Source: Salsipaludibacter albus (GTDB lineage Bacteria; Actinomycetota; Nitriliruptoria; Nitriliruptorales; Nitriliruptoraceae). Taken from it: a stretch of 64,000 bases of DNA. The translations under genes were made by a program, and so were the position numbers. The stretch spans positions 62,001 to 126,000 of the forward strand of contig NZ_JAHOPH010000006.1 of NCBI RefSeq assembly GCF_019798055.1, read 5' to 3'. Below the pieces are notes generated by a model. The model worked only from the letters and a program-made list of their open reading frames with translations, was not told the DNA's origin and ran no database searches. This document shows, in pieces, positions 1 through 64,000 of this stretch (position 1 is its first letter; each line of letters opens with the position of its first letter).

Positions 1-642
1 GACCTGTGCCGGCGTCACGCCGTGGGAATCCGCGGCCTCACGGATCGGCGGCTCGTCGAAGACCGCCCGCTTGGCCAGCGGTGACCACGCCTCGGTCCGG
101 ATGCCGAGCTCGTCGTGGACGGCGCGCAGGTCCTGCTGGGGGAAGTACGGGTGCAACTCGACCTGGTTGACCAGCGGGACCACGCCGGTGTCGTCGATGA
201 TCTCCCGGAGGTGCTGGGCGGTGAAGTTGGACACGCCGATGTCACGGACCAGGCCCTGCTCGCGCAGGTCGACGAGCGCCTGCCATGCCTCGCGGTACAA
301 CCCCACCGAGGGGTTGGGCCAGTGGATGAGGTGCAGGTCGAGGCGGTCCAGTCCGAGCCGGTCGAGCGATGCACGGGTCGACGCGATGGCGTCGTCGTGG
401 GCGTGGTGTCGACCCGGGATCTTGCTGCAGACCACCACCTCGTCACGATCCACCGCGGCCTCCCGCAGGGCCTCGCCGACCTCTTCCTCGTTGCCGTAGT
501 TGACGGCGGTGTCGACGAGTCGATAGCCCATCTCCAACGCGGAAACCATGGCGGCCACGCCATCCCTGCCGTCCAGGCCGTAGGTGCCCAGGCCGATCCC
601 GGGCAGGTCGATGCGGTCGGGTGAACTCGTGTGAGGTGTCAT
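1..642 (-). CDS. Aldo/keto reductase, C-terminus cut by window edge
   Basis: This is an NADPH-dependent aldo/keto reductase of the 2,5-diketo-D-gluconate reductase type; the natural substrate cannot be told. I translated 214 codons from the ATG at 642 and the frame is still open at base 1. Visible family marks are the glycine-rich start (LPGIGLGTYGL), the DTAVNYGNEEEVG segment carrying the active-site Asp and Tyr, the VVCSKIPGRHH strand with the catalytic Lys, and HLIHWPNP with the active-site His. The family usually runs about 275-290 residues, so roughly the last quarter lies outside the window. No neighbour explains its role. Confidence 0.9.
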   Translation of the reverse strand, partial: MTPHTSSPDRIDLPGIGLGTYGLDGRDGVAAMVSALEMGYRLVDTAVNYGNEEEVGEALREAAVDRDEVVVCSKIPGRHHAHDDAIASTRASLDRLGLDRLDLHLIHWPNPSVGLYREAWQALVDLREQGLVRDIGVSNFTAQHLREIIDDTGVVPLVNQVELHPYFPQQDLRAVHDELGIRTEAWSPLAKRAVFDEPPIREAADSHGVTPAQV

Positions 643-783
643 GGTCGAAACCTACCGATGCCTGGTCCATCCACCCCCCGACGTCCGACCAACGATGGAC
701 CCCCCGCACCGACGTCGAGGTGAGACGTTCCATGGGTGGGAACTCGTGGCGAATCGCGTTCGTGACGTTTCCGGGCCTGGCGC

Positions 784-1539
784 TCAGGGCCGAGCGCTGT
801 CCGGGATCCCGTCGAGCCGCGTGACGCCGGGCCGAGTCCACTGGGGCGTCGGTCGGCCGTGCTCCTCGGGTCCCGGAGTCCCGTGCCGGTCCGTGAGCAA
901 CACGGCGTGGGTCGGGTGCTGTGGCCACCCGGCCGGCGAGTCCTCCCACACCTCGCGACGTCCGTGGGCGGTCATGTCGAGCAGCCCGAACGACGGGCTC
1001 AACACCTCGTCACCGCGACCGGTCGTCCAGTAGGTCAGGAAGATCCCGTCGTCGCGACGCAGGTAACAGGAGATCCGCCCGGGAACGCCGACCGTGGGAT
1101 CGTCGAGGTGGGCGTTGGAGTACCAGGGCACGGTGTAGCCCATGAAGTCCCGGAAGGCGGAGATCTCGTCGTACGGACCGTCGACGAGGACGGCGAAGGT
1201 GATCCCGTTGCCGTTGAGGTAGGCCGCGTCGGCGGCGGCACCCATGTTCCAGACGTTGCGCGTACAGCCGGGACATTGTTCCTCCCATGGCCGTCCGTCG
1301 TGGAACATGTGGCTGTAGGTGACCAGCTCGTCACGCTCGTCGAACACCTCGACGAAGGCAACGTGACCGTCGGGCCCGACCACCGTGGCGTCGGGAGGCA
1401 CCTCGGTCATCGGCAGCCGCCGTCGTGCGGCGGCGATCGCGTCACCCTCGCGGGTGTGCGCCTTCTCGCGTGCGCGGAGCTCGAGCAGGTGCTGCTCGAA
1501 GTCGTCCTGGCTGGTGACGGGCGACGCCGGCGTGGTCAT
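784..1539 (-). CDS. DUF899 family thioredoxin-fold protein
   Basis: A 251-residue protein of the DUF899 family, soluble and probably thioredoxin-like, with no established reaction. The ATG at 1539 (MTTPASPV) is preferred over the upstream in-frame GTG at 1572 because the family begins close to the ELRAREKAHTREGDAIAAARRRLP segment. It carries a CxxC pair in WEEQCPGC, the hallmark aromatic-rich FMGYTVPWYSNAH stretch and the late YWTTGRGDEVLSPSFGLLDMTAHGR block. The dithiol suggests redox or carrier chemistry, which is inference. It stands alone between the aldo/keto reductase and a non-coding stretch. Confidence 0.85.
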   Translation of the reverse strand: MTTPASPVTSQDDFEQHLLELRAREKAHTREGDAIAAARRRLPMTEVPPDATVVGPDGHVAFVEVFDERDELVTYSHMFHDGRPWEEQCPGCTRNVWNMGAAADAAYLNGNGITFAVLVDGPYDEISAFRDFMGYTVPWYSNAHLDDPTVGVPGRISCYLRRDDGIFLTYWTTGRGDEVLSPSFGLLDMTAHGRREVWEDSPAGWPQHPTHAVLLTDRHGTPGPEEHGRPTPQWTRPGVTRLDGIPDSARP

Positions 1540-1900
1540 GGGCTCGTCCTGGGCTCGGTGCGTGTCCACCACGGACGGCGGTCCACGGCGGTCACGAGGG
1601 TCGACGTCGCCGAGGTGTCCGACTCATCGGTGCGGCGCCGCATGTCCGACGGTACGGACGGCTGCCCGTACGAGCGGGCCCATGTCACCCTGGCCCTCTC
1701 CTCGATCGTCTGTAGGGCAGGAGGACTGAACGTCGAGCGAAGGATCGGACGATGACGATCACCACGCCGGACACGCACGAGGGGGACGGTCGATCCACGA
1801 CAGGCCACCCTCCACCGAGGCAGTCCGAGGTGGCTGGGGCGTCGGGGACCACGCCGGGGGTCGGTACCGCTCCCGCCGGAGGTGCGGGGCCGGTTCGGGC
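1540..1900. other. 361-nt gap without a supportable gene
   Basis: This stretch separates the minus-strand DUF899 gene from the plus-strand membrane protein and so should hold both promoters. I see no clear -35/-10 pair or hairpin. A 90-codon open frame starts at 1752 after a weak AGGATCGGACG ribosome site, but its product is low-complexity and it overlaps the next gene by 124 nt. Confidence 0.5.
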
Positions 1901-2599
1901 ATGCACCCCGTGCTCCCACCGTTGGAGCGGTGGGCACAGGACCGCGGCGTGGTGGCGGCGGTCGCCATCGGTTTCGTCGTGGGCGCCGGATGGGGCATCG
2001 TTGCTCGGGCCTGGATGCGCCTGATCTCCGAGCACCCGGAGTTCTCGTGGTCGGGGACCGGTTACATCGTCGTCGCTCCAGCCCTGATCGGGGCCGTCGT
2101 CGCCCTCGCCCACGTCGCGATGGCCAGGCACTGGCGCGCTGCCATGCTGCTGCGCGTACCGGCCGTCCTGGTACACGTCCTGCTCGGCATGGGGGCCGGT
2201 GCCCTCCTGATCCCGACGATCGCGTTCGGCAGCATCGCCGCGGCGCGGGACCGGTTCGGGCTGGCCCTGCGGCTGGGCCTCGCGGTCCTGGTCCTGGCCC
2301 TCGGCATCCCCATCGGCATCGGAGACGGAAGCTCGGCCGTGGGGGTGGGCATCCTCGCCGCAGGCGTGGTGGTGGTCGTGGTGCTCGTGTCGGGCTGGCG
2401 GACGCGGGTCGTCCTGGCGAGCCTGGCCATCCTCGTCGCCCTGGGCGTGTCGGTTTCGGTCCTGGTCGCCGAGATCCCCTTGGTGCGCGGGGCGCTGGGC
2501 GCACTCCTGTTCCTGCCGTTGGTGGCGGTCCCGACCCTGTCGGCTGCGTCCGTGCTGCGGCCCCGACGGCACCGTCCGACCGAGCCTGCCTCGTCGTGA
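1901..2599 (+). CDS. Hypothetical polytopic membrane protein
   Basis: A 232-residue integral membrane protein that I do not recognise. It shows about six hydrophobic segments (for example VVAAVAIGFVVGAGWGIVA near residue 17 and ILAAGVVVVVVLVSGW near 150) and a basic C-terminus (RPRRHRPTE), which is typical of a cytoplasmic tail. It has no catalytic motif or cysteine pair. The ATG at 1901 lacks a strong ribosome site, so the true start might be one of the downstream codons. A short single-pass membrane protein follows on the same strand after 144 nt. Confidence 0.6.
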   Translation: MHPVLPPLERWAQDRGVVAAVAIGFVVGAGWGIVARAWMRLISEHPEFSWSGTGYIVVAPALIGAVVALAHVAMARHWRAAMLLRVPAVLVHVLLGMGAGALLIPTIAFGSIAAARDRFGLALRLGLAVLVLALGIPIGIGDGSSAVGVGILAAGVVVVVVLVSGWRTRVVLASLAILVALGVSVSVLVAEIPLVRGALGALLFLPLVAVPTLSAASVLRPRRHRPTEPASS

Positions 2600-2743
2600 C
2601 GCGAGCGTGCGCGACGTCTCGGTGTGTCGACGACCTGGCCCGGGACCGAACCCGGAACCCGACCGGGGACCCGCACGGGCAGGACCGGCGTCTCTGTTCC
2701 CGACCGCGCGACGACGCGATGCTCGGTGCGACCGGACGGGGGG

Positions 2744-2914
2744 ATGGTCACCGTGGGCACGAACGCACCCAGGTCGGACAAGGACGTCGAGGCGGCACGG
2801 ACCAGGCGGTCCCAGCTGTTCGTGTTCGCCGTCCTGACCCTGCTGGCGGCGGGCGTGGCCGTCGCGACCGGGGTCGTCCTGCAGTTGCTGCGCACCCTGC
2901 AGGGCCCGTGGTGA
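2744..2914 (+). CDS. Small single-pass membrane protein
   Basis: A 56-residue protein with a charged N-terminus (SDKDVEAARTRRSQ) followed by one hydrophobic helix at about residues 24-48 and a short tail. It has no known family. The ATG at 2744 follows a purine-rich GGACGGGGGG. A longer in-frame start at 2624 would add a Gly/Thr/Pro/Arg repeat segment (PGTEPGTRPGTRTG) with poor coding character, so I prefer the short form. It may be co-transcribed with the membrane protein upstream. Confidence 0.5.
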   Translation: MVTVGTNAPRSDKDVEAARTRRSQLFVFAVLTLLAAGVAVATGVVLQLLRTLQGPW

Positions 2915-3013
2915 CGTGGGCGCGACCGTCCACACGCGACATCCGGAGCTGGACGCACCGTCGGTATCACCACGACCGTCCCGGACTCCCCACGCGTGAC
3001 CGAGGGGGACGAC

Positions 3014-4243
3014 ATGGCCAGGACCGCGATCGCGGCCGTGTGGCAGCCGGGCACGGGTGAGCAACGGGTCCGCTGGGGCATGACCGGCGACCAGTTCAAG
3101 GACCAGGACACGACGTACTTCAACCGCGGCCTGCGACTGCGTTCGCTCGCCCTGCGGGGCGGTCGGATGGCGGCCGTCTGGCGACCGGGCAGCGGCGAGC
3201 AACGGGTCCGCTGGGGCATGGCCGGCGACCAGTTCAGGGACCAGGACACGGCGTACTTCAACCGCGGCCTGCGATTGCGATGCCTCGAGGTGGAGGACGG
3301 CAGGATCGCGGCCGTGTGGCAGCCGGGCAGCGGCGAGCAACGGGTCCGCTGGGGCATGTCCGGGGGCCAGTTCAAGGACCAGGACACGGCGTACTTCGAT
3401 CGCGGCCTGCGCATCCACGCCATGGCGATCGACAACGGGATCGCGGCGGTGTGGCGGCCGGGCAGTGGCGAGCAGCGGGTTCGCTGGGGCATGACCGCCA
3501 GCGAGATCTCCACGCAGGACTCGACCTTCTTCGCCCGCGGGCTGCGCCTGTCCGCCCTGGTCGCCGAGGACGGGCGCTACGCCGCGGTCTGGCGACCCGG
3601 CTCGGGCACCCAGTGGTGGAGCGCACGACGTGGAGGCGTCGACTTCGCGACGCTCGACCAGGCCCACTTCGCCAACGGGCTGCGGATCTCCAGTCTCGAA
3701 CTGCACGACGACCCCGTGGGGCTGTACCGCTACCCGTGGAAGGGTGGCGACAAGCGACGGGTCGGACAGGGCAACAACAACCCGACCGGGTCCCACAACG
3801 GCAGCCAGGCCTGGGCCTACGACTTCGGCCTGCCCTCCGGCACCGAGATCCGCGCCGCACGCGCCGGAACCGTCGAGTGGCTCCAGGAGAACCTCACCGC
3901 GACCTACAACCCGAACGTTCCGGACGGCCCCGGCAACACCCCGTTCCCCGGCGGCAGCCTGCAGAACTGGGGCAACGCCGTGCGGCTCCGCCACGCCGGT
4001 GGCTTCACGACGTGGTACTTCCACGTCCAGGCCAACGGTGTGCTGGTCAACGTCGGGGACCGGGTCGCGCAGGGCCAGGTGATCGCCCGGTCGGGCAACA
4101 CCGGCCGGTCGTCCGGACCCCACCTGCACTTCCAGGTCCAGGCCGACTCCACCGACTGGGGCCAGTCCGTCGCGCACACGTTCGGCAACGACTGCGAACA
4201 ACCCGCGACCGGCGACAGCGTCACCTCCGACAACGCCGGCTGA
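3014..4243 (+). CDS. M23 metallopeptidase with five N-terminal tandem repeats
   Basis: A 409-residue protein with two parts. Residues 6 to about 233 are five 45-46-residue repeats of the AVWxPGSGEQRVRWGM...QDxxxFxRGLRL type, matching what is known as bacterial tandem repeat domain 1. Residues about 255-395 form an M23/LytM zinc endopeptidase, with metal ligands His261 and Asp270 (HNGSQAWAYD) and the HLHF signature (His370, His372). M23 enzymes usually cut peptidoglycan cross-bridges. The ATG at 3014 follows GAGGGGGAC and beats the GTG at 2996. No signal peptide or membrane helix is visible in either version, so export by Sec or Tat is not supported. The repeats probably bind a ligand, which is unknown. 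Confidence 0.85.
   Translation: MARTAIAAVWQPGTGEQRVRWGMTGDQFKDQDTTYFNRGLRLRSLALRGGRMAAVWRPGSGEQRVRWGMAGDQFRDQDTAYFNRGLRLRCLEVEDGRIAAVWQPGSGEQRVRWGMSGGQFKDQDTAYFDRGLRIHAMAIDNGIAAVWRPGSGEQRVRWGMTASEISTQDSTFFARGLRLSALVAEDGRYAAVWRPGSGTQWWSARRGGVDFATLDQAHFANGLRISSLELHDDPVGLYRYPWKGGDKRRVGQGNNNPTGSHNGSQAWAYDFGLPSGTEIRAARAGTVEWLQENLTATYNPNVPDGPGNTPFPGGSLQNWGNAVRLRHAGGFTTWYFHVQANGVLVNVGDRVAQGQVIARSGNTGRSSGPHLHFQVQADSTDWGQSVAHTFGNDCEQPATGDSVTSDNAG
3029..3712 (+). repeat. Five in-frame ~138-bp coding repeats
   Basis: Units begin at 3029, 3167, 3305, 3440 and 3578, giving spacings of 138, 138, 135 and 138 bp. The first three units are very similar at DNA level (the GAGCAACGGGTCCGCTGGGG block recurs) while the fifth is diverged. 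This suggests recent local duplication inside the M23 peptidase gene. Confidence 0.9.
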
Positions 4244-4291
4244 ACGTCGTCGGTGGGCCGACGGCCGACCCGGTTCGTCCCGGCGAGTGGG

Positions 4292-5635
4292 TCAGGCGAA
4301 GCCGAACAGCGGGGGCAACGCGACGACGACGAGGGCCGCCCAGCCCGCGAACACCGGCAGGTAGGTGGTCTGCCACCGCTCGACCCGGTCGAACGTGGTC
4401 CGTCCGCGCAGGAACAGGGTCGACAGCCACCCGGCCACGGCGAGGTTGACCAGCAGCACGAGGTTGAGGCCCAGCGCCGCCGTCCGGTTCGGGGTGAACC
4501 CCAGCTCGCCGATCCTCGCCACCATGGCACCCAGCACCATCACGTCCAGCGCCAGGGCGCTGACGACGGCGACGAGCTGGATGCGGTCCGCCCAGCCGGC
4601 CGACTCCGCGGGGTCCCGGGCGGACATGCCGTAGAGCACCAGGCCGAGGACCACGATCAGCAGCAGGTCGAAGATCCCCAGCAGCTCGCGGTCGAACGCA
4701 CCACCGAGACCCGTCACGGCGTACACCACCGCCGCGACGGCAAGCATCACCGCGAACAACGGGGTGAAGACCATCGTGAGCACGGGGGCCATGTTCTCGA
4801 CGACCTGCTGCTTGGACTCGACCAGCCACCCGGCGACCACGACCGCCCCGGCCGCCCCGGACGGCAGCACCCACAGCATGACGGCCTCGACGTCGACCCC
4901 CGCCGGCTCGAGGATCCCGACGGTCAACCCCATCAGCACCCCGCCGCCCAGGGCGATCAGGGCGTAGTAGATCACCCACTCCCCCGTGAACCGCACGAAG
5001 TCCATGCGGCGACCGTCGGACCGCAGGTCACCCCCCGTGTAGGGCCAGGCCACCGCGAACCACAGGACGACCGGCAGGTGGGCGGCCACGAGCAGCTCGG
5101 TGTTGCTGTCGGGTGACCACGGAAACAGGTTGACCACCAAGGCGGCCACGACGAACGGGACGGCGGCGACCAGGGCGGGACGGAGTCCCAGGCGACGCCG
5201 ACGCACGAACCATCCGGCCAGGAACGGCAGCACGAGCAGGCTCGCGTTGCGCACCAGCCAGGTGGAGTCACCCTCCGGGAAGTCCGAGAGCAGCCGGGCG
5301 ACTTGGACGGCGATGGCTGCCAGGACCGCGAACCCCAGCGCCTCTGGCCAGGTGCGGCCGCCCGACGACACGTCGTCGGCGGTGTCGGCCAGGACGAGCT
5401 GCTTCCACAGCCGGTCGCGGTGCTCGCGGGCGAACTCCCGGGCCAGGTCGTCCAGGCTGCCCAGCCGGGTGACCGCGATGAGGAAGGACTCGTCGGCCGA
5501 GAGGCCGGCGGATCCGAGGTCGGCCATCTGGCCGCGGAGGTGGTCCTCGAGCTCGTCGACGTCCCGACCGTCGATGGCCGGTCCCTGCCCGACGTGGGCA
5601 CGCCAGCGTGCGATCTCGTGTTCGACGTCGTCCAT
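4292..5635 (-). CDS. Membrane protein with N-terminal permease-prefix-like domain
   Basis: A 447-residue membrane protein. Residues 1-85 form a soluble helical segment (MDDVEHEIARWRAHV ... VDELEDHLRGQMADL ... SFLIAVTRLGSLDDLAREFAREH) like the permease-prefix domains that couple PadR-type regulators to membrane partners. About ten hydrophobic helices follow. The start at 5635 is chosen because it lies 2 nt after the PadR stop. It is the last gene of a three-gene unit (5997-6386, PadR, this gene). A sensing or transport role under PadR control is inference; the membrane part matches no family I know. Confidence 0.7.
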   Translation of the reverse strand: MDDVEHEIARWRAHVGQGPAIDGRDVDELEDHLRGQMADLGSAGLSADESFLIAVTRLGSLDDLAREFAREHRDRLWKQLVLADTADDVSSGGRTWPEALGFAVLAAIAVQVARLLSDFPEGDSTWLVRNASLLVLPFLAGWFVRRRRLGLRPALVAAVPFVVAALVVNLFPWSPDSNTELLVAAHLPVVLWFAVAWPYTGGDLRSDGRRMDFVRFTGEWVIYYALIALGGGVLMGLTVGILEPAGVDVEAVMLWVLPSGAAGAVVVAGWLVESKQQVVENMAPVLTMVFTPLFAVMLAVAAVVYAVTGLGGAFDRELLGIFDLLLIVVLGLVLYGMSARDPAESAGWADRIQLVAVVSALALDVMVLGAMVARIGELGFTPNRTAALGLNLVLLVNLAVAGWLSTLFLRGRTTFDRVERWQTTYLPVFAGWAALVVVALPPLFGFA

Positions 5636-5637
5636 GC

Positions 5638-5997
5638 TCAGGCGTTCCCCAGCAACAGCGGCAGCGGGTCGTGCCCGCGCCAGGCTTCTCCGAGGGTTCG
5701 GGCGACCGTGACCCACTGGCGCTGGTGCTCCGCGAGGGCGGCCCCGCCCTCGTCCGTGAGGGCGTAGTACTTGCGACGCCGACCTTCCGGTGGGACCCGC
5801 CACTCCGTCGTGACGTAGCCCAGTCGGTGGAGGCGGTGCAGCAACGGGTACAGCATCCCGTCGGTCCACTCGAACTCACCGCCCGACAGGTCACGGACCC
5901 GCTTGAGCAGCGCGTAGCCGTAGCTCTCGCCGTCGGCGAGGATCGCCAGCACGAGCGGGGTGGCCGAGGCCGCGACCAGGTCCTTGTCGATCTGCAT
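5638..5997 (-). CDS. PadR family transcriptional regulator
   Basis: A 119-residue winged-helix repressor. The typical PadR core is clear: LVLAILADGESYGYALLKRV, then EWTDGMLYPLLHRLHRLGYVTTEW as recognition helix and wing, then RRRKYYALTDEG. The ATG at 5997 overlaps the upstream gene's TGA by one base (TGATG), fixing the start by translational coupling. A longer form from 6027 would add residues not seen in the family. The AT-rich repeated boxes at 6420-6461 upstream of the operon are its likely operator. The effector is unknown. Confidence 0.9.
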   Translation of the reverse strand: MQIDKDLVAASATPLVLAILADGESYGYALLKRVRDLSGGEFEWTDGMLYPLLHRLHRLGYVTTEWRVPPEGRRRKYYALTDEGGAALAEHQRQWVTVARTLGEAWRGHDPLPLLLGNA

Positions 5998-6386
5998 CAG
6001 GCGTCCCGGTGCTGCAGGAGCGACCACGTGCCACCCGCGGCGACGTGGAACAGCCAGGCGGACGCGGCGAACATCGTGGCGAACATCCCGTTGAGCCCGA
6101 TGATCTCCAGACGCGGGTTGCCGGGCGCGAGCCCGGCCGCGAGGGCCACGACCGTGACGGCGACGGGCCAGGCGGCCATGGCCAGCAGCACCGTCACCAT
6201 CTCGCGTGACCGCAGGCGAGCGACGGCGGTGCCGACCACCGCGACGGCGAACACCGGCAGGTACATCAGGTCGGCCGGATCACCGGACGCCCCGATCACC
6301 CCCAACGCCCCGATGCCCCACGCCAGCAGCAGGGTCGCCCCGAGGCCGATCGCGATGGCGGCCCGACGGGCAGTCGTGTCGGTCAT
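5997..6386 (-). CDS. Small four-helix membrane protein, first gene of PadR operon
   Basis: A 129-residue membrane protein with about four hydrophobic helices: AAIAIGLGATLLLAWGIGAL, DLMYLPVFAVAVVGTAV, VTVLLAMAAWPVAVTVVAL and a C-terminal one. I do not recognise the family. The ATG at 6386 (MTDTTARRAA) follows GAGGACCGGACC, and the upstream extension is not protein-like. Its stop overlaps the PadR start. It is probably the gene most directly controlled by the promoter and boxes at 6420-6461. Confidence 0.65.
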   Translation of the reverse strand: MTDTTARRAAIAIGLGATLLLAWGIGALGVIGASGDPADLMYLPVFAVAVVGTAVARLRSREMVTVLLAMAAWPVAVTVVALAAGLAPGNPRLEIIGLNGMFATMFAASAWLFHVAAGGTWSLLQHRDA

Positions 6387-6419
6387 GGTCCGGTCCTCGT
6401 TCGACAGCAGGAGGTCGGC

Positions 6420-6461
6420 AATACATAGAACCACAAGGTACATAGGTGTGCAAGTCATAGA
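6420..6461 (-). promoter_or_regulatory. Promoter with three repeated CTATG(T/A) boxes, probable PadR operator
   Basis: This is an island of low GC in a very GC-rich background. On the minus strand it reads as three direct boxes: CTATGAC (6460-6454), CTATGTAC (6445-6438) and CTATGTAT (6428-6421). A candidate promoter, TTGCAC (6453-6448), 17-bp spacer, TTCTAT (6430-6425), lies within the boxes, so a bound repressor would block it. PadR proteins are known to bind ATGTAT/ATACAT-rich sites near their own promoters. Confidence 0.55.
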
Positions 6462-6589
6462 TGTGCGGGGGTGACGGGTCTCGCACCCTCCCGGCGACCC
6501 CCGCGGTACGCCCTTGACACCGGACCCGGCGACGGCGAGGGTTGACCTCCCGGGCGTCATGGGGACGGCCGGGCAGACCAGGGGGAACC

Positions 6590-8164
6590 ATGCGCACGAC
6601 ACCACGGACCATCGGGGTGGCCGCCGCTGCGGCCGCCGTCGTCGCCGCCGGCATGCTGCCGGTCGCCGCCGACCCGAACAACAACAACTCGCGCAAGCTC
6701 ACCGAGGCGGTCACCGTCGACGGCATCCTGGAACACGAGCAGGCACTGCAGGACATCGCCGACGCCAACGGCAACAACCGCCTCGCCGGCGCACCGGGCT
6801 ACGAGGACACGGTCGACTACGTGGCGGCCCGTGCCGAGGCAGCCGGACTGGACGTCACCATCCAGGAGTTCGACTACACGCTGGACTTCCTCGCGGACTG
6901 GCAGGCACCGGTCCTGGCGGTGGAGGGTGGCGCCGAGTTCGTCGGCGGGATCGCCGGCGGACAACTCGGGGGTGACTTCGGGTCGATGTACAACACCGGC
7001 GCCTACGGCGTCGACGTCACGGCACCCGTCTGGGCCGCGGACCTGGCCGACGGGGGGCCGACGACCAGCGGCTGCCAGGCCGCGGACTTCGCCGGGATGC
7101 CGGCCGGCGCGATCGCGGTCATCCAGGTGGACCTCATCCTCAACCCCGTGGGCTGCTTCCCCACCAACATCTTCAACGCCTTCGGCGCCGGTGCCGCGGC
7201 GATCGTGGTGATCCCCACCGGCCAAGCGGGAGACACCGGGCCGGTCTGGATCAACTTCTCGGGCACGACGCTCCCGGCGATGGCCGCGTCGTTCGAGACG
7301 GGCCTGGAGCTCACCGGCGGTGTGCTGCAGGGTGACACGGGCCAGACGGCCCGGTTCTTCATCGACTGGCGCCCGGGGACCTACACGACCCGCAACGTGA
7401 TCGCGCAGACACCCGAGGGTGACCCCGACAACGTGGTCGTCGTGGGTGCACACCTCGACTCGGTCGGCGTCGGTCCGGGCATCAACGACAACGGGTCCGG
7501 CTCGTCCACGATCCTCGAGATCGCCGAGCAGATGTCCAAGGTCAAGCCCCGCAACGCCGTGCGCTTCGCCTGGTTCAGCGCCGAGGAGTCCGGGCTGCTC
7601 GGCTCCGAGGCCTACGTCGACAGCCTGTCGGCGGACGAACTCGACCAGATCGCGGCCATGCTCAACTTCGACATGGTCGGCTCGCCGAACTTCGCCCGGT
7701 TCGTCTACGACGGCGACCTGTCGGACTCCGAGCCACCGCCCAGCGGTGCACCCGACGGCTCGGCCCAGATCGAGGACCTGTTCGTCGACTGGTTCGACAG
7801 CCAAGGCCTGGCGAGCGAGCCCACCGCGTTCAGTGGCCGGTCGGACTACGGACCGTTCATCGAGGTCGGGATCCCGGCCGGTGGCCTGTTCACGGGTGCC
7901 GAGGGGATCAAGACCGAGGAGCAGGTGGCGCTGTACGGCGGCACGGCGGGCGAGCAGTACGACCCGTGCTACCACCTGTCCTGCGACGACATGGACAACC
8001 TCAGCCTGACGGCGCTGGACCAGATGGGCGACGCGGCGGCCCACGCCACGATCTCCCTGGCCCAGAGCACCGAGATCGTCAACGGCGTCCGTGGGAAGGG
8101 CAACTTCAGCCCGAAGACGACCGGCCCGCCGATCCCGGAGCCCGTCGCGCTGCTGGGCGACTGA
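6590..8164 (+). CDS. Secreted M28 zinc aminopeptidase
   Basis: A 524-residue exported peptidase of family M28, which removes N-terminal amino acids with two zinc ions. A signal peptide (MRTTPRTIGVAAAAAAVVAAG, cut near VAA-DP) is followed by a PA-type insert around residues 130-245. The catalytic domain shows GAHLDSVGVGPGINDNGSG (first zinc His and bridging Asp), FSAEESGLLGSEAY (catalytic Glu pair), MLNFDMVGSPN (zinc Asp) and CYHLSCDD (last His). The ATG at 6590 follows AGGGGGAACC. A TTGACA at 6514-6519 could be a -35 but I see no convincing -10. Many acidic residues fit an extracellular, possibly salt-adapted enzyme. Confidence 0.92.
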   Translation: MRTTPRTIGVAAAAAAVVAAGMLPVAADPNNNNSRKLTEAVTVDGILEHEQALQDIADANGNNRLAGAPGYEDTVDYVAARAEAAGLDVTIQEFDYTLDFLADWQAPVLAVEGGAEFVGGIAGGQLGGDFGSMYNTGAYGVDVTAPVWAADLADGGPTTSGCQAADFAGMPAGAIAVIQVDLILNPVGCFPTNIFNAFGAGAAAIVVIPTGQAGDTGPVWINFSGTTLPAMAASFETGLELTGGVLQGDTGQTARFFIDWRPGTYTTRNVIAQTPEGDPDNVVVVGAHLDSVGVGPGINDNGSGSSTILEIAEQMSKVKPRNAVRFAWFSAEESGLLGSEAYVDSLSADELDQIAAMLNFDMVGSPNFARFVYDGDLSDSEPPPSGAPDGSAQIEDLFVDWFDSQGLASEPTAFSGRSDYGPFIEVGIPAGGLFTGAEGIKTEEQVALYGGTAGEQYDPCYHLSCDDMDNLSLTALDQMGDAAAHATISLAQSTEIVNGVRGKGNFSPKTTGPPIPEPVALLGD

Positions 8165-8188
8165 CCCGACGCGCTGCCGGCCTGACCG

Positions 8189-8220
8189 ACGGCGGCCCCT
8201 CCCGAGGGAGGGGCCGCCGT
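8189..8220. terminator. Bidirectional hairpin terminator
   Basis: Two perfect 15-base arms (ACGGCGGCCCCTCCC and its complement) are separated by GA, forming a very stable stem between the converging M28 and M14 genes. There is no U-tract on either side. The position, 24 nt past one stop and 16 nt past the other, supports a shared terminator. Confidence 0.85.
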
Positions 8221-8236
8221 CATGGTGCGGGGTGGA

Positions 8237-9412
8237 TCAGACGCCGTCCGGCGGGAGGAAGACCCGGTCAGGGATGTCCTCGTAGGCCTCGGGGTCCAGC
8301 GACGAGATCGAACCGTCGGCGATGGCCTCGATCAGCCCGGTCAGGCCGACCTCGATCTGCTTGCGCAGCATGCCCTTGCGCTTCAGCCCGTCGTACTGGG
8401 TCTGGCTGGACGTCTCGAACAGGACGGTCGCACTGCCACGCAGGGCGAACGACCCCAGGGCGGTGCCCGGCAGGTTGATGTCCTGCGGGTACAGGGTCAC
8501 GGCACCGAAGCCACTCTCACCCTGTCCCTGCAGTGCGTCGTACACGGCCACGTTGGCCTGCCGCGACGCGTCGTAGTCGAACTCCGGCCAGTCACCGAAC
8601 TCGGTGGGGTCCGCGATGAAGCGACCCGAGATCGACAGCGGTGACATCTCCTCGAGGTCGTCGGTGGCGTAGCACGACCACTGGTTGTGCAGGTCCACGA
8701 AGTAGTCCACGACCCCGAACTCGGACTCCAGCCCGGCGTAGACGTCACGCACGGTCTGGGCCTCGGGGGTGATGTACCAACCCGTGTCGGCGCTGTTGCC
8801 CGGGAAGTCCTCGGGCTGCGGCACGTAGTCGAGGTCCGGGTTGAAGTCCCGGTTCACGTCGTAGCCACCGGTGCGGTTGCTGTAGTTCCAGGCCGGCTGG
8901 ACACCTTCGAGCTGGGGGAAGTCCTCGACGGTCTCGGCCCACGTGTAGTCGTTCTGGCGGGTGTCGTTGGCCGCACCGTCGACGTTGAGCCGCGGGATGG
9001 CGACGATGGTGATGTTCTCGCGGATCTCTTCGGCCCACGGAGTGTTGCCGCCGAGCTGCTGGAGCATGTCCAGGAGCGCCTCGGTGCCGTGGTTCTCGTT
9101 GCCGTGGATCTGGGACTGCACGAGCATGACCGTGTCACCGGTGCCGACCCGCGCGGTGTAGATCTCGCGACCTTGGTTGGAGTAGCCGGCCACCTCGACG
9201 TCCACCGTGCCGCCGGTGGTGCGCTCGATGCGCTCCAGCGTCGAGGTGATCTGCTCGTGCGAGGGGAACCCGGCGATGCCGGATCCCGATGCCTCCGTAC
9301 CACAGTGCGACTCGGTCGGGACGGCGCTCGCGGTGGTGGACACGCCGATGCCCGCGGCCACCAGGGCGGCGGCCCCGATGACCGTCGTCAGTCGTCGTCT
9401 TCGTCGTTTCAT
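8237..9412 (-). CDS. Secreted M14 zinc carboxypeptidase
   Basis: A 391-residue exported metallocarboxypeptidase of family M14, removing C-terminal residues from peptides. The N-terminus MKRRRRRLTTVIGAAALVAAGIGVSTTASA is a signal peptide cut after ASA. Zinc ligands are visible in QIHGNENHGTEALLDML (HxxE) and in YFVDLHNQWSC (His). Substrate-binding Asn-Arg is seen in YDVNRDFNPD, and the catalytic Glu in VLFETSSQTQYD. The ATG at 9412 fits the signal peptide; the longer form from 9439 is disfavoured. It converges on the M28 gene, so the pair could degrade extracellular peptides from both ends. Confidence 0.92.
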   Translation of the reverse strand: MKRRRRRLTTVIGAAALVAAGIGVSTTASAVPTESHCGTEASGSGIAGFPSHEQITSTLERIERTTGGTVDVEVAGYSNQGREIYTARVGTGDTVMLVQSQIHGNENHGTEALLDMLQQLGGNTPWAEEIRENITIVAIPRLNVDGAANDTRQNDYTWAETVEDFPQLEGVQPAWNYSNRTGGYDVNRDFNPDLDYVPQPEDFPGNSADTGWYITPEAQTVRDVYAGLESEFGVVDYFVDLHNQWSCYATDDLEEMSPLSISGRFIADPTEFGDWPEFDYDASRQANVAVYDALQGQGESGFGAVTLYPQDINLPGTALGSFALRGSATVLFETSSQTQYDGLKRKGMLRKQIEVGLTGLIEAIADGSISSLDPEAYEDIPDRVFLPPDGV

Positions 9413-9500
9413 GCTGCATCCTTGGTTGGGGGGACGCACAAAAGGCTACCGACGACCCGGCATGCTGCCACCCCCGCGAGCGACGTCGACGTCCCGAACC

Positions 9501-9938
9501 TCAGACGGGCAGTGCGAGGTCCAGCATGTGCTCGTTGGGGTGGCCCACCGACAGGTGGACCTGGGCGTGGCGCCAACCGTCTTCCTCGCGGACCAGCACG
9601 GCCGTCAGGCGCATGCGGATGCGTCGACCGTCCGCCAGCGTCATCGTCGGCTCGTCGGCGATCCAGGCCACGTCGCCGTGGTGGTCGATCCGGGGTGTGC
9701 CTGCGCGGACCTGCACCCCGGACGCCGCCATGGACGCGGCCTGGGCGCGGACGGTGGCGACGAGGTGCTCGCGCTCGTCCCAGAACTCCTCGGGGTCGGT
9801 GCCGATCACGACCGGCTCGTGGGCGCGGGTGATCCGATCGGTCCAGGCGGCCGCGTCACCGGTGGAGAAGGTGTCGTAGAGATCGGCGAGGAAGCGGCGG
9901 ACCTCCTCGGTGGTCTGGTCGGTGGTGGTGGCGGTCAT
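9501..9938 (-). CDS. SnoaL-like / DUF4440 NTF2-fold protein
   Basis: A 145-residue protein of the NTF2-like superfamily. It has an N-terminal helical part (TEEVRRFLADLYDTFSTGDAAAWTDRI), FWDEREHLVATVRAQ, and the strands GDVAWIADEPTMTLADGRRIRMRLTAVLVREEDGWRHAQVHLSVG. Members are small-molecule isomerases or protein partners and the role here is unknown. The ATG at 9938 follows AGGAGACCACC. The palindrome at 10000-10016 lies 62-78 nt upstream, and the large STAND-like ATPase gene lies just beyond on the same strand. Confidence 0.75.
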   Translation of the reverse strand: MTATTTDQTTEEVRRFLADLYDTFSTGDAAAWTDRITRAHEPVVIGTDPEEFWDEREHLVATVRAQAASMAASGVQVRAGTPRIDHHGDVAWIADEPTMTLADGRRIRMRLTAVLVREEDGWRHAQVHLSVGHPNEHMLDLALPV

Positions 9939-9999
9939 GGTGGTCTCCTGCGTCGGTTCGGACCGGCGTTCGGCCCGTACCCCTCCGGCGTGGGAAACC

Positions 10000-10016
10000 G
10001 TCCCACGTCGTGGGAC
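10000..10016. promoter_or_regulatory. 17-bp inverted repeat, possible operator
   Basis: GTCCCACG and CGTGGGAC are perfect 8-base arms around one T. A half-copy (TGGGA at 9991) and two further CGTGGGACGAGC-like copies flank it to about 10040. It sits between the STAND-like ATPase stop (10058) and the SnoaL-like start (9938) and may bind a regulator of the latter. Confidence 0.4.
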
Positions 10017-10057
10017 GAGCCGTGGGACGAGCCGTGGGGCGGCGTGGCGGGACGCCC

Positions 10058-13000
10058 TCAGCGATCCCACCTGACCGGCATCTCGGGTCGGTAGGAGCAC
10101 AGCCGGCCGGTCCGGACGGCGTTGTCGAGGTGACGCCCCAGCGCCGGGTCGGCCTGGCCGACCCGGGCGATCGCGTCACGGATCCGCGACGTCACCGTGG
10201 TCCGGGCCCGCTCGGCCGCGTCGCCGGACCGACGTGGCCGGCCACCGAGCCCGTAGGCCTGGGTCAGGGCCTCCACGAGCGCGTCACGCTCCCGGACCGC
10301 CCGCTCGGCGGCCACCGGGTCGTTGTCGGTCCGCGCCCGCTCGACCTCGCCCTCCAACTCGGCGAGCCGGGCCCGGTAGGCCCGTCGGGCCTCGTCGTCG
10401 AGCACCGGTCCGAGGTCGCCCTCCACGCCCGCCGCCTCGGCGCCGACCGCTCGGTGTGGCTGGCCACCCGGACCGGCGTCGGCCGCCACCAGGTCCAGCG
10501 CCGGGACGTCGCGACCCGGACGATCGAGCAGGCGGGCGAGGTCGTGCAGCCCCTTGACGTCGCGGACGCGCACCGTGGTGTCCTGCCACCCGACGACCCA
10601 CCCGTCGGGCTCCTGGCGGAACGTGCCGTGCGGCGCGACCACCCGGGTCCCGGCGCGTCCCTCAGCGCCACCCAGTGCCCGGACGCGGTCGCGGACCTCG
10701 GCGACCCGCCGCCCGAATCCCACCTCGTCGTAGAGCACGGCCGCCTCCGCGAGTCGGGCCGGATCATCGAGCGCGACCCCGGCGTCGCGCAGGGTCCTGG
10801 CCACCAGCGCGACCCCACCCAGTCGTCGGTTGGCGGCCACGGCCGCGGCGAAGTGCCCGGCGGCGGCCTCGCGGTCCCCGCGGGCGGCCGCGAGCAGGCC
10901 CAGCGGCCGCTCGACCGACCCCAGCCACACGGCCCCGATGCCCTCGACGACGTACCGGTGCCCGTGGGGCTGCAGCAGGTCGTAGGCGGGATCGGCGATC
11001 GGGTGCTGACCCACCAGCCCCACGACGTGGGCAACCTGGTTGAGCATCGGCAGCCACTCCGAGTCCTCCGGCAAGTCACCGAGCGCGTCCGTGACGGCGT
11101 CCAGCTGGACCATCGCCGCGTTGCTGCGGCCGGTCTCGGCGAACCCGAGCGCCAGCGCGACCCGGACCCAGGGCGCGGGGGGCATGTCGTCCAGCGTGTC
11201 GAGCGCGTCGACCTCGTCGGCGAAGGCCTCGCGGTCACCCTGCTCGACCAGGGCCCACCAACGATGGGTGGCGGTCAGGAACCGCGCGTTGTCACTGCCG
11301 GCCTCGGCCCCGATCCGGCGTGCCTCCTCCTCGCGTCGTGCCGCCTCGTCGACCCGCCCGTACAGCAGGTGGCGGGCTGCCTGCCACAGCGGCGGATACC
11401 ACGTGACCATCGGGTCGCCGAGCTCGGTCGAGCGATGCTGGAACGCGTCGAGGTCGGACTCGGCACCGACCCGGTCGCCCTGCTCGAGCCGGGCCACCAG
11501 GCGGAGGCGGTGGCCGAGCAACTCGAGGACCGGGTCACCTCCGCGGGCCAGGGCGACGACCTCGGTGGCGGCATCCTCCCGCTCCTCGCAGTGGTCCGGG
11601 CCGGCCAGGACGTCGCACCGTGCGGCCAGGCAGGCCGCGAGCACCTCGCGATCCCCTGCCTGCCGGGCCAACTCGACGGCGCGATCGGCGAGGTCGCGTC
11701 GGCGGGCCTCCTGGTCGCCGTGGGTCAGGGCCACGGCGAGCCGGGCCCGCAGGCGCGCCTCCCAGCCGGGCAGCCCGGCCGGCAGGGCGTCCAGGGCGTC
11801 CTCGAGCAGGTCGAGCTGGGCCCGGTCGAGCAGCGGGACCTCGAAGCCCGACGGACCGGACCCGACGCCCAGGACGGCGCGCGCCAGCAGCACCGGGTCG
11901 ACGCCGCGAGCGGCCTTCGCGGCCGCCGCGTGCACCTGCCGCGCCTCGCCGGACCGGCCAGTCGCCCGCAGGGCGTCACCCAGGCCGACCAGCACGCGGG
12001 GCTGCAGGGTCGTGTCCGGCGACGTGTCCGGCAGGAGGTCGACTGCCCGCCGGAGCAAGGCGACGGCACCTTCTGGCTCCCCCGCGTCGGTCGCGCGCTC
12101 GGCGGCCTCCGCCAGCCGCTCCGCCCCCATGTCGGAGAGTCGCTCCCGCTGCGCGACGGGGACCACCTCGAGGACGGCGTCCCGCACGACCTCGTGGCTG
12201 AACGCCCACTTCCCACCCGAGCGCCGGACCAGCCCCAGGTCGTCCAGCGACGCGACCGGGGCGGGGACCAGGGCGGCCAGGGCCGAGTCGTCCCCGGAGG
12301 TGCCGAGGACCGCCGCTGCCTCGACCAGGCGCCGCGCGACGGGCGACGACCGCGCGAGACGACGGTCGACCAGCTGGCGCACCACGTCGGGAACCAGGCC
12401 GGCCGCGCCCTCGGGGTCGAGTTCGTCGCGATCCGCCAGGCCGCGCACCAGGTCGGCGGCGAAGCGCGGGTTGCCCCCCGTCCGCCGGTGGACCACGGCG
12501 AGCACCGCCTCCGGGACCGGGCGACCGGCCGCCACCTCGAGTACCGGGGCCAGCTCCTCGGGGGTCAGGCCACCCAGCAGCACGACCTCGCCGAACCGGC
12601 CGAGGTCGACCCCGTGGACCACGACGGTTGAGGACGCCTCCGCGGTCGCGAGCACGCCCACGGCCAACGACGACAGTTGGGGCGCGAGCCACGCCAGCAG
12701 GTCGACCGACGCACGATCGGCCCGGTCGATGTCGTCGAGCACCCACAGCACGGGCTCCCGGTCGGCACGGTCACGGAGGCTGGCGAGCAGGCGCGCCCGC
12801 CAGCGCAGGACGGTGGCACGGGGCGCCGACGTCCCGGCCCCAGGGGCGTCCGACACGCGACTCGATCCAGTCACGGTCACCGGGACCTCGAGCAGGGCGG
12901 CCAGGACCTCGCCCCCGTCGGACAGCGACGCCGCGGCGCGCGTCCACGCTCCCAGGTGCTCGCCGTCCGGCGCCCCGCCCCCTCGGGCGACGGCGATGCC

Positions 13001-13162
13001 GCGTGACTGCGTGACCGCGGCCCGCACCAGTTCGGTCCGCCCGCTCCCGACCTCGCCGGCCAGGACGAGCACGTGTCCCGCGCCGCCGACGAGGCGGGTC
13101 AGCATCCCGTCCAGGCGCGCCCGCACTCGCGCCCGTGGACTGCTCCGCCCCGTGCCGTCCAT
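10058..13162 (-). CDS. Large STAND-like ATPase regulator with altered Walker A
   Basis: A 1034-residue soluble protein resembling the AAA/STAND ATPases of the LAL-regulator type. It has an N-terminal nucleotide-binding domain (P-loop GEVGSGRTELV at residues 36-46; Walker B VLWVLDDIDRAD), a winged-helix-like part (RRTGGNPRFAADLVRGL) and a long TPR-like helical array (about 330-760). The C-terminal block has VRVRDVKGLHDLARLLDRPGRDV and ends in ARVGQADPALGRHLDNAVRTGRLCSYRPE, a module seen at the ends of many actinobacterial ATPases. I see no LuxR helix-turn-helix. The P-loop Lys is Arg, so ATP hydrolysis may be weak. The ATG at 13162 has GGGGGAGGGC upstream; an ATG at 13198 has its purine run directly abutting. 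Confidence 0.8.
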   Translation of the reverse strand: MDGTGRSSPRARVRARLDGMLTRLVGGAGHVLVLAGEVGSGRTELVRAAVTQSRGIAVARGGGAPDGEHLGAWTRAAASLSDGGEVLAALLEVPVTVTGSSRVSDAPGAGTSAPRATVLRWRARLLASLRDRADREPVLWVLDDIDRADRASVDLLAWLAPQLSSLAVGVLATAEASSTVVVHGVDLGRFGEVVLLGGLTPEELAPVLEVAAGRPVPEAVLAVVHRRTGGNPRFAADLVRGLADRDELDPEGAAGLVPDVVRQLVDRRLARSSPVARRLVEAAAVLGTSGDDSALAALVPAPVASLDDLGLVRRSGGKWAFSHEVVRDAVLEVVPVAQRERLSDMGAERLAEAAERATDAGEPEGAVALLRRAVDLLPDTSPDTTLQPRVLVGLGDALRATGRSGEARQVHAAAAKAARGVDPVLLARAVLGVGSGPSGFEVPLLDRAQLDLLEDALDALPAGLPGWEARLRARLAVALTHGDQEARRRDLADRAVELARQAGDREVLAACLAARCDVLAGPDHCEEREDAATEVVALARGGDPVLELLGHRLRLVARLEQGDRVGAESDLDAFQHRSTELGDPMVTWYPPLWQAARHLLYGRVDEAARREEEARRIGAEAGSDNARFLTATHRWWALVEQGDREAFADEVDALDTLDDMPPAPWVRVALALGFAETGRSNAAMVQLDAVTDALGDLPEDSEWLPMLNQVAHVVGLVGQHPIADPAYDLLQPHGHRYVVEGIGAVWLGSVERPLGLLAAARGDREAAAGHFAAAVAANRRLGGVALVARTLRDAGVALDDPARLAEAAVLYDEVGFGRRVAEVRDRVRALGGAEGRAGTRVVAPHGTFRQEPDGWVVGWQDTTVRVRDVKGLHDLARLLDRPGRDVPALDLVAADAGPGGQPHRAVGAEAAGVEGDLGPVLDDEARRAYRARLAELEGEVERARTDNDPVAAERAVRERDALVEALTQAYGLGGRPRRSGDAAERARTTVTSRIRDAIARVGQADPALGRHLDNAVRTGRLCSYRPEMPVRWDR

Positions 13163-13255
13163 GCCCTCCCCCGGGTCGTCCGGGTCCGCTGCGCGCATCC
13201 CCCTTGAGCGACCGCCGACGGCCGGGCCCGCGCCGCTGACTCCCCCGGCGAAGGG

Positions 13256-14719
13256 TCAGGGGCGAGCGACGACCAGCGTCGTGCCGTCGGAGTCCGCGTC
13301 CGGATCGTGGTTCGCCCCGGCGTCGTACACCGCGTCGGTGGCCGACACGGCCTCGACGGTGAAGGTGGCCGACGAGTCCTTGCCCTTGATCCCGGTCTTG
13401 GTCACCGTGCACGTGCCGGAGCCGTTGGTCACGCACGAGCCGGTGCCGTTCGCACCGCCGCTCCACCGCCCCTGGAGGGAGGCATCGGCGACGGGCTGGT
13501 CCTCGGCGTCGTGGACCGTGACGGTCACCGTGGCGTCCCAGCGGTTGCGCGGGGCGCTGGCGGCCTGGCCATCGAGGTCGCCGACGTGCACCTCCACCTC
13601 GGTGGGGGGCGGCTCGTACGGATCGACCACGACGGTCACCGTGTCGGTGCCGGTCCCACCACGCCCGTCGTCCACGGCCAAGGTCACCTCGGTCGTCCCC
13701 GGCGCCAGGTCGATCGTCGGGGACGCGCCGGCCGCCGAGCCACCCGACCACGACCACGCGTACGTCAACGCGTCACCGTCCGGATCACTCGACCCCGAAC
13801 CGTCCAGCGTGACGGTCGCCGTGCCCGACTCGCCGGCGGTCACCGCCTGGTCCGGACCGGCGTCGGCCACCGGCGCCTGGTTCGTGGGCGGCTCTTCCGT
13901 GTCCCACGTGAACCCGGCGTCCCAGGTCGCGGCCGCGAGCACCTGCTGGCCGGTGACGTTGGGGTGGAAGTAGTCGGTCGTCGACAGCTGCGACAGTTGG
14001 AAGGGGTAGCCGAACACCGCGCCACCGTCGTACCGACAGGTCCCCTCGTAGGCAGCACACGCGGCCGCGAGCTCGGCGTTGTAGTCGACGACGCGCTGGC
14101 GCACGGCGGCGCGGCGGTCGACGTCGGACTGGGCAGTGCTCAGCGGGTCCTCCAGCATCGACTGGCAGATGCCGTAGAGACTCCAGATGAACCGGGTCCA
14201 GCTCGACCCCTTGCCGATGTCCAGCAGGCGTTGCAGGTCCGGGACCGAGGCGACGAACACGGCCGCGTCCGGGGCCCGGGCACGGACGGTGTCCAGCCCC
14301 GCCTCGACGTCACCGGCGAAGTCGACCACCGAGGTCATGCCACCGACCGTGTCGGTGCAGGCGTCGTTGGCGCCCATCAGGACCGTCACGTAGCCGACGT
14401 CGGCGGCGATGCCCTGGGCCTGCGACACCAGGTCACCGGCGTCGGCCCCCGTCACGGCGAGGTTGTCGCGACGGATCGAGGTGCCCGAGAGGTCCTCCAG
14501 TCGGGTCACGTGGCTGTCGATGGCCGAGCCGGTGCTCCACGAGTTCTGCGGACAGTCGGCGAGCAGCCCGCAGCCGGCGTGGAAGCCACGCGTGATCGAG
14601 TCGCCGAGCGCGGCGGCAGCGGTGGGCACCGGGACCACCTGCTCCTGCGCGACGGCGGGCAACCCCCCGGCGACCACCAGCAGCACCGACACGACCATGA
14701 CCACGACACGACGAGACAC
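13256..14719 (-). CDS. Secreted SGNH/GDSL hydrolase with PKD-type domains
   Basis: A 487-residue exported esterase-like enzyme. A signal peptide (SRRVVVMVVSVLLVVAGGLPAVAQ) precedes a catalytic domain with ALGDSITRG (nucleophile Ser), MGANDAC (oxyanion Asn) and DYFHPNVTGQ (Asp and His). A PKD domain follows (NQAPVADAGPDQAVTAGESGT ... SSDPDGDALTYAWSW), then a second Ig-like region to the end. The GTG at 14719 is chosen because GGAGGGC lies just upstream and the signal peptide begins there. The substrate is unknown; lipids or acylated glycans are usual. It lies next to the STAND-like ATPase, without overlap. Confidence 0.85.
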   Translation of the reverse strand: MSRRVVVMVVSVLLVVAGGLPAVAQEQVVPVPTAAAALGDSITRGFHAGCGLLADCPQNSWSTGSAIDSHVTRLEDLSGTSIRRDNLAVTGADAGDLVSQAQGIAADVGYVTVLMGANDACTDTVGGMTSVVDFAGDVEAGLDTVRARAPDAAVFVASVPDLQRLLDIGKGSSWTRFIWSLYGICQSMLEDPLSTAQSDVDRRAAVRQRVVDYNAELAAACAAYEGTCRYDGGAVFGYPFQLSQLSTTDYFHPNVTGQQVLAAATWDAGFTWDTEEPPTNQAPVADAGPDQAVTAGESGTATVTLDGSGSSDPDGDALTYAWSWSGGSAAGASPTIDLAPGTTEVTLAVDDGRGGTGTDTVTVVVDPYEPPPTEVEVHVGDLDGQAASAPRNRWDATVTVTVHDAEDQPVADASLQGRWSGGANGTGSCVTNGSGTCTVTKTGIKGKDSSATFTVEAVSATDAVYDAGANHDPDADSDGTTLVVARP

Positions 14720-14889
14720 GAGTGCCCTCCCCTGGGTTTCCCGGACCCGTCGAACCCTAGTCCTGCACCCGGCGCGAGGACGCCATTCGGGCGTCCCGAT
14801 CGCGGCATCCCTCGACACCCGGACCGAACGACGAGCACCGACGCCACGACCGGTGGCGTAGCGTGGCGATCCCGACCGGAGGTGATCGC

Positions 14890-15759
14890 GTGGCGCACCA
14901 CGACGACCTCGCTCGCGGGAGTGACGGACCACCGGGCACCTTCCGCGAGGTGGCGGACCGGGTCTGGGTCGCCCGCTACCCGTGGTTCGACGTCAACGTC
15001 ACGCTGGTCGTCGGCTCGGCCGGTGCCGTCGTGGTGGACACGCACGCCTCCGGGCTCGCGGCCCGTCAGGTCGTGGACGATCTCGGACGCGTCCCGGGTG
15101 GCCGCCAGGTCGTCGCGATCGTGAACACCCACGAGCACTTCGACCACACCTTCGGCAACGCCACGATGCGATCGGCCTTCGGCGACGTGCCGATCCACGC
15201 CCACGAGGTCGCGGCCGCACGCACCGTGTCGGCGGGCGCCCGCGTCAAGGCCTTCTACGACGCGGATCCCGACGACCCACACCGCGATGAGGTGCTCAAC
15301 ACCTCGATCGTCCCTGCCGATCGCGTCTTCGGCACCGACGCCACCCTCGACCTCGGGGACCGGCAGGTCCACCTGCACCATCCCGGACGCGGCCACACCG
15401 GCGGCGACCTGGTCGTGACGGTCCCGGATGCCGACGTGCTGCTCGCGGGCGACCTGGTGGAGGAGGCCGGCCCGCCGGCGTTCGGCGACGACTCCTTCCC
15501 GCTCGAATGGCCCGGGACGCTGGCCCGCATCCGGCAGCACCTCGGCCCCGACAGCGTGGTGGTGCCCGGTCACGGCGCCGTGGTCGACCCGGCCTTCGTC
15601 CGGCGCCAGCAGGACGACCTCACGCGGTTGGCCGACACCATCCGGGCGAGCGCCGGGGAGGGGGCCGACCCCGAGGATGCCCTGCACGACGGGGACTGGC
15701 CGTGGCCCGCCGAGATGCTCGTCACCGCCGTGCGCCGTGGGTACGACCACCTCGGATGA
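14890..15759 (+). CDS. Metallo-beta-lactamase-fold hydrolase
   Basis: A 289-residue cytosolic MBL-fold enzyme. Metal ligands are in NTHEHFDH (His81, His83, Asp85, His86), GRGHTGGD (His), LLAGDLVEEAG (bridging Asp) and VPGHGAVV (His). Glyoxalase II, lactonase and arylsulfatase-like members share this layout and the substrate cannot be told. The GTG at 14890 is preferred because GGAGGTGATC precedes it; a GTG at 14863 lacks this. A TAGCGT about 30 nt upstream could be the -10. Confidence 0.85.
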   Translation: MAHHDDLARGSDGPPGTFREVADRVWVARYPWFDVNVTLVVGSAGAVVVDTHASGLAARQVVDDLGRVPGGRQVVAIVNTHEHFDHTFGNATMRSAFGDVPIHAHEVAAARTVSAGARVKAFYDADPDDPHRDEVLNTSIVPADRVFGTDATLDLGDRQVHLHHPGRGHTGGDLVVTVPDADVLLAGDLVEEAGPPAFGDDSFPLEWPGTLARIRQHLGPDSVVVPGHGAVVDPAFVRRQQDDLTRLADTIRASAGEGADPEDALHDGDWPWPAEMLVTAVRRGYDHLG

Positions 15760-15870
15760 GCCGGCCTCCTCGCGGCCGGGTCGGCCGCATGGGGTCCGGC
15801 CATCGTCCGATGTCCCTCGCGAAACCTCGGTGCGTTGGACGATGGCTCGTGCCGTGCCACGAAATTCTGC

Positions 15871-15899
15871 TTCCGTTCGGTCCCCTCGATGTGTAGAGT
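15871..15899 (+). promoter_or_regulatory. Candidate promoter of the secreted duplicated-domain protein
   Basis: TTCCGT (15871-15876), a 17-bp spacer and TAGAGT (15894-15899) lie 57 nt before the ATG at 15956. The local sequence is AT-richer than its surroundings. No operator repeats are seen. Confidence 0.4.
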
Positions 15900-15955
15900 T
15901 CGCGCACGCACAACGCGGTGCGCGCCCCGTCGGGGCCACCTCATCGGAGCAGTCC

Positions 15956-17413
15956 ATGCGCCATGCCACCCCCCGGACCGGCGCACGGGCCGTCCACCGG
16001 CCCCGCCTCCGTCCCCTCTCGATCATCGCGCTGGCAGCCCTGCTGGCGCTGGTCGTGCTGCCCGGCGTGGCGAGTGCCGGCCCACCGACGACCACGACCA
16101 GCCAGGGTGCCGACATCGTGTGCGAGACCGACACGGGGTTCACCGCCGTCTTCGCCTTCGAGGAGTCCGATGCCACCTTCCTCGACCTGTTCGCCGAGAC
16201 GTTCGGCGACGACGGGTACCTGACCGGCTTCACCGACGACGTCACCTTCGACGGGACCGTGCTCACGGCCGACGTCGACGTCTTCCGCGAGTCCTTCGAT
16301 GACGGCGAGTTCACCTTCGTCGGCGTCGCGTCGGTCGATGCCACCCTCACGCCCGATGGGCAGCCCGAGACGTTCAGCGATCGCTTCCGCGAGGGCAACC
16401 GCTGGGTCCGGACCGAGGACGTCCTCCAGCCGGCAACCGTCGCCGGCTGGCTGGTCCTGGACGGCGAACTCGACATCGACCTGGCGGACTGCGACGCCAA
16501 CCTGTTCACCTCGACCCAGTACCTCACCAACCCGGCGACGCAACTGCTCCGGTTCGACGAGCGGGTCGTGGACTGCGGCATCGAGGGCGGCATGGGGTCC
16601 GTCTTCGCCATCGACGCGGACTTCGGCACGTTCCTCGACGTCTTCGTCGCCGGTGACGACACGGCGCGATACGGGTCCTCGGACAACCTCACGTGGACGG
16701 ACACGGACCTGTCGGGCAGCGTCGAGCTCTTCGACGACGAGACGGGCGAGCCGGCCGGGACCGCGACCGTCGACGCCGGGCTGACGTCACTGGGAGTCAC
16801 CACGTCCGACCTGGTCTTCCAGGCCGGACGGTCCACGCAGGTTGACGAGAACTTCGCCGTCGACGGCACGGTGACGATCGACGGCGACACCTTCGAGCTG
16901 GTCGACTGCTTCGCCGTGGACTCCAGCAGCCGCCAGCGCACGACCGACGCCAACGGTCCGAGGCCGGGCGGACCGGCCCCGGCCAACGACACACCGGACG
17001 GGGCGGCCCTGGTGGGTTCGCGTCCCGTGAACGCCCAGACGCGTGGCGCGGCGAACGCGCCCGAGGCCGAGTGCACGATCGAGTACGAGGACGAGGGGGG
17101 CGAGTTCCTCGAGTCCGTGCCGTTCGGGAAGACCGTCTGGTACCGCTTCACGGGCACCGGGCAACCGGTCACGCTGGACACCGCCGGGCGCGACTTCGAC
17201 ACGGTGCTGGCGGTCTACGACGCCGACCTGTCGCCGCTCGCCTGCGCCGACGACGTGGGCGACGAGGACGGCTTCACGCTCCAGGCCGCCACGACGATCG
17301 ACACGGTCGCCGGCGTCACCTACCTCGTGCAGGTCGGTGGGTACGGCGGCTTCGAGGACGGCGAGGACGTCTCTGTCGCGGAGTTCGGCCATCTCCGACT
17401 CACGCGCAGCTGA
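15956..17413 (+). CDS. Secreted protein: duplicated Cys-paired domain plus PPC-like domain
   Basis: A 485-residue exported, strongly acidic protein of unknown function. The signal peptide ends near VASA-G (residue 41). Two homologous beta-rich units follow (about 52-185 and 204-322). Each starts with a Cys (C56, C207) and ends with a Cys (C179, C318), and the motif F(A/V)ID/EESDATFLDLF recurs as FAIDADFGTFLDVF. A Pro/Gly/Asn linker (325-345) leads to a C-terminal PPC-like domain (KTVWYRFTGTGQPVTLDTAGRDFDT ... GVTYLVQVGGY), a module common on secreted enzymes. I see no catalytic motif. It may be a cell-surface binding protein. Confidence 0.75.
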   Translation: MRHATPRTGARAVHRPRLRPLSIIALAALLALVVLPGVASAGPPTTTTSQGADIVCETDTGFTAVFAFEESDATFLDLFAETFGDDGYLTGFTDDVTFDGTVLTADVDVFRESFDDGEFTFVGVASVDATLTPDGQPETFSDRFREGNRWVRTEDVLQPATVAGWLVLDGELDIDLADCDANLFTSTQYLTNPATQLLRFDERVVDCGIEGGMGSVFAIDADFGTFLDVFVAGDDTARYGSSDNLTWTDTDLSGSVELFDDETGEPAGTATVDAGLTSLGVTTSDLVFQAGRSTQVDENFAVDGTVTIDGDTFELVDCFAVDSSSRQRTTDANGPRPGGPAPANDTPDGAALVGSRPVNAQTRGAANAPEAECTIEYEDEGGEFLESVPFGKTVWYRFTGTGQPVTLDTAGRDFDTVLAVYDADLSPLACADDVGDEDGFTLQAATTIDTVAGVTYLVQVGGYGGFEDGEDVSVAEFGHLRLTRS

Positions 17414-17423
17414 CGGACCGACG

Positions 17424-18161
17424 TCACCGGCCGACGTCGACCTGGGCCTCGGGCGCCTGCAGGTCGGCGACGACGACGGTGACGTTGTCGGGGCCGCCCC
17501 GTTGCAGCGCGGCCTCGACCAGCGCCCGGACCGCCTTGGCGGGTTCGGGGTGGTCACGAAGTGCGGCCGCCACGACCGTTGGCTCCACCACGTCGGTGAG
17601 CCCGTCGGACGCCAGCAGGAGTCGGCCCGGGCCGGTCAGTTCCAGCACGTGTGCGTCGAGGTGATCGGCCTCGGAGGCCCCACCGAGGACCTGGGTGATC
17701 CAGCCGCCCTCGCTGCGATCCCGAGGGACGACGTCCACCAGGTCGTCGGTCCACCACAGGGCGGCCGAGTCCCCGATGCCGATCACCAGCGCGGTCGCCG
17801 GGTCGAGCAGGGAGGCGGCGGCGAGCGTGGTGCCCATCCCGGTCGTCTCCGGATGGTCCCGCATGTGGGCGAGCAGGCGCCGCTGCATCGTGGCGACCAG
17901 GTCGGCGACGGCGTCCCGGTCGACGGGCAGGTCCGCCCCGGCGACCACCTCGGCCACCAGCCGCGACGCGACGTCCCCGGCCGGGTGCCCGCCCATCCCG
18001 TCCAGGACCGCCAGCATCGCGGGGCTGGCGAGTTCGTCGGTGGCCTCGTCGTGGTCACCCGTCACCAGCGTGGTGCCCACCACCGCGTGGTCCTCGTTGC
18101 GGCGGCGGACGTGGCCCACGTCGGTGGCGGCGGCGACCGCGGTCGTCGGCTGGGCCGGCAT
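17424..18161 (-). CDS. PP2C-type serine/threonine protein phosphatase
   Basis: A 245-residue soluble Mn/Mg-dependent phosphatase. The metal-binding motifs are present in order: GHVRRRNEDH, LAVLDGMGGHPAGDVAS, IGDSAALWW, LLLASDGLTDVV and GGPDNVTVVV. The ATG at 18161 gives the usual N-terminus, whereas the extended start at 18272 adds non-conserved residues. No kinase gene is adjacent, so its partner is elsewhere. It follows the SerA-SerK fusion on the same strand after 147 nt. Confidence 0.92.
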   Translation of the reverse strand: MPAQPTTAVAAATDVGHVRRRNEDHAVVGTTLVTGDHDEATDELASPAMLAVLDGMGGHPAGDVASRLVAEVVAGADLPVDRDAVADLVATMQRRLLAHMRDHPETTGMGTTLAAASLLDPATALVIGIGDSAALWWTDDLVDVVPRDRSEGGWITQVLGGASEADHLDAHVLELTGPGRLLLASDGLTDVVEPTVVAAALRDHPEPAKAVRALVEAALQRGGPDNVTVVVADLQAPEAQVDVGR

Positions 18162-18308
18162 CGGCAGATCCTTCGGGTCGGGAGTTCCACCGTAGGAACC
18201 GGACGGGGTCGTCGACAGCGCCCGACCGGCCAACCGACCACACGGACACCCCGCGTCCCGCCCAGCGGGCATCCACGGGGAACCCCGACCGCACGGTGGC
18301 GGCCCGGC

Positions 18309-20105
18309 TCACTCGTCGAGGAGGTAGACCGGCTCGCGGTAGTAGCGGATCGTGCCGGCGAGGTGGCGCCGTCGCAGCCGCTCGTGCAGGTCACGGTTCT
18401 TGTCCTCGACCGACCGGTCGTTGCGGAGCCACGACAACGGCAGGTCGAGGTGCAGCACCCGGCCGGGCACGACGAAGCGGGTGACGCCGGCCGGCAGCAA
18501 CTGGCCCGAGCGGGCCGCCAGCAACACCTGCTCGACCGTGAAGGGGGGATACACGACCAGCATCTCGAGCTCGGGATAGTCCACCCGCACCGTGTCCAGG
18601 TCGCGCTCCATCGTGCGGGTCACCTCGGCGGCCTCCCCGTAGGCACGCATGGTGGCCTCGGCCGCCGCGAACCGGTTCAGCCCGGGCTCGGCGATGACCA
18701 CGGCCGCGCGACCGTCGGGTGACAGCAGGGCGCAGACCCCGCCCAGCTCCAGCAGTCGATCCCGGGCCACGGCCAGGTCGCAGGTCACCAGCGACAGCCC
18801 GTCGACCGTGCCCAGCGCCTCGGTGACCACGCCCCAGTCCCCGCCCGTGAGGACGTGGCTCCAGGTCTCCAGCGCGAGGTCGTCGTCGACGTCGACGACC
18901 TGGACGACGATGTGGGGATGCCCGGCCCGGCGCAGCGCCTCGGACCGCGTGGCGCCGTCCAGCACCACGAACTGGTCGTCGACCCGGGTCACGATCGGCG
19001 GGTTGCGCAGGATCGCCTCGTCGTCCAGGCGACCCGCCAGCTCCTCGACCCGTCGCGGGTCGTGTGCCTCGTGTGGCGTGAGCCGTTCCACCTCCACGAC
19101 CCGCAGGGGCAGCACCGTCCGGGGGTCTGCGTCGGCCAGCAGGTCGACCACCTGGTCGGCGACGTCGTTGGCGGCCGCCTCCTGGGCATCGACGGTCGAC
19201 GCACCCAGGTGGGGTGTCGCCACCACCCGGTCGTGGCGGGCGAGGCGTGAGTCGACCGCAGGCTCCTCGGCGAACACGTCCAGGGCGGCCCCGGCGATGG
19301 ACCCGTCGTCCAGTGCAGCCATGAGCGCGGCCTCGTCGACGACCGAGCCGCGCGACGTGTTGATCAGCCACGCGGTCGACTTCATCCGGGCGAGGAAGTC
19401 GGCGTCGACCAGGCCGACGGTCTCGTCGGTGGCCGGGACGTGCAGGGTCACGAAGTCGGCCCGGTCGAGCACGTCATCCAGGTCGAGCGCCTCGACCCCG
19501 GCCTCCAACTCCAGCTCGGGGGTGGACCGACGCTGGTTGGCGACGACCTTCATGCCGAACGCCGCCGCCCGGTGCGCGACCGCCCGGCCGATCCGGCCGA
19601 ATCCCACGATGCCGAGGGTCTTGCCGGCGATCCCGGTGCCCAGCAGGGCCTTCTTCTCCCAGCGCCCCTCCTTGAGGGCCGCATCCGCCCGCGGGACGTT
19701 GCGGGCCAGCGACAGGATCAGTGCCAGGGTCAGCTCGGCGACCGCGATCGTGTTGGCGTCGGGGCTGTTGACCACGTGGATGCCCGAGGCGAGCGCGGCC
19801 TCGACGTCGATCGTGTCCAGTCCGGCGCCGGCCCGCGCGATGACGGCGAGGTTGGTCGCCCGGTCGAGCACCTCGGCCGGCAGCCTGGTGGCGCTGCGCA
19901 CGACGATCGCCTCGTAGTCGGCGATGGTCTCGCGCAGCTCGTCCGGCGACTGGTCGGTGCGCACGTCGACGTCGAAGTGCTCGGACAGCCGGTCGACGCC
20001 GCTGTCGGCGATGGCGTCGGCCACCAGGACGCGCGGGCGCCGATTGGGTCCGTCGGGCTGATGGGGCGCGGCAGTCACCAGGTCACGTCTCGAGGTCGCG
20101 GACAC
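18309..20105 (-). CDS. serA: D-3-phosphoglycerate dehydrogenase fused to a SerK/SbnI-like serine kinase domain
   Basis: A 598-residue fusion. Residues 24-335 are a SerA-type dehydrogenase oxidising 3-phosphoglycerate. They show the NAD motif GFGRIG (168-173) and the catalytic Arg252 (SRGSVV), Glu281 (FAEEP) and His299 (TPHLGAS). The usual SerA C-terminal substrate-binding and ACT domains are absent. Instead, residues 334-598 resemble the ParB-fold free-serine kinases SerK and SbnI: LTPHEAHDP (Glu346 aligns with the catalytic Glu in my recollection of SerK), VVLDGATRSEALRRAG (Asp383, where SerK has DGHHR), and the late LLPAGVTRFVVPGRVLHLDLPL block. The frame is continuous, so the fusion is real in this sequence. 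The GTG at 20105 has a weak ribosome site; a GTG at 20078 is possible. Kinase activity is inferred. Confidence 0.85.
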   Translation of the reverse strand: MSATSRRDLVTAAPHQPDGPNRRPRVLVADAIADSGVDRLSEHFDVDVRTDQSPDELRETIADYEAIVVRSATRLPAEVLDRATNLAVIARAGAGLDTIDVEAALASGIHVVNSPDANTIAVAELTLALILSLARNVPRADAALKEGRWEKKALLGTGIAGKTLGIVGFGRIGRAVAHRAAAFGMKVVANQRRSTPELELEAGVEALDLDDVLDRADFVTLHVPATDETVGLVDADFLARMKSTAWLINTSRGSVVDEAALMAALDDGSIAGAALDVFAEEPAVDSRLARHDRVVATPHLGASTVDAQEAAANDVADQVVDLLADADPRTVLPLRVVEVERLTPHEAHDPRRVEELAGRLDDEAILRNPPIVTRVDDQFVVLDGATRSEALRRAGHPHIVVQVVDVDDDLALETWSHVLTGGDWGVVTEALGTVDGLSLVTCDLAVARDRLLELGGVCALLSPDGRAAVVIAEPGLNRFAAAEATMRAYGEAAEVTRTMERDLDTVRVDYPELEMLVVYPPFTVEQVLLAARSGQLLPAGVTRFVVPGRVLHLDLPLSWLRNDRSVEDKNRDLHERLRRRHLAGTIRYYREPVYLLDE

Positions 20106-20175
20106 GGCGGGGACGACGTCGTTGGCGTCCCCTCATGCCGGGACGGTAGTCGACCCAGAGACCCAGACCTCGTGT

Positions 20176-23100
20176 TCACCGGGCGAACAACGACCGCAGT
20201 TCTCCGGCGACCCACGCGACGAGGTCGTCCGGCGCCGGGGACGGCACCGGGATCTCCACCCGCTCCCCCGACACCGAGGCGTGGCGATGGCGTCGGTGCA
20301 GCCGGACCTGCTGGGAGTCGGCCAGGGTGACGGGCGAGATCCGCAGGAGCGGCTTGCGCCCCCCGGCTCGCGCCACCGCCACCTCGGTGACCCCCCAGCG
20401 CCGCATCGCCGCCCGCAGCGCCGCCAGGGTCAGGACCCGCTGTGCCGCGGCGGGCAGGGGCCCGTAGCGGTCGCGCAGTTCGTCGGTCAGGGACTTCACG
20501 CCGGCCGCGTCCCGGATGGCGGCGATCCGCTTGTACAGGTCGAGGCGCTGGTGGTCGTCGGGGACGTAGTCCGCCGGGAGGGTGGCGTCGACCGGCAGGT
20601 CCAGGGTGATCTCGACCTCCTCCTCGACCGTCTCGCCCGTGAGGTCCGCGACCTCCTCCTTGAGCAGCTCGGTGTACATGTCGAAGCCGACGGCAGCGAC
20701 GTGGCCGGACTGCTCGGACCCGACGACGTTGCCGGCGCCCCGGATCTCGAGGTCCCGCATGGCGATCGACAGTCCGGACCCCAGCCGGGTGTGCTCGGCG
20801 ATGGTCTTGAGTCGTTCGTAGGCCGGCTCGGTGATGGAGGTGCCCTCGGGATACAGGAAGTAGGCGTACCCACGGGTCGCCGAGCGACCGACCCGCCCAC
20901 GCAGCTGGTGCAGCTGGCCCAGGCCCAGCATGTCCGCGCGCTCGATGATCAGCGTGTTGGCGTTGGGGATGTCCAGGCCGGACTCGATGATGGTCGTGCA
21001 CACGAGCACGTCGTACTCGCGCTCCCAGAACTTGACCATCACCTCCTCCAGGGCACGCTCGTCCATCTGTCCGTGTGCGACCGCGACCCGGGCGTCGGGC
21101 ACCAGCTCGCGGAGGTGGTCGGCGGCCGTGTGGATCGTGTTGACCTGGTTGTGGAGGTAGAAGACCTGGCCGTCGCGCAACAGCTCGCGCCGGACGGCCA
21201 GGGTGACCTGGCCCTCGTCCCACGGCTGCACCAGGGTCGTGATCGGCTGGCGCTCCTCCGGCGGGGTCTCGATCACCGACAGGTCGCGGATGCCCGCGAC
21301 CGCCATCTCCAGCGTCCGCGGGATCGGGGTCGCCGACATGCTCAGCACGTCGACCGAGGTCCGCAGCTGCTTGAGCCGCTCCTTCTGGGTCACGCCGAAG
21401 CGCTGCTCCTCGTCCACCACGACCAGCCCGAGGCGCTTCCACTCCACCTCCTTCGACAACAGCGCATGCGTGCCGATCACCAGGTCGACGGTGCCGGCCG
21501 CGACCCCGTCGAGCACCTCGCGTCGCTCGGCGTCGGTGATGAACCGCGACAGCATCGCGACGTTGACCGGGAAGCCGGCGAAGCGCTCGCGGAAGGTCTC
21601 GAAGTGCTGCTGGGCGAGGATCGTGGTGGGCACGAGGACGGCGACCTGGGAGCCGTCGAAGATCGCCTTGGCGGCAGCGCGCACCGCCACCTCGGTCTTG
21701 CCGAACCCGACGTCGCCAGCCAGGATCCGGTCCATCGGCAGCGGTGCCTCCATGTCCTGCTTGATCTCGTCGATGACGGTGACCTGGTCGACGGTCTCGA
21801 CGTGGGCGAACGCGTCCTCGAGCTCGCGCTGCATCGCGCCGTCCGGCGCGAACGCGGTCCCGGCGGCGTGCATCCGGGCGGCGTAGAGGCGGATCAGCTC
21901 ACCGGCGATGTCGCGGACGGCGCCGCGCACGCGGTTCTTGGCCTTCTCCCACTGCGCCCCGCCCAGTCGCATCGGGCGCGGCGTGTCGCCACCCTGGTAG
22001 CGGGCGATCGCGTCGACCTGGTCCGACGGGATGTACAGCGCATCGCCCTTGGCGTACTGCACCACCACGTAGTCCCGGGTGACCTCGCGTCCGTCGACCC
22101 CGTTGTAGCTGCGCGTCACCAGCCCCTGGAACGTCCCGACCCCGTGGGTGCGGTGCACGACGGCGTCACCGGCCTCCAGCCCCGCCACCGTGTCCAGGGC
22201 CTTGCCGCGGGCACCCAGGCGCCGGCCGGCGCGCCGGGTCCGGCGGGGACCGAACAGGTCCCACTCCCCCAGCACGACCAGCCCGAGCTGCTCGGAGCTG
22301 AACCCGCGTCGCAGCGGGGACGGGGTGAGGGCGACCCGGGTCTCGACCGCGTCGGGCGGGACGCCGTCCGGGTGCAGCCGGGCCGGCACGCCCGCCTGGC
22401 CCAGCACGTCGGACAGGCGACGGACCGGACCGAGCCCGGCCGTCGAGGCCGCCACGCGCAGGCCCTGGGCCATCCAGTCCCGGGTGCGCGCCGCGATGGC
22501 GTCGACGTCGCCCTTGAACGAGTCCAGCGCCATGCCCGGCAGGCGCGTCGCCCCGAACGCCGGCAGGTCCCAACGGCGCCCGGACACCCGTTCCAGCATC
22601 TGTTCCATGGACGCGAACCCGGCAGAGCCGAACCGGGTCATGCCCTCGGGCAGGTCCCACGCGACCTCGGCCAGGACCTCGGCCTCGTCGATCACCTTGG
22701 CGGCCCGGTCGCCCACCAGCATCGGGTCGGCGATCGCCACGCCCGCCCCGTCCGGGAGGAAGTCCGGCAGCAGGTGCGGGTCGTGGTGCAGCAACGTCAC
22801 CAGCGACTCGGCGCCCTCGAAGGCGACGCCGTCGGCGAGCTGCTCCAGTGACCCGGCCAGCGAGGGCAGCGTCACCGCCAGCCGGCCGGCGCGCTCGCGC
22901 AGGTCGTCGTCGATGACCAGTTCGCGGGCCGGATCGACCGTGACCTCCTCGATCTCCTCGACGGAGCGCTGGTCACTGATCCCGAAGGTGCGCAACTCCT
23001 CGATGTCGTCACCGAAGAACTCGACCCGGATGGCCATGTCGTCGTTGGTCGGGAACACGTCGACGATCCCGCCGCGGACGGCGAACTCGCCGCGCTGGGT

Positions 23101-23676
23101 GACCTGGGTCGTGCGGGCGTAGCCCAGCCGGACGAGTTGCTCGGCCAGGCCGTCCAGCCCGTCGGCGAAGTGCCGGGACAGGTGCAGCGGCCGCCGGCTC
23201 GCGAGCCGCGGGTCCATGGGCTGGAGCACGGCCCGGATCGGGGCGACCACCGCGGCGAGCGGGCGGGCGGACCCGTCGGCCGCCGCCACCAGCCGGTCCA
23301 GCACGTGCAGCCTCGCCCCGACGGTGGCCGGCTGCGGGGACAGGCGCTCGTGCGGCAGGGTCTCCCACGACGGGAAGAGGGCCACCACGTCCTCGCCGAG
23401 GTAGGCGCCCATCGCGTCGACGAGCTCCTCGGCGTCGGAGGTGCGCGGCGTGACGACCAGCAGCGGCGTCGCCTGCTCGGCCAGCAGGCTGAGCCAGTAG
23501 CCCCGGGCGGGCTCGGCCGGCGCCACCACGTCGTCGAGGAACGCATCGGCAGCCAAGGCACGTCCGGCCCGCAGCAGGCTCGCCAGCGGGCCGTGCGCCA
23601 GCCCGGGGTCGTCCACGTCCTCGATGGAGCGTGGACGGGCGGCCGCAGCCGGCGACGGGGTGGGGACATCCGTCAT
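20176..23676 (-). CDS. mfd: Transcription-repair coupling factor Mfd
   Basis: A 1166-residue ATP-driven DNA translocase that removes stalled RNA polymerase and recruits UvrA. The order is canonical: a UvrB-like N-terminal part, the RNAP-interaction region (GDAVVHRTHGVGTFQGL ... YVVVQYAKGDALYIPSDQ), and a RecG-like motor with Walker A GDVGFGKTEVA near residue 653 and the DEEQRFG box near 753. Motor motif VI lies in QLRGRVGRSATRGYAY, and a C-terminal D7 domain follows. Length matches the family. It lies 70 nt upstream of the serA fusion on the same strand, beyond the rplY-pth-DUF4191 unit and its hairpin. Confidence 0.97.
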   Translation of the reverse strand: MTDVPTPSPAAAARPRSIEDVDDPGLAHGPLASLLRAGRALAADAFLDDVVAPAEPARGYWLSLLAEQATPLLVVTPRTSDAEELVDAMGAYLGEDVVALFPSWETLPHERLSPQPATVGARLHVLDRLVAAADGSARPLAAVVAPIRAVLQPMDPRLASRRPLHLSRHFADGLDGLAEQLVRLGYARTTQVTQRGEFAVRGGIVDVFPTNDDMAIRVEFFGDDIEELRTFGISDQRSVEEIEEVTVDPARELVIDDDLRERAGRLAVTLPSLAGSLEQLADGVAFEGAESLVTLLHHDPHLLPDFLPDGAGVAIADPMLVGDRAAKVIDEAEVLAEVAWDLPEGMTRFGSAGFASMEQMLERVSGRRWDLPAFGATRLPGMALDSFKGDVDAIAARTRDWMAQGLRVAASTAGLGPVRRLSDVLGQAGVPARLHPDGVPPDAVETRVALTPSPLRRGFSSEQLGLVVLGEWDLFGPRRTRRAGRRLGARGKALDTVAGLEAGDAVVHRTHGVGTFQGLVTRSYNGVDGREVTRDYVVVQYAKGDALYIPSDQVDAIARYQGGDTPRPMRLGGAQWEKAKNRVRGAVRDIAGELIRLYAARMHAAGTAFAPDGAMQRELEDAFAHVETVDQVTVIDEIKQDMEAPLPMDRILAGDVGFGKTEVAVRAAAKAIFDGSQVAVLVPTTILAQQHFETFRERFAGFPVNVAMLSRFITDAERREVLDGVAAGTVDLVIGTHALLSKEVEWKRLGLVVVDEEQRFGVTQKERLKQLRTSVDVLSMSATPIPRTLEMAVAGIRDLSVIETPPEERQPITTLVQPWDEGQVTLAVRRELLRDGQVFYLHNQVNTIHTAADHLRELVPDARVAVAHGQMDERALEEVMVKFWEREYDVLVCTTIIESGLDIPNANTLIIERADMLGLGQLHQLRGRVGRSATRGYAYFLYPEGTSITEPAYERLKTIAEHTRLGSGLSIAMRDLEIRGAGNVVGSEQSGHVAAVGFDMYTELLKEEVADLTGETVEEEVEITLDLPVDATLPADYVPDDHQRLDLYKRIAAIRDAAGVKSLTDELRDRYGPLPAAAQRVLTLAALRAAMRRWGVTEVAVARAGGRKPLLRISPVTLADSQQVRLHRRHRHASVSGERVEIPVPSPAPDDLVAWVAGELRSLFAR

Positions 23677-23768
23677 GGGATGGTCATCCAGGGGTCACGA
23701 CCGAAGCGGCACCACGCCGGGCGTGGGGCCGTCACGATCTCGATGAGGTTGTGTCGCGGACGGTCGAC

Positions 23769-23818
23769 GTCGAGTGTGCCGATCCCGGTCACCGGTGGCC
23801 GGGAACAGCACACTCGAC
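23769..23818 (-). terminator. Stem-loop after the rplY-pth-DUF4191 operon
   Basis: Perfect 11-base arms GTCGAGTGTGC (23769-23779) and GCACACTCGAC (23808-23818) enclose an inner GC-rich inverted repeat (CCCGG ... CCGGG). It starts 2 nt past the DUF4191 stop and precedes mfd on the same strand. A terminator or processing element is likely; no U-tract is present. Confidence 0.6.
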
Positions 23819-23820
23819 GG

Positions 23821-24459
23821 TCAGCGCATCTTCTTGCCGGGCTGGGGGATGTAGCCCTTGGGCATCGGGAGGTCCCGGTCCAGGGCTTCCAGCTCGCGGG
23901 CCAGGCGGGGGACGTCCCGCTTGCCGAGCTCGCGCGGCAGCTTGTTGAGGGTGACCTGGAGCTTGTCCAGCGAGGTGTCCTTCGGACCGTTGCCGACCGT
24001 GATGACGTGCAGCGGGGTGTCGCCGACGATCCGCTTCATCCGGGTGCGCTCCTTGGTCAGCAGGGGCTTGAACCGGGTCGACTTGCCCTCGGCGACCAGG
24101 ATCACGCCGGGGCGCCCGACCACGCGGTGGACGAAGTCCTGCTTCTTGGTGAACGCGACGGCCGGGCGCACGAACCACTGGCCGCGGGCCGCGTCGAGGA
24201 CGGCGGCGGCCGCACCGGGCCGCCCCTCGATCGAGGCGTACTGGGCCGACTGGGCCTGGCGGCCGAAGACGACCATGCCGACCAGCGCGGCCAGCAGCGC
24301 CGCGGAGGCGACGATCCAGTACAGGCCCGTCAGCACCGAGGCCACGATCCCGGCGACCAGGATGACGGCGACCGGGACGAACACCAGCCACGGCAACCGG
24401 GGGTTGGCGGCGTGGGCGATCTGCCACGCCTGGCGCATCTGTTCGAGTCGTTCCCTCAT
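23821..24459 (-). CDS. DUF4191 family membrane protein
   Basis: A 212-residue protein of the actinobacterial DUF4191 family, function unknown. It has a charged N-terminus (MRERLEQMRQAWQIAHAANP), two transmembrane helices (about 22-42 and 48-68) and a basic cytoplasmic domain (GQWFVRPAVAFTKKQDFVHRVVGRPGVILVAEG ... MKRIVGDTPLH) ending in GKKMR. The ATG at 24459 overlaps the pth stop by four bases, fixing the start. It completes the rplY-pth-DUF4191 operon. Confidence 0.85.
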   Translation of the reverse strand: MRERLEQMRQAWQIAHAANPRLPWLVFVPVAVILVAGIVASVLTGLYWIVASAALLAALVGMVVFGRQAQSAQYASIEGRPGAAAAVLDAARGQWFVRPAVAFTKKQDFVHRVVGRPGVILVAEGKSTRFKPLLTKERTRMKRIVGDTPLHVITVGNGPKDTSLDKLQVTLNKLPRELGKRDVPRLARELEALDRDLPMPKGYIPQPGKKMR

Positions 24460-25079
24460 CGCGGTTCCAGGTCCAGTGCGTTGTAGTGGTTCTGGGTCGG
24501 TTCGAGTCCATCGGTGGCCAGCGCCTCGACGGCGTCGGCGGCATGCTCGATCACCACGTCGACGACCTCGCGGTCCCGGGGCGGGAAGCGCTTGAGCACG
24601 TGGTCGCGGGCCGGCTGTCGTCCGGGCGGCCGCCCGATGCCGATCCGCACACGACCGTAGTCGCGGGTGCCCAGTGCCCGATCGATGTCCTTGAGCCCGT
24701 TGTGGCCCCCGTGCCCCCCACCCTGCTTGACCCGCATGCGCCCGACCGGCAGGTCGAGCTCGTCGTGGACCACGACCACGTCGGCCGGGTCCACGTCGTA
24801 CCAACGGGTCGCGGCCTGGACGGGGCCACCAGAGGCGTTCATGAAGGTCGACGGCACGACCAGGGCCAGGCGCGGTCCCGCCGACAGCGTGACCTCGACG
24901 GTCTCCGCCCCGATCCGCTTGTTGCGGTCCAGGTCACGGTGGTGCCGTCGGGCCAGCAGCCGGACGGTGTCGGCCCCGACGTTGTGCCGGGTGCCGCCGT
25001 AGTCGGACTCGGGGTTGCCCAGGCCGACGACCAGCACACGCCGGTCGTCGGTGGGGTCCCGGTCGGACGCCGGGGTCAC
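24456..25079 (-). CDS. pth: Peptidyl-tRNA hydrolase
   Basis: A 207-residue enzyme that releases tRNA from peptidyl-tRNA dropped by ribosomes. It shows the Pth signatures: VGLGNPESDYGGTRHNVG with the catalytic His, STFMNASGGPV, VVHDELDLPVGRMRVKQGGGHGGHNGLKDI (catalytic Asp and His/Asn tRNA contacts) and GRVRIGIGRP. The N-terminus carries about 12 extra residues. Four-base ATGA overlaps on both sides couple it to rplY and the DUF4191 gene. Confidence 0.97.
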   Translation of the reverse strand: MTPASDRDPTDDRRVLVVGLGNPESDYGGTRHNVGADTVRLLARRHHRDLDRNKRIGAETVEVTLSAGPRLALVVPSTFMNASGGPVQAATRWYDVDPADVVVVHDELDLPVGRMRVKQGGGHGGHNGLKDIDRALGTRDYGRVRIGIGRPPGRQPARDHVLKRFPPRDREVVDVVIEHAADAVEALATDGLEPTQNHYNALDLEPR

Positions 25080-25795
25080 TCGTCGGCGTCGCCGTCGCCC
25101 TCGGCGTCCGCACCACCCTCGGCCTCGTCCCCGCCCTCGGCGGGCTCGTCGCCCTCGGCGACCAGCTCGGGCTCGGCCTGGTCCTCCTCGATCCCGGCGC
25201 CCTCGGCGAGCTCGTCGAGCTCCTCCTCGGACATCGGGGCGGTGATCGTCACGATCGTGACGTCGTCCTCGAGTTCGAACTCGGCACCCTCGGGCAGCTG
25301 GTCGGCCAGGTCGGACATGCGGCGGACGTCGCCGATCTCGGTGCCGGCCAGGTCCAGGACGAACTCCTGCGGCACCTCGAGCGGGCGGACCCGCAGCGGC
25401 ACCGTGTAGAGCACCAGGTTGATGATCCCGCCGTTCTGGCGCGGGTCCTCCTCGTTGGCGAGGTGGACGGGGATCTCGGCCGTGATCTGCTGGTCGCGGC
25501 TGACCGCCTGGAAGTCGACGTGCATGACGTCGCCGCGGACGGCGTGGCGCTGCAGGTCCTTGACGATGCTGAGGTGGGTCTCGCCCTCGACCTCCAGGCG
25601 GATCAGGACGTTGCGCCCGGCGTCGGTGTGGAGGGCGTGGTACAGCTGCAGCGCGTCGACGTCCAGGGCCGTGGGCTCGACGCCGTGGCCGTAGACGATG
25701 CCGGGCACGCGCCCGGTCTTGCGCAGGCGGCCGGAGGCGCCCTTGCCGTGCTTGGTGCGGGTGCTGGCGGTCAGTTCGATCTGCTTGGAAGCCAT
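25076..25795 (-). CDS. rplY: Ribosomal protein bL25 (Ctc form)
   Basis: A 239-residue long-form L25, binding 5S rRNA. The L25 domain is at residues 5-95 (ELTASTRTKHGKGASGRLRKTGRVPGIVYG ... LSIVKDLQRHAVRGDVMHVDFQAV). The beta C-domain follows (IPVHLANEEDPRQNGGIINLVLYTVPLRVRP), and then a tail from about residue 190 that is almost wholly Asp/Glu/Ala/Gly. Such an acidic tail is common in actinobacteria with saline habits. The ATG at 25795 has GGAGCGACGCCACC upstream. It leads the operon with pth and DUF4191. Confidence 0.95.
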   Translation of the reverse strand: MASKQIELTASTRTKHGKGASGRLRKTGRVPGIVYGHGVEPTALDVDALQLYHALHTDAGRNVLIRLEVEGETHLSIVKDLQRHAVRGDVMHVDFQAVSRDQQITAEIPVHLANEEDPRQNGGIINLVLYTVPLRVRPLEVPQEFVLDLAGTEIGDVRRMSDLADQLPEGAEFELEDDVTIVTITAPMSEEELDELAEGAGIEEDQAEPELVAEGDEPAEGGDEAEGGADAEGDGDADE

Positions 25796-26023
25796 GGTGG
25801 CGTCGCTCCTGGGGTGAAGTTCCCCGTCATGGGTCGGTCACCACGCGCCACCGGACGGACCGGCGGGGATGCGGCGGCGAGATGTCACGCGGGGTTGCGT
25901 GCCGGGGGCGAGCGGCGGTCGATCGTTCGACCGGTGACTCGCGTGGGATCGGACGGGCACGCGTCGAGCCCGCGACAGGCGGGCCGTCCGGGAAAGGGTA
26001 CCGGAGGGCCACCCGTCTGGCCT

Positions 26024-26788
26024 TCAGCGTCTGGGGCGGGCGGTGGTCGGGGCCTGCCAGCCGAAGGGCGGGTCGAGGCGGTGGCGGCGCAGCAGGTCGA
26101 GGTCGCCGAGCACCGCCGCGACCGGACCGTCGGCGTGGACCCGGCCGTCGTCGACCACGACGGCGCGGTCGCAGGTCCGCGCCACGAACGGCAGGTCGTG
26201 GGTCACGACCAGCTGGGTCACCGGCAGGTCGTCGAGGACGTCGGCCAGCTCGTGGACGCTGGCGGGGTCCAGGCCGGCGGTCGGCTCGTCGAGCACCAGC
26301 ACGTCGGGCCGCATCGCCAGCACCGTGGCGATGGCCACCCGGCGTCGCTCCCCACCCGACAGGTGGTGGGGCGGACGATCGGCGACCCCGTCCATCCCGA
26401 CGGCGTGCAGTGCCTCGGCGACCCGGTGGTCCAGTTCCGCGCCCGCCAGGCCGAGGTTGGCCGGCCCGAAGGCGACGTCGTCGCGGACCGTCCCCAGGAA
26501 CAGCTGGTCGTCCGGGTCCTGGAACACCAGCCCGACCTTCTGGCGGACCTCGGCCAGGTGATCGCCGACGACCAGGCCATCGATCTCGACCCGCCCGGAC
26601 TGGACCGGGTGCAGACCGTTGCAGTGCATCGCGAGCGTGGTCTTGCCCGCACCGTTGGGGCCGAGCAGCGCGACCCGCTCACCGGCCGCCACGTCGAGGT
26701 CGACACCGTCGAGGGCCGGCGTGCCGTCGGGGTGGACGAACGACAGGTCCCGGATCCGGATCGCCGGAGTCGTCGGGCTCGCGCTCAC
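26024..26788 (-). CDS. cbiO: ECF cobalt/nickel transporter ATPase CbiO
   Basis: A 254-residue ABC ATPase powering uptake by the CbiM/CbiQ membrane parts. Walker A LLGPNGAGKTT, Q-loop VFQDPDDQLF (the DPDDQ of ECF ATPases), signature LSGGERRRV, Walker B VLVLDEPTAGLDP and the switch His in VTHDLPF are all seen. The GTG at 26788 overlaps the cbiQ stop in GTGA. A long upstream open frame in the same phase is the shadow of cbiQ. A single ATPase gene is present, as in CbiMNQO systems that use a homodimer. Confidence 0.95.
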   Translation of the reverse strand: MSASPTTPAIRIRDLSFVHPDGTPALDGVDLDVAAGERVALLGPNGAGKTTLAMHCNGLHPVQSGRVEIDGLVVGDHLAEVRQKVGLVFQDPDDQLFLGTVRDDVAFGPANLGLAGAELDHRVAEALHAVGMDGVADRPPHHLSGGERRRVAIATVLAMRPDVLVLDEPTAGLDPASVHELADVLDDLPVTQLVVTHDLPFVARTCDRAVVVDDGRVHADGPVAAVLGDLDLLRRHRLDPPFGWQAPTTARPRR

Positions 26789-27552
26789 GCTGCCACCACC
26801 AGGGCCACCACGACCACGGCCACCGCGGCGGCCGCCCACGCGCCCGCCAGCGCCCACATGCCGGGGGTCGCCGCATCGTCGTGGAGCCGCGGCATCGTCC
26901 CGGTGAACCCCCGCGACTGCATGGCGAGGTGGACCCGCTCCCCGCGTTCGTAGGACCGCACGAACAGGGCCCCCGACGCGGTCGCCAGTGGCCGGACCTG
27001 CCACAACCAGCGCGGATCGTGGCCCCGCGCGGTCATCGCCGCCCGCATCCGACCGAACTCGGCCGCGACGACCTCGAGGTAGCGCAGCATGAACGACGCG
27101 ATCGCGGTGATGGTCGGCGGGACCCGCAGGCGGTCCAGCCCACCGAGGAGGCGAGGCAGCTCGGTGGTGCCGGCCAGCACGATCGACGCCGTCACCCCCA
27201 GCACGGAGCGGACGGCGATGGCGAGCCCGGTCCGGGCGCCGACGCTGGACCAGGTCACCGGCCCCCAGGCCATGTCGTGGCCGCTGGAGACGAACGGCAC
27301 CAGCAGGCCGAAGACGACGAACGGGACCACGACCAGGACACGGGTCGCGACGAACGCTGGCGGCAGGCGGGAGGCCACCAACGCGACGCCCATCAGGACC
27401 GCCAAACCGACGAAGGCCCACGGCGCGGTCGGCGGTGCCACCGCGACGGCGACGGCGAACACGACCGTCGCCACGATCTTGACGTGCGGGGCGAGGTGGT
27501 GGACCACCGAGTGGCCGTGGACGTGGAGGGGATGGCTGTGCCGTACGCCCAC
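26785..27552 (-). CDS. cbiQ: ECF transporter T-component CbiQ
   Basis: A 255-residue membrane coupling subunit linking CbiM to CbiO. It has five to six hydrophobic helices and the T-component coupling motif with Ala-Arg-Gly (MRAAMTARGHDPRW), plus AMQSRGFTG as the second coupling helix. The N-terminus is His-rich (GVRHSHPLHVHGHSVVHHLAPH), which suits a cobalt or nickel system. It starts one base after the cbiM stop and overlaps cbiO. Confidence 0.93.
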   Translation of the reverse strand: MGVRHSHPLHVHGHSVVHHLAPHVKIVATVVFAVAVAVAPPTAPWAFVGLAVLMGVALVASRLPPAFVATRVLVVVPFVVFGLLVPFVSSGHDMAWGPVTWSSVGARTGLAIAVRSVLGVTASIVLAGTTELPRLLGGLDRLRVPPTITAIASFMLRYLEVVAAEFGRMRAAMTARGHDPRWLWQVRPLATASGALFVRSYERGERVHLAMQSRGFTGTMPRLHDDAATPGMWALAGAWAAAAVAVVVVALVVAA

Positions 27553-27553
27553 G

Positions 27554-28513
27554 TCAGCTGAACCGGCGACGGCCGGCCAGGGCGACGCCCGAGGCCACGG
27601 CCAGGGTCACGGCGACGCCCGTGAACCCGGCGAGGGCCAGGCTGACCCGCTCGTCCGCGACGCCCGCGGTCGCGTAGTCGGCGAACAGCGACGATCCGAG
27701 CGCATGGTCCTGCGCCTGGGTCGCGAACCCCTGCTCCTGTGCGACCGTCTCCAACCCGTCGGGGTCGGAGCCGGCGAACTGGCTGACCCCGCCGGCGACC
27801 AGCAGGGTGACCACGGCTGCGCCGACCACGAACCGGCCGATCGAGGCACGGCTGGAGTCCTGCACCTCCATGCCGTCGGCACCGGTCACCAGGTCAGGAC
27901 GTGACGCCAGGACGGCGGCCACTACCAGGCCGGTGATGACACCCTCGCCGATGCCGATCAGGCCGTGGACGCCCACCATCGCCGTGAACACGCGGTCGAA
28001 GGGCACCGGGGCCGATGCCCCGAACAGCCACTCCAGCGAGAAGGCCATGGCGGACAGCACCACCGACGCGAAGCCGGCGATCCCCGCCGCGGTCGAGATG
28101 CCGACCCGGGTCGCGGGCAGGAACCTGCGGGCGAGTCGGAACACGGCCCACCCACCGAAGGCGGTCACCAGCGCCATGTTCAGCACGTTGTAGCCCAGCG
28201 CGGTCAGTCCCCCGTCGGCGAACAGCAGCGCCTGGACCACCACGACCACGCTCACGACCAGGGCCCCGAGCCATGGACCGAGCAGCACGGCGGCCAGCGC
28301 CCCACCGAGCAGGTGGCCGGTGGTGCCGGCCGCGATCGGGAAGTTGAACATCTGCCCGGCGAACACGAAGGCACCGGTCAGCCCGGCCAGCGGGATCGCG
28401 CGATCGGCCAACGCGTCCCGGGTCCGCCGCAGCGCCACGCCAATGCCGGTCACCGACACCACCCCGGTCGCCACGGCCGTGCCGGCCGTCAGGAACCCGT
28501 CCGGTGCGTGCAT
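27554..28513 (-). CDS. cbiM: Cobalt/nickel S-component CbiM with fused CbiN-like domain
   Basis: A 319-residue membrane protein that captures Co or Ni. The CbiM core (residues 1-215) begins with the diagnostic MHAPDGFL, whose N-terminal amine and His2 are known metal ligands, and contains the later MVGVHGLIGIGEGVITG. From about residue 225 a CbiN-like part is fused: a helix, then SDPDGLETVAQEQGF (PDGLE motif), then a last helix. CbiMN fusions are known. The 27-bp palindrome at 28547-28573 is centred 47 nt upstream of the start and should control the whole cbiM-cbiQ-cbiO unit. Confidence 0.94.
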   Translation of the reverse strand: MHAPDGFLTAGTAVATGVVSVTGIGVALRRTRDALADRAIPLAGLTGAFVFAGQMFNFPIAAGTTGHLLGGALAAVLLGPWLGALVVSVVVVVQALLFADGGLTALGYNVLNMALVTAFGGWAVFRLARRFLPATRVGISTAAGIAGFASVVLSAMAFSLEWLFGASAPVPFDRVFTAMVGVHGLIGIGEGVITGLVVAAVLASRPDLVTGADGMEVQDSSRASIGRFVVGAAVVTLLVAGGVSQFAGSDPDGLETVAQEQGFATQAQDHALGSSLFADYATAGVADERVSLALAGFTGVAVTLAVASGVALAGRRRFS

Positions 28514-28546
28514 GTCGGTCCTCCACCCCGCCTGGCCATGGGAGTT

Positions 28547-28573
28547 GCTTGTTGCGAATCATTCGCAACAAGC
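28547..28573. promoter_or_regulatory. 27-bp perfect palindrome, Fur-family (Nur/Zur-like) operator
   Basis: Arms GCTTGTTGCGAAT and ATTCGCAACAAGC flank a single C. The core TTGCGAATCATTCGCAA resembles Fur-superfamily boxes, and the TTGC/GCAA ends resemble the Nur consensus for nickel control in Streptomyces. It lies 34-60 nt upstream of cbiM. Metal-dependent repression of the Co/Ni importer is the simplest reading. Confidence 0.75.
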
Positions 28574-28615
28574 CTACCGACGGTCCCCGACCGACGACAG
28601 GGCCGGAGGCGGCGG

Positions 28616-30106
28616 TCAGCCGGGTCGGCGCCTCGACGACCGGGGCGGCTCGTCAAGGCCGGCCGGGGTCGGCTGGTCGGGATGGGGGCGGTCCCCGAGC
28701 CGCGCCTGTTCCCGCCACAGCGCGACCTCCAGGTCGGCGCGCAGGTCGGCGTGGTCCGGGTCGTCGGCCAGGTTGTGCAGCTCTTCCGGGTCGTCCTGCA
28801 GGTCGTAGAGCTCCCACTCCGCCGGGTGGGTCGCGTCGCCGGTGCCGGGCAGCCCGAGGCCGTCGTTGTAGTAGTGCACGAGCTTGTGGCGTCGGGTCCG
28901 CCAGCCGTAGTGGGCCGGTCCGTGGTGGTGGCCGTCGTCGTGCTCCCAGTAGCGGTGGTAGACGCCGCCGGCGGGAGGTTCGCCGGGTCCGTCGACGAGG
29001 TCGCCCCAGAAGCTGCGCCCCTGCATCCGGGGGTGTGGTGGCACGCCCGCCGCCTCGCACAGGGTCCGGGCCCAGTCGACGTTGGTCACCAGCCCGTCGT
29101 GGACCCGGCCGGCGTCCAGCAGGCTCGGGCAGCTCAGCACCAGGGGCATCCGGATCGACTCCTCGAACATCAACCGCTTGTCGAACCAGCCGTGGTCACC
29201 GAGGAAGAAGCCCTGGTCGGACGAGTACGCCAGCAGCGTGTCGTCGAACTCGCCCCGTTCGCGCAGCCAGTCGATGACCCGGCCGACGTTGTCGTCGATC
29301 GCGTCGACGCAGGCCAGGTAGTCCTGCATGAAGCGCTGGTACTTCCAGACGGCCTCGGCGTCCGGCGACAGGCCCGCCGGTGGATCCTCCCCGAGGTCCT
29401 CGCGGGTGAGGTGATCGGCGATGCGCATGGTGGTCCGGCGCACCGAGGCGGAGCGGCCAGCGAGGTCGTCGTCGAACGTCGCGGGCACGGGGACCGGCTC
29501 TCGACGCCGGGCGCGATCCTCCTCCTTCGGGACCCACGGTCGGTGCGGCGCCTTGTGCCACACCAGCACGCACCACGGCCGGTCGTCCGGCAGGCCCTCG
29601 ACCCACTCCATCGCCAGGTCGGTGATGACGTCGGTCGCGTAGCCCGGCACGACCCGGCGTCCGCTGGCCGACAGGAACGTCGGGTCGACGTACTCGCCCT
29701 GGTCCTCGAGGACCTCCCAGTGGTCGAAGTGCTGCGGATCGTGCGCGCCGCCGTGGCCGAGGTGCCACTTGCCGATGATCGCGACCCGGTAGCCGGCGTC
29801 GCGGAGCCGGTCGGTGAACATCGGCTGGGTCGCGTCGATCGGGGTCGACAGCGTCCGGACCCCGTTCACGTGGCTGTGGGTCCCGGTCAGGATGCTGGCG
29901 CGGCTGGGTGCACACAGCGAGTTCGTCACGAAGCAGTTGTCGACGCGCCACCCGTTCGCCGCGACCTCGTCGATGCGGGGCGTGGTGGTGACCACCGAGC
30001 CGTAGCACGAGATCGCGTGCGCAGCGTGGTCGTCGGCCAGCATCAGCACCATGTTCGGCCGGACGGGCTCGCCGCGCTCGGCAGCGGTCCGTGGGGCAGG
30101 CGGCAC
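28616..30106 (-). CDS. Cys-type sulfatase
   Basis: A 496-residue formylglycine-dependent sulfatase. Metal-binding Asp25-Asp26 occur in MLADDHAAHA, and the active-site motif CAPSR (Cys65 to Arg69) lies in SLCAPSRASILTG. GKWHLGHGG, SSDQGFFLGDHGWFDK (metal Asp/Gln) and a C-terminal subdomain ending DLQDDPEELHNLADDP follow. There is no signal peptide, so it appears cytosolic. Cys65 needs a formylglycine-generating enzyme, which is not in the window. The GTG at 30106 follows AGGAGGACCTC. The substrate is unknown; choline-, aryl- or carbohydrate sulfates are possible. Confidence 0.9.
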   Translation of the reverse strand: MPPAPRTAAERGEPVRPNMVLMLADDHAAHAISCYGSVVTTTPRIDEVAANGWRVDNCFVTNSLCAPSRASILTGTHSHVNGVRTLSTPIDATQPMFTDRLRDAGYRVAIIGKWHLGHGGAHDPQHFDHWEVLEDQGEYVDPTFLSASGRRVVPGYATDVITDLAMEWVEGLPDDRPWCVLVWHKAPHRPWVPKEEDRARRREPVPVPATFDDDLAGRSASVRRTTMRIADHLTREDLGEDPPAGLSPDAEAVWKYQRFMQDYLACVDAIDDNVGRVIDWLRERGEFDDTLLAYSSDQGFFLGDHGWFDKRLMFEESIRMPLVLSCPSLLDAGRVHDGLVTNVDWARTLCEAAGVPPHPRMQGRSFWGDLVDGPGEPPAGGVYHRYWEHDDGHHHGPAHYGWRTRRHKLVHYYNDGLGLPGTGDATHPAEWELYDLQDDPEELHNLADDPDHADLRADLEVALWREQARLGDRPHPDQPTPAGLDEPPRSSRRRPG

Positions 30107-30263
30107 GAGGTCCTCCTGGGTTCGCGGGGGCGCCCGTCGACGGTAGGAGCGGCCAGCGGCACGAGCCGGCCGGCCGGACACCTGCCGGAGTCTCCGGGCC
30201 GCGCGGCCCGGCCTAGCATCGGCAGGTCTGCCCCACCGGACACGGACGAGGAGGGATGGAGGC

Positions 30264-31748
30264 ATGGACCGCCGTTCCGTCCTGCTCCGGATCCTCGTCC
30301 CGGTGCTGGTGGCCGCCGTCGCCGCCGGGGTCATGCTGGCGGCCCTCGCCGGCCGCGACGACCGACCACCCGCGGACCAGCCGGTGGTGACGCCGTCGAC
30401 ACCCGCCAGCCCCACGGCACCGTCGTCGGACGCGTGGTTCCCGCTGGCCGACTGCCTCCCACCGCGCGGCAACGTCGACCGAACGGACCTGGTCGTGGCG
30501 GTCCCGGGCAGCGCGACCGGCCCGGCCGAGGTCCGGGTGGACGCCCTCCGGGAGCCGGGCCCTCCGGTCACCACGACGATCGCCGCCGGAGGCGTCGCGA
30601 CCCTGCCGGTCACGCCACCGACCGCCGCCGTCCAGGTGGCGACGGTCGACACGGACGTCGACCCCGTGGTCCACCAGGTCAGCAGGTTCCCCCGTGGCCC
30701 GGCAGGCACGGTGGCCGGGCCCTGTCCGACGACGCTGGTCGACGACGTGGTCTTCCCGGGTATGACCACGGCGGACGGCACCCAGGCGACCATCACCCTA
30801 GCCAACCCCTCCGACCGGGAGATCGTGGCATCGATCGAGCTGCTGACACCCGACGGTCCGGAACTGCCCGGCTACAGCCAGGTGGTGCCGCTCGCGCCTG
30901 GCGCGGCCACCGTGTTCTTCGTCACCGACATCGCCCCCGACCTGGCCGACCTGGGCGTGCGCGTCCGGGTCGCCGACGGCGCCTTCGCGGCGGCCGCCAT
31001 GGCGGCACGGCCCGGTGGCGACGAGGTCACGGGGCGGACCTGGGTGCCGGCGCCGGACGGCCCGTCGCCGGCGTGGGTGGTGCCGTGGGTGGTCACGGCC
31101 GGCGACCCGGCGGCCGGGCTGGCCGACGCCGGACAGGAAGTGGCGGGGCCGGTCGAAGGCTGGCTGTGGATCGCCAACCCGGGCGACACCGCGGCCACGG
31201 TCGACGTCGACCTGGTGACGTCGGACGGGCTCCGCCCGCTCGCCGCGCCGGTGGGGCCGGTCGCCCCCGGATCGGTGGTCCGGGTCGACGTCGGCCCCGA
31301 GGTCGACGGGATCACCGGCGACGTCGGGGCGAGGGTCACCGCCGACCCCGGGGTCGTGGTCGGCAGTGGTGGGGAGGTCCGGTCCGGCGCCGACCGCGGG
31401 GGCATCGTCGCCGGTGCGGGTGTGCCCGAGCCCGGGTCGTCGTGGGTGGTGTCCGGTCCGGCGGGACCGGATCGTCGCCAGCTGCTCACCGTCGCGAACC
31501 CGGACGACACCGCGGCGACGGTCGACGTCACGATGGTCACCGACGTCGACGGGCCGGTGTCGTCGGGGACGACCGTCCCGGCCGGCTCGACGGCCACGGT
31601 GGAACTCCCCCCGACGGGGGACGCCACCACCGTGACCGTGTTCGTCGAGGCGCCGGACGGCGCCGTCACCACCCAGCTGCGCTCGGCCCTGACCGGGTCG
31701 GGCCCGATGGACGTCGTCGCCGTCCAGGCCGCACCCGCCGCCGAGTGA
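30264..31748 (+). CDS. DUF5719-like exported/anchored protein
   Basis: A 494-residue protein with one N-terminal transmembrane helix (residues 9-29), a Pro/Thr/Ser linker and a long beta-rich ectodomain. It matches the actinobacterial DUF5719 pattern: repeated ITLANPSDREIVASIELLTPDG, LWIANPGDTAATVDVDLVT and LTVANPDDTAATVDVTMVT strands, each followed by a VPLAPGA/VPAGST turn. These look like three tandem Ig-like repeats. The ATG at 30264 has GAGGAGGGATGGAGGC before it. It is divergent from the sulfatase gene, with TAGCAT near 30213 as a possible -10. Confidence 0.75.
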   Translation: MDRRSVLLRILVPVLVAAVAAGVMLAALAGRDDRPPADQPVVTPSTPASPTAPSSDAWFPLADCLPPRGNVDRTDLVVAVPGSATGPAEVRVDALREPGPPVTTTIAAGGVATLPVTPPTAAVQVATVDTDVDPVVHQVSRFPRGPAGTVAGPCPTTLVDDVVFPGMTTADGTQATITLANPSDREIVASIELLTPDGPELPGYSQVVPLAPGAATVFFVTDIAPDLADLGVRVRVADGAFAAAAMAARPGGDEVTGRTWVPAPDGPSPAWVVPWVVTAGDPAAGLADAGQEVAGPVEGWLWIANPGDTAATVDVDLVTSDGLRPLAAPVGPVAPGSVVRVDVGPEVDGITGDVGARVTADPGVVVGSGGEVRSGADRGGIVAGAGVPEPGSSWVVSGPAGPDRRQLLTVANPDDTAATVDVTMVTDVDGPVSSGTTVPAGSTATVELPPTGDATTVTVFVEAPDGAVTTQLRSALTGSGPMDVVAVQAAPAAE

Positions 31749-31813
31749 CGTCGGGCGGGGATCCGGGCCCGTCCGGATCGCCGAGGGATGGACGCTCGCC
31801 CTCGCGCGGGGGT

Positions 31814-32383
31814 TCAGTCGTCGCCCGGACCCAGCACGGTGTCGACCAGGCGCGCGACGTCGGCAGTGGCGAGCGGCGTGGCAGTCATCAGCCGTCGGTA
31901 GACCACCGCGCCGGCCAGCGCGAGCGCGGCCAGGGTCGGGTCCACGTCCCGGAAGGTGCCCGCCTCCACCCCGGCGGCCACCAGCTGGACCAGCGCCTCG
32001 CGTCGATCGTCGTTGTCGGCATGGAACGACTCGGCGACCGCCTCGTCACGCTCGGCCGCCTCCACGAGGGCCGGCACGACCGCCGACTGGGCCGGGTCGG
32101 CCATGGCCTCGGCGAGATGCGTCACCAGGTCGACGACCAGCGCACGCTCACCCCGGCCGTCCCGCGTCGTTCCCGGACCGGAACGATGGTGACGCAGGGT
32201 GTCGGCGACCAGGTCCTGTCGGTCGGTCCAGTGCCGGTAGATCGTGCTCTTGGCGACGCCGGAGTGTTCGGCCACGGCCTCGACCGTCAGGCCGGCCACG
32301 CCGTCCGCGGCCAGCAGTTCCAGCACGGTCGCCCGAACGCGCTCGCGGGTCCGTGCCACTCGCGGATCCTCGTCGTCGACCAC
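31814..32383 (-). CDS. TetR/AcrR family transcriptional regulator
   Basis: A 189-residue repressor. The N-terminal DNA-binding domain is typical: RERVRATVLELLAADGVAGLTVEAVAEHSGVAKSTIYRHWTDRQDLVADTL (about residues 12-62), with SGVAKSTIYRHW as the recognition region. The C-terminal helices bind an unknown ligand. The GTG at 32383 fits the family N-terminus. It is divergent from the VOC-family gene at 32486, and two operator-like boxes lie between them, so it probably controls both. Confidence 0.92.
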   Translation of the reverse strand: MVDDEDPRVARTRERVRATVLELLAADGVAGLTVEAVAEHSGVAKSTIYRHWTDRQDLVADTLRHHRSGPGTTRDGRGERALVVDLVTHLAEAMADPAQSAVVPALVEAAERDEAVAESFHADNDDRREALVQLVAAGVEAGTFRDVDPTLAALALAGAVVYRRLMTATPLATADVARLVDTVLGPGDD

Positions 32384-32418
32384 GGTCCAGCCTCGTTGGT
32401 TGCGAATCGTGCCTCGTC

Positions 32419-32435
32419 TTTCGTACGGTAGCGTT
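32419..32435. promoter_or_regulatory. TetR operator-like box 1
   Basis: A 17-bp partly palindromic element, reading AACGCTACCGTACGAAA on the minus strand. It shares the AACGnnACCGTnnCG pattern with the box at 32440 and lies on the same helical face, with centres 21 bp apart. Confidence 0.5.
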
Positions 32436-32439
32436 CTCC

Positions 32440-32456
32440 AACGAAACGGTTACGTT
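32440..32456. promoter_or_regulatory. TetR operator-like box 2
   Basis: AACGAAACGGTTACGTT is a 17-bp inverted repeat with 7 of 8 matching arm positions around a central G. It lies in the TetR/VOC divergent promoter region, 30 nt before the VOC gene start. Confidence 0.6.
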
Positions 32457-32485
32457 CTGAAAAGGAACCGACCCGAGGAGACCTC

Positions 32486-32875
32486 ATGGACACCGTGTCC
32501 GTCCGGATGATCGTCGACGACGTCGCCGCCGCCATCGCGTTCTGGGAACGCCACGCCGGCCTGTCGGTCGAGATGCACCCTGCGCCGGGATTCGCCATGC
32601 TGTCCCGCGGCAGCCTGCGACTCCTCCTCAACCGGCCGGGTGCCGGTGGTGCCGGCGCCGAGGCACGGGACGGGACTGCGCCCAGCCCCGGCGGGTGGAC
32701 CCGGGTGCAGGTGCCCACCACCGACCTCGACGCCGCCGTGACCCGGCTCCGCGCCGACGGGGTGACCTTCCGCACCGACGTGGTCGAGGGCACCGGCGGC
32801 CGACAGGTCGTGGTCGACGACCCCGCCGGCAACGCCGTGGAGTTCTTCGAGCCGGCCGACGAGCAGCCGAACTGA
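32486..32875 (+). CDS. VOC superfamily (glyoxalase-like) protein
   Basis: A 129-residue protein with two beta-alpha-beta-beta-beta units (VSVRMIVDDVAAAIAFWERHAGLSVEM ... and VQVPTTDLDAAVTRLRADGVTFRTDV ... VVVDDPAGNAVEFFEPA). The late Glu in NAVEFFEP is a usual metal ligand, but the first-half His is not obvious, so it may be a dioxygenase-, resistance- or binding-type member. The ATG at 32486 has GAGGAGACCTC upstream. It is probably the target of the divergent TetR regulator. Confidence 0.85.
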   Translation: MDTVSVRMIVDDVAAAIAFWERHAGLSVEMHPAPGFAMLSRGSLRLLLNRPGAGGAGAEARDGTAPSPGGWTRVQVPTTDLDAAVTRLRADGVTFRTDVVEGTGGRQVVVDDPAGNAVEFFEPADEQPN

Positions 32876-32879
32876 CCGG

Positions 32880-33866
32880 TCACATGTTCTCGCCGGCGAA
32901 GAGCTCGGACACGGAGGCGTCCTCGAACACGGCCCGCAGGGCCGACGCGACGATCGGGGCGATCGACAGGACGACCAGTTGGTGGGGGCGACGCTGCTCG
33001 GGGATCGGGATCGTGTTGGTGACGACCACGGCCTCGATGTCGGCCTCGTCCAGGCGCTCCTTGGCCGGACCGGACAGGACCGGGTGGGTGGCCAGGGCGA
33101 ACACCCGGCGGGCGCCACGCTCCTTGAGCATGGTCGCGGCGCCGCAGATCGTCCCCGCCGTGTCGATCATGTCGTCGACGATGACGCAGTCCATGCCATC
33201 GACCTCACCGATGACCTCGCGGGTCTCCGACACGTTGGACTGGGTCGGGTCCCGGTGCTTCTGCATGATCGCCATCGAGCAGCCCAGGTGCGACGCGAAC
33301 TTCTCGGTCAGGCGGACCCGACCGGCGTCCGGCGACACGATGACCCGGTGCACCGGGTCGGTGTTGCGGGCGATCCAGCCCTCCAGCAGCGGCATGGCGG
33401 TGAGGTGGTCGAAGGGGTCGTCGAGGAAGCCCTGGATCTGGCCGGTGTGGAGGTCGACCGACATCAGGCGGTCCACACCGGCACTGCGGAACATGTCGGC
33501 CATCAGCCGGGCCGCGATCGCCTCGCGGGCGAGCGTCTTCTTGTCCGAGCGCGAGTAGCCGAAGAACGGCATGACCGCGACGATCCGCTTGGCCGACGCC
33601 CGCTTGAGGGCGTCGATCATGATCAACTGCTCCATGATGAAGTCGTTGATCGACGGGCCGTCCGGGACCGTCAGGTGGGACTGCAGCACGAAGGCGTCGG
33701 CGCCGCGGACCGATTCCTCGTAGCGGGCGTACAGCTCGCCGTTGGCGAAGGTCTCCAACCGGACCTTCCCGATCCGCATGCCGAGGTGGTCGGCGACCTC
33801 GCGGGCCAGCTCCGGGTTCGACGACCCGGAGAAGATCATCATCCGCTTCCTGGTGACGACTTCCAT
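32880..33866 (-). CDS. prs: Ribose-phosphate pyrophosphokinase
   Basis: A 328-residue class I enzyme making PRPP from ribose 5-phosphate and ATP. It shows MMIFSGSSNPELAREVADHLG, RLETFANGELYARYEESVRG, SVDLHTGQIQGFLDDPFDHL (metal and ATP contacts), VSPDAGRVRLTEKFA and the PRPP loop CVIVDDMIDTAGTICGAA. Length is normal, with a short N-terminal addition (MEVVTRK). It follows glmU on the same strand after 155 nt, an order common in actinobacteria. Its 3' end lies 4 nt from the VOC gene's 3' end. Confidence 0.97.
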   Translation of the reverse strand: MEVVTRKRMMIFSGSSNPELAREVADHLGMRIGKVRLETFANGELYARYEESVRGADAFVLQSHLTVPDGPSINDFIMEQLIMIDALKRASAKRIVAVMPFFGYSRSDKKTLAREAIAARLMADMFRSAGVDRLMSVDLHTGQIQGFLDDPFDHLTAMPLLEGWIARNTDPVHRVIVSPDAGRVRLTEKFASHLGCSMAIMQKHRDPTQSNVSETREVIGEVDGMDCVIVDDMIDTAGTICGAATMLKERGARRVFALATHPVLSGPAKERLDEADIEAVVVTNTIPIPEQRRPHQLVVLSIAPIVASALRAVFEDASVSELFAGENM

Positions 33867-34021
33867 CGTGATCCTGGGTGCGGGGGACGATCTTCAGGGT
33901 CGGCCCTGGTGCGGGCTCGGTGCCGCAGGGTAGAGCCTCGCACCACCGGTGGCCGGCCGGGTTCCTGGAGGGTGTGCCGATGCCGTGCGCACAGGCACGA
34001 CAGCGGCACGCGATGCGGGTT

Positions 34022-35470
34022 TCAGTCGGCGTCGTGCTCGGCCCGGCGCTGGTCGGCCCAGCCCTCCTTGACGGTCTGGCGGGCCCGGGCGATCGCCAGT
34101 GCACCGGGTGGCACGTCCTCGGTGACGGTCGACCCCGCCGCGACGAACGCGCCGGTGCCGACCGTGACGGGCGCCACCAGCATCGTGTCGCAGCCGACGA
34201 ACGCCCCGTCCTCGACCGTCGTGTGGTGCTTGTCGAAGCCGTCGTAGTTGACGGTCACCGCACCGCACGAGAAGTTGACGTCCTCGCCCAGCGTGGCGTC
34301 GCCGACGTAGGACAGGTGCGGGACCTTGCTGCGTGCACCGATGGTCGCGTTCTTGGTCTCGGCGAAGGCACCCACCTTCCCGTGGGGGCCCAGTTCCGTG
34401 CCGGGACGCAGGTGCGCGAACGGGCCGACCTGGGCGTCCGGACCGATCGCGACGGTGTCGCAGACCGATTGGCGCACCCGGGCGCCCGCAGCGACCTCGG
34501 TGTCGTGCAGCTCGGTGTGCGGGCCGACGACCGCCCCGGCCGCGACGTGGGTCGCACCGGTCAGGAGGCACCCGGGCAGGATCGTCGCGTCGGGCTCGAC
34601 GTCCACTGTCACGTCGATCCAGGTGGCCTCGGGGTCCATGACCGTCACGCCCGACGCCATCATCTCGTCGAGGTGGCGCCGACGCAGGGCCTGGCCGGCG
34701 CGGGCCAGCTGGGCACGGTCGTTCACGCCGGTCAGCTCCACGGCGGGTGCGGTCACGACGCGGACCTCGCGACGCTCGGCGACCAGCAGGCCGACGAGGT
34801 CGGTGACGTAGCGCTCGCCCTGCTCGTTGTCGGTGCCGATGGCGGCGACCCGGTCGGCCAGGCCGTCGTGGTCGAACACGTACATCCCGCCGTTGACCGA
34901 CCGGATCGCACGCTCCTCCTCGGTGCAGTCCCGCTCCTCGACGACGCCCAGCACCGCGCCGTCGGCGTCTCGGACGATCCGGCCGTAGCCGGTCGGGTCG
35001 TCGAGCTCGGTCGACAGGATCGCCGAGGTCCCGACCGGCTGGTCGGCGAGGCGAGCGAGGGTGGCGGCGGTCAGCAGGGGCGCGTCGCCGTTGACGACCA
35101 GGACCTTGTCGGCCGCGTCGATCGCCGACAGGCCCACCTCGACGGCGTGGCCGGTGCCGTGCTGGGGCTGCTGGACGACCGTCACCACGTTGTCGAGCCC
35201 GCTGTCGCGGGCGTGGGCCGCGACGTCGTCGGCCTGGTGCCCGACGACCACGACGATCCGTCCGAGCCCGAGCGGCGCCAGCACGCCCAGCACGTGGTGG
35301 AGGAGGCTGCGACCTGCCACGGGGTGCAGGACCTTGGCCGTGTCGGACCGCAGCCGAGTGCCCTTGCCGGCCGCCATGACGATGGCGGCGACGTGGCCCC
35401 GGGGCGGGCCGTCCGCAGACGGGTCGCCGGTCGGCTCGGGGGGCTGGTCGGGGGGCAGGTCGGCAGACAT
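34022..35470 (-). CDS. glmU: Bifunctional GlcNAc-1-P uridyltransferase / GlcN-1-P acetyltransferase GlmU
   Basis: A 482-residue enzyme making UDP-GlcNAc for peptidoglycan. The N-terminal pyrophosphorylase has VMAAGKGTRLRSDTAKVLHP, QPQHGTGHAVEV, NGDAPLL and RSVNGGMYVFD. The C-terminal left-handed beta-helix runs from about residue 265 with hexapeptide repeats and LRPGTELGPHGKVGAFAETKNATIG, SYVGDATLGEDVNFSCGAVTVNYDG and KHHTTVEDGAFVGCDT. The ATG at 35470 follows GGAGTCCCCG; the first 20 residues are a Pro/Asp-rich addition. It lies upstream of prs. Confidence 0.97.
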   Translation of the reverse strand: MSADLPPDQPPEPTGDPSADGPPRGHVAAIVMAAGKGTRLRSDTAKVLHPVAGRSLLHHVLGVLAPLGLGRIVVVVGHQADDVAAHARDSGLDNVVTVVQQPQHGTGHAVEVGLSAIDAADKVLVVNGDAPLLTAATLARLADQPVGTSAILSTELDDPTGYGRIVRDADGAVLGVVEERDCTEEERAIRSVNGGMYVFDHDGLADRVAAIGTDNEQGERYVTDLVGLLVAERREVRVVTAPAVELTGVNDRAQLARAGQALRRRHLDEMMASGVTVMDPEATWIDVTVDVEPDATILPGCLLTGATHVAAGAVVGPHTELHDTEVAAGARVRQSVCDTVAIGPDAQVGPFAHLRPGTELGPHGKVGAFAETKNATIGARSKVPHLSYVGDATLGEDVNFSCGAVTVNYDGFDKHHTTVEDGAFVGCDTMLVAPVTVGTGAFVAAGSTVTEDVPPGALAIARARQTVKEGWADQRRAEHDAD

Positions 35471-35586
35471 CGGGGACTCCTGGTCGGTCTGGCCCGACGG
35501 TAGCCAGCGACCCGGTCCGGGCGACCATGCGCGCACGGCCACCCGGCGGGGCCACCGGGGGCCCCGCCGGGCAGGCGCCCCGTCCC

Positions 35587-36039
35587 TCAGGCGGCCCGTG
35601 CGGCGGAGCGGGCCGATTCCTCACCGACCACCAGGACCGGGCAGTGGGCGTGGCCCACGACGCCGTGGCTGGTGGAACCGAGGACCAGCCCCGCGAAGCC
35701 ACCGCGGCCGCGGGACCCGACCACCAGCAGGTCCGCGCCCTGCGACAGGTCGACCAGGACGCGTGCGGGCGAGCCCTCGACGACCAGCGGCTCGATCACC
35801 ACGTCCTCCGGGAACGAGGCCAGCACCTCGTCGAGCCGCGCCGCGGCAGCGTCCTCCACCTCGGTGCGGGTCGGGAGCTGGCTCACGCCGTACTCGAGCC
35901 CACCCCAGTAGATGGGCGGCGACCAGGCGTGCACCGCCTCGACCATGGCGTCGCGCAGGCGGGCCTCCTCCAGCGCCCGGGCCAGCGCGGCCCGCGACTG
36001 GTCCGAGCCGTCGACTCCGACGACGATGCGTGCAGTCAT
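35587..36039 (-). CDS. Universal stress protein (UspA family)
   Basis: A 150-residue single-domain Usp of the ATP-binding type. It starts ARIVVGVDGSDQSRAALARALEEARLRDA and has the nucleotide motif VVGSRGRGGFAGLVLGSTSHGVVGHAHCPVLVVG (Gly-x2-Gly-x9-Gly-Ser pattern). The ATG at 36039 has GGAGGAGGGACGTC upstream, a strong site. It lies downstream of a CPA2 antiporter gene on the same strand, a pairing often seen with Usp proteins. Confidence 0.95.
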   Translation of the reverse strand: MTARIVVGVDGSDQSRAALARALEEARLRDAMVEAVHAWSPPIYWGGLEYGVSQLPTRTEVEDAAAARLDEVLASFPEDVVIEPLVVEGSPARVLVDLSQGADLLVVGSRGRGGFAGLVLGSTSHGVVGHAHCPVLVVGEESARSAARAA

Positions 36040-36150
36040 GACGTCCCTCCTCCGGTGGGGATGACTCCATCGTGTCGAGGCAGGAGCACGGCGACGAGGG
36101 CCGCCCGGCCCGAGGCGACGGACCGAACGGCCCGGCCGGGAGGACAGGTG

Positions 36151-37554
36151 TCAGCCGACGGGGCCAGCGCCGGGCCGAGGGCCGAGCGAGGTCCCGGCCC
36201 GCGCCGCCACGCTGGGCGGTGCCACCGATGCGTCGTCCATCGCTGGCTCGGACAGGCCGCGACGCTGCAGGTCCGCACCCGACAGCAGCGGCCAGCCCCG
36301 GCGCAGGACGTGGTCGAGCCAGAAGCCACAGGCCTGCGAGGTCAGGACGGCGGTGAGCACCAGCGTCGTGAAGAACGGGGCGTTGATGATGCCGGCGTCG
36401 AGGGCGACGCTGGCCAGCACGATGCCCGGTCCGCCTCGGGCGTTGCAGGTCACGCCGAGGTTCACCAGGTCGAGGCCACGGAACCCCGCCAGCCGGGCCG
36501 AGCCGCCGATCGAGAGGATCACGACCGTCGACGTCCCGACCAGGAACAGCACCAGGACGAGCGGGTCGAAGGCCGACTGCAGGTCGATCCGCAGGCCGAC
36601 CAACGCGAAGTAGATCGGGATGAACACGGCCGTGGAGACGTGCTCGACGGAGTCCAGTGCCTCTCGGTACCGCTGGCGCTCGTCCCCGGCGAAGCCCCCG
36701 ACGATCCCGAACCCGGCGAGGAAGGCGCCGAAGACCATGGTCACGTCGAGCACGGCCGCGACCGCGACGTAGCCGAACAGGACCGCGACCACCCACGACA
36801 CCGGCGAGCGGCGGGCGATCACGTTGCCCGGCAGCCGGGCCAGTCGGCGCAGCAGCGTGGGCGCGACGAACAGCCCGACCAGCGTGTAGGCGAGGTTCAC
36901 GCCGACGTGGGTGGTGATCGTGCCGGCCAGTGCGCCCTCCCCGGCTGCCACCGTCGCGGTCGCGAGTGCGGAGGCGATCGAGAGCACGCCCCACAGCATG
37001 ATGTCCTCGAACACGGCGGCGCCGAGGATCAGGCTCGCGAACCGGGTGTGGAGGATCCCGAGGTCGTGGAAGATCTTGGTGATCACCGGGATCGAGGTCA
37101 CCGCCGTGGCGATGGCGAACACCAGCACGACGGCCCCACGACTTCCGGCCTCGCCGACGAAGCCGTCGATCGGCAGCCAGGGACTGGCACCGAGGGCGAG
37201 GAGGAACGGCAGCGGCGTCCCGAGCCCGAGGATCCACGCGGTGGGGGCGCGGTTCTCGCGGCTGAGGACGTGACGGACCGAGAAGCCGGACACGAACATC
37301 AGCAGGAGCAGGCCGAGGTGGTACATGAACGCCAGCACGGTGCTGGTCGGGTCCCCGCCGCCGGACCCGAAGATCGCCTCGGCCGCCTCGGGTGCGAGGT
37401 GGCCGAACAGCGTGGGCCCGAGGACGATCCCGGCCACGATCTCGCCCACGACCTTGGGCTGGCGGAAGCGGCGGAAGAGGTGGCCGAACCCGATCGACCC
37501 GAGCAACAGCAGCACCAGGGCAAGTGCGACCGACCCCAACTCCCCGTCCGACAC
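36151..37554 (-). CDS. CPA2 family cation/proton antiporter
   Basis: A 467-residue inner-membrane Na+ or K+/H+ exchanger with about 12-13 hydrophobic helices. Family marks are RQPKVVGEIVAGIVLGPTLFGHL at helix 1-2, AIATAVTSIPVITKIFHDLGIL, LGAAVFEDIMLWGVLS (the acidic pair position), FGAFLAGFGIVGG and CNARGGPGIVLASVALDAGI. There is no RCK/TrkA domain; a short Ala/Pro-rich tail ends the protein. The adjacent Usp may act as the regulatory partner, which is inference. The exchanged ion cannot be read from sequence. Confidence 0.9.
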   Translation of the reverse strand: MSDGELGSVALALVLLLLGSIGFGHLFRRFRQPKVVGEIVAGIVLGPTLFGHLAPEAAEAIFGSGGGDPTSTVLAFMYHLGLLLLMFVSGFSVRHVLSRENRAPTAWILGLGTPLPFLLALGASPWLPIDGFVGEAGSRGAVVLVFAIATAVTSIPVITKIFHDLGILHTRFASLILGAAVFEDIMLWGVLSIASALATATVAAGEGALAGTITTHVGVNLAYTLVGLFVAPTLLRRLARLPGNVIARRSPVSWVVAVLFGYVAVAAVLDVTMVFGAFLAGFGIVGGFAGDERQRYREALDSVEHVSTAVFIPIYFALVGLRIDLQSAFDPLVLVLFLVGTSTVVILSIGGSARLAGFRGLDLVNLGVTCNARGGPGIVLASVALDAGIINAPFFTTLVLTAVLTSQACGFWLDHVLRRGWPLLSGADLQRRGLSEPAMDDASVAPPSVAARAGTSLGPRPGAGPVG

Positions 37555-37668
37555 CTGCGCCCTCCCCCACGCGATCCCAACCTGACCACGTCCTCCTCGG
37601 ACGCTACGGACGACGCGCGACGTGCAGGAGGTACAGATGTCCCGAGTCCTTCGGCCCCGCGGTCGGTG

Positions 37669-38259
37669 TCAGGCCGTGGGCGACCAGCGCGGATCACGAC
37701 CTGCCAGGGCGAGCACGCGTTCCAGCGGGGACGCGTCGTCGTCCACCTCGACGACCGGCCCGAACAGCCCCTCGCGGGCGTCGGCCATCTCCGGTGCGGC
37801 CGTGGCCTCCACGAAGCCGTGCACGGCGGGCAGCAGGTCCGGGTCGACCGTGAACGGCTGGCCCGTCGCCACCGCGAGGTCCCAGCCGTGGAGGACCACC
37901 TCGTCGAGCGCGACGACACCTGCCTCCTCGCCCGACAGGTCCAGGCCACCAGCACGCGTCGTCCCGGTCCACGCCTCGGGCGACTGCCAGGCGGCGGCGA
38001 GCGCGTCCAGCCGGGTCGGGATCTCCTCGCGCCAGTCCTCCGGCAGGTTGGCGGCGTCCATGGGCGGCGGCGGACCGTCGTCGCCGGCCGTCCTGTCCGC
38101 CGCGCGGGTGAACGCCAGCGCGAGCATCCCCATGTGGTCGAGCAGGGCGCCGACCGGCATCTCTGGGCACGGCGTCGGGGCGTCGAGCTGGTCGTCGTCG
38201 ACCCCGCGGACGACGGCGGCGAGCTGGTCGGTGGCGGGTCGCAGGTCGAGTGCGGGCAT
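37669..38259 (-). CDS. TIGR03086 / DinB-like maleylpyruvate isomerase-type protein
   Basis: A 196-residue actinobacterial protein of the TIGR03086 group in the DinB/mycothiol-dependent isomerase superfamily. Typical segments are DLRPATDQLAAVVRGVDDDQLDAPTPCPEMPVGALLDHM (first metal His in LLDHM) and ALDEVVLHGWDLAVATGQPFTVD (HGWDLA with the other His). It is probably a metal-binding thiol-transferase-like enzyme; the substrate is unknown. The ATG at 38259 follows CCGGAGACGCCCG. Confidence 0.85.
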   Translation of the reverse strand: MPALDLRPATDQLAAVVRGVDDDQLDAPTPCPEMPVGALLDHMGMLALAFTRAADRTAGDDGPPPPMDAANLPEDWREEIPTRLDALAAAWQSPEAWTGTTRAGGLDLSGEEAGVVALDEVVLHGWDLAVATGQPFTVDPDLLPAVHGFVEATAAPEMADAREGLFGPVVEVDDDASPLERVLALAGRDPRWSPTA

Positions 38260-38386
38260 CGGGCGTCTCCGGTCCAGGGAAAGCATCGGTCACCCGGTCA
38301 GACGAACGCCACACCCCGAACTCATCGCCGCGTCCACCGCGTCGGATGCCCGGACACACGCCCGGGCAGGTTGCTGGCCGTCAACC

Positions 38387-39115
38387 TCAGAGACCGAGTT
38401 GGTCGACCGCGTAGGTGGCCTGGTCGACGGTGAACTGGCCCCCGTACTCCGAGGACAGCTGGTCGATCAGGCCCTGTCGCGAGAACGAGGAGAAGTCGAG
38501 GTACGCCTCGGCCTCACGCACGGCCTGCTCCTTCCAGTCGATGTCGAGTTGGTCGACGGCCCACTCGGCGTCGGCGAGGTCGTACTGACCGCCGTACTCG
38601 GACGACAACTGGTCGATCAGACCCTGCCGCGAGAAGCCGGAGAAGTCGATGTAGTCCTGCGCCTCCTCCAGGGCGTTCTGCTGGGCGAGCGTCGCCCCAT
38701 CGGGGACGGCTGGGGCCTCGGCTGCGGGCTCGGGCTCCTCAGCCGCCTCGACGGTGACCGTCTCCGTGACCGTCTCGGTGACCGTCTCGGCGGGCTCAGG
38801 CTCCGCCTCGATGGTCACGGTCTCGGCAGGCTGAGGCTCGGCCTCGACAGTGACGGTCTCGGCAGGTTCCGGCTCTGCGGTCACGGTCTCGATGACCGTG
38901 ACCGTCTCGACCGGCTCCGGGGACTGCTGCGCGGCAGTCGCAGACACCTCGGCGGGATCCTCGTCGCTGCCACCAGCCATGGCCCCGACAGCACCGACCA
39001 ACAGCGCAACAGCGATGATGCTGGCGAGCAACCAATAGCGGCGAAGCAAGGACGGCTCGGATGGGCTCGAGTCGGTGGGCCCTGGCGGCTCATGTGGGTT
39101 GGTCTGGGCCGTCAT
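38387..39115 (-). CDS. Membrane-anchored protein with two Ltp-like domains
   Basis: A 242-residue protein: a cytoplasmic start, one transmembrane helix (about 26-46), a low-complexity Pro/Glu/Thr/Val spacer (48-135, repeats such as ETVTVEAEPQPAE) and two C-terminal repeats of about 47 residues. The repeats (ALEEAQDYIDFSGFSRQGLIDQLSSEYGG and AVREAEAYLDFSSFSRQGLIDQLSSEYGG) match the Ltp domain (PF07553) of the phage TP-J34 lipoprotein that blocks phage DNA entry. There is no lipobox Cys, so anchoring is by the helix. It sits just downstream of tRNA-Gln. A phage-exclusion role is possible; chromosomal Ltp proteins of other roles also exist. Confidence 0.85.
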   Translation of the reverse strand: MTAQTNPHEPPGPTDSSPSEPSLLRRYWLLASIIAVALLVGAVGAMAGGSDEDPAEVSATAAQQSPEPVETVTVIETVTAEPEPAETVTVEAEPQPAETVTIEAEPEPAETVTETVTETVTVEAAEEPEPAAEAPAVPDGATLAQQNALEEAQDYIDFSGFSRQGLIDQLSSEYGGQYDLADAEWAVDQLDIDWKEQAVREAEAYLDFSSFSRQGLIDQLSSEYGGQFTVDQATYAVDQLGL

Positions 39116-39195
39116 CTACACCTCGTCGGCGGTCGTCAGCAATGTTCAGGCAACGGTCGGGAGCTCGCCGTGTCGACCGATCAGTGCATTCCGGG

Positions 39196-39270
39196 TGGCT
39201 GGGGGGCAGGGGATCGAACCCTGAATGCCGGCTCCAAAGGCCGGAGTGTTGCCGATTACACCACCCCCCA
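39196..39270 (-). tRNA. tRNA-Gln (TTG anticodon), CCA encoded
   Basis: On the minus strand, acceptor TGGGGGG pairs with CCCCCCA. The anticodon stem CCGGC/GCCGG holds the loop CTTTGGA (anticodon TTG, reading CAA). The T-arm contains GGTTCGATCC. Discriminator G is followed by CCA in the DNA (39198-39196). It lies between the Ltp gene and ispE. Confidence 0.96.
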
Positions 39271-39407
39271 GGGAGTCGCCTGGGCGACGCCGGGGTGCGG
39301 CAGGATACTGCCACGCCCGAGGGATCCGGCCGACCATCCCGCCGCATCGGTCACGACGACGTGTCGGTCCCCGACGACCCACGCCGACGACCGGACGCCA
39401 GCGCGCC

Positions 39408-40382
39408 TCACTCGCGGTGGATCGACGGACCCCCGGCCGGGGACTTCGCGACCTCGACACGGTCGAAGCGGTCGGCGGCCATCCCGGCCAGCTCGTGGGC
39501 ATGGGCGGCGTCGGCGGCCAGCGCGACGACGGTCGGCCCCGACCCGGACACGATCGAGCCGAGCGCGCCATCGACCAAGAACTGGTCGACGCCCTCGGCC
39601 AGGTCGGGCCGCAGCCGGAACGCCGCCGCCTGCAGGTCGTTGTGCAGGCTCGCCCCCAGCAGCTCGGCATCGCCGGTCCGGACGGCCTGCAGCACCTGGT
39701 CGGGGTGCATCTCGAACGCGGTCTCGAGCTCGTCCCACTGGGCGTAGACCTCGGGCGTGGCCAGGGGTTCGGCCGACATCCCGATCACCCAGTGGAACTC
39801 GCCACGGCACAGCACCTGCGCGGTCGCCGTCCCCGTCCCGGTCGCCAGCGCGGTCCCACCCGACACGCAGAACGGCACGTCGGCGCCCAGGTCGGCGGCC
39901 AGTTCCTGGACCTCGGCACGGTCCAGGCCGGCCTCGAGCACGTCGTTGATCGCCAGCAGGGTCGCGGCTGCATCCGCGGATCCCCCGGCCATGCCGGCTG
40001 CCACGGGGATGTCCTTGTCCAGCCGGATCGACAACCGGGGTGTCGCCGGACGTCCCAGTCGCACCGTTGCATCCGGATCGGCGGACACGCCCTGCAGGCC
40101 GAGGTGCTCGAGGAACCGGTGCGCCGCGCGGACGCACAGGTTGTCGACGCCGATCGGCACCCCGGCGATCTGGTCGTGGTCGAAGGTCACCGCCACCTCG
40201 CGCAGGGAGGGGTGGCGCTGCCGCAGGTCGGGGGACGCGGACACCCGGACGCGGTCACGCAGCCACACGGTCTGCAGGATGGTCACCAGCTCGTGGTAGC
40301 CGTCCTGGCGCAGGCCGCGGACCGCCAGGAACAGGTTCACCTTGGCCGGCACGCGGACCGTGGCAACCGTGTCCCGACCCAC
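39408..40382 (-). CDS. ispE: 4-diphosphocytidyl-2-C-methyl-D-erythritol kinase
   Basis: A 324-residue GHMP kinase of the MEP isoprenoid pathway. It shows VPAKVNLFLAVRGLRQDGYHEL (substrate Lys/Asn), the ATP loop IPVAAGMAGGSADAAATLL, the catalytic Asp in DLGADVPFCVSGGTALATGTG and the late SGSGPTVVAL motif. The GTG at 40382 follows GACGAGGAGCGTCG and is preferred over a longer start at 40487. It follows rsmA on the same strand, a conserved actinobacterial order. Confidence 0.96.
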   Translation of the reverse strand: MGRDTVATVRVPAKVNLFLAVRGLRQDGYHELVTILQTVWLRDRVRVSASPDLRQRHPSLREVAVTFDHDQIAGVPIGVDNLCVRAAHRFLEHLGLQGVSADPDATVRLGRPATPRLSIRLDKDIPVAAGMAGGSADAAATLLAINDVLEAGLDRAEVQELAADLGADVPFCVSGGTALATGTGTATAQVLCRGEFHWVIGMSAEPLATPEVYAQWDELETAFEMHPDQVLQAVRTGDAELLGASLHNDLQAAAFRLRPDLAEGVDQFLVDGALGSIVSGSGPTVVALAADAAHAHELAGMAADRFDRVEVAKSPAGGPSIHRE

Positions 40383-40495
40383 CGACGCTCCTCGTCTTCG
40401 CCCCGGGCAGGGTAGACCCGCAGGCTCGAAGCTCCCGACCAGGCTCCGGTCCACCGGTGGGGTGCCACACCCGACGTCCCGGGCCACGACACCCC

Positions 40496-41332
40496 TCAGG
40501 GCGTCCGGCCTCCACCGGTGGTCCGCAGGCCCTCGGCCAGGGTCACGAAGGCCGCGGGTGGCAAGGCCTCGGCACGCAGGCCCGGGTCGATCGCCGCCAC
40601 CTCCAGGGCCTGCTCGGCCGTGGGGAAGACCCGACGCAGGTTGTTACGCAGCGTCTTGCGTCGCTGGGCGAAGGCGGCGTCGACGACCGTGCGCAGCCAA
40701 CGTCGCTCGGCCGGCGTGGGGGCGTCGGGCCGGCGCGTGGCGCGCACCATGACCGAGTCGACGTTGGGCACCGGCCAGAACACCGACCGCGGCACGACCA
40801 GGCCGATCTGGACGTCGGCCACCAGGGCAAGCTTGACCGAGACCGCCCCGTAGGCGGAGTCACCCACCCCCGCCACCCAGCGCTCCCCCACCTCGCGCTG
40901 CACCATCACCCAGGCGTCACGGACGACCTCGCCGGCGAAGACGTGCAGCACCAGGGGCGTCGCGACGCTGTACGGGAGGTTGGCGACGACCCGGTCGGGT
41001 CGGCCCGGAAGCCGGTCGACGTCCACGTCCATGGCGTCGGCGTGCAGCACCGTGACGTCGTCGCGTCCGTCGAGCACCTCGTCGAGTGCCACGACCAGGC
41101 CCGCGTCGACCTCGATCGCGGTCACGTGCTCCACGGCATCGGCGAGGGCGACCGTCATCGACCCCAGCCCGGGGCCGATCTCGACCACGCGGTCGTCGGG
41201 CTCCAGCTCGGCTGCGGTGACCAGCCGGGTCACCGTGTTCGGGTCGACGAGGAAGTTCTGCCCGTCGGACTTGCGGGGTGCCAGGCCATGGCGGTCCAGC
41301 AACCCGCGAACGTCGGTCGGGGTCAGTGTCAC
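40496..41332 (-). CDS. rsmA: 16S rRNA (adenine1518/1519-N6)-dimethyltransferase RsmA
   Basis: A 278-residue methyltransferase (KsgA) modifying two adenines near the 3' end of 16S rRNA. It has the RsmA N-terminus [18 protein letters not shown], the SAM motif [23 protein letters not shown], and the catalytic [15 protein letters not shown]. The C-terminal helical part is [25 protein letters not shown]. The GTG at 41332 overlaps the rpfB stop (GTGA). Confidence 0.97.
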
Positions 41333-42678
41333 CGCAGGCCGAGGACCGACGAGCAGTGCGGCCACGGCGACCAGCCGGCGGCGTCCTGCAGGCGGGACGC
41401 GGCCTCGATCTGCTGGGCCTTGGACGCCTGCCAGGCGTACTCGGGGTAGGACGACTTCTTCCACGAGCGCCACGTGTCGGGGTGGAACTGCAGACCGCCG
41501 TCGTACAGCCCGGTGTTGAGGTCCCACCGCCCGTTGGACTCGCACCCGGCGAGGCGGTCCCACACGGATTCGTTGGGGATCGCCGGTTCGGGGTCGGGCT
41601 CCGGTTCGGGCTCAGGCTCAGGCTCGGGCGCGGGATCCGACTCGTCCTGGTCGTCGGGCTCGGGGTCGGACTCCGGTGCCGACTCCGGCTCGGGCGCCGG
41701 CTCCGGTTCGGGCTCCGGCTCGGGCGGGGGGCGGACGGCCGTGCCGACCTCCACGACCCGATCGACCGGCTCGCGCACGACCTCGGTCGACACCACCTCG
41801 CGCGAGACCTCCTCGCCGTCGACGAACCGGATCTCCCAGGTGTCCTCACGAAGGCCGTCGACACCCTCGGTGACCTCGACCTCCTCGCCCTCGAAGCGGT
41901 CGTCGGTCTCGACCCGCTGGGTCTCGTGCTCGAGGGTCACCTCCTCGACCTCGCTCGTGGTCGAGCGACGGGTCACGGTGATGGCCAGCCCGTCCTCGGT
42001 GGTGACGTCGAGCGCGGGACGCACCTGGTCGTCGTCGTCGACGTCGACCCCGGCCGCGGCCAGCGCGCCCCGGACGTTGCCCGGCATCACGTCGACGGCC
42101 ATCTGCTGGTCGTCGACCGCGATGGTCACCCGGTGCGGGTGGGTGACGGTGACGACCATGCCGTCCGACGCCTCCGACGAGCGGGGCCGGGACACGACCG
42201 CCTGGCGCACGTCGCCCACGCCGGCGGCGACCAGGACCTCGTCGAGGTTGCTGGCCACCGCGAGCACCTGCGTGGGGTGTCCGTCGACGATGACGGTGAA
42301 CTCCTGGGCACGCTCGACGGTCACCTGCAGGCCGTCCGTGACGGCCGCGTCGACATCGGGCGTGACCACGTCGGCCGGGCCCAGCGCCACGTCGGCCCGG
42401 TCGAGGGCGGCACCGACGGTCCCGCCGACCACCTGCACGGACTGGACGTCGCCGTCGACGGCCACCTCCACACGGTCCAGGGACCACGCCAGCGGAACGA
42501 CCAGGACCGCGACCATCGCCAGTCCGAGGAGGCGCACCGGCAGGCGACCGACGACGTCGGGGGACTCGTCCATGCCGACCGGGGGGTCGGTCACGTCCGA
42601 CTCGTCGCCGACGGTGGTGGGGTCGACCGCCAGCGTCGAGTCGCTGGTCGGTCGGGGCCGGGTCCGGGTGGCATCCAT
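41329..42678 (-). CDS. rpfB: Resuscitation-promoting factor, RpfB type
   Basis: A 449-residue cell-wall muralytic enzyme. A cytoplasmic start and one transmembrane helix (about 46-64) precede three DUF348 repeats (about 70-235), a G5 domain (about 245-318, with [27 protein letters not shown]) and a Glu-Pro linker (319-366). The C-terminal Rpf lysozyme-like domain is at 370-449: [13 protein letters not shown] with catalytic Glu380, [16 protein letters not shown] and a Cys pair C379/C442. The ATG at 42678 overlaps the tatD stop (TGATG). The order tatD-rpfB-rsmA-ispE is the standard actinobacterial one. Confidence 0.96.
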
Positions 42679-43469
42679 CAGCTGGCCTCGGCGCGAGTGG
42701 CCGCCGACGGCAGCGCGAACGCCCGGCGGGCGTTGTCGGCGACCGTCGCCGCGCAGTCCTCGAGCGGGAGGTCCCTGACCGTCGCGAGCTGCTCGCACAC
42801 GAGTGGCACGAACGACGGGTCGTTGGCACTCCCCCGGTGGGGATGCGGGGTCAGGAAGGGCGAGTCGGTCTCGGTGAGCAGGAGGTCGTCCGGGACCCGG
42901 GCCGCGGCGTCACGCAACGGCTGGGCGTTGGTGAAGGTGACGTTGCCGGCGAAGGACATGAACCAGCCCCGCTCGGCGCAGTGGTCGACCACGTCGGCGT
43001 CGCCGGAGAAGCAGTGCATGACCACCCGGTCCGGCGCACCGTGGTCCTCCAGGGTCGCCAGGGTGTCGTCCCACGCGTCCCGGCAGTGGATCACCAGCGT
43101 CTTGTCGTGGTCCCGGGCCAGGTCGATGTGACGGCGGAAGGCCGCCTCCTGCTGGGCCGGGGTCGTGTAGTCGCGGTAGTGGTCCAGGCCGGTCTCGCCG
43201 ATGCCGACCACGACGTCCTCGGACGCCAGCCGGTCGATCACCTCGAGCACCGCGGGCGTCGCCTCCATCGCGTCGTTGGGGTGGATCCCCACGACCGCCC
43301 ACACGTCCTCGTACTGGGCGGCGGTGCGCACGGCCTGGGTCGACGAGGCCATGTCGGTGCCGATGGTGACCATCGTGGTCACGTCGGCTGCCCGGGCCCG
43401 CTCCACCTGCGTGGCCGCGGAGAGACCGTCGTGGTGGTCCAGGTGACAGTGGGTGTCGACGAAGGTCAT
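42678..43469 (-). CDS. tatD: TatD family metal-dependent hydrolase
   Basis: A 263-residue TIM-barrel nuclease-like enzyme. Metal ligands appear in [10 protein letters not shown] (HxH), [13 protein letters not shown] (Glu), [11 protein letters not shown] (His), [11 protein letters not shown] (His) and [18 protein letters not shown] (Asp). Family members have 3'-5' DNase activity. It leads the tatD-rpfB-rsmA run, with translational coupling to rpfB. Upstream lies a 225-nt gap with no gene. Confidence 0.95.
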
Positions 43470-43694
43470 CGTCGCTTTCGACTCGGGGACGCATGGCGCA
43501 CACGCGTGGGGGTGAAGGGGAAGGCGACGATCCCGGCCGGGCGTGGACGACGTCCACCGTCATCGCGTCCGACGACGCGACGACCCCCCGGGCAGGATGC
43601 TTGTGCGCAGGTTCACGAGGTTACCGAGGTCGGCCGGAGGCCCGACGACGCTCCTTCCCTGTCCGTTCGTCCACGGCCCTGGTGGCACCGGGCG

Positions 43695-44582
43695 TCATGT
43701 CGATCCATCCCGATGCACCAGGTCGTAGAGCTCGCGGGTCGGCATGCCCGCCTCCGCGGCGACCGTCTTGACCGCAGCCCGGGGTGCCAGCCCGGTCTCC
43801 TGGGCGGCGGCGACCCGGGCCCGCAGCGTCGCGTCGTCGGGCCGGTCGGTGGGGTCGTCGAGGTCCGGGCGCCCGGCGACGACCAGGGTCAGCTCGCCAC
43901 GCAGGTCCCCCGCCCGCGCCACCAGCTCGCCCAGTGGCCCGCGGAGGTGCTCCTCGTGGAGCTTGGTCAGCTCGCGGCCCAGGCTCGCAGGACGCTCGTG
44001 TCCGCAGGCGGTGGCGAGGTCGTCGAGGTCGGCCGCCGCACGGTGCGGGGACAGGAACACCACCATCGTGCGGGGCTCGTCGGCGAGCGCGGCCAGGCGC
44101 TCCTGGCGAGCCGCCCCGCGTCGCGGCAGGAACCCCTCCATGACGAAGCGGTCCATCGGCAGCCCGGACCCGACCAGTGCGGCCAGCGGGGCGGATGGAC
44201 CCGGGATGGGCTCGACGACGTGACCGGCCGCGATCGTCGCCGCGATCAGCCGATGGCCGGGGTCGGAGACGCCCGGGGTGCCGGCGTCGGACACCAGTGC
44301 CACGGTGTCCCCGGCGGCCAGGCGCGCCAACACCGCCGGGACCTGGCCGCGTTCGTTGTGGTCGTGCAGTGACCACTGCGGCGTGTCGGCGTCGAGGTGG
44401 GCGAGCAACCGCCCGGTCCGCCGGGTGTCCTCGGCACAGACCAGGTCCGCGGTGCGCAGCGCGTCGGCGGCACGGGGCGCGAGGTCCCGGAGGTTGCCGA
44501 TCGGCGTGGCGACCACCCGCAGGACTCCGGGCTCCCCGACGGCCGGGCTGCCGGTTCGGTCCGTGGCGGCCGGTTCGGTCAT
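43695..44582 (-). CDS. rsmI: 16S rRNA (cytidine1402-2'-O)-methyltransferase RsmI
   Basis: A 295-residue tetrapyrrole-methylase-fold enzyme. It shows VVATPIGNLRDLAPRAADAL, VCAEDTRRTGRLLAHL, VALVSDAGTPGVSDPGHRL, PIPGPSAPLAALVGSGLPMDRFVMEGFLPR and GRELTKLHEEHLRGPLGEL, all diagnostic of RsmI. The ATG at 44582 has only a weak ribosome site (GGACGACGACC). It is divergent from the PMT gene with 108 nt between starts. Confidence 0.96.
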   Translation of the reverse strand: MTEPAATDRTGSPAVGEPGVLRVVATPIGNLRDLAPRAADALRTADLVCAEDTRRTGRLLAHLDADTPQWSLHDHNERGQVPAVLARLAAGDTVALVSDAGTPGVSDPGHRLIAATIAAGHVVEPIPGPSAPLAALVGSGLPMDRFVMEGFLPRRGAARQERLAALADEPRTMVVFLSPHRAAADLDDLATACGHERPASLGRELTKLHEEHLRGPLGELVARAGDLRGELTLVVAGRPDLDDPTDRPDDATLRARVAAAQETGLAPRAAVKTVAAEAGMPTRELYDLVHRDGST

Positions 44583-44676
44583 GGTCGTCGTCCGATCGTG
44601 GAGGTCGCCCCCGCCGGGCGACGGCGCGCTGGCCGTGGGCAGGGGCCGTCGGTGCGGGACGGGGTCGCAACGACCG

Positions 44677-44682
44677 TAGACT
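44677..44682 (+). promoter_or_regulatory. Candidate -10 (TAGACT) of a leaderless PMT transcript
   Basis: TAGACT ends 8 nt before the ATG at 44691, and no ribosome site intervenes, so transcription would start at or next to the A of ATG. Leaderless genes with this spacing are common in actinobacteria. No clear -35 is seen. Confidence 0.45.
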
Positions 44683-44690
44683 CCTCGCCC

Positions 44691-46463
44691 ATGAACTGGT
44701 TGACCGCCTCTCCCCGACGCCTGCGCATCCTCCTGCCACTGGGGATCGTGCTGCTGGCCGTCGGCACCATGCTGGTCGGCGTGGGGCATCCGGACCGGAT
44801 CTTCTTCGACGAGGTCTACTACGTCAACGACGCCCGGGACTTCCTCGAGTTCGGGGTCGAGCAGGGCTTCGTCGTCCACCCACCGCTCGGCAAGCTGCTC
44901 ATCGCCAGTGGCATCCACGTGTTCGGGGACGACCCGTTCGGCTGGCGGGTCGTCGGCGCCGTGCTGGGTGTCGCCTCGGTGTGGCTCGTGTGGCTGATCG
45001 CCCGGCGCCTGGGCCTGCGACTGGCGGCCGCGGCACTCGCCGGGATCGCACTGGCGCTCGACGGGGTCTTCGTCGCCCAGGCCCGCACGTCCATGCTGGA
45101 CATCCACCTGGGCTTCTTCGTGCTCCTCGGGACCTGGGCACTCGTGATGGACCTGACCCGGGTCCGACGAGCCGACGACGCCGTGCTGGCGGCGGACGAG
45201 CGCTCCCGCACCCGGGTCCAGGCCCCGCCGGGCAGCTGGGCGGCCGAGCAGGAGGCGGCGGCAGCCGTCGCGGCGGGTGAGCCGACCGACCTGGGCCCGG
45301 TGCCCAGCGCCACGCCACGCGGCGAGCTGCAGCTGCCCCGGGTGTCACGCTGGTGGCTGCTGCTCGCGGGCGCCGCGTTCGGTGCGGCGATCGCCGTCAA
45401 GTGGTCCGGCGCCCTCGCGATGCTGGCGGCCGGGCTGGTCTGGCTGGGCATGGAACTGGCCCGGCGGCGTCGCGTGACCGGGCGGTTCACCCGACACCTC
45501 CCACGGGCGCTCGGGCTGGGCGTGATCGCGCTGGCGGTGGTGCCCGCCGTCGTGTACGCCCTGTCGTGGACACCGTGGTTCGTGGCGTTCGACGACACCT
45601 ACGAGGCGTCCTCGCACTGCGCACCCAACGGTGACGAGCTCGACTGCGACGGGGTGGTCGGGCGGGGTCGTGCGCTGGTCGACTACCACGAGCGCATGAT
45701 CGGCTTCCACCTGGACCTGGAGGCCGAGCACGCCTACCGAGCCGCGGCGTGGAACTGGCCGATCCAGCGTCGCCCCGTGGTGTTCTACTACGAGACCTGC
45801 AGCCAGGACCGGCTGGACCGGGTCGAGAAGACCAACGACGACGGCGAGGTCGAGGTGCCCGAGCCGTGCCGGGTCGCGCCCGGCCAGGCCGCCGAGATCT
45901 TCGACCTCGGAAACGTCGCGACGTGGTGGCTGCTGCTGGCCGGACTGCCGATCCTGGGCCTGCTGTTGCGACGACGCGACCCGGCGGCCTGGGTCGTGGC
46001 CGTCTTCTACGCCGTCCAGTTCCTGCCATGGCTGGTGGTGGCCCGCCCGGTCTTCAACTTCTACACCGTCCCGCTCGTGCCGTTCGTCGTGCTGGGGCTG
46101 GCGTTGGCCGTCGACCGGATCAGCTCACGCGACGCCTGGCTGTCGGCCATGGCCGCAGGCGCCGTCGCCGCCGGGGCGGTGCTGCTGGGCAGCTACGGGC
46201 TCGAACTGCTGGACGTGGGCATCACCGAGGTGGGCCGGTGGTACGCCGTGGGGGTCGGGGCGCTCGTCGGGGGCGCGCTGTCGCCGCAGTTGCCCGGCGT
46301 GGCCACGGGTCCGGACCTGGACCGTCCGCGCCGACGCTGGCCGACGCTGTCGGTCGTGGCCCTCGTCGTGGCCGTCGGGCTGTTCTTCCTCCCACTGTGG
46401 ACGGGCGTGAGCGCTCCCTCGTGGTTCATCAAGTCCCACTGGTGGCTGTCGACCTGGATCTAG
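44691..46463 (+). CDS. Dolichyl/polyprenyl-phosphate-mannose protein mannosyltransferase (GT39)
   Basis: A 590-residue membrane enzyme of the actinobacterial PMT family that transfers mannose from polyprenyl-P-mannose to Ser/Thr of exported proteins. The first extracytoplasmic loop carries the catalytic acidic pair (IFFDEVYYVNDARDF) and VHPPLGKLLIA. About ten helices follow, with a soluble insert at about 160-220 and a C-terminal WFIKSHWWLSTWI end. The neighbour rsmI is its usual partner in actinobacteria. It also stands 55 nt from rmlB of the glycan region, but converges on it rather than sharing an operon. Confidence 0.92.
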   Translation: MNWLTASPRRLRILLPLGIVLLAVGTMLVGVGHPDRIFFDEVYYVNDARDFLEFGVEQGFVVHPPLGKLLIASGIHVFGDDPFGWRVVGAVLGVASVWLVWLIARRLGLRLAAAALAGIALALDGVFVAQARTSMLDIHLGFFVLLGTWALVMDLTRVRRADDAVLAADERSRTRVQAPPGSWAAEQEAAAAVAAGEPTDLGPVPSATPRGELQLPRVSRWWLLLAGAAFGAAIAVKWSGALAMLAAGLVWLGMELARRRRVTGRFTRHLPRALGLGVIALAVVPAVVYALSWTPWFVAFDDTYEASSHCAPNGDELDCDGVVGRGRALVDYHERMIGFHLDLEAEHAYRAAAWNWPIQRRPVVFYYETCSQDRLDRVEKTNDDGEVEVPEPCRVAPGQAAEIFDLGNVATWWLLLAGLPILGLLLRRRDPAAWVVAVFYAVQFLPWLVVARPVFNFYTVPLVPFVVLGLALAVDRISSRDAWLSAMAAGAVAAGAVLLGSYGLELLDVGITEVGRWYAVGVGALVGGALSPQLPGVATGPDLDRPRRRWPTLSVVALVVAVGLFFLPLWTGVSAPSWFIKSHWWLSTWI

Positions 46464-46517
46464 CCGTCGACGAACGGTCCTCGGGAACCCACGTGTCCGG
46501 ACGCGCCCCGTCCGGCC

Positions 46518-47486
46518 TCACCCGAGATCGCGGCGCAGGGGCTCCCACCAGTCGCGGTTGGACCGGTACCACGCGACCGTCTCGGCCAGTCGCTGGTCGA
46601 ACGGCGCGCTGGGCTCCCAGCCCAGCGCCCGGATCCGCGACGAGTCCACGGCGTAGCGGAAGTCGTGGCCGAGCCGGTCCCGGACGTGGTCGATCGACGA
46701 CGCGTCGGCGCCCAACTGGTCCAAGATCCGGTGCGTCAGCTCGAGGTTGGACAACTGGGCGTCCGCGCCGATGTTGTAGACCGTCCCGGCCTCCCCCCGC
46801 TCCAGGACCAGGGCCAGGGCGGCGCAGTGGTCCCCCACGTGGAGCCAGTCACGTTCGTTGTGCCCGTCCCCGTACAGCGGGACCGGGCGACCCTCGAGCA
46901 GGTTCGTCACGAACAGCGGGATGACCTTCTCGGGGAACTGGTACGGACCGAAGTTGTTGCTGCAGCGTGTCACGACGACGTCCAGGCCATGGGTCGCGTG
47001 GTAGGACAGCGCGAGCAGGTCGGACCCGGCCTTGGAGGCGGAGTAGGGCGACGACGGGGCAAGTGGCGCGACCTCGCTCGCCGATCCGCGTTCGATCGAG
47101 CCGTAGACCTCGTCGGTCGACACGTGGAGGAACCGGTCGACACCCGCCTCGAGGGCGGCCTGCAGGAGGGTGCCCGTTCCCACCACGTTGGTCCGCAGGA
47201 ACACCCCGGGTCCGCTGATCGACCGGTCGACGTGGCTCTCGGCCGCGAAGTGCACCACCGCGTCGACACCGTCCATCGCGGCCGCCACGACCTCCTCGTC
47301 GGCCACGTCACCGTGCACGAAGGTGTGCCGAGGATCGGCGTCGAGCTCGTCGACGGTCGCACGCACGCCGGCGTAGGTCAGGGCGTCGAGGTTGGTGACC
47401 ACCACGTGGGGGTCGGCGGCCAGGGTCCGGCGGATGAAGTTCGAGCCGATGAACCCGGCCCCACCGGTGACGAGCAGGTGGGCCAT
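46518..47486 (-). CDS. rmlB: dTDP-glucose 4,6-dehydratase
   Basis: A 322-residue extended short-chain dehydrogenase converting dTDP-glucose to dTDP-4-keto-6-deoxyglucose. Visible motifs are LVTGGAGFIGSNFIRR (NAD), VVHFAAESHVDRSI, STDEVYGSI (Thr-Asp-Glu of the dehydratase), the YSASK catalytic pair and RCSNNFGPYQFPEKVIPL. The ATG at 47486 follows GGAGCGCGTCC. It is divergent from wecE, whose enzyme uses this product. No rmlA, rmlC or rmlD is in the window. Confidence 0.95.
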   Translation of the reverse strand: MAHLLVTGGAGFIGSNFIRRTLAADPHVVVTNLDALTYAGVRATVDELDADPRHTFVHGDVADEEVVAAAMDGVDAVVHFAAESHVDRSISGPGVFLRTNVVGTGTLLQAALEAGVDRFLHVSTDEVYGSIERGSASEVAPLAPSSPYSASKAGSDLLALSYHATHGLDVVVTRCSNNFGPYQFPEKVIPLFVTNLLEGRPVPLYGDGHNERDWLHVGDHCAALALVLERGEAGTVYNIGADAQLSNLELTHRILDQLGADASSIDHVRDRLGHDFRYAVDSSRIRALGWEPSAPFDQRLAETVAWYRSNRDWWEPLRRDLG

Positions 47487-47629
47487 GGACGCGCTCCGTG
47501 GGGGTCGACGACGGCGGCCCGACCGGTGGTACCGCCAGCGGTCCCGACCGGCTGCGCGCCGGCCCGCGACGGTAGCGCGACCCCCTGCCCCGGCCCGTTC
47601 GCCCCGGGGTGGGCCTCGACGGCGGGCTG

Positions 47630-47635
47630 TAGGGT
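47630..47635 (+). promoter_or_regulatory. Candidate -10 (TAGGGT) for the wecE operon
   Basis: TAGGGT preceded by TG (GCTGTAGGGT) lies 39 nt before the GTG start of wecE in the rmlB/wecE divergent region. No -35 match is seen, so this is tentative. Confidence 0.35.
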
Positions 47636-47674
47636 GTCCAGCCGCGGACCGACGCGGCCGATCGCTTCCCCGGG

Positions 47675-48838
47675 GTGCCCGTGAACGCGACCATTCCCTT
47701 CAACTCGCCGACCCTGGTCGGCGACGAACTGGCGCTGGTCGAGGAGGCCGTCCGGTCCGGCCACTCGGCGATGGACGGCCCGTTCAGCCGTCGGGTCCAG
47801 GACCTGCTGGCCGAGGTGCACGACGCGGCCGACGTGATCCTGACGACCTCGTGCACCGACGCGCTCGAACTGTCGGCACTCCTGCTCGAGGTGGAGCCGG
47901 GCGACGTCGTCATCGTGCCGTCGTTCACATTCGTGTCGACGGCCGTGGCGTTCGCACGTGCGGGGGCCAGCATCCGCTTCGCCGACGTCCGGCCGGACAC
48001 CCTCGGGATCGATCCCGCCTCGGTCGCGCGCCTGATGGACGACCGTGTCCGGGCCGTGGTCGCGGTGCACTACGGGGGCATCGCCGCCGACGTCGACGGG
48101 CTCGCGGCGGTCCTGGCGGACCACCCCGACGTGACCCTGGTCGAGGACAACGCCCACGGGCTGTTCGGCGAGCGGGCCGGCCGCCCGTTGGGCACGTTCG
48201 GCCGCCTGTCGACCCTGTCGTTCCACGAGACCAAGAACTTCGTGTGTGGCGAGGGCGGCGCGCTGGTCCTCAACGATCCCGCGGACGTGGCCCGGGCCCA
48301 CGTCCTCAAGGACAAGGGCACGAACCGCCGCGCCTTCTTCCGGGGCGAGGTCGACAAGTACACCTGGAAGGACACCGGCTCGTCCTTCGGGCTGTCGGAC
48401 CTGCTGGCGGCGTTCCTGTGGGGCCAGCTGCAACGACGCGACGAGGTCCTCGCCCAGCGCCGCCGGGTCTTCGACCGCTACCACGACACGCTCGCCCCGG
48501 TCGCCGACGACCTCGGCCTGCAGCTGCCGGTCGTCCCGGAAGGCGACGTCCCGGGCTACCACCTGTTCCACGTCCTGCTGCCGGACCCGGCCACGCGCGA
48601 CGTGGTCCTCGACGGCCTGCGTCGCGACGGGATCCAGGCGACGTTCCACTACGTCCCCCTGCACAGCTCGGACGGTGGGCACCGGTTCGGCGACGGCCAC
48701 CAGGACTGCCCGGTGACCGACGACGTCAGCGCCCGGCTGCTGCGACTGCCCTTCTTCAACACCCTGGCCGACGACGACATCGACCGGACCTGCGCGCGGC
48801 TGGTGGCGCTCGTGACCGACGGGCAGGGGCCGAGATGA
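47675..48838 (+). CDS. wecE: dTDP-4-amino-4,6-dideoxy-sugar transaminase (WecE)
   Basis: A 387-residue PLP enzyme close to E. coli WecE (RffA), which aminates dTDP-4-keto-6-deoxyglucose at C4 to give dTDP-Fuc4N. The match runs end to end: TIPFNSPTLVGDELALVEEA, TSCTDALELSALLL, PSFTFVSTAVAFARAGA, VHYGGIAADVD, the PLP lysine Lys187 in SFHETKNFVCGEGGAL, DKGTNRRAFFRGEVDKYTW and FHYVPLHSSDGG. The GTG at 47675 or at 47681 could be the start. Its stop overlaps the next gene (ATGA). With rmlB next door the substrate is made locally. The C4 epimer formed (Fuc4N or Qui4N) is not certain. Confidence 0.93.
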   Translation: MPVNATIPFNSPTLVGDELALVEEAVRSGHSAMDGPFSRRVQDLLAEVHDAADVILTTSCTDALELSALLLEVEPGDVVIVPSFTFVSTAVAFARAGASIRFADVRPDTLGIDPASVARLMDDRVRAVVAVHYGGIAADVDGLAAVLADHPDVTLVEDNAHGLFGERAGRPLGTFGRLSTLSFHETKNFVCGEGGALVLNDPADVARAHVLKDKGTNRRAFFRGEVDKYTWKDTGSSFGLSDLLAAFLWGQLQRRDEVLAQRRRVFDRYHDTLAPVADDLGLQLPVVPEGDVPGYHLFHVLLPDPATRDVVLDGLRRDGIQATFHYVPLHSSDGGHRFGDGHQDCPVTDDVSARLLRLPFFNTLADDDIDRTCARLVALVTDGQGPR

Positions 48839-50355
48839 CCCGACGCATCGGCTTCCTGGGCGAGGCGGCACGGCTGTCCGAGGCACCCTCGGACGGGCTC
48901 GCGACCACCACGTTCGCCCGCGAGCTGCAGGCGGCCGGATGGCTGTGGGACGCGCTCGGCCTGGCCGACATGGCCCACGTCCACGAGCTCACGACCGCCG
49001 GGGTGCTGGACCCGGCCATCGGGCGACAGCTCCTCGCCGACCTGCTGGCGTTCCACGACGACACGCCCGTCGAGGCCGTGACCCTGGACCCGGCCGTCGG
49101 GGACACCTACAACAACCGTGACCGAATGCTCCACGAGCGGTTCGGCGACCGCATGGGCCACGTCCACACCGGCCGCGCACGCCGCGAGGCGACCACGCTG
49201 GCCTGGCACCTGGTCACGCGGTCGATGCTGCTGGACAGCATCCGGGCGACCACCGAGCTCCTCGACGCCCTGCTGGACGTGGCCGACGAGCACCGCATCA
49301 CCGTCCTGCCCGACACCACCTACCTCCAGCACGCCCAGCCGACCTCGCTCGCGCACTGGCTGCTCGGGCATGCCCATCCCGTTGCGCGGGACCTCGACCG
49401 CCTCGCCGCCAGCCTCGCCCTGGTGAACCGGTCCCCCGCCGGATCCGGATCGGTCAACGGCTCCCGATTCCCCCTGGACCGTGCCCGGATGGCGGACCTG
49501 CTGGGCTTCGACGCACCGATCGTGCACACCCGTGACGCGATGTGGGCCCCCGACCTGGCGCTGTCCACCATGTCGTCGGTCCTCGCGGCGATGACGCCGA
49601 TCGACCGGCTGGTCGAGGAGCTCCAGCTGTGGGCGACCAGCGAGTACGGCTTCGTCAGCCTGGCCGACCGGCATGCCCGGACCAGCGTCATCATGCCCCA
49701 GAAGAAGAACCCCTACTCCCTGGCCATGATCCGCGGCCACGCCCGCGAGGTCGTCGGGGACCTCGTGGCCGTGGCCACCACCAACCTGACGCCGTCCGGA
49801 CAGCCCGACAACCGCACGGCGTCCTACGACCGCGTGCCCACCGCCCTGCGGTGGCACGCGGGCTCGGCACGACTGCTCGCGGACGTGCTGCGGGGTGCCG
49901 ACTTCCACGCCGACCGGATGCGGACCGAGGCGCTGACCGGCTTCGCGACCAGCACCGACGTCTGTGACTGGCTGGTCGAGACGACCGACCTCGACAACCG
50001 GACCGTGCACCGCACGGTCGGCCGGGCCGTCCGGGCCGCGATCGACGACGGTCGCGACCAGCTCGCCGCCGCCGACCTCCACACCGCCGCGGAGGAGCTG
50101 GGCGCCGACCTGCCGGACGTCGACCCCGCCGAGCTGGACCGCCTCGGTGACCCCGAGCACCTCCTGTCCCTGCGGACCCAGCTGGGTGGCGCGGCGACCG
50201 TCCCGACGATGCTGGCCGACCTGCGGACGACGGCGCGTCGGGCCACCGTCCCGGACGACCACCCGCTGGCGACCTTCGACGGGCGCTTCCTCGCCACGAT
50301 CGCCGACGCGGCCGGCGTCGGATGGAGCAGTCCGAACGACGAGCAGGACGCCTGA
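48835..50355 (+). CDS. Aspartase/fumarase-superfamily lyase, argininosuccinate-lyase-like
   Basis: A 506-residue cytosolic lyase. The fold marks are clear: HTGRARRE (111-118), TYLQHAQPTSLAHWLLGHA (162-180), SGSVNGSRFPLDR and the superfamily loop TSVIMPQKKNP (283-293, catalytic Ser284). It departs from true ArgH at key points: THLQ is TYLQ (general-acid His replaced by Tyr163), and the fumarate-binding Asn of RSRND is missing (RARRE). With comA directly downstream, the best precedent is the coenzyme M lyase XcbC1 of Xanthobacter, which eliminates phosphate from phosphosulfolactate to give sulfoacrylate. That reaction here is inference. ATGA and TGATG overlaps couple it to wecE and comA. Confidence 0.85.
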   Translation: MTRRIGFLGEAARLSEAPSDGLATTTFARELQAAGWLWDALGLADMAHVHELTTAGVLDPAIGRQLLADLLAFHDDTPVEAVTLDPAVGDTYNNRDRMLHERFGDRMGHVHTGRARREATTLAWHLVTRSMLLDSIRATTELLDALLDVADEHRITVLPDTTYLQHAQPTSLAHWLLGHAHPVARDLDRLAASLALVNRSPAGSGSVNGSRFPLDRARMADLLGFDAPIVHTRDAMWAPDLALSTMSSVLAAMTPIDRLVEELQLWATSEYGFVSLADRHARTSVIMPQKKNPYSLAMIRGHAREVVGDLVAVATTNLTPSGQPDNRTASYDRVPTALRWHAGSARLLADVLRGADFHADRMRTEALTGFATSTDVCDWLVETTDLDNRTVHRTVGRAVRAAIDDGRDQLAAADLHTAAEELGADLPDVDPAELDRLGDPEHLLSLRTQLGGAATVPTMLADLRTTARRATVPDDHPLATFDGRFLATIADAAGVGWSSPNDEQDA

Positions 50356-51143
50356 TGGGCCACACGTTCACCCTGCGCCAGCGGGGCGGCAAGCCGCGGG
50401 ACAGCGGCCGGACCCACCTGCTGGACAAGGGCCTCGGACGCCGCGCGGTCGAGGACCTCGTCGAGGTCGCCGGCGACGTCGTCGACCTGGTCAAGCTGGG
50501 CTGGGGCACCTCCCTGGTGGCCGCCGACGTCCGCGAGCGCGTTCACCAGTACCGCGACGCCGACATCGAGGTGTGCCTGGGCGGGACACTGCTCGAGTAC
50601 GCCTGGCTGCGTGGCGAGCTGGACGCCTACCGCCGCTGGGTGGAGCACCTCGGCATCACGTGTGTCGAGGTGTCGGACGGGTCGCTGGACATCCCCCCGG
50701 ACGACAAGCTGGCGATGATCCGCGACTTCGCCACCGACTTCACCGTCTACTCCGAGGTCGGGAGCAAGGACGCGGACACGATCGTCTCGCCGTCGCGCTG
50801 GGTCGAGGCGGTGCACCGCGAGCTGGAGGCCGGGGCCACCCGGGTCATCCTCGAGGGCCGCGAATCGGGTACCGCGGGCCTGTACCGCCAGTCCGGCGAG
50901 CTGCGGATGGGACTGGTCGACGACCTGGTCCACTCGGGCGTTGCGACCGACCGTCTGGTGTTCGAGGCCCCCGGCAAGACCGGACAGGTCTGGCTGCTGC
51001 GACACGTGGGGCTGGACGTCAACCTCGCCAACATCCGCCCCGACGACGCCGTCGCGGTCGAGACACTGCGGCTCGGACTGCGCTCCGACACCGTGCTCGA
51101 CGTGCTGGGCGACGACACGTCCCCGTCGCGCGGACCACGATGA
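50355..51143 (+). CDS. comA: Phosphosulfolactate synthase (ComA family)
   Basis: A 262-residue TIM-barrel enzyme adding sulfite to phosphoenolpyruvate to form (R)-2-O-phospho-3-sulfolactate, the first step of PEP-dependent coenzyme M synthesis and of sulfolactate synthesis. All family motifs are present: VDLVKLGWGTS (Lys47), VCLGGTLLE (76-81), VEVSDGSLDIP (105-113), YSEVGSKDAD, ILEGRESGTAG, VFEAPGKTGQ (203-211) and LDVNLANIRPDD. The ATG at 50355 shares a base with the lyase stop. No comB, comC or comDE homologue is in the window, so coenzyme M itself is not the obvious end product. Confidence 0.94.
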   Translation: MGHTFTLRQRGGKPRDSGRTHLLDKGLGRRAVEDLVEVAGDVVDLVKLGWGTSLVAADVRERVHQYRDADIEVCLGGTLLEYAWLRGELDAYRRWVEHLGITCVEVSDGSLDIPPDDKLAMIRDFATDFTVYSEVGSKDADTIVSPSRWVEAVHRELEAGATRVILEGRESGTAGLYRQSGELRMGLVDDLVHSGVATDRLVFEAPGKTGQVWLLRHVGLDVNLANIRPDDAVAVETLRLGLRSDTVLDVLGDDTSPSRGPR

Positions 51144-52378
51144 GCCCACGCCTGATGGTCCTCGGTGGCGGACGCCACCAGGTGTCGCTCGTGCGCCGTG
51201 CCCGGGCCCGGGGGATCGACGTCGTGCTGGTGGACTACTACGACCACCCGCCCGCACGTGACCTGGTCGACACCCACCTGCGCCTGTCGACCCTGGACGT
51301 CGATGCCGTCGTCGACGCCGCGCGGGCCCACCACGTCGACGGCGTGGTCACCACCGGGACCGACCTGCCGGTGGTGACCATGGCGGCCGTCGCCGAGGCG
51401 CTCGGCCTCCCCGCGTGGATCGACCGGGCGCACGCGGCCCGGGCGACGACGAAGTCCCTGATGCAGCGGGCCCTGGCGGCCACCGGGGTCCCGATGGCCG
51501 ACCAGCAGGTCCTGGGCCCGGACGACGAGCCCGGCCACGTGGCCCTCCCGGTGGTCGTCAAGCCGGCCGACTCGCAGGGCCAGCGGGGGGTCACCCGGGT
51601 CGACGACCGGATCGACCTCGACGGGGCCATCGCCGATGCCCGGTCCCACTCCCGTGCCGGCACCGTGGTCGTCGAGCGGTTCCTGGACGGTCCCGAGATC
51701 ACCGCCAACGCGTGGGTCGAGGACGACGGGATCGTCCTGCTGGCCGTCAACGACCGGGTGACCGTCAACCCATCACCCCACCTGGGCATCGCCCACCGGC
51801 ACGTGCACCCGACCCGCCACGCCAGCCCCGACCTGTTCGCCCGCCTGGACGACCTGCTGGACCGGATCGCCACGGCCTACGGGATGCGGACGGGGCCGCT
51901 GTACGTCCAGCTCATCCTCACGTCGCGCGGTCCGGTCGTGGTCGAGGCCGCGGCCCGGGTCGGCGGCGGCCACGAGACGTCGTTGTTCCCCCTGGTGGCG
52001 GGATCCGGTGTCGAGGACCGGCTGGTCGACCTCGCCCTCACCGGCTCGTGCGAGCCCTGGGACCACGACATGCGCACCGCCGCCGAGCTGCGGTCCGCCG
52101 GCGTGACCTTCGTGCTCGGCTGGCCGGGGACCGTCGCGACCCTCGCCCCCATGGACTTCGTCGAGGGCACCGTCGAGGGTGGCTGGTACGTGGACGTGGG
52201 CGACCGGCTGGTCGACCTGACGACCAGCCTGGGACGGATCGGCTGGTTCGTCTCGACGGCCGCGGACCGTGCCGAGCTGGACCGTCGCACGGCCGACCAG
52301 TACGCCCGGCTGGAGGTCCGGGCCGCCGACGGCGCGTCGCTGGTCCGCCAGCCCGAGCCGGGCCTGCTGCTCGGCTGA
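51140..52378 (+). CDS. ATP-grasp carboxylate-amine ligase
   Basis: A 412-residue cytosolic ligase. It has an N-terminal Rossmann-like pre-ATP domain (RLMVLGGGRHQVSLVRRARARGIDVVLVDYYD, 4-35) and an ATP-grasp core: LPVVVKPADSQGQRGV (Lys141), VVVERFLDGPEITANAWV (Glu179), and the metal site VVVEAAARVGGGHETSLF (Glu269, Arg273). A C-terminal lid domain ends in LEVRAADGASLVRQPEPG. Members activate a carboxylate as acyl phosphate and join it to an amine or thiol. It overlaps comA by four bases, so a sulfonated carboxylate from that pathway is the likely acid and the WecE amino sugar a plausible amine. That assignment is inference; the substrates cannot be read directly. Confidence 0.88.
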   Translation: MSPRLMVLGGGRHQVSLVRRARARGIDVVLVDYYDHPPARDLVDTHLRLSTLDVDAVVDAARAHHVDGVVTTGTDLPVVTMAAVAEALGLPAWIDRAHAARATTKSLMQRALAATGVPMADQQVLGPDDEPGHVALPVVVKPADSQGQRGVTRVDDRIDLDGAIADARSHSRAGTVVVERFLDGPEITANAWVEDDGIVLLAVNDRVTVNPSPHLGIAHRHVHPTRHASPDLFARLDDLLDRIATAYGMRTGPLYVQLILTSRGPVVVEAAARVGGGHETSLFPLVAGSGVEDRLVDLALTGSCEPWDHDMRTAAELRSAGVTFVLGWPGTVATLAPMDFVEGTVEGGWYVDVGDRLVDLTTSLGRIGWFVSTAADRAELDRRTADQYARLEVRAADGASLVRQPEPGLLLG

Positions 52379-52416
52379 TCGCGCACCGCACGCCAGAGGC
52401 CCGACGCCGCCCGCCG

Positions 52417-53640
52417 TCAGGCCCCGGTGATCTCGACGGCGGTCCGACCGGCTCGACGTCCGGACACGAGCGCCTCGGTGACCCCGGCACCCATGAGGCG
52501 ATTGCGACCGTGCAGGCCACCGGTGACCTCGCCCGCCGCCAGCACCCGATCCACGCTCGTCCGCTGGTCGACGTCGACCACCACGCCACCGAGCTGGTAG
52601 TGCAGGAAGGGCATGACCAGCACGTCCCCGCCCAGCGCACCCATCAGCTCGAGCGTGTGGGCTGCCCGGGGGTACTCGGTGCGGATCCGGGCCACCGGCA
52701 CGTCCGACAGGGTCAGGCGGAAGCCCGGCCCGTGGGGTCCCTCCACCCCGCGGGTGTCGACGTGGTCGAACATCGCCCGGGTGATCGCCAGGCGGTCCGC
52801 GGGCAGCGCGACCAGCTCGTCCCCATGGCGATCGAGCAACCGCGGTCCGGACGACGCGAGGGTCTCGGGGACGCAGCGGCCGGGTGGACCGGGCGGACCG
52901 TCCACCAGGCCGAAGGGCTGGTACTGCCACCGGTCCTCGTCGACCGTCGCCACGCCGAGCCGGTCGAGGACGCGCTGGAACTCGTGGTTGCGGTTGCGTG
53001 GGTTGGTCGTCCTGGTGTCGGTGTCCTCGGCGTGCCCCCAGGAGCCACCGCCGGTCGCCACGACCACCACCTCCGCCGCGAGGTCGGGCCCGGGGTCACA
53101 CACCACGACGACGTGGTCGCCGGCCGGGCGCAGGTCGGTGACGGCGGTGTGCGTCCGCACGTCCACCGCGTCGAGGCGACGACCGAGCAGCGCCAGCAGC
53201 GGCGGGCCCACCGAGTCGCCGATCGTCAGCACCCGGGCCGACGACATGCCGCCGGCGCGGAGTCGCCGCAGGCCACCGTCGGGGAGGCGGTCGAGCTCCA
53301 GGCCCCACGACACCAGCTGGTCCGTGACGTCGGCCGCGTCCTGCACGAGCGCGCGGGCCCGGGCCAGGTCCACCGGGACCCGGGCCGACCTGGCGAGGTC
53401 GTCGATCATCGCCTCGGCGTCGCCCGGCTCCGGACGGGGGACGTGCAGTCCGCCCTGCGCCATGACCGAGTTGCTCCGTGCCAGCGGCCCGTCGGTGACG
53501 AGCACCACCCGTCGGTGCTCGGCCGCGGTCACCGCCGCCATCCGCCCGGCCAGCCCCGCCCCGACCACGACGACCGGGACCCGGACCGGACCGGGGGTCG
53601 GGCCGGCGTGTCCACCCGCCGCGGCAGTGCCTCCGACCAT
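52417..53640 (-). CDS. Fumarate reductase / L-aspartate oxidase-like flavoprotein
   Basis: A 407-residue FAD enzyme of the SdhA/FrdA/NadB superfamily. The FAD motif VVVVGAGLAGRMAAVTAAE is at residues 22-41, with SNSVMAQGGLHVP as the isoalloxazine loop and LHYQLGGVVVD plus AAGEVTGGLHGRNRLMGAGVTEALV at the C-terminus. Compared with NadB, the proton-shuttle Arg (Arg288), the His of HYxxGG (His347) and the Arg of HGxNR (Arg381) remain, but the His of QFHPT is replaced (WQYQPFG). A changed carboxylate pocket with intact hydride chemistry suggests an analogue of fumarate. It converges on the ATP-grasp gene with 38 nt between stops. The ATG at 53640 has AAGGGGCCAGGC upstream. Confidence 0.85.
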   Translation of the reverse strand: MVGGTAAAGGHAGPTPGPVRVPVVVVGAGLAGRMAAVTAAEHRRVVLVTDGPLARSNSVMAQGGLHVPRPEPGDAEAMIDDLARSARVPVDLARARALVQDAADVTDQLVSWGLELDRLPDGGLRRLRAGGMSSARVLTIGDSVGPPLLALLGRRLDAVDVRTHTAVTDLRPAGDHVVVVCDPGPDLAAEVVVVATGGGSWGHAEDTDTRTTNPRNRNHEFQRVLDRLGVATVDEDRWQYQPFGLVDGPPGPPGRCVPETLASSGPRLLDRHGDELVALPADRLAITRAMFDHVDTRGVEGPHGPGFRLTLSDVPVARIRTEYPRAAHTLELMGALGGDVLVMPFLHYQLGGVVVDVDQRTSVDRVLAAGEVTGGLHGRNRLMGAGVTEALVSGRRAGRTAVEITGA

Positions 53641-53651
53641 GCCTGGCCCCT

Positions 53652-53657
53652 TACACT
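53652..53657 (+). promoter_or_regulatory. Candidate -10 (TACACT) for the glycosyltransferase unit
   Basis: TTACACT lies 31 nt before the short ORF at 53688, in the 47-nt space between the divergent flavoprotein and glycosyltransferase units. Any -35 would fall inside the flavoprotein gene. Confidence 0.35.
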
Positions 53658-53687
53658 CGGCGCGTCGACCCACGACCGGGAGCATGC

Positions 53688-53852
53688 GTGGTGACCGGAC
53701 CCAGCGACGACCACGAGGCCCTCGACGGCCGGTGCGACGTCGCCCTCGCGGAGCGTACGGGCCGGGTCGTCCGACCCCCCGCGACGACCCGGGTCGGTCT
53801 GGACGGGACCGCGCACGCGACGGCCGTTACGACCTGCGCCGCCCGCCCGTGA
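53688..53852 (+). CDS. Possible 54-residue leader protein before the glycosyltransferase
   Basis: A short frame with tandem GTG starts (53688, 53691) after GGGAGC. It has strongly GC third positions and a stop that overlaps the glycosyltransferase GTG (GTGA at 53849-53852). The product, with segments HEALDGRCDVALAERTGRVV and ATTRVGLDGTAHATAVTTC, has no family I know. The overlap would give the otherwise ribosome-site-poor glycosyltransferase a translational coupling. The alternative is that this DNA is an in-frame N-terminal extension of the glycosyltransferase from an ATG at 53684; that frame is Arg-rich with poor codon use. Confidence 0.4.
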   Translation: MVTGPSDDHEALDGRCDVALAERTGRVVRPPATTRVGLDGTAHATAVTTCAARP

Positions 53853-54886
53853 GCGGCATCGACCTGTCCGTCGTCGTCCCGACCTACCGCGGCGCGGACG
53901 CCCTGCCCAGCCTGGTCGCCGAGCTCGACGCCGCCCGGGCGACCCTCGGGCTCGGCGCGATCGAGTTGCTGCTGGTCAACGACGGCTCGCCAGACGACAC
54001 CGAGGCCGTCCTGGACCGGCTCGCCGAGCAGCACGACTGGGTCCACGGCATCGACCTGCTGCGCAACCACGGCCAGCCGGTCGCCACCATGTGCGGGCTC
54101 GCCCACGCGCGGGGCGCCCTGGTCGCGACGATGGACGACGACCTGCAGCACCCACCCGACCAGCTGCCCCTGCTGGTCGACGAACTGCGTCGTCGTCCCG
54201 AGCTGGACGCCGTGGTCGGCTCGTGGACACGAGACGAGGGGCTGTTCCGCGACGCCGGCTCCTGGCTGCACGGGATCGCGGACCGCCTCGCCCACGGCAC
54301 CCCGAAGGGCTTCCGGCACTCGGCGTTCCGGGTGATCCGGCGGCCGGTCGTCGAGGCGATGGTCGCCCACCAGACCCGCACCCCGGTCGTCGGGCCGCTG
54401 CTGACCCAGGTCACGACCCGGATCGACAACGTCGACGTCCGCCACGACGATCGGACCATCGGCACGTCGAACTTCCGGACCGCCCATGGCGTGCGCGCGG
54501 TCGTGACCAACTTCATCCAGGGCTCGACGCTGCCGCTGCGGGTGATGAGTGGCTTCGGCCTGGCGACCGCGGCCGTGGCGGTCCTGGCCGGGGTCGTCTT
54601 CGCCGCCCGGGCCCTGTGGGGGGCCGACACGCCACCGGGCTGGCTCTCGACGTTCCTCGCGACCGTGTTCTTCGGAGGCGCGATCCTGTTCCAGATCGGG
54701 CTGGTCGGCCAGTACATCCACGTGATCGTGCGCGAGGTGCGGGGCGCCCCCCGGTGGACGATCCGCCGGACGACCGACGATCCGCCCCTCGCGACCGACC
54801 AACCGCCCCTCGCGCCCGGATCCAGCGAACCGCCACCTCCCGGGGCCGCCGAGGCGCGGCCGGCCGCGACGAGCGACCGAGGATGA
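53849..54886 (+). CDS. GT2 polyprenyl-phosphate glycosyltransferase (GtrB/ArnC/DPM1-like)
   Basis: A 345-residue inverting glycosyltransferase attached to the membrane. The catalytic domain has LSVVVPTYRGADALPSLV, LLVNDGSPDDTEAVL (Asp45), LLRNHGQPVATMCGLAHA and the metal motif TMDDDLQHPP (96-98). Two C-terminal helices (about 231-252 and 268-292, ending GLVGQYIHVIVREVRG) place it with GtrB/ArnC enzymes that load one sugar onto undecaprenyl phosphate. A Pro-rich tail follows. It would be the step linking the nucleotide amino sugar to a lipid carrier before flipping. Its 3' end converges on the flippase gene with 5 nt between. Confidence 0.9.
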   Translation: MSGIDLSVVVPTYRGADALPSLVAELDAARATLGLGAIELLLVNDGSPDDTEAVLDRLAEQHDWVHGIDLLRNHGQPVATMCGLAHARGALVATMDDDLQHPPDQLPLLVDELRRRPELDAVVGSWTRDEGLFRDAGSWLHGIADRLAHGTPKGFRHSAFRVIRRPVVEAMVAHQTRTPVVGPLLTQVTTRIDNVDVRHDDRTIGTSNFRTAHGVRAVVTNFIQGSTLPLRVMSGFGLATAAVAVLAGVVFAARALWGADTPPGWLSTFLATVFFGGAILFQIGLVGQYIHVIVREVRGAPRWTIRRTTDDPPLATDQPPLAPGSSEPPPPGAAEARPAATSDRG

Positions 54887-54891
54887 GACGG

Positions 54892-56094
54892 TCAGGGTGA
54901 CCGGGGTCGCCGCGGCGTGAGTCGTCGTGACCCGAGCAGTACGACCGCCAGCGCCTCCGTCAGCACGAACCAGGTCAGCACGCGCACCAGCGCACTGGAC
55001 GGCACGGCCAGCCCCAGGGCACCGAGCACCGTGGCCAGCACCCAGGCCCGGGCGAGCCCCGCGGTGTCGTCCTCGGTCGTGTACCGACTGGTCATGACCA
55101 GGGTCCCCAGCGCCAGCGTCGCGCCGGCCGAGACGGCCCCGGTGGCCACCGGGGGCAGGGCCGTGTCCGGACCGAACGCCAGGGCCACGATCCAGGGACC
55201 GACCAACCCCCCGACCAGCGCCGCCACCCCCGCGAGCAGGACCGTGGCGACGGCGATCCGACCCCGGGTCAGCCCGCGCCGGCGATCGTCGGACCACAGC
55301 GCGGTCAGGCGCATGCTCGCCCCCAGCAGGACGAGGTAGGGAGCGCGCGCCAGGGACAGGGTGCCGAACACGGCCGTCACCAGGCGATCGGGGGCACCCA
55401 GCAGGGCCATCAGGATGGGCGCGCCGGCCAGGGACACCTGCGACAGGGAGTTGGCCGCGGAGAGCTCGCCGACGTCGCGCAGCGAGACCGCGGGGCCACC
55501 GGCCCGGCTGAACCGCAGCAGTCCGGGCCATCCCAGCAGGATCAGTGGTCCCAGGACGAGCGTGCCCAGGAACACCTCCACCGACAGGCCGGACAGCACG
55601 ACCACGCCGGCGCCGACCAGGCGCAACAGGTTCTCGCACCCGATCATCAGCGCCGCGGCCGAGGTGCGGTCCTGGGCGACCAGCTGTCCACGGACCCAGC
55701 CGATGGGGACCGCCGCGGCCACCACCACCCCCATGGTCACGGGACTGACCCAGCTGTCGGTGCGCAGCACGTCCGCACCCAGCAGCGCCGCGACCGACGC
55801 CGTCGCCACGCCTGCGGCGACCGCCAGGAGCATCAGCCTGGTCGCGGTCCGGCGCACGGCCGCGCCCCCGTCGCGGCGCAGCTCCCGGATCGTCCAGTGC
55901 TGCACCGGGAAGGTGAGCACGGCCACCGACACCGACCAGACACTCCAGACCACGGACACGGGCGCGAAGGCGGCCGCACCGTAGGCCAGCGTCCCGACCC
56001 GGATCCAGGCCAGGGCGACCAGTCCGTTGACGAGCGACCCGGCGCCCAGGGCCACGGCCGCCCGATCCGTGGCCGGACGCCGACGCCGCGTCAC
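54892..56094 (-). CDS. Wzx-like polysaccharide flippase
   Basis: A 400-residue polytopic protein with about 12 hydrophobic segments and no soluble domain, resembling the MOP/Wzx lipid-linked sugar exporters ([64 protein letters not shown]). Arg-rich ends face the cytoplasm. Its ATG at 56094 overlaps the cysC stop in ATGA, so it is translated as the last gene of cysD-cysN-cysC-flippase. That is an unusual partner for sulfate activation and argues that the exported glycan needs activated sulfur. Confidence 0.82.
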
Positions 56095-56723
56095 GGGCCG
56101 GAGACGTCGAGCCGTCCCAGGACCACCTCGACGAGGTCGGCGACCTCGTGGCCGACCGTGTCCAGCACCAGGTCCGGGTCGTCCGGCGCCTCGTACGGAT
56201 CGTCGATGCCGGTCATGCCGGTCAGCTCGCCGGCCCGGGCGCGGGCGTACAGGCCCTTGGGATCGCGCCGCTCGCAGACCTCCAACGGGGTGTCGACGAA
56301 CACCTCGAGGAACGCCAGGCCGGCCAGCTCGTGGGCCTGGCGGACCCGGGCACGGTCGGCGCGGTACGGGCTGATGACCGGCACGAGCACGACCAGCCCG
56401 GCGTCGGCGAACAGCCGGGCGACCTCGCCGACCCGGCGCACGTTCTCGCTGCGGTCCGCGGCCGAGAACCCCAGGTCACCGTTCAGGCCGAACCGCAGGT
56501 TGTCCCCGTCCAGGCGGTAGCAGGCGCGGCCCCGCGCGACCAGCTCGCGCTCGACGGCGGCGGCGACGGTCGACTTGCCGGAGCCCGACAGCCCGGTGAA
56601 CCAGGCCGTGATGCCCCGGCCGGTCCGGTTGCCTGACCGACGTCCACGGTCGACCCCACCGTCGTGCCAGACGACGTCCGGGTGGTGGCCGGGTCCGTCG
56701 GGCCCGGGGGCCTGGGCGCTCAC
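56091..56723 (-). CDS. cysC: Adenylylsulfate (APS) kinase
   Basis: A 210-residue kinase phosphorylating APS to PAPS. The P-loop [21 protein letters not shown] is near residue 45, with [39 protein letters not shown] and [13 protein letters not shown] following. [26 protein letters not shown] (APS contacts) and [13 protein letters not shown] complete the match. About 40 non-conserved residues precede the core. The GTG at 56723 overlaps the cysN stop (GTGA), so CysN and CysC are separate here rather than fused as in mycobacterial CysNC. Confidence 0.96.
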
Positions 56724-58000
56724 GTCGCCGGACCCAGGACCATGCCGGCACCGACCGTGTCGTTGGTCGACTCGTCGACCAGGATGAACGATCCGGTCGC
56801 CCGGTTGCGCCGGTACTCGTCGAACAGGATCGGACGGGTGGCACGCAGGCGCATGCGGCCGATCTCGTTGAGGGCCAGGCCGGTGGCGTCCTCGTCGCGG
56901 TGCAGGGTGTTGATGTCGAGCCGGTAGTGGAAGTCCTTGACCATCACCCGGCCCCAGTTGGTGGTGTGCTTGATCGCGAGCTTGTCGCGCTCGTGCAGGC
57001 CACGCTCGTCCGACATCCAGCACACCATCACATCCAGGTCCTGGCCGTTGTGCGGCATGTTGTTGGGTCGGGCCAGCATGTCCCCCCGGGACACGTCCAG
57101 GTCGTCCTCCAGCCGGATCGTGACCGACATCGGGGGGGCGGCCTCGGAGATGGGCCCGTCGTAGGTGTCGATCGCGGCGATCCTGCTCTCGTAGCCCGAT
57201 GGCAGCACGACCACCTCGTCGCCGACCTTGAGGACACCGCTGGCGACCTGGCCGGCGTAGCCGCGGTAGTCCTGGTGGTCCATCCGGTGGGGCCGGATGA
57301 CGTACTGGACCGGGAACCGCACGTCGATGAGGTTGCGGTCCGAGGCGATGTGGATCTCCTCGAGCAGCCGCAGCACCGGCGGGCCCTGGTACCAGGGCAT
57401 GTGGTCGGACTGGTCCACGACGTTGTCCCCGCGCAGGGCCGACACCGGCACGAATCGCAGGTCGTGGATGTTGAGCCGGGCCGCGAAGTCGCGGAAGTCG
57501 TCGACCACGGCGTCGTAGGCCGCCTGGTCGTAGTCGACGAGGTCCATCTTGTTGACGCACACGACCAGGTGGGGGACCTCCAGCAACGAGGCGATGAACG
57601 AGTGCCGGCGGGTCTGCTCGATGACCCCGTTGCGGACGTCGATGAGGATCAGGGCGACGTCCGCGGTCGACGCACCGGTGACCATGTTGCGCGTGTACTG
57701 GATGTGGCCGGGGGTGTCGGCGAGGATGAACGACCGCTTCGGGGTCGCGAAGTAGCGGTAGGCCACGTCGATGGTGATGCCCTGCTCGCGCTCGGCACGC
57801 AGCCCGTCGGTCAGCAGGGCCAGGTCGACGTAGTCGGTCCCGCGTTGCCGGGAGGCCTCCTCGATCGCCTCGAGCTGGTCGGCGAAGATCTGCTTGGTGT
57901 CCAGCAGCAGCCGGCCGATCAGGGTCGACTTGCCGTCGTCGACCGACCCGGTCGTCGCCAGCCGCACCAGTTCCATGGAGTCCGTCGTGTCCGCCGTCAT
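56720..58000 (-). CDS. cysN: Sulfate adenylyltransferase GTPase subunit
   Basis: A 426-residue translation-factor-like GTPase driving APS formation with CysD. G1 [17 protein letters not shown], the G2/G3 region ([33 protein letters not shown]) and G4 [11 protein letters not shown] are complete. Beta-barrel domains 2 and 3 follow, with [24 protein letters not shown]. The ATG at 58000 shares a base with the cysD stop (TGATG). Confidence 0.97.
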
Positions 58001-58911
58001 CAGAAGTAGCCCTGCTTCTTGCGGTCCTCCATGGCGGCCTCGGTCATGCGGTCGTCGGCCCGGCTGGCACCGCGCTCGGTGACCCGGGTGACCCGGACCT
58101 CCTCGATGATCTCGTCGATCGTCGTGGCGGTGGACTCGAACGCGCCGGTCACCGGCATGTCCCCCACCGTGCGGAAGCGCACCGAGCGTTCCTGCACCTG
58201 CTCGTCACCGGTCATCTGGATGTGGTCGGACTCGGCCATCCACATCCCGTCGCGCGAGAACACGCGTCGCGGGTGGGCGTAGTAGATCGACGGCAGCTCG
58301 ATCTGCTGGTCCCGGATGTAGCCCCAGACGTCGGCCTCGGTCCAGTTGGAGATCGGGAAGACGCGGACGTGCTCGCCCCGACGGGTCCGGGCGTTGTAGA
58401 GGTCCCACAGCTCCGGACGCTGGGCCTTGGGGTCCCACTGGCTGAACTCGTCGCGGAACGAGAAGACCCGTTCCTTGGCCCGAGCCTTCTCCTCGTCACG
58501 ACGTGCACCACCGAACACGGCATCGAACTCGTGCTCCTCGATGGTCGCGACGAGTGGTTCGATCTGGAGGCGGTTGCGCGACGCGTTGCGGCCCCGCTCC
58601 TCGACCAGGCGACCCTCGTCGATCCAGTCCTGGACGGACGCAACCAGCAGGTCGGCGTCGTAGTGTGCGACCTGCCGGTCCCGGAACTCGATGACCTCGG
58701 GGAAGTTGTGCCCGGTGTCGACGTGCAGGATCGGGAACGGCAGCCGCGCGGGATGGAAGGCCTTGACGGCCAGGTGCAGCACGACCGCCGAGTCCTTGCC
58801 ACCGGAGAACAGCAGCACCGGCCGCTCGGACTCGGCGACGGCCTCGCGGAGGACGTGGATCGATTCCGCCTCGAGCGCGCCGAGGTGGGAGAGCGTGTAG
58901 GCAGACGACAT
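58000..58911 (-). CDS. cysD: Sulfate adenylyltransferase catalytic subunit
   Basis: A 303-residue PP-loop ATP sulfurylase subunit. It shows [20 protein letters not shown] (PP-loop), [48 protein letters not shown] and [13 protein letters not shown]. The end RKKQGYF is the typical CysD C-terminus. It heads the cysD-cysN-cysC-flippase unit and is divergent from the SLC13 permease across only 45 nt, so the two promoters must be tightly packed. No APS/PAPS reductase or sulfotransferase is in the window. Confidence 0.97.
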
Positions 58912-58956
58912 CGTGCGGGCCTGGCGGGTTGCTGACGTGGAGGAGGACGACGCCTG

Positions 58957-60717
58957 ATGTGGGAGCTGTGGTTCGTCTCGGCGGTCGTCGTCGGGGTGCT
59001 CATCCTACTGGTGCGCGAAGTGACCTCCCCGGCAGCCACGATGGTCGCCGCGATGGTGGTCGTCCTGGTGGCCGGCGTGGTCACCCCGGCCGAGGCACTG
59101 TCGGGATTCTCCAACCCGGCGCCGGTCACCGTCGCGGCCCTCTACGTCCTCGCTCGTGGTGTCGAGAAGACCGGCGCCCTGGTCCCGGTGGTGCACCGCC
59201 TGCTGGGGGCGGGACGCAACATGCGCCGGTCCCTGGTTCGCCTGCTCGCACCCGTGACGATCTCGTCGGCATTCCTCAACAACACGCCGATCGTGGCCAT
59301 GCTGCTGCCGACCGTGCGGGCCTGGTGCGACGAGCACGACCTCGCACCCAGCCGCTTCCTGATGCCTCTGTCGTTCGCCGCCCTGCTGGGCGGCACGATC
59401 ACGGTGATCGGCACGTCGACCAACATCGTGGTGTCCGGGCTGCTGGAGGAGAGTGGCCGCCAGCCGCTGGGCTTCTTCGAGCTCGCGACGGTCGGGCTGC
59501 CGATCACGCTGGGTGCCTTCGCACTGTTGATCCTGCTCGCCCCGATCGTGCTGCCCGATCGGCGCTCGATCCGCCAGGAGGTCGACGACGAGCAGCGCCA
59601 CTTCGTCATGGACATGCGGGTCGGCCCGGAACTGGACGGCAGCACCGTCGGCGAGGCGGACCTTCGCCACATGTCGTCGGTGTTCCTGGCCTCGCTGGTC
59701 CGCGACGGGGAGCTGGTCGCCCCCGTGACCCCCGAGACCGTGCTCCACGAGCGTGACCGCGTCCGGTTCGTCGGCCGGGTCGACGACATCGACACGCTCC
59801 CCCGGATCCCCGGACTGTCCCGCACGGCCGACGACCACATCGAGGATCTCGACACCACGGACGCGCGCTACTTCGAGGCCGTCATCGGCATGGACTCGCC
59901 GCTGCTGGGACGCACGCTGAAGAAGGCGGACTTCCGCAGCACCTACCAGGGCGTCGTCATGGGCATCCACCGGTCGGGACACCTGATGGAGGGCAAGCTC
60001 GGCACCGTCCCCCTCCACGTCGGCGACACCCTGCTGGTGCTGGCCGACCCGGACTTCCACGAGCGCTGGCGGGACCGGCGCGACTTCCTGGTGATCGCCG
60101 ATTCGGCCCACACGCCCCCGGCGACGTCGCGCCAAGCCGCCATCGTCGGCGTCGTCACCCTGGCCATCATCGTTGCCGCCTCGACGGGACTGCTCCCGAT
60201 CCTGCAGGCCAGCCTCCTGGGGGGGATGGCCCTGGTGCTCACCCGCGTGATCAGCCCGTCCGAGGCACGCGACGCGGTCGACCTGGACGTGGTCGTGCTG
60301 ATCGCGTCGGCCTTCGGGCTGGCCGCCGCGGTCCAGAACTCGGGGCTGGCCGACCTGGTGGCGGGTGGCATGGTCGGGATGCTGGACGGCTTCGGGTCCC
60401 GCGGCGTGCTGATCGGGCTGTTGGTGGCGACGATCGCGCTCACCGGTCTGGTGACCAACAACGCGGCCGCCCTGCTGATGTTCCCCATCGCGGTCGAGAC
60501 GGCGGGCCAGCTCGGGCAGGATCCGCGTGGGTTCGTGGTGGCCGTGGCGATCGGCGCCTCGGTCGACTTCCTGACCCCGATCGGCTACCAGACCAACACG
60601 ATGGTGTACGGACCCGGCGGCTACCGGTTCTCGGACTACCCGCGGCTGGGCAGTCCCCTGACCCTGCTGGTGATCCTCATGGTCGCCCTGATCGTCCCGA
60701 CGGCCTGGCCGGGCTGA
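58957..60717 (+). CDS. SLC13/DASS family permease with two RCK_C domains, probable sulfate importer
   Basis: A 586-residue membrane transporter. N-terminal helices contain SAFLNNTPIVAMLLP and GTITVIGTSTNIVVSGLL, the sodium/anion SNT motifs. A soluble middle (about 200-380) holds two RCK_C/TrkA_C domains (GPELDGSTVGEADLRHMSSV and DSPLLGRTLKKADFRSTYQGVVMGIHR). The C-terminal half repeats the fold with TGLVTNNAAALLMFPIAV and TPIGYQTNTMVYGPGGYRFSDY. This layout matches algal and bacterial Sac1/SLT-type sulfate permeases, and the divergent cysD supports sulfate. GTGGAGGAGGACGACGCCTG precedes the ATG. Its last 41 bp overlap the converging kinase gene. Confidence 0.9.
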   Translation: MWELWFVSAVVVGVLILLVREVTSPAATMVAAMVVVLVAGVVTPAEALSGFSNPAPVTVAALYVLARGVEKTGALVPVVHRLLGAGRNMRRSLVRLLAPVTISSAFLNNTPIVAMLLPTVRAWCDEHDLAPSRFLMPLSFAALLGGTITVIGTSTNIVVSGLLEESGRQPLGFFELATVGLPITLGAFALLILLAPIVLPDRRSIRQEVDDEQRHFVMDMRVGPELDGSTVGEADLRHMSSVFLASLVRDGELVAPVTPETVLHERDRVRFVGRVDDIDTLPRIPGLSRTADDHIEDLDTTDARYFEAVIGMDSPLLGRTLKKADFRSTYQGVVMGIHRSGHLMEGKLGTVPLHVGDTLLVLADPDFHERWRDRRDFLVIADSAHTPPATSRQAAIVGVVTLAIIVAASTGLLPILQASLLGGMALVLTRVISPSEARDAVDLDVVVLIASAFGLAAAVQNSGLADLVAGGMVGMLDGFGSRGVLIGLLVATIALTGLVTNNAAALLMFPIAVETAGQLGQDPRGFVVAVAIGASVDFLTPIGYQTNTMVYGPGGYRFSDYPRLGSPLTLLVILMVALIVPTAWPG

Positions 60718-62221
60718 CCGGCCGGGCGAGCCCGACGGCGCCCAGGCACCGCTGGACGACCTGCTCGGGGGTGTCATCTCCGTCGACCAGGGTCGCCCCG
60801 GACCAGTCGACCCAGGCCTCGCGCATCCGTTCGTGCACGTCGGTCCCGGCGTCCGAGGCATCGCCCCGGCGTGCCCGGAGTCGCGCATGTGCCACTTCGG
60901 CGGGCACCCGCAACTCGACCTGCCGGAGGTCCGCCCGGACCTCGCGCGCGACCGAGGCCGCCACCCGGCGGTGCAGCGGGTCCGCCCACGAGGCGTCCAG
61001 CACGACCGACACCCCGTGGGCCAGCAGCGCACGGGCGCGATCGAGCAGCTCGGCGTAGGTACCGGCCGTGACCTCGGCGTCGTAGCCGCCCGTCCCGGCC
61101 GGCTCGTCGTGGGCGCGTCCCAGCAGGTCCTTGCGCACCTCGTCGGACCGCAGGACGACCGCCCCCAGCTGGTCCGCCAGTCCTCGCCCCACGGTGGACT
61201 TGCCCGTCCCGGGAAGACCGCCGACCAGGACCATGCGAACGCGCGCCCGGTGCAGGTGGCGGTGGGCGAGGTCCAGGTGGGCGACGACCGTCGCGGCATC
61301 GGGCTCGTCCACCAGGCACGCGACCTTGGCGCGCACGCTCGCCCGGTACGCGACGTGGTGATGGGCGAGGCCGTCGTCGCGCCGGTCACCCAGGAACTCC
61401 GCGTGACGTTCCAGCAGCTCCGCGGCGAGGTCGGCCCGCCCGAGGCGCTCGAGGTCCATGGCCAGGAACGCGACGTCGGCCAACACGTCGTTGATGCGGT
61501 AGCGATCGGCGAAGTCGAGGCAGTCGAGGATCCGTGGCCCGTCGTCCAGGCAGAACACGTCGTCGGCCACGAGGTCGCCGTGACCGTCCCGGATCCAGCC
61601 ATCTGCCAGGCGCTGCTCGAGCAGGGGACCCCGCCCGTCCAGCCAGGTGGTCGCCTCGTCGGCGACGGCCGCCACCAGGTCGGGCGGTGCCAGGTCGGGG
61701 TGTGCCTGCAGCACCGCCAGGTTGTCCTCCCAGTTCGTGCGCAGGGCGGCGGGGCCGGCAAGTTCCCGACCCCGTGGCGAGGGCGGTCGGTCCGCGTGGA
61801 ACGCCGCGATCGTCCGGGCGACCCGGCCGATGCACTCCCCCAGGTCGTCACCGGCGCGAGCCCGGGTCGCCAGGCGGGCACTGTCCGGCAGGCGGCGCAT
61901 CACCACGGCGACGTCGACGACCGCGCCGTCGTCGTCGGTGACGTCGTCGTCGGTGACGTCGGCGAGCCCGAGGTGGACGTCGTCGCCCAGCCGGCGGTTC
62001 AGCTCGAGCTCGCGACGGCAGGCCTCCACCCGGTCCGACAGCCGCCGGAAGTCGAGGAAGCCCAGGTCGACGGGTCGCTTCCGCTTGACCACCAGGTCGC
62101 CGACGAACCACAGCCGCGCGCTGTGGGTCGTCACGGTGCGCTCGACAGCTCGGCCGTCGACGAGGCCGTCGGCGGTCACGACCAGGTCGAGCCGCTCGTC
62201 GGGGGTGCGGGTCCGGCCCAT
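60677..62221 (-). CDS. Aminoglycoside-phosphotransferase-like and P-loop kinase fusion
   Basis: A 514-residue two-domain protein. The N-terminal part (about 20-330) has a protein-kinase-like APH fold: VVKRKRPVDLGFLDF, WIRDGHGDLVADDVFCLDD (catalytic HGD) and ILDCLDFADRYRINDVLADVAFLAMDLE (metal Asp). The C-terminal part (about 335-495) is a small-molecule P-loop kinase: VLVGGLPGTGKSTVGRGLADQL, VLRSDEVRKDLLGRAHDE and GVSVVLDASWADPLHR. Such fusions are widespread in proteobacteria and actinobacteria with unknown substrate. An in-frame DNA repeat gives DVTDDDVTDDD near residue 88. AGGAGGACCACC precedes the ATG. Confidence 0.85.
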   Translation of the reverse strand: MGRTRTPDERLDLVVTADGLVDGRAVERTVTTHSARLWFVGDLVVKRKRPVDLGFLDFRRLSDRVEACRRELELNRRLGDDVHLGLADVTDDDVTDDDGAVVDVAVVMRRLPDSARLATRARAGDDLGECIGRVARTIAAFHADRPPSPRGRELAGPAALRTNWEDNLAVLQAHPDLAPPDLVAAVADEATTWLDGRGPLLEQRLADGWIRDGHGDLVADDVFCLDDGPRILDCLDFADRYRINDVLADVAFLAMDLERLGRADLAAELLERHAEFLGDRRDDGLAHHHVAYRASVRAKVACLVDEPDAATVVAHLDLAHRHLHRARVRMVLVGGLPGTGKSTVGRGLADQLGAVVLRSDEVRKDLLGRAHDEPAGTGGYDAEVTAGTYAELLDRARALLAHGVSVVLDASWADPLHRRVAASVAREVRADLRQVELRVPAEVAHARLRARRGDASDAGTDVHERMREAWVDWSGATLVDGDDTPEQVVQRCLGAVGLARPVSPARPSGRSGRP

Positions 62222-62367
62222 GGTGGTCCTCCTGGTCGGGCGGTCAGGGCACGGCGACGGCCACGTCGACGGTCACCGTCCCGGAGTCCATGACGATGTC
62301 GCGCCGATGGGCCACACTGGGGAGCAGGCCGGGAACGTGCCGGCCACGGGCCGACGGGGAGGTGCTC

Positions 62368-62628
62368 GTGCGGACGGTCCTGACCGGTGTGCTGGGGGGA
62401 CTGCTGGTGGTCGTCGGCGTCGTGCTCCTGGTGCTGCCGGGACCCGGGTGGCTCGTCATCATCGCAGGTCTCGCCCTGCTGGCGCGGCGCTTCGCCTGGG
62501 CCCACGGCCTGCTGGCCCGGACCCGCGAACGCCTGCCCCGGCGCATCGTCGAGAGCCGACCGGCGTCCTTGGCGCTGCCCCCGCCGGAATCGGCCGACGA
62601 CGACGATCCCGCGGTGCCGGCCGCCTGA
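62368..62628 (+). CDS. PGPGW-motif membrane protein (TIGR02611-like)
   Basis: An 86-residue protein with two close hydrophobic segments around the diagnostic PGPGW: VLTGVLGGLLVVVGVVLLVLPGPGWLVIIAGLALLARRF. A basic and then acidic tail follows (ESADDDDPA). The function of the family is unknown. The GTG at 62368 has GGGGAGG six bases upstream, making it the best start; a longer form from 62290 is possible but not family-like. Confidence 0.8.
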   Translation: MRTVLTGVLGGLLVVVGVVLLVLPGPGWLVIIAGLALLARRFAWAHGLLARTRERLPRRIVESRPASLALPPPESADDDDPAVPAA

Positions 62629-62653
62629 CCCGTTGGCCCGAGGTCGAGCACGG

Positions 62654-63106
62654 TCAGCCACCCCCGGTCCGGCCACGGGACGGCCACTCGGCGATCCGGC
62701 GACCGGTGACGGTGGTCCCCCCGATCCGCACCCAGGTGGGCCGGTCCACACCATCAGCCCAGGGATGCAGGTCTCGGGCCGCCAGCCGCTCGACCTCGTC
62801 GGGATCCGTCACCAGGTCCGAACGGCCTCGCACCAGCACGCTCCAGCCGGTCATCGTCTTCTCGTCGTAGCCGTCCACCTCGAACGCCATGGGCTCGCGG
62901 CGACTGGCGGCGTCGAGGGTCGAACCGGTCGCGCTGCGGAAGACCACGCCGTGGCCGTCGCGCAGGTGGTTGACGGGCAGGATCATCGGTTCGCCGGCGT
63001 GGACGTAGGCGACGCGGCCGACGGGTGACAGGTCGAGCAGCCGGCGGCACGTGTCGGGGTCCAGGACCACGAGGCCCTGGCGGTCGAGGGCGGTGGACGA
63101 GTCCAT
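62654..63106 (-). CDS. Pyridoxamine 5'-phosphate oxidase-like flavin-binding protein
   Basis: A 150-residue split-barrel protein of the Pyridox_ox_2 type. It has LDPDTCRRLLDLSPVGRVAYVHAGEPMILPVNHLRDG (first barrel), VVFRSATGSTLDAASRREPMAFEVDGYD and GWSVLVRGRSDLVTDPDEVERL. Relatives bind FMN or F420 and reduce small molecules; the substrate is unknown. It is a paralogue of the next gene, 17 nt upstream on the same strand. Confidence 0.85.
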   Translation of the reverse strand: MDSSTALDRQGLVVLDPDTCRRLLDLSPVGRVAYVHAGEPMILPVNHLRDGHGVVFRSATGSTLDAASRREPMAFEVDGYDEKTMTGWSVLVRGRSDLVTDPDEVERLAARDLHPWADGVDRPTWVRIGGTTVTGRRIAEWPSRGRTGGG

Positions 63107-63123
63107 GGCATGCCTCACGTTGG

Positions 63124-63615
63124 TCAGGCCGGTGCAGTCACCGGCGGGTCGTCGTCATCGGCGGCGATGGGGATCCACCGCCCGGTGATGGCCGCGGCCA
63201 TCACGCGCACCCAGTGGGCCTTGTCACCACCGGCCCACGGCTGCAGGCTCAGGCCGTCGAGCAGGTCGATCTCGTCGGGGTCCGTGACCTCCCGGAGGCG
63301 GCCCCGCACCAGCACGCTCCAGCCGATGCGACGGCCGACGTCGAGGTGGTCCACCTGGAAGGAGGCGGGACGGTGCTGCTCGGCGGCGTCGAGCTTGCTG
63401 CCCCACGTCGTCCGGAAGGCGACCGTCCCCCCGTCCACGACGTAGTTCACCGGCATCACGAGCGGGCCCGGGTCGTCGTTGAGCGCCAGCCGACCCACCT
63501 CGTGTCCGGCCAGCAGGCCGAGGCAGGTGTCGACGTCGAGCTCGACGAGGTTCCCGTCGTCGCGGTAGGCGTGCTCCTGGGCCAGTTCCCGTGCGGTCCG
63601 TTCGTCCGTGGTCAC
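63124..63615 (-). CDS. Pyridoxamine 5'-phosphate oxidase-like flavin-binding protein, paralogue
   Basis: A 163-residue split-barrel protein with the same plan as its neighbour: ELDVDTCLGLLAGHEVGRLALNDDPGPLVMPVNYVVDGGTVAFRTTWGSKLDAAEQ, GWSVLVRGRLREVTDPDEIDLLDGL and HWVRVMAAAITGRWI. It has a longer N-terminus. The GTG at 63615 overlaps the CBS gene stop (GTGA), so the CBS protein and both flavoproteins form one unit. Similar sets occur in the dormancy regulons of other actinobacteria, which is a loose analogy. Confidence 0.85.
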   Translation of the reverse strand: MTTDERTARELAQEHAYRDDGNLVELDVDTCLGLLAGHEVGRLALNDDPGPLVMPVNYVVDGGTVAFRTTWGSKLDAAEQHRPASFQVDHLDVGRRIGWSVLVRGRLREVTDPDEIDLLDGLSLQPWAGGDKAHWVRVMAAAITGRWIPIAADDDDPPVTAPA

Positions 63616-64000
63616 GACGCCACCTCCCCCATGGCGCCCAGGACGTCCCGGGCCGACACCACGCCGACGACCGCACCGTCGTCGTCGAGCGCCACCAGGT
63701 GACGCACCTCCGCCGCGACCATCCGGTCGATCGTGGTCGCCAGGTCGTCGTCGAGGTCGACGCACACGACGTCGTCGGTCATCAGGTCGCCGACCCGCTC
63801 CTCGTCGGGTTCGCCACCACGGGCGATCGCGGCGACCAGGTCGCGCTCGGAGACCACCCCCGCCAGGTCGCCGGCGGCGTTCTCGACGACCAGCAGGCCG
63901 ATGCCGTCGGCCGCCAGCAGTTCCGCGGCACGGCGCAGCGGCAGGGACGGATGGACGACGCGGAGGGTGCCGTGCACCAGGTCGGCGACGCGGGGCCGGG
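63612..64000 (-). CDS. Tandem CBS-domain protein, 5' end outside window
   Basis: The visible 129 codons hold two CBS domains: LRRAAELLAADGIGLLVVENAAGDLAGVVSERDLVAAIA and VGDLMTDDVVCVDLDDDLATTIDRMVAAEVRHLVALDDDGAVVGVVSARDVL. They form a Bateman module that binds adenine nucleotides. The frame stays open to base 64000 (reading RPRVADLVHGTLRVV), so the true start lies beyond the edge; a GTG at 63977 is in frame but within the first domain. It is coupled to the flavin-binding genes downstream. Confidence 0.85.
   Translation of the reverse strand, partial: RPRVADLVHGTLRVVHPSLPLRRAAELLAADGIGLLVVENAAGDLAGVVSERDLVAAIARGGEPDEERVGDLMTDDVVCVDLDDDLATTIDRMVAAEVRHLVALDDDGAVVGVVSARDVLGAMGEVAS

Follow-up and report, generated by a model that had tools for sequence, protein, structure and literature searches.

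What does a protein do that carries a 3-phosphoglycerate dehydrogenase (SerA) core at one end and a domain related to free-serine kinases at the other? The question is raised by a gene in a 64,000-nucleotide stretch of Salsipaludibacter albus DNA (the window; Table 1). The first-pass annotation had described a continuous 598-codon frame without giving a strand. The frame is present on the minus strand, and stops interrupt the plus strand over the same interval. The G+C content of the gene is 72.5% (GC3 94%). Its base composition and codon use resemble those of the neighbouring, resident genes and it lies well within a contig of 182 kb, which rules out contamination or recent transfer as an artefact; the genome is 4.25 Mb in size and 97% complete. 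Nor can the gene be explained by a chance join or a frameshift, because the same architecture was found in dozens of genomes. No tie to serine metabolism was seen for the adjacent PP2C-type phosphatase gene.

Table 1 Features at the fusion locus (window coordinates)
Feature	Position	Strand	Basis or remark
Whole fusion gene	18309..20105	minus	598 codons, GTG start at 20105; open frame; architecture shared by 35 relatives
SerA (3-phosphoglycerate dehydrogenase) core, residues 25-325	19131..20033	minus	TIGR01327 and PDB matches, residue tables
SbnI/SerK-type free-serine-kinase domain, residues 334-598	18309..19106	minus	NF033589 and PDB matches, AF2 model, Foldseek
LDGATR block (residues 382-387; VDGHHR in SerK)	18945..18962	minus	Alignment
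mfd	20176-23676	minus	Neighbour of fusion gene
PP2C-type phosphatase gene	17424-18272	minus	Directly downstream of fusion, 36 bp gap

The two halves of the protein

The model TIGR01327 matches residues 25-333 with an E-value of 1e-108, and human PHGDH matches this SerA half with an E-value of about 1e-76. The Arg/Glu/His triad of the 2-hydroxyacid dehydrogenases is present as R252, E281 and H299, exactly as first annotated. R70, R91 and R135, whose counterparts bind the phosphate in human PHGDH, are kept in the fused SerA as in the canonical SerA of the same genome (L002). The TIGR01327 match covers only model positions 1-311 of 525, and this search placed no ASB or ACT domain of the type I 3-phosphoglycerate dehydrogenases in the fusion; the regulatory domains are indeed gone, as had been proposed.

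The cofactor loop departs from that of the canonical enzymes. In canonical SerAs with a readable loop, the genome's own copy included, the second strand of the cofactor domain ends in Y/H/F-D-P. The window protein has NQRR where NAD-type SerA has YDP, and all fusions have [NH]-Q at the loop, the next residues being mostly P/R and R. The conserved NAD Asp of the betaB-alphaD loop is absent from the window SerA half and from all fusions, Gln191 standing in its place in 36/36 (window counted). SerA enzymes use NAD and have a conserved Asp in the cofactor loop, and an NADPH preference has been suggested for subfamilies that lack it (2HADH survey, PMC6303947). The Gln in this one loop suggests that the fused SerA would prefer NADPH and hence would work as a reductase in vivo.

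The C-terminal domain matches the SbnI model NF033589 with E 3e-24 (85.6 bits) and the SerK model with 5e-10 (38.9 bits). The NCBIfam equivalog cut-offs are 350 and 380 bits, respectively; the domain is a homologue that lies outside both named equivalogs. SbnI crystal sequences were matched at E 1e-17 without a family profile, and a 68-sequence family profile gave 5e-53 for SbnI structures and 1e-15 for SerK. An AlphaFold2 model of the domain, computed from an alignment of the window and related loci, has a pLDDT of 94.7. Its best nine Foldseek matches are all SbnI or SerK (TM 0.67-0.81; 1vk1, a Pyrococcus SerK homologue, is included), and the ParB and sulfiredoxin (Srx) matches were confined to about 80 columns. 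Structure prediction thus upholds the ParB/SerK fold assigned to this half, as a full-length SbnI/SerK match. The HTH and C-terminal dimerisation domain of the ParB CTPase clamp were looked for and not found, the region giving just a sub-cut-off ParB_N match.

In the family profile alignment Glu346 is aligned with SerK Glu30 and Asp383 with SerK Asp69. PDB titles for SerK include E30A and E30Q mutants, identifying Glu30 as the residue targeted for activity loss. The motifs H345-E346, D383-G-A-T-R387, P538-A-G-V-T-R543 and R587..E591 are observed; the domain keeps the catalytic Glu and the DG..R and P.GxTR blocks, in support of the SerK match first proposed. The further suggestion that DGATR points to altered chemistry is weak. 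The His of DGxHR is missing (Thr386), but the position is not conserved across the wider family: SbnI, SerK and the Rubrobacteraceae proteins have His there, as do most Bacilli homologues, whereas stand-alone Chloroflexota homologues mostly have Asn and 36/36 fusions have Thr. Thr386 is therefore a conserved feature of the clade, neither a degenerate residue nor a universal one. ATP is the reported phosphate donor of SbnI; any donor assigned to the fused domain is putative. For the ParB-type fold nucleotide choice is not reliably predicted by sequence, and an archaeal SerK-like protein bound CTP (2025 survey, PMC12704722).

Distribution, descent and decay

The family recurs, with 35 relatives beyond the window in 34/298 genomes of one Chloroflexota class (the class of G515). 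Twenty-six are two-domain SerA-kinase fusions and nine carry an added Ser/Thr-dehydratase-like PLP domain. Fusions were called by open-frame length, and by sequence in extracted loci; the two-domain proteins are about 577-673 aa long, a single 1015-codon frame being an over-long open frame. The kinase-like domain occurs in 126/298 genomes of this class and in 30/400 genomes from the phylum to which an Anaerolineales record belongs (Chloroflexota). Within the window's own class a convincing match was obtained in 1/66 genomes, the window genome itself. The fusion was not found in a congener genome (87% complete), and the SbnI model detected no other fusion in 396 genomes of the window's phylum. 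The same search found stand-alone SbnI/SerK homologues to be near-universal in Rubrobacteraceae; there the gene (L008-L037, L050-L057; DGAHR) usually sits just before purA-purD. A single protein query gave no match in viral contigs. Scanning contigs with the pattern [YFH]LVLDGAHR returned stand-alone homologues only; the pattern is blind to DGATR by construction, and the fusions were therefore found by whole-genome searches.

In a tree of the C-terminal domain the window protein groups with the fusions in a single clade (98/91; 100/96 with a smaller set), which also takes in two rows with short or contig-cut frames. In the SerA tree the fused domains, window included, form one clade (100/99) together with one stand-alone protein; the canonical SerAs that these genomes also encode, and the canonical copy of the window genome, fall outside it. 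In both trees the window protein lies within the fusion clade, so the two halves have a common history. The window gene is a member of this fusion family, acquired probably by an old transfer, likely from Chloroflexota-like donors; its branch is long, and its exact place in the C-domain tree is unsure. We note that the stand-alone member of the Gln-loop clade (L213:6942-7871, genome G992) is a 309-aa SerA, and that the fusion of the same genome has a dead SerA.

The SerA triad is intact in 22/36 fusions and broken in 14/36 (window counted). In the broken triads Arg252 is changed to His, Lys, Pro, Tyr or Ser, and Glu281 is replaced in 13/14. These 14 cannot be 3-phosphoglycerate dehydrogenases because the site is dead; fusion genes may carry SerA or ParB-like labels, and the present assignment corrects such annotation. 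Mapped on the tree, the dead state requires four steps (4-4 over bootstraps); well supported branches force at least three of them. Residues H345, E346, D383-R387, Q402, W415, H417, R497, P538, G540, T542, R543, R549, R587, Y589 and E591 of the kinase-like half are identical in 36/36. Mean identity among dead fusions is 47% in SerA versus 56% in the C-terminal domain; among intact fusions it is 61% versus 44%.

These observations bear on the alternative, already raised for serine by the first-pass annotation, that the C-terminal domain senses serine and nucleotide allosterically, having replaced ASB/ACT, and carries out no turnover. It has some appeal, in that a serine-binding fold stands where the usual regulatory domains are missing and ParB-type folds are often nucleotide switches (PMC12704722). 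However, the 14 fusions that lost their SerA catalytic residues, in about four separate losses, kept every kinase-site residue, and a sensor would be pointless on an enzyme that is dead. Members of the family are also found as stand-alone proteins. We consider a pure sensor quite unlikely; the repeated loss of one site beside invariant residues in the other argues that the C-terminal domain has an enzymatic role of its own. One half decaying repeatedly while the other stays intact makes it directly testable which domain selection keeps.

Dead SerA copies still have the cofactor glycines and Gln191, and binding of the cofactor may continue to matter in them. The PLP-domain fusions are 910-938 aa long, one of the nine being cut by a contig end. 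Their added domain stands in front of the SerA domain and is matched best by models for threo-3-hydroxyaspartate ammonia-lyase and threonine/serine dehydratase, and KFRGA, SSGNHAQG and GGGGL are found in all eight complete members. An intact-looking PLP domain, a broken SerA site and an intact kinase domain are combined in L128, L181, L189-L191 and L193-L195; in these three-domain proteins a dead dehydrogenase carries two heads that may both act on serine.

A proposed route from serine to 3-phosphoglycerate, and the competing readings

On balance we lean, by a little, towards a two-headed serine-assimilation enzyme on a route from serine through phosphoserine and phosphohydroxypyruvate to 3-phosphoglycerate. 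The C-terminal domain would phosphorylate free L-serine to O-phospho-L-serine. A phosphoserine aminotransferase, SerC here and an adjacent class V aminotransferase in some relatives, would then remove the amino group. The SerA half has no domains for feedback by serine; with NADPH as its probable cofactor, it would reduce 3-phosphohydroxypyruvate to 3-phosphoglycerate. The net effect would be to bring serine carbon into glycolysis/gluconeogenesis by running the phosphorylated pathway backwards. SerK phosphorylates free serine in Thermococcus kodakarensis, in which loss of serK or serA lowers yield slightly and the same route through SerK, an aminotransferase and SerA has been proposed (Makino and colleagues, PMC5120207). 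Fused end enzymes whose middle partner is encoded nearby in some bacteria are what the Thermococcus proposal predicts, and serine assimilation is favoured for that reason. The "short circuit" between serine and phosphoserine suggested earlier is better described as an assimilation route whose aminotransferase step belongs to another enzyme.

The gene neighbourhoods speak on both sides. A class V aminotransferase gene lies directly upstream of the fusion, on the same strand and at 3-137 bp, in 6 loci. Two loci (L168:5494-9412 and L192:3083-7040) have an aminotransferase, a separate short Asp-type SerA without ASB/ACT and then a dead-SerA fusion; in both gene rows an active-looking SerA thus accompanies the dead fused dehydrogenase. 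A glycine-dehydrogenase-like gene, identified by eye, is located just upstream in L192. Against serine assimilation, most two-domain fusion loci have no adjacent aminotransferase, and neither does the window fusion between mfd and the PP2C-type gene. The fusion also skips the middle enzyme, which leaves direct channelling between the heads unexplained.

The upstream aminotransferase is closest to aspartate-glyoxylate and PhnW-like models, phosphoserine transaminase being a weaker match. This would suit a different pathway, in which a serine:glyoxylate-type aminotransferase is followed by an NADPH hydroxypyruvate reductase (the N-terminal domain) and a glycerate kinase (the C-terminal domain); such consecutive steps would explain a fusion, and the Gln loop fits. 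The fused SerA nevertheless clusters with 3-phosphoglycerate dehydrogenase, and Arg 70, 91 and 135, the presumed phosphate ligands, are kept in 20-21 of the 22 intact fusions and mostly lost in the dead ones. The characterised relatives of the C-terminal domain act on free serine, and SerK does not accept threonine or homoserine (PMC5120207). The hydroxypyruvate route is in our view very unlikely.

The window genome has separate genes for canonical SerA (L002), SerC (L234; 500 bits against a cut-off of 402) and SerB (L088), so the fusion is not a substitute for serine synthesis. The absence of serB, which had been offered as a check, is thus contradicted and was dropped as an argument. Taken as a whole, the earlier interpretation is partly supported: it keeps its fold, its catalytic blocks and the loss of regulatory domains, loses its point on serB and is weak on DGATR. 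Full-length canonical SerA is encoded elsewhere in nearly all fusion genomes, one locus (L214) having the order HAD phosphatase, aminotransferase, SerA. These genes weigh against the idea that the kinase runs backwards in serine biosynthesis, converting phosphoserine and ADP to serine and ATP in SerB's place. Above-cut-off SerB was found in only 3/38 genomes searched, and rows of aminotransferase and fusion genes do exist. SerB-like HAD matches are, however, located near canonical SerA in several fusion genomes, the window genome has both SerB and canonical SerA, and with ATP the reaction runs uphill, judged by textbook energies of phosphate transfer. We regard a backwards kinase as highly improbable.

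Another reading would have both heads supply O-phosphoserine, from 3-phosphoglycerate via SerC and from serine, to a phosphoserine-using cysteine synthase or a secondary-metabolite pathway. SerK makes O-phosphoserine for cysteine and SbnI makes it for staphyloferrin B. One SbnI homologue shares a plasmid cluster with a cysteine-synthase-family gene, and another belongs to a siderophore cluster, where it follows sbnA/sbnB. The genes that recur beside the fusions, by contrast, include no cysteine synthase, and the Gln loop suggests a reductive rather than an oxidative SerA. Phosphoserine supply is unlikely on these grounds. The plasmid cluster (L049; Macrococcus plasmid NZ_CP079956.1, 5416-12383) appears biosynthetic; besides the SbnI-like and cysteine-synthase-family genes it has 4-hydroxyphenylacetate 3-hydroxylase-like, TIGR00730 (LOG-like), pyrE and dihydroorotate dehydrogenase genes and is flanked by IS elements.

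Returning to serine assimilation, we would extend it to the clade only tentatively, as a fuller picture that falls somewhat short of an even chance. The fusions would pair a free-serine kinase with an NADPH-dependent phosphohydroxypyruvate reductase in a reverse-pathway module from serine to 3-phosphoglycerate. In some lineages the dead dehydrogenase would persist to bind NADP(H), serving the kinase as a scaffold or sensor, and one of these lineages would have added the Ser/Thr-dehydratase-like PLP enzyme.

Relation to known systems

A fusion of 3-phosphoglycerate dehydrogenase with a serine kinase was not mentioned in a full-text search of the main texts of openly available papers. To our knowledge the characterised free-serine kinases number two, SerK and SbnI. 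The main text of the 2025 survey of ParB-fold fusions makes no mention of dehydrogenases (PMC12704722). The route from serine to 3-phosphoglycerate has so far been proposed only in archaea, and the fusion relatives suggest that it extends to bacteria. In Thermococcus the reversed phosphorylated pathway was proposed from small effects on yield. If the assimilation reading is true, the natural joining of its end enzymes, with the middle enzyme encoded alongside in some relatives, would be independent evidence for the reversed route and would place it in bacteria.

Compared with the canonical type I enzyme, exemplified by the genome's own copy, the fused SerA has the catalytic core, the triad and the three arginines in common, whereas the canonical enzyme has ASB and ACT and the loop Asp, and the fused one lacks these domains, has the Gln loop and belongs to a separate clade. 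SbnI of Staphylococcus (NF033589; PDB 5ujd, 5uje and 6nr6) shares the full-length fold and sequence family of the C-terminal domain (Foldseek TM 0.72-0.81), together with HE, DG..R and PAGVTRF. It is, however, a stand-alone protein that serves staphyloferrin B synthesis and has DGVHR, while the fused domain has DGATR and is 24% identical to it in the structural alignment. SerK (Thermococcus TK0378; PDB 5x0b and others) has the same fold (TM 0.74/0.81) and the C-terminal TR block, but is stand-alone, archaeal and ADP-dependent, with about 18% identity to the fused domain. The closest parallel to the arrangement as a whole is found in Desulfurococcales, where serK adjoins 3-phosphoglycerate dehydrogenase and aminotransferase genes (PMC5120207). 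The same set of activities is gathered there as in the fusion family, in separate neighbouring archaeal genes rather than in one bacterial polypeptide.

Follow-up and report, generated by a model that had tools for sequence, protein, structure and literature searches.

In Xanthobacter autotrophicus Py2, the coenzyme M pathway comprises XcbB1, XcbC1, XcbD1 and XcbE1, of which XcbC1 eliminates phosphate from phosphosulfolactate (PMC8727900); the key papers on XcbC are Partovi 2018 and Wu 2022. The type B flagellin glycan of Clostridioides difficile carries an amide-borne sulfonate on an amino sugar, and a PF13535 ATP-grasp gene is required for this sulfonated peptidylamido sugar (PMC5207246). 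The product proposed below would resemble it, but the sulfonate of C. difficile is taurine with Ala and Gly, and neither ComA nor XcbC is mentioned in the relevant parts of that paper. In the dTDP-Fuc4N branch of enterobacterial common antigen, RmlB and a WecE-type transaminase lead to dTDP-4-amino-4,6-dideoxygalactose, which is acetylated by WecD. The same two kinds of gene occur at the locus described here, but N-acylation would employ an ATP-grasp enzyme and a sulfonated acid in place of WecD acetylation.

The locus lies in a 64,000-nucleotide stretch of the Salsipaludibacter albus genome (hereafter the window). As in Xanthobacter, it contains ComA/XcbB and XcbC homologues, and its lyase is 39% identical to XcbC1, with the same TY and RARRE motifs. 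In contrast to Xanthobacter, no XcbD, XcbE or Xaut_5051 homologue adjoins them; their neighbours are amino-sugar genes and the genes for an ATP-grasp ligase and a fumarate-reductase-like flavoprotein (Table 1).

Results

Layout of the locus

Base 50355 is common to the lyase TGA (50353-50355) and the ComA ATG (50355-50357), in agreement with a preliminary description of the window. The aminotransferase and lyase genes overlap by 4 bases, as do the ComA and ATP-grasp genes. The RmlB-type gene is divergent relative to this operon, and the flavoprotein gene is convergent with it and lies outside it. The preliminary description missed the flanking aminotransferase, the ATP-grasp gene and the convergent flavoprotein, all of which hint at the product.

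Table 1. Genes of the locus, in window coordinates
Feature	Position	Strand	Basis
RmlB-type dTDP-glucose 4,6-dehydratase	46518..47486	-	NCBIfam TIGR01181, 432.6 bits (cut-off 365.1)
Sugar-nucleotide 4-aminotransferase, WecE type (dTDP-4-amino-4,6-dideoxygalactose transaminase)	47675..48838	+	NCBIfam NF008687, 450.8 bits (cut-off 375)
XcbC-family lyase, putative phosphosulfolactate phospho-lyase (product sulfoacrylate)	48835..50355	+	XcbC model score, tree, motifs
ComA, phosphosulfolactate synthase	50355..51143	+	Pfam PF02679, 267.7 bits (cut-off 25.2); structures 1u83 (nearest) and 1qwg
ATP-grasp carboxylate-amine ligase, proposed to join sulfonated acid and amino sugar	51140..52378	+	PF13535, 44.9 bits (cut-off 27); fold model
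FAD enzyme, fumarate reductase / L-aspartate oxidase family, putative sulfoacrylate reductase	52417..53685	-	FAD_binding_2, 116.3 bits; residues; fold
Family 2 glycosyltransferase (GT2), start codon unsettled	53849..54886	+	PF00535, 87.5 bits
Membrane protein, flippase-like by eye, cassette membership unsure	54892..56094	-	No Pfam family at E 0.1
CysC, CysN, CysD, sulfate activation	56091..58911	-	APS_kinase, 226.5 bits; CysN and CysD models

The C-terminal part of the GT2 appears membrane-spanning by eye. An unclassified membrane ORF at another locus (L010, 12626-13786) resembles the window membrane protein by look, without an alignment. CysC, CysN and CysD may be the PAPS source for sulfite or may serve general metabolism; CysH is encoded elsewhere in the genome (contig C45, L129).

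The lyase belongs with XcbC rather than ArgH

The lyase has Lyase_1 and ASL_C2 domains and shares with ArgH the superfamily fold, the catalytic Ser loop and the C-terminal domain. The residues listed in the preliminary description held as written: Ser284 in TSVIMPQKKNP, TYLQ (from residue 162) for THLQ and RARRE (from residue 114) for RSRND. The motifs R[A/P/T]RRE, TY and Ser were found in 84 of 84 XcbC-family rows, among them the characterised Xanthobacter XcbC1. The lyase's TY and RARRE are the family's own motifs; ArgH has RSRND and TH in their place. Identity to ArgH, either that of E. coli or that of the same genome, is only 27-29%. Among NCBIfam models, the lyase scored 420.5 bits with XcbC versus 253.4 bits with argH, the latter below the argH cut-off of 279.5. 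It also falls short of the curated XcbC cut-off (NF052535, 575 bits), but this is an 'exception'-kind model with a strict cut-off, so that the shortfall bars the formal XcbC name and not membership of the wider family. In a phylogeny of 69 rows, 58 form an XcbC-family clade (SH-aLRT 99) that includes the lyase and excludes ArgH, and a separate ArgH is encoded in the genome (502.9 bits, cut-off 279.5). A lyase inside ArgH in a genome with no other argH, which would have refuted that description, is thus not what was found.

An ArgH assignment is rejected on the motifs, the tree, the NCBIfam ranking and the separate true ArgH. The preliminary claim that argininosuccinate cleavage is unlikely held at the sequence level, with no activity measured. 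We consider it likely that the lyase is an XcbC-family phosphosulfolactate phospho-lyase, an inference from sequence alone for which phosphate release has not been assayed.

Coenzyme M entry genes without the later steps

ComA remained below the archaeal equivalog cut-off (TIGR03849, 238.6 versus 280 bits). The lyase and ComA trees both recover an identical 7-row clade, with SH-aLRT 100 for the lyase and 97 for ComA. The resemblance of the two genes to the coenzyme M entry pair, as previously claimed, held at the sequence level, with the limit that the XcbC score lies below its curated cut-off.

The claim that no later coenzyme M genes lie nearby also held, and the XcbD and XcbE cut-offs were unreached in the whole genome, which is 97.3% complete. 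In a profile search of this genome, the best XcbD match reached 147.5 bits (cut-off 600), and the XcbD candidate fits pcaB better (232.5 versus 148.9 bits). The protein closest to XcbE scored 212.5 bits on the XcbE model (cut-off 450), and NCBIfam classes it as an ACC deaminase (521.6 bits, cut-off 392). Both candidates sit on contigs other than that of the operon. A full coenzyme M pathway, sought in this genome with the XcbD model and with XcbD and XcbE proteins, was not found.

The gene set recurs as a cassette

We surveyed 86 loci, comprising 22 with ComA and lyase but without Xcb partners (cassette loci), 38 Xcb loci and 26 others. A carboxylate ligase was present in 21 of the 22 cassette loci, the flavoprotein in 12, the sugar aminotransferase in nine, GT2 in seven and CysH in five, versus none of the 38 Xcb loci for each gene; the flavoprotein was also absent from all 26 others. 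The aminotransferase, ATP-grasp ligase, flavoprotein and GT2 thus recur beside the lyase and ComA. Fisher values for these counts overstate independence, since cassette loci supplied the survey queries and the loci are themselves related. Cassette ComAs form a clade separate from Xcb ComAs (SH-aLRT 99). Because ComA and the lyase recur in a cassette lacking Xcb partners, the diversion of sulfoacrylate to a new product, as previously put forward, is suggested, with no activity measured.

Reduction is not universal among cassettes, since the flavoprotein was unseen in 10 of the 22 within the DNA examined, including L029, L030, L040 and L046. Among 101 relatives, the cassette-type lyase was found only in the S. 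albus genome itself. No further cassette turned up in close relatives when the lyase was sought in these 101 and in 396 genomes of the phylum, and the flavoprotein in the 396, which leaves conservation within the family unusable as evidence; loci L099, L100 and L101 from these searches show Xcb-type partners. The 19 short loci that these genomes supplied were limited to about 1.5 kb of flank per side: 10 have an Xcb partner and the other nine (L137-L145) could not be classified from such flanks.

The flavoprotein retains fumarate-reduction positions

The closest folds to the flavoprotein are soluble fumarate reductase (Z 41.3), urocanate reductase and NadB, and by sequence it is about equally near to NadB (26% identity) and FrdA (25%). 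The catalytic Arg, His, Arg and Glu positions of FrdA (R287, H355, R390 and E245) are conserved in all 12 cassette flavoproteins. Unlike fumarate reductase, all 12 have Pro at the substrate-site T244, and those of the window, L008 and L010 have Gln at His232. No obvious electron donor gene adjoins the window flavoprotein. In both L007 and L009, the gene after that of the flavoprotein encodes a 2Fe-2S protein resembling the N-terminal half of SdhB/FrdB, assigned at L009 by 40% identity.

The ATP-grasp ligase and the amino-sugar genes

The ATP-grasp structure model (pLDDT 90) has 4dim and the L-amino acid ligase 3vot as its nearest folds, and the closest solved structures join amino acids or purine precursors. 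An amino-sugar acceptor is supported by gene context only; the acceptor has not been shown and the activity is inferred. Three of five plasmid records examined carry relatives of this ligase, outside the present system, within capsule, polysaccharide or flagellin clusters that also contain a DegT-type aminotransferase. A relative in Acidiphilium lacks sugar context, and that in Acetoanaerobium is an unannotated record.

The window aminotransferase stays below the stricter TIGR02379 cut-off (396.9 versus 434.85 bits). Its copies in cassettes L008 and L010 are 61% and 60% identical to it, and the GT2 of L008 is 55% identical to that of the window. A WecE-type transaminase exceeds the cut-off in the window, L008, L010 and L042; PseB and PseC do so in L009, and cassette locus L007, from Psychrosphaera sp. 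B3R10, contains PseI over the cut-off, Maf and FliD. Psychrosphaera and Pseudoalteromonas shioyasakiensis are among the culturable bacteria with a cassette.

Discussion

In the route we propose, ComA would join phosphoenolpyruvate and sulfite into phosphosulfolactate, and the XcbC-family lyase would remove phosphate to give sulfoacrylate. Both steps are likely on the basis of characterised homologues, with no assay performed. Sulfoacrylate is an analogue of fumarate with a sulfonate in place of one carboxylate, and the flavoprotein would reduce its double bond to yield 3-sulfopropionate. Judging from its residues, neighbourhood and relatives, we lean toward this third step, again without an assay. 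RmlB would supply the 4-keto-6-deoxy sugar and the aminotransferase the 4-amino-4,6-dideoxy sugar nucleotide, to whose amine the ATP-grasp enzyme would attach the ATP-activated 3-sulfopropionate carboxylate as an amide. Inferred from residues, neighbourhood and the relatives in flagellin and capsule clusters, and likewise unassayed, this ligation is only slightly more likely than not. Transfer of the sugar onto a lipid carrier or a glycan, followed by its export, is inferred and would fall to GT2 and the possible flippase. Taken as a whole, the reading of this operon as a route to a C3 sulfonate that is attached to a surface amino sugar remains tentative, without an assay, and we hold it at slightly less than an even chance.

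The most serious alternative, which remains possible, is that the sulfonate is coupled to some other amine, such as an amino acid, to yield a small diffusible dapdiamide-like product, with the sugar genes as unrelated neighbours. The ATP-grasp enzyme does match L-amino acid ligases and dapdiamide synthase, and dapdiamides hold fumarate-derived amides. Against this stand the sugar 4-aminotransferases, present in nine of 22 cassette loci and no Xcb locus, and the ligase relatives found without ComA in capsule, polysaccharide and flagellin clusters. It is less likely that unreduced sulfoacrylate is ligated directly and the flavoprotein has another role. The lyase-ComA-ATP-grasp triads of Deltaproteobacteria would then be the minimal form, and the 10 cassette loci without a visible flavoprotein favor this view; however, the flavoprotein retains its fumarate-reduction residues and occurs in 12 cassette loci and in no Xcb or other locus.

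The remaining explanations appear very unlikely. The flavoprotein might be an oxidase or dehydrogenase acting on cysteate or another sulfonate, so that the ligated acid is not 3-sulfopropionate, as its equal nearness to NadB would allow; but no adjoining enzyme evidently adds an amine to sulfoacrylate, and the SdhB-like partner at L007 and L009 suggests an electron supply for reduction. Ordinary coenzyme M synthesis with its later genes elsewhere would begin with identical steps 1 and 2, and XcbD-like and XcbE-like superfamily members do exist in the genome. These are nearer to pcaB and ACC deaminase and lie on other contigs, however, and the cassette ComAs branch apart from Xcb ComAs. Finally, a divergent ArgH or other succinyl-adduct lyase, adjacent to comA for reasons unrelated to phosphosulfolactate, would fit the ASL_C2 domain and the similarity to ArgH structures, but is opposed by the evidence against ArgH given above and by the matching lyase and ComA clades.

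A bolder version of our preferred reading, ligation of 3-sulfopropionate to an amino sugar, holds that a widespread and undescribed route runs from sulfoacrylate through 3-sulfopropionate to amino sugars by way of a dedicated reductase, and that sulfonated surface glycans, flagellin glycans included, occur in at least five phyla; we judge this version, too, to fall just short of probable. In the open-access literature searched, which leaves out most subscription journals, no link to bacterial glycans with sulfopropionyl, sulfopropionamido, sulfoacryloyl or sulfolactyl groups was found, nor, in the open-access literature searched, any co-mention of phosphosulfolactate synthase and ATP-grasp.

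If true, sulfonated N-acyl sugars built from phosphoenolpyruvate and sulfite would constitute a new class of bacterial glycan, and bacterial coenzyme M synthesis would share its first steps with a second product line. A sulfoacrylate reductase activity and a glycan decoration would be added, both of which annotation now hides under argininosuccinate lyase, L-aspartate oxidase and similar names. Sulfonates of bacterial surfaces feed the organosulfur cycle, and producers could be recognised directly with these genes as a marker.

Organization of the locus

The lyase and comA genes lie where a preliminary description had placed them, and the base it claimed to be shared by the lyase stop and the comA start was confirmed (50355). 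Its lyase residues (Ser284, TYLQ and RARRE) also all held upon alignment. A WecE-type sugar 4-aminotransferase gene lies immediately upstream of the lyase and an ATP-grasp gene immediately downstream of comA, each with a 4-base overlap; after the ATP-grasp gene come a convergent flavoprotein gene and then a GT2 gene. The window (G+C 72.5%) is part of contig C56; the draft genome totals 4.25 Mb, with an estimated completeness of 97.3%.

Coordinates of the features discussed (C, contigs of the same genome; L, loci of relatives)
Feature	Location	Strand
WecE-type aminotransferase	window 47675-48838	+
XcbC-like lyase	window 48835-50355	+
ComA	window 50355-51143	+
ATP-grasp	window 51140-52378	+
Flavoprotein	window 52417-53685	-
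GT2	window 53849-54886	+
Large protein, AAA_33 kinase-like C-terminal domain	window 60677-62221	-
Separate ArgH	C22:44020	
Heimdallarchaeota lyase locus (CP070695)	L016:6867-10261	
Desulfovibrio sp. UBA6079 lyase locus	L031:5405-8784	

The lyase is a member of the XcbC family

The top two NCBIfam models for the lyase were XcbC of coenzyme M synthesis (420.5 bits, below the cut-off of 575) and argH (253.4 bits, below 279.5), and the genome carries a separate ArgH (502.9 bits). In a motif alignment of 95 rows, R[A/P/T]RRE, TY and Ser were each present in 84/84 XcbC-family rows, one of them the window lyase, and the four ArgH-like rows had RSRND or RSSGD, plus TH. RARRE and TYLQ also occur in Xaut_5053 (plasmid record CP000782), which we take, by gene order, to be Xanthobacter XcbC1. 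In a 69-row tree, a branch with SH-aLRT 99 separated the 58 XcbC-family rows from ArgH; the root of the tree is untrustworthy because the outgroup branches are long, but this split does not depend on it. The window lyase is thus XcbC-like in family placement and motifs. Its chemistry is taken from literature on homologues: XcbC1 converts phosphosulfolactate to sulfoacrylic acid, phosphate being lost by beta-elimination (PMC8727900, citing Partovi 2018).

The window ATP-grasp and the window lyase both match NCBIfam NF002563 (PRK02186), which models a protein in which an ATP-grasp and a lyase are fused; the ATP-grasp corresponds to the N-terminal half of the model and the lyase to the C-terminal half. 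Such fusions may perform related chemistry.

ComA and the lyase are inherited together

The sole ComA of the genome matches PF02679 with 267.7 bits, did not reach the cut-off of the archaeal ComA equivalog model, and has 1u83 (E 1.4e-59) and 1qwg as closest solved chains. ComA and the lyase are co-inherited. The window lyase and those of L007, L008, L009, L010, L018 and L060 make up a seven-row clade (SH-aLRT 100), which is recovered in a 48-row ComA tree (97). All 19 cassette ComAs included there (cassette meaning ComA and an XcbC-family lyase without Xcb partners) form one clade (99), and L016, L037, L042, L044 and L068 group together again (91); the L031 lyase joins the latter group in the lyase tree but its ComA does not. 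Judged by the titles of their records, carriers of the pair belong to Actinomycetota, Pseudomonadota, Nitrospirota, Bacteroidota and Verrucomicrobiota and include one Asgard archaeon, with the caveat that many of these entries represent metagenome bins and that some titles look doubtful. L030, L074, L079 and L082 are named Klebsiella pneumoniae or Bifidobacterium breve, but their lyases group with those of environmental Deltaproteobacteria or freshwater actinobacteria, and these titles look doubtful.

Cassette loci differ from coenzyme M loci in gene content

We surveyed 86 loci. Of these, 80 were relatives fetched by sequence, the top-ranking 80 among 138; the others were five plasmid records and the window. 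Xcb partners were present in 38, ComA and lyase without them in 22, and neither in 26, among which L031 was counted since its ComA (26% identical) fell below threshold. The contrast in co-occurrence between cassette and Xcb loci was strong. A carboxylate ligase (any of three ATP-grasp types or an AMP-binding ligase) was found in 21/22 cassette loci versus 0/38 Xcb loci, the only exception being L068, whose DNA stops just past comA. The flavoprotein (12/22) and aminotransferase (9/22) were absent from all 38 Xcb and all 26 other loci; GT2 (7/22) and the sulfite-supply gene CysH (5/22) were likewise found in 0/38 Xcb loci. We do not rely on the p values, as cassette loci supplied the queries and the surveyed loci are related to one another.

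We considered whether this system belongs to the coenzyme M pathway. It opens with like steps, but XcbD and XcbE were not found in the draft genome, and this reading was rejected.

As a possible source of sulfite, genes for CysC, CysN, CysD and an anion permease are located a few kb downstream of the window cassette, and contig C45 carries the PAPS reductase CysH; all of these may serve general sulfur assimilation. The large AAA_33 protein adjoins the permease.

Other XcbC-family loci

L029, L030, L032, L040 and L046 (also L028, L033, L038, L043 and L045) carry a compact Deltaproteobacteria-type triad without the flavoprotein: a second, divergent ATP-grasp with almost no Pfam signal, an XcbC-like lyase and, on contigs that extend far enough, ComA. 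In the Asgard archaeon of L016, the neighbors of the lyase and ComA are a PylC-like ATP-grasp and a gene resembling PAPS reductase. Chloroflexota lyases (L011, L020, L023, L026, L034) lack ComA and have an FGGY kinase, a response regulator, a PrsW-type protease and DUF429 as conserved neighbours. For a mostly actinobacterial group (L066, L070-L077, L079-L082, L084-L086, L137-L145), no ComA or Xcb partner was found in the DNA examined. In L031, an XcbC-like lyase and a highly divergent ComA are found near genes for a tripartite tricarboxylate transporter and a gene of the fumarate hydratase type; the same chemistry may be used catabolically there.

The flavoprotein resembles fumarate reductases

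Sulfoacrylate is an analogue of fumarate. The modeled window flavoprotein (pLDDT 88) has the fumarate-reductase fold, aligning with soluble fumarate reductase Osm1 (VIA; Z 41.3, rmsd 2.4 over 370 residues) and with NadB (Z 40.0). Positions corresponding to E. coli FrdA R287, H355, R390 and E245 are conserved in 12/12 cassette flavoproteins. The T244 position, Thr in FrdA and NadB, is Pro in all 12, and the H232 position is Gln only in the window, L008 and L010. This pattern would be expected if the enzyme were a fumarate-type reductase whose acid-binding site has changed, but it does not prove this. In L007 the flavoprotein gene is followed by one for a 123-residue 2Fe-2S protein matching only the SdhB N-terminal domain, an order shared by L009.

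An amino sugar as the putative acceptor

The aminotransferases of the window, L008, L010 and L042 exceed the NF008687 cut-off (NCBI); those of L018 and L060 passed no model cut-off. L009 has PseB and PseC above cut-off, adjoining an AAC(3)-like acyltransferase, and L007 encodes PseI, FliD and a Maf flagellin glycosyltransferase; in these marine Gammaproteobacteria the cassette is therefore either part of a flagellin glycosylation island or adjacent to one. The AAC(3)-like and DUF4910 genes are not necessarily part of the sulfonate pathway, since a flagellin cluster of Tritonibacter also has both, together with an ATP-grasp related to that of the window. Other relatives of the window ATP-grasp adjoin DegT aminotransferases, one in a polysaccharide locus of Parabacteroides and one in a capsule locus of Enterococcus hirae, and in C. 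difficile type B flagellin a taurine-containing peptidylamido-Fuc3N cap requires a PF13535 ATP-grasp gene (PMC5207245, PMC5207246). Given the aminotransferase, Pse and flagellin context, these settings and the C. difficile precedent, we infer that an amino sugar is the likeliest acceptor.

In the proposed route, ComA and the lyase would, by analogy with their studied homologues, convert PEP and sulfite via phosphosulfolactate to sulfoacrylate. The flavoprotein is predicted to reduce this to 3-sulfopropionate, which may then form an amide on an amino sugar and so become part of a surface glycan.
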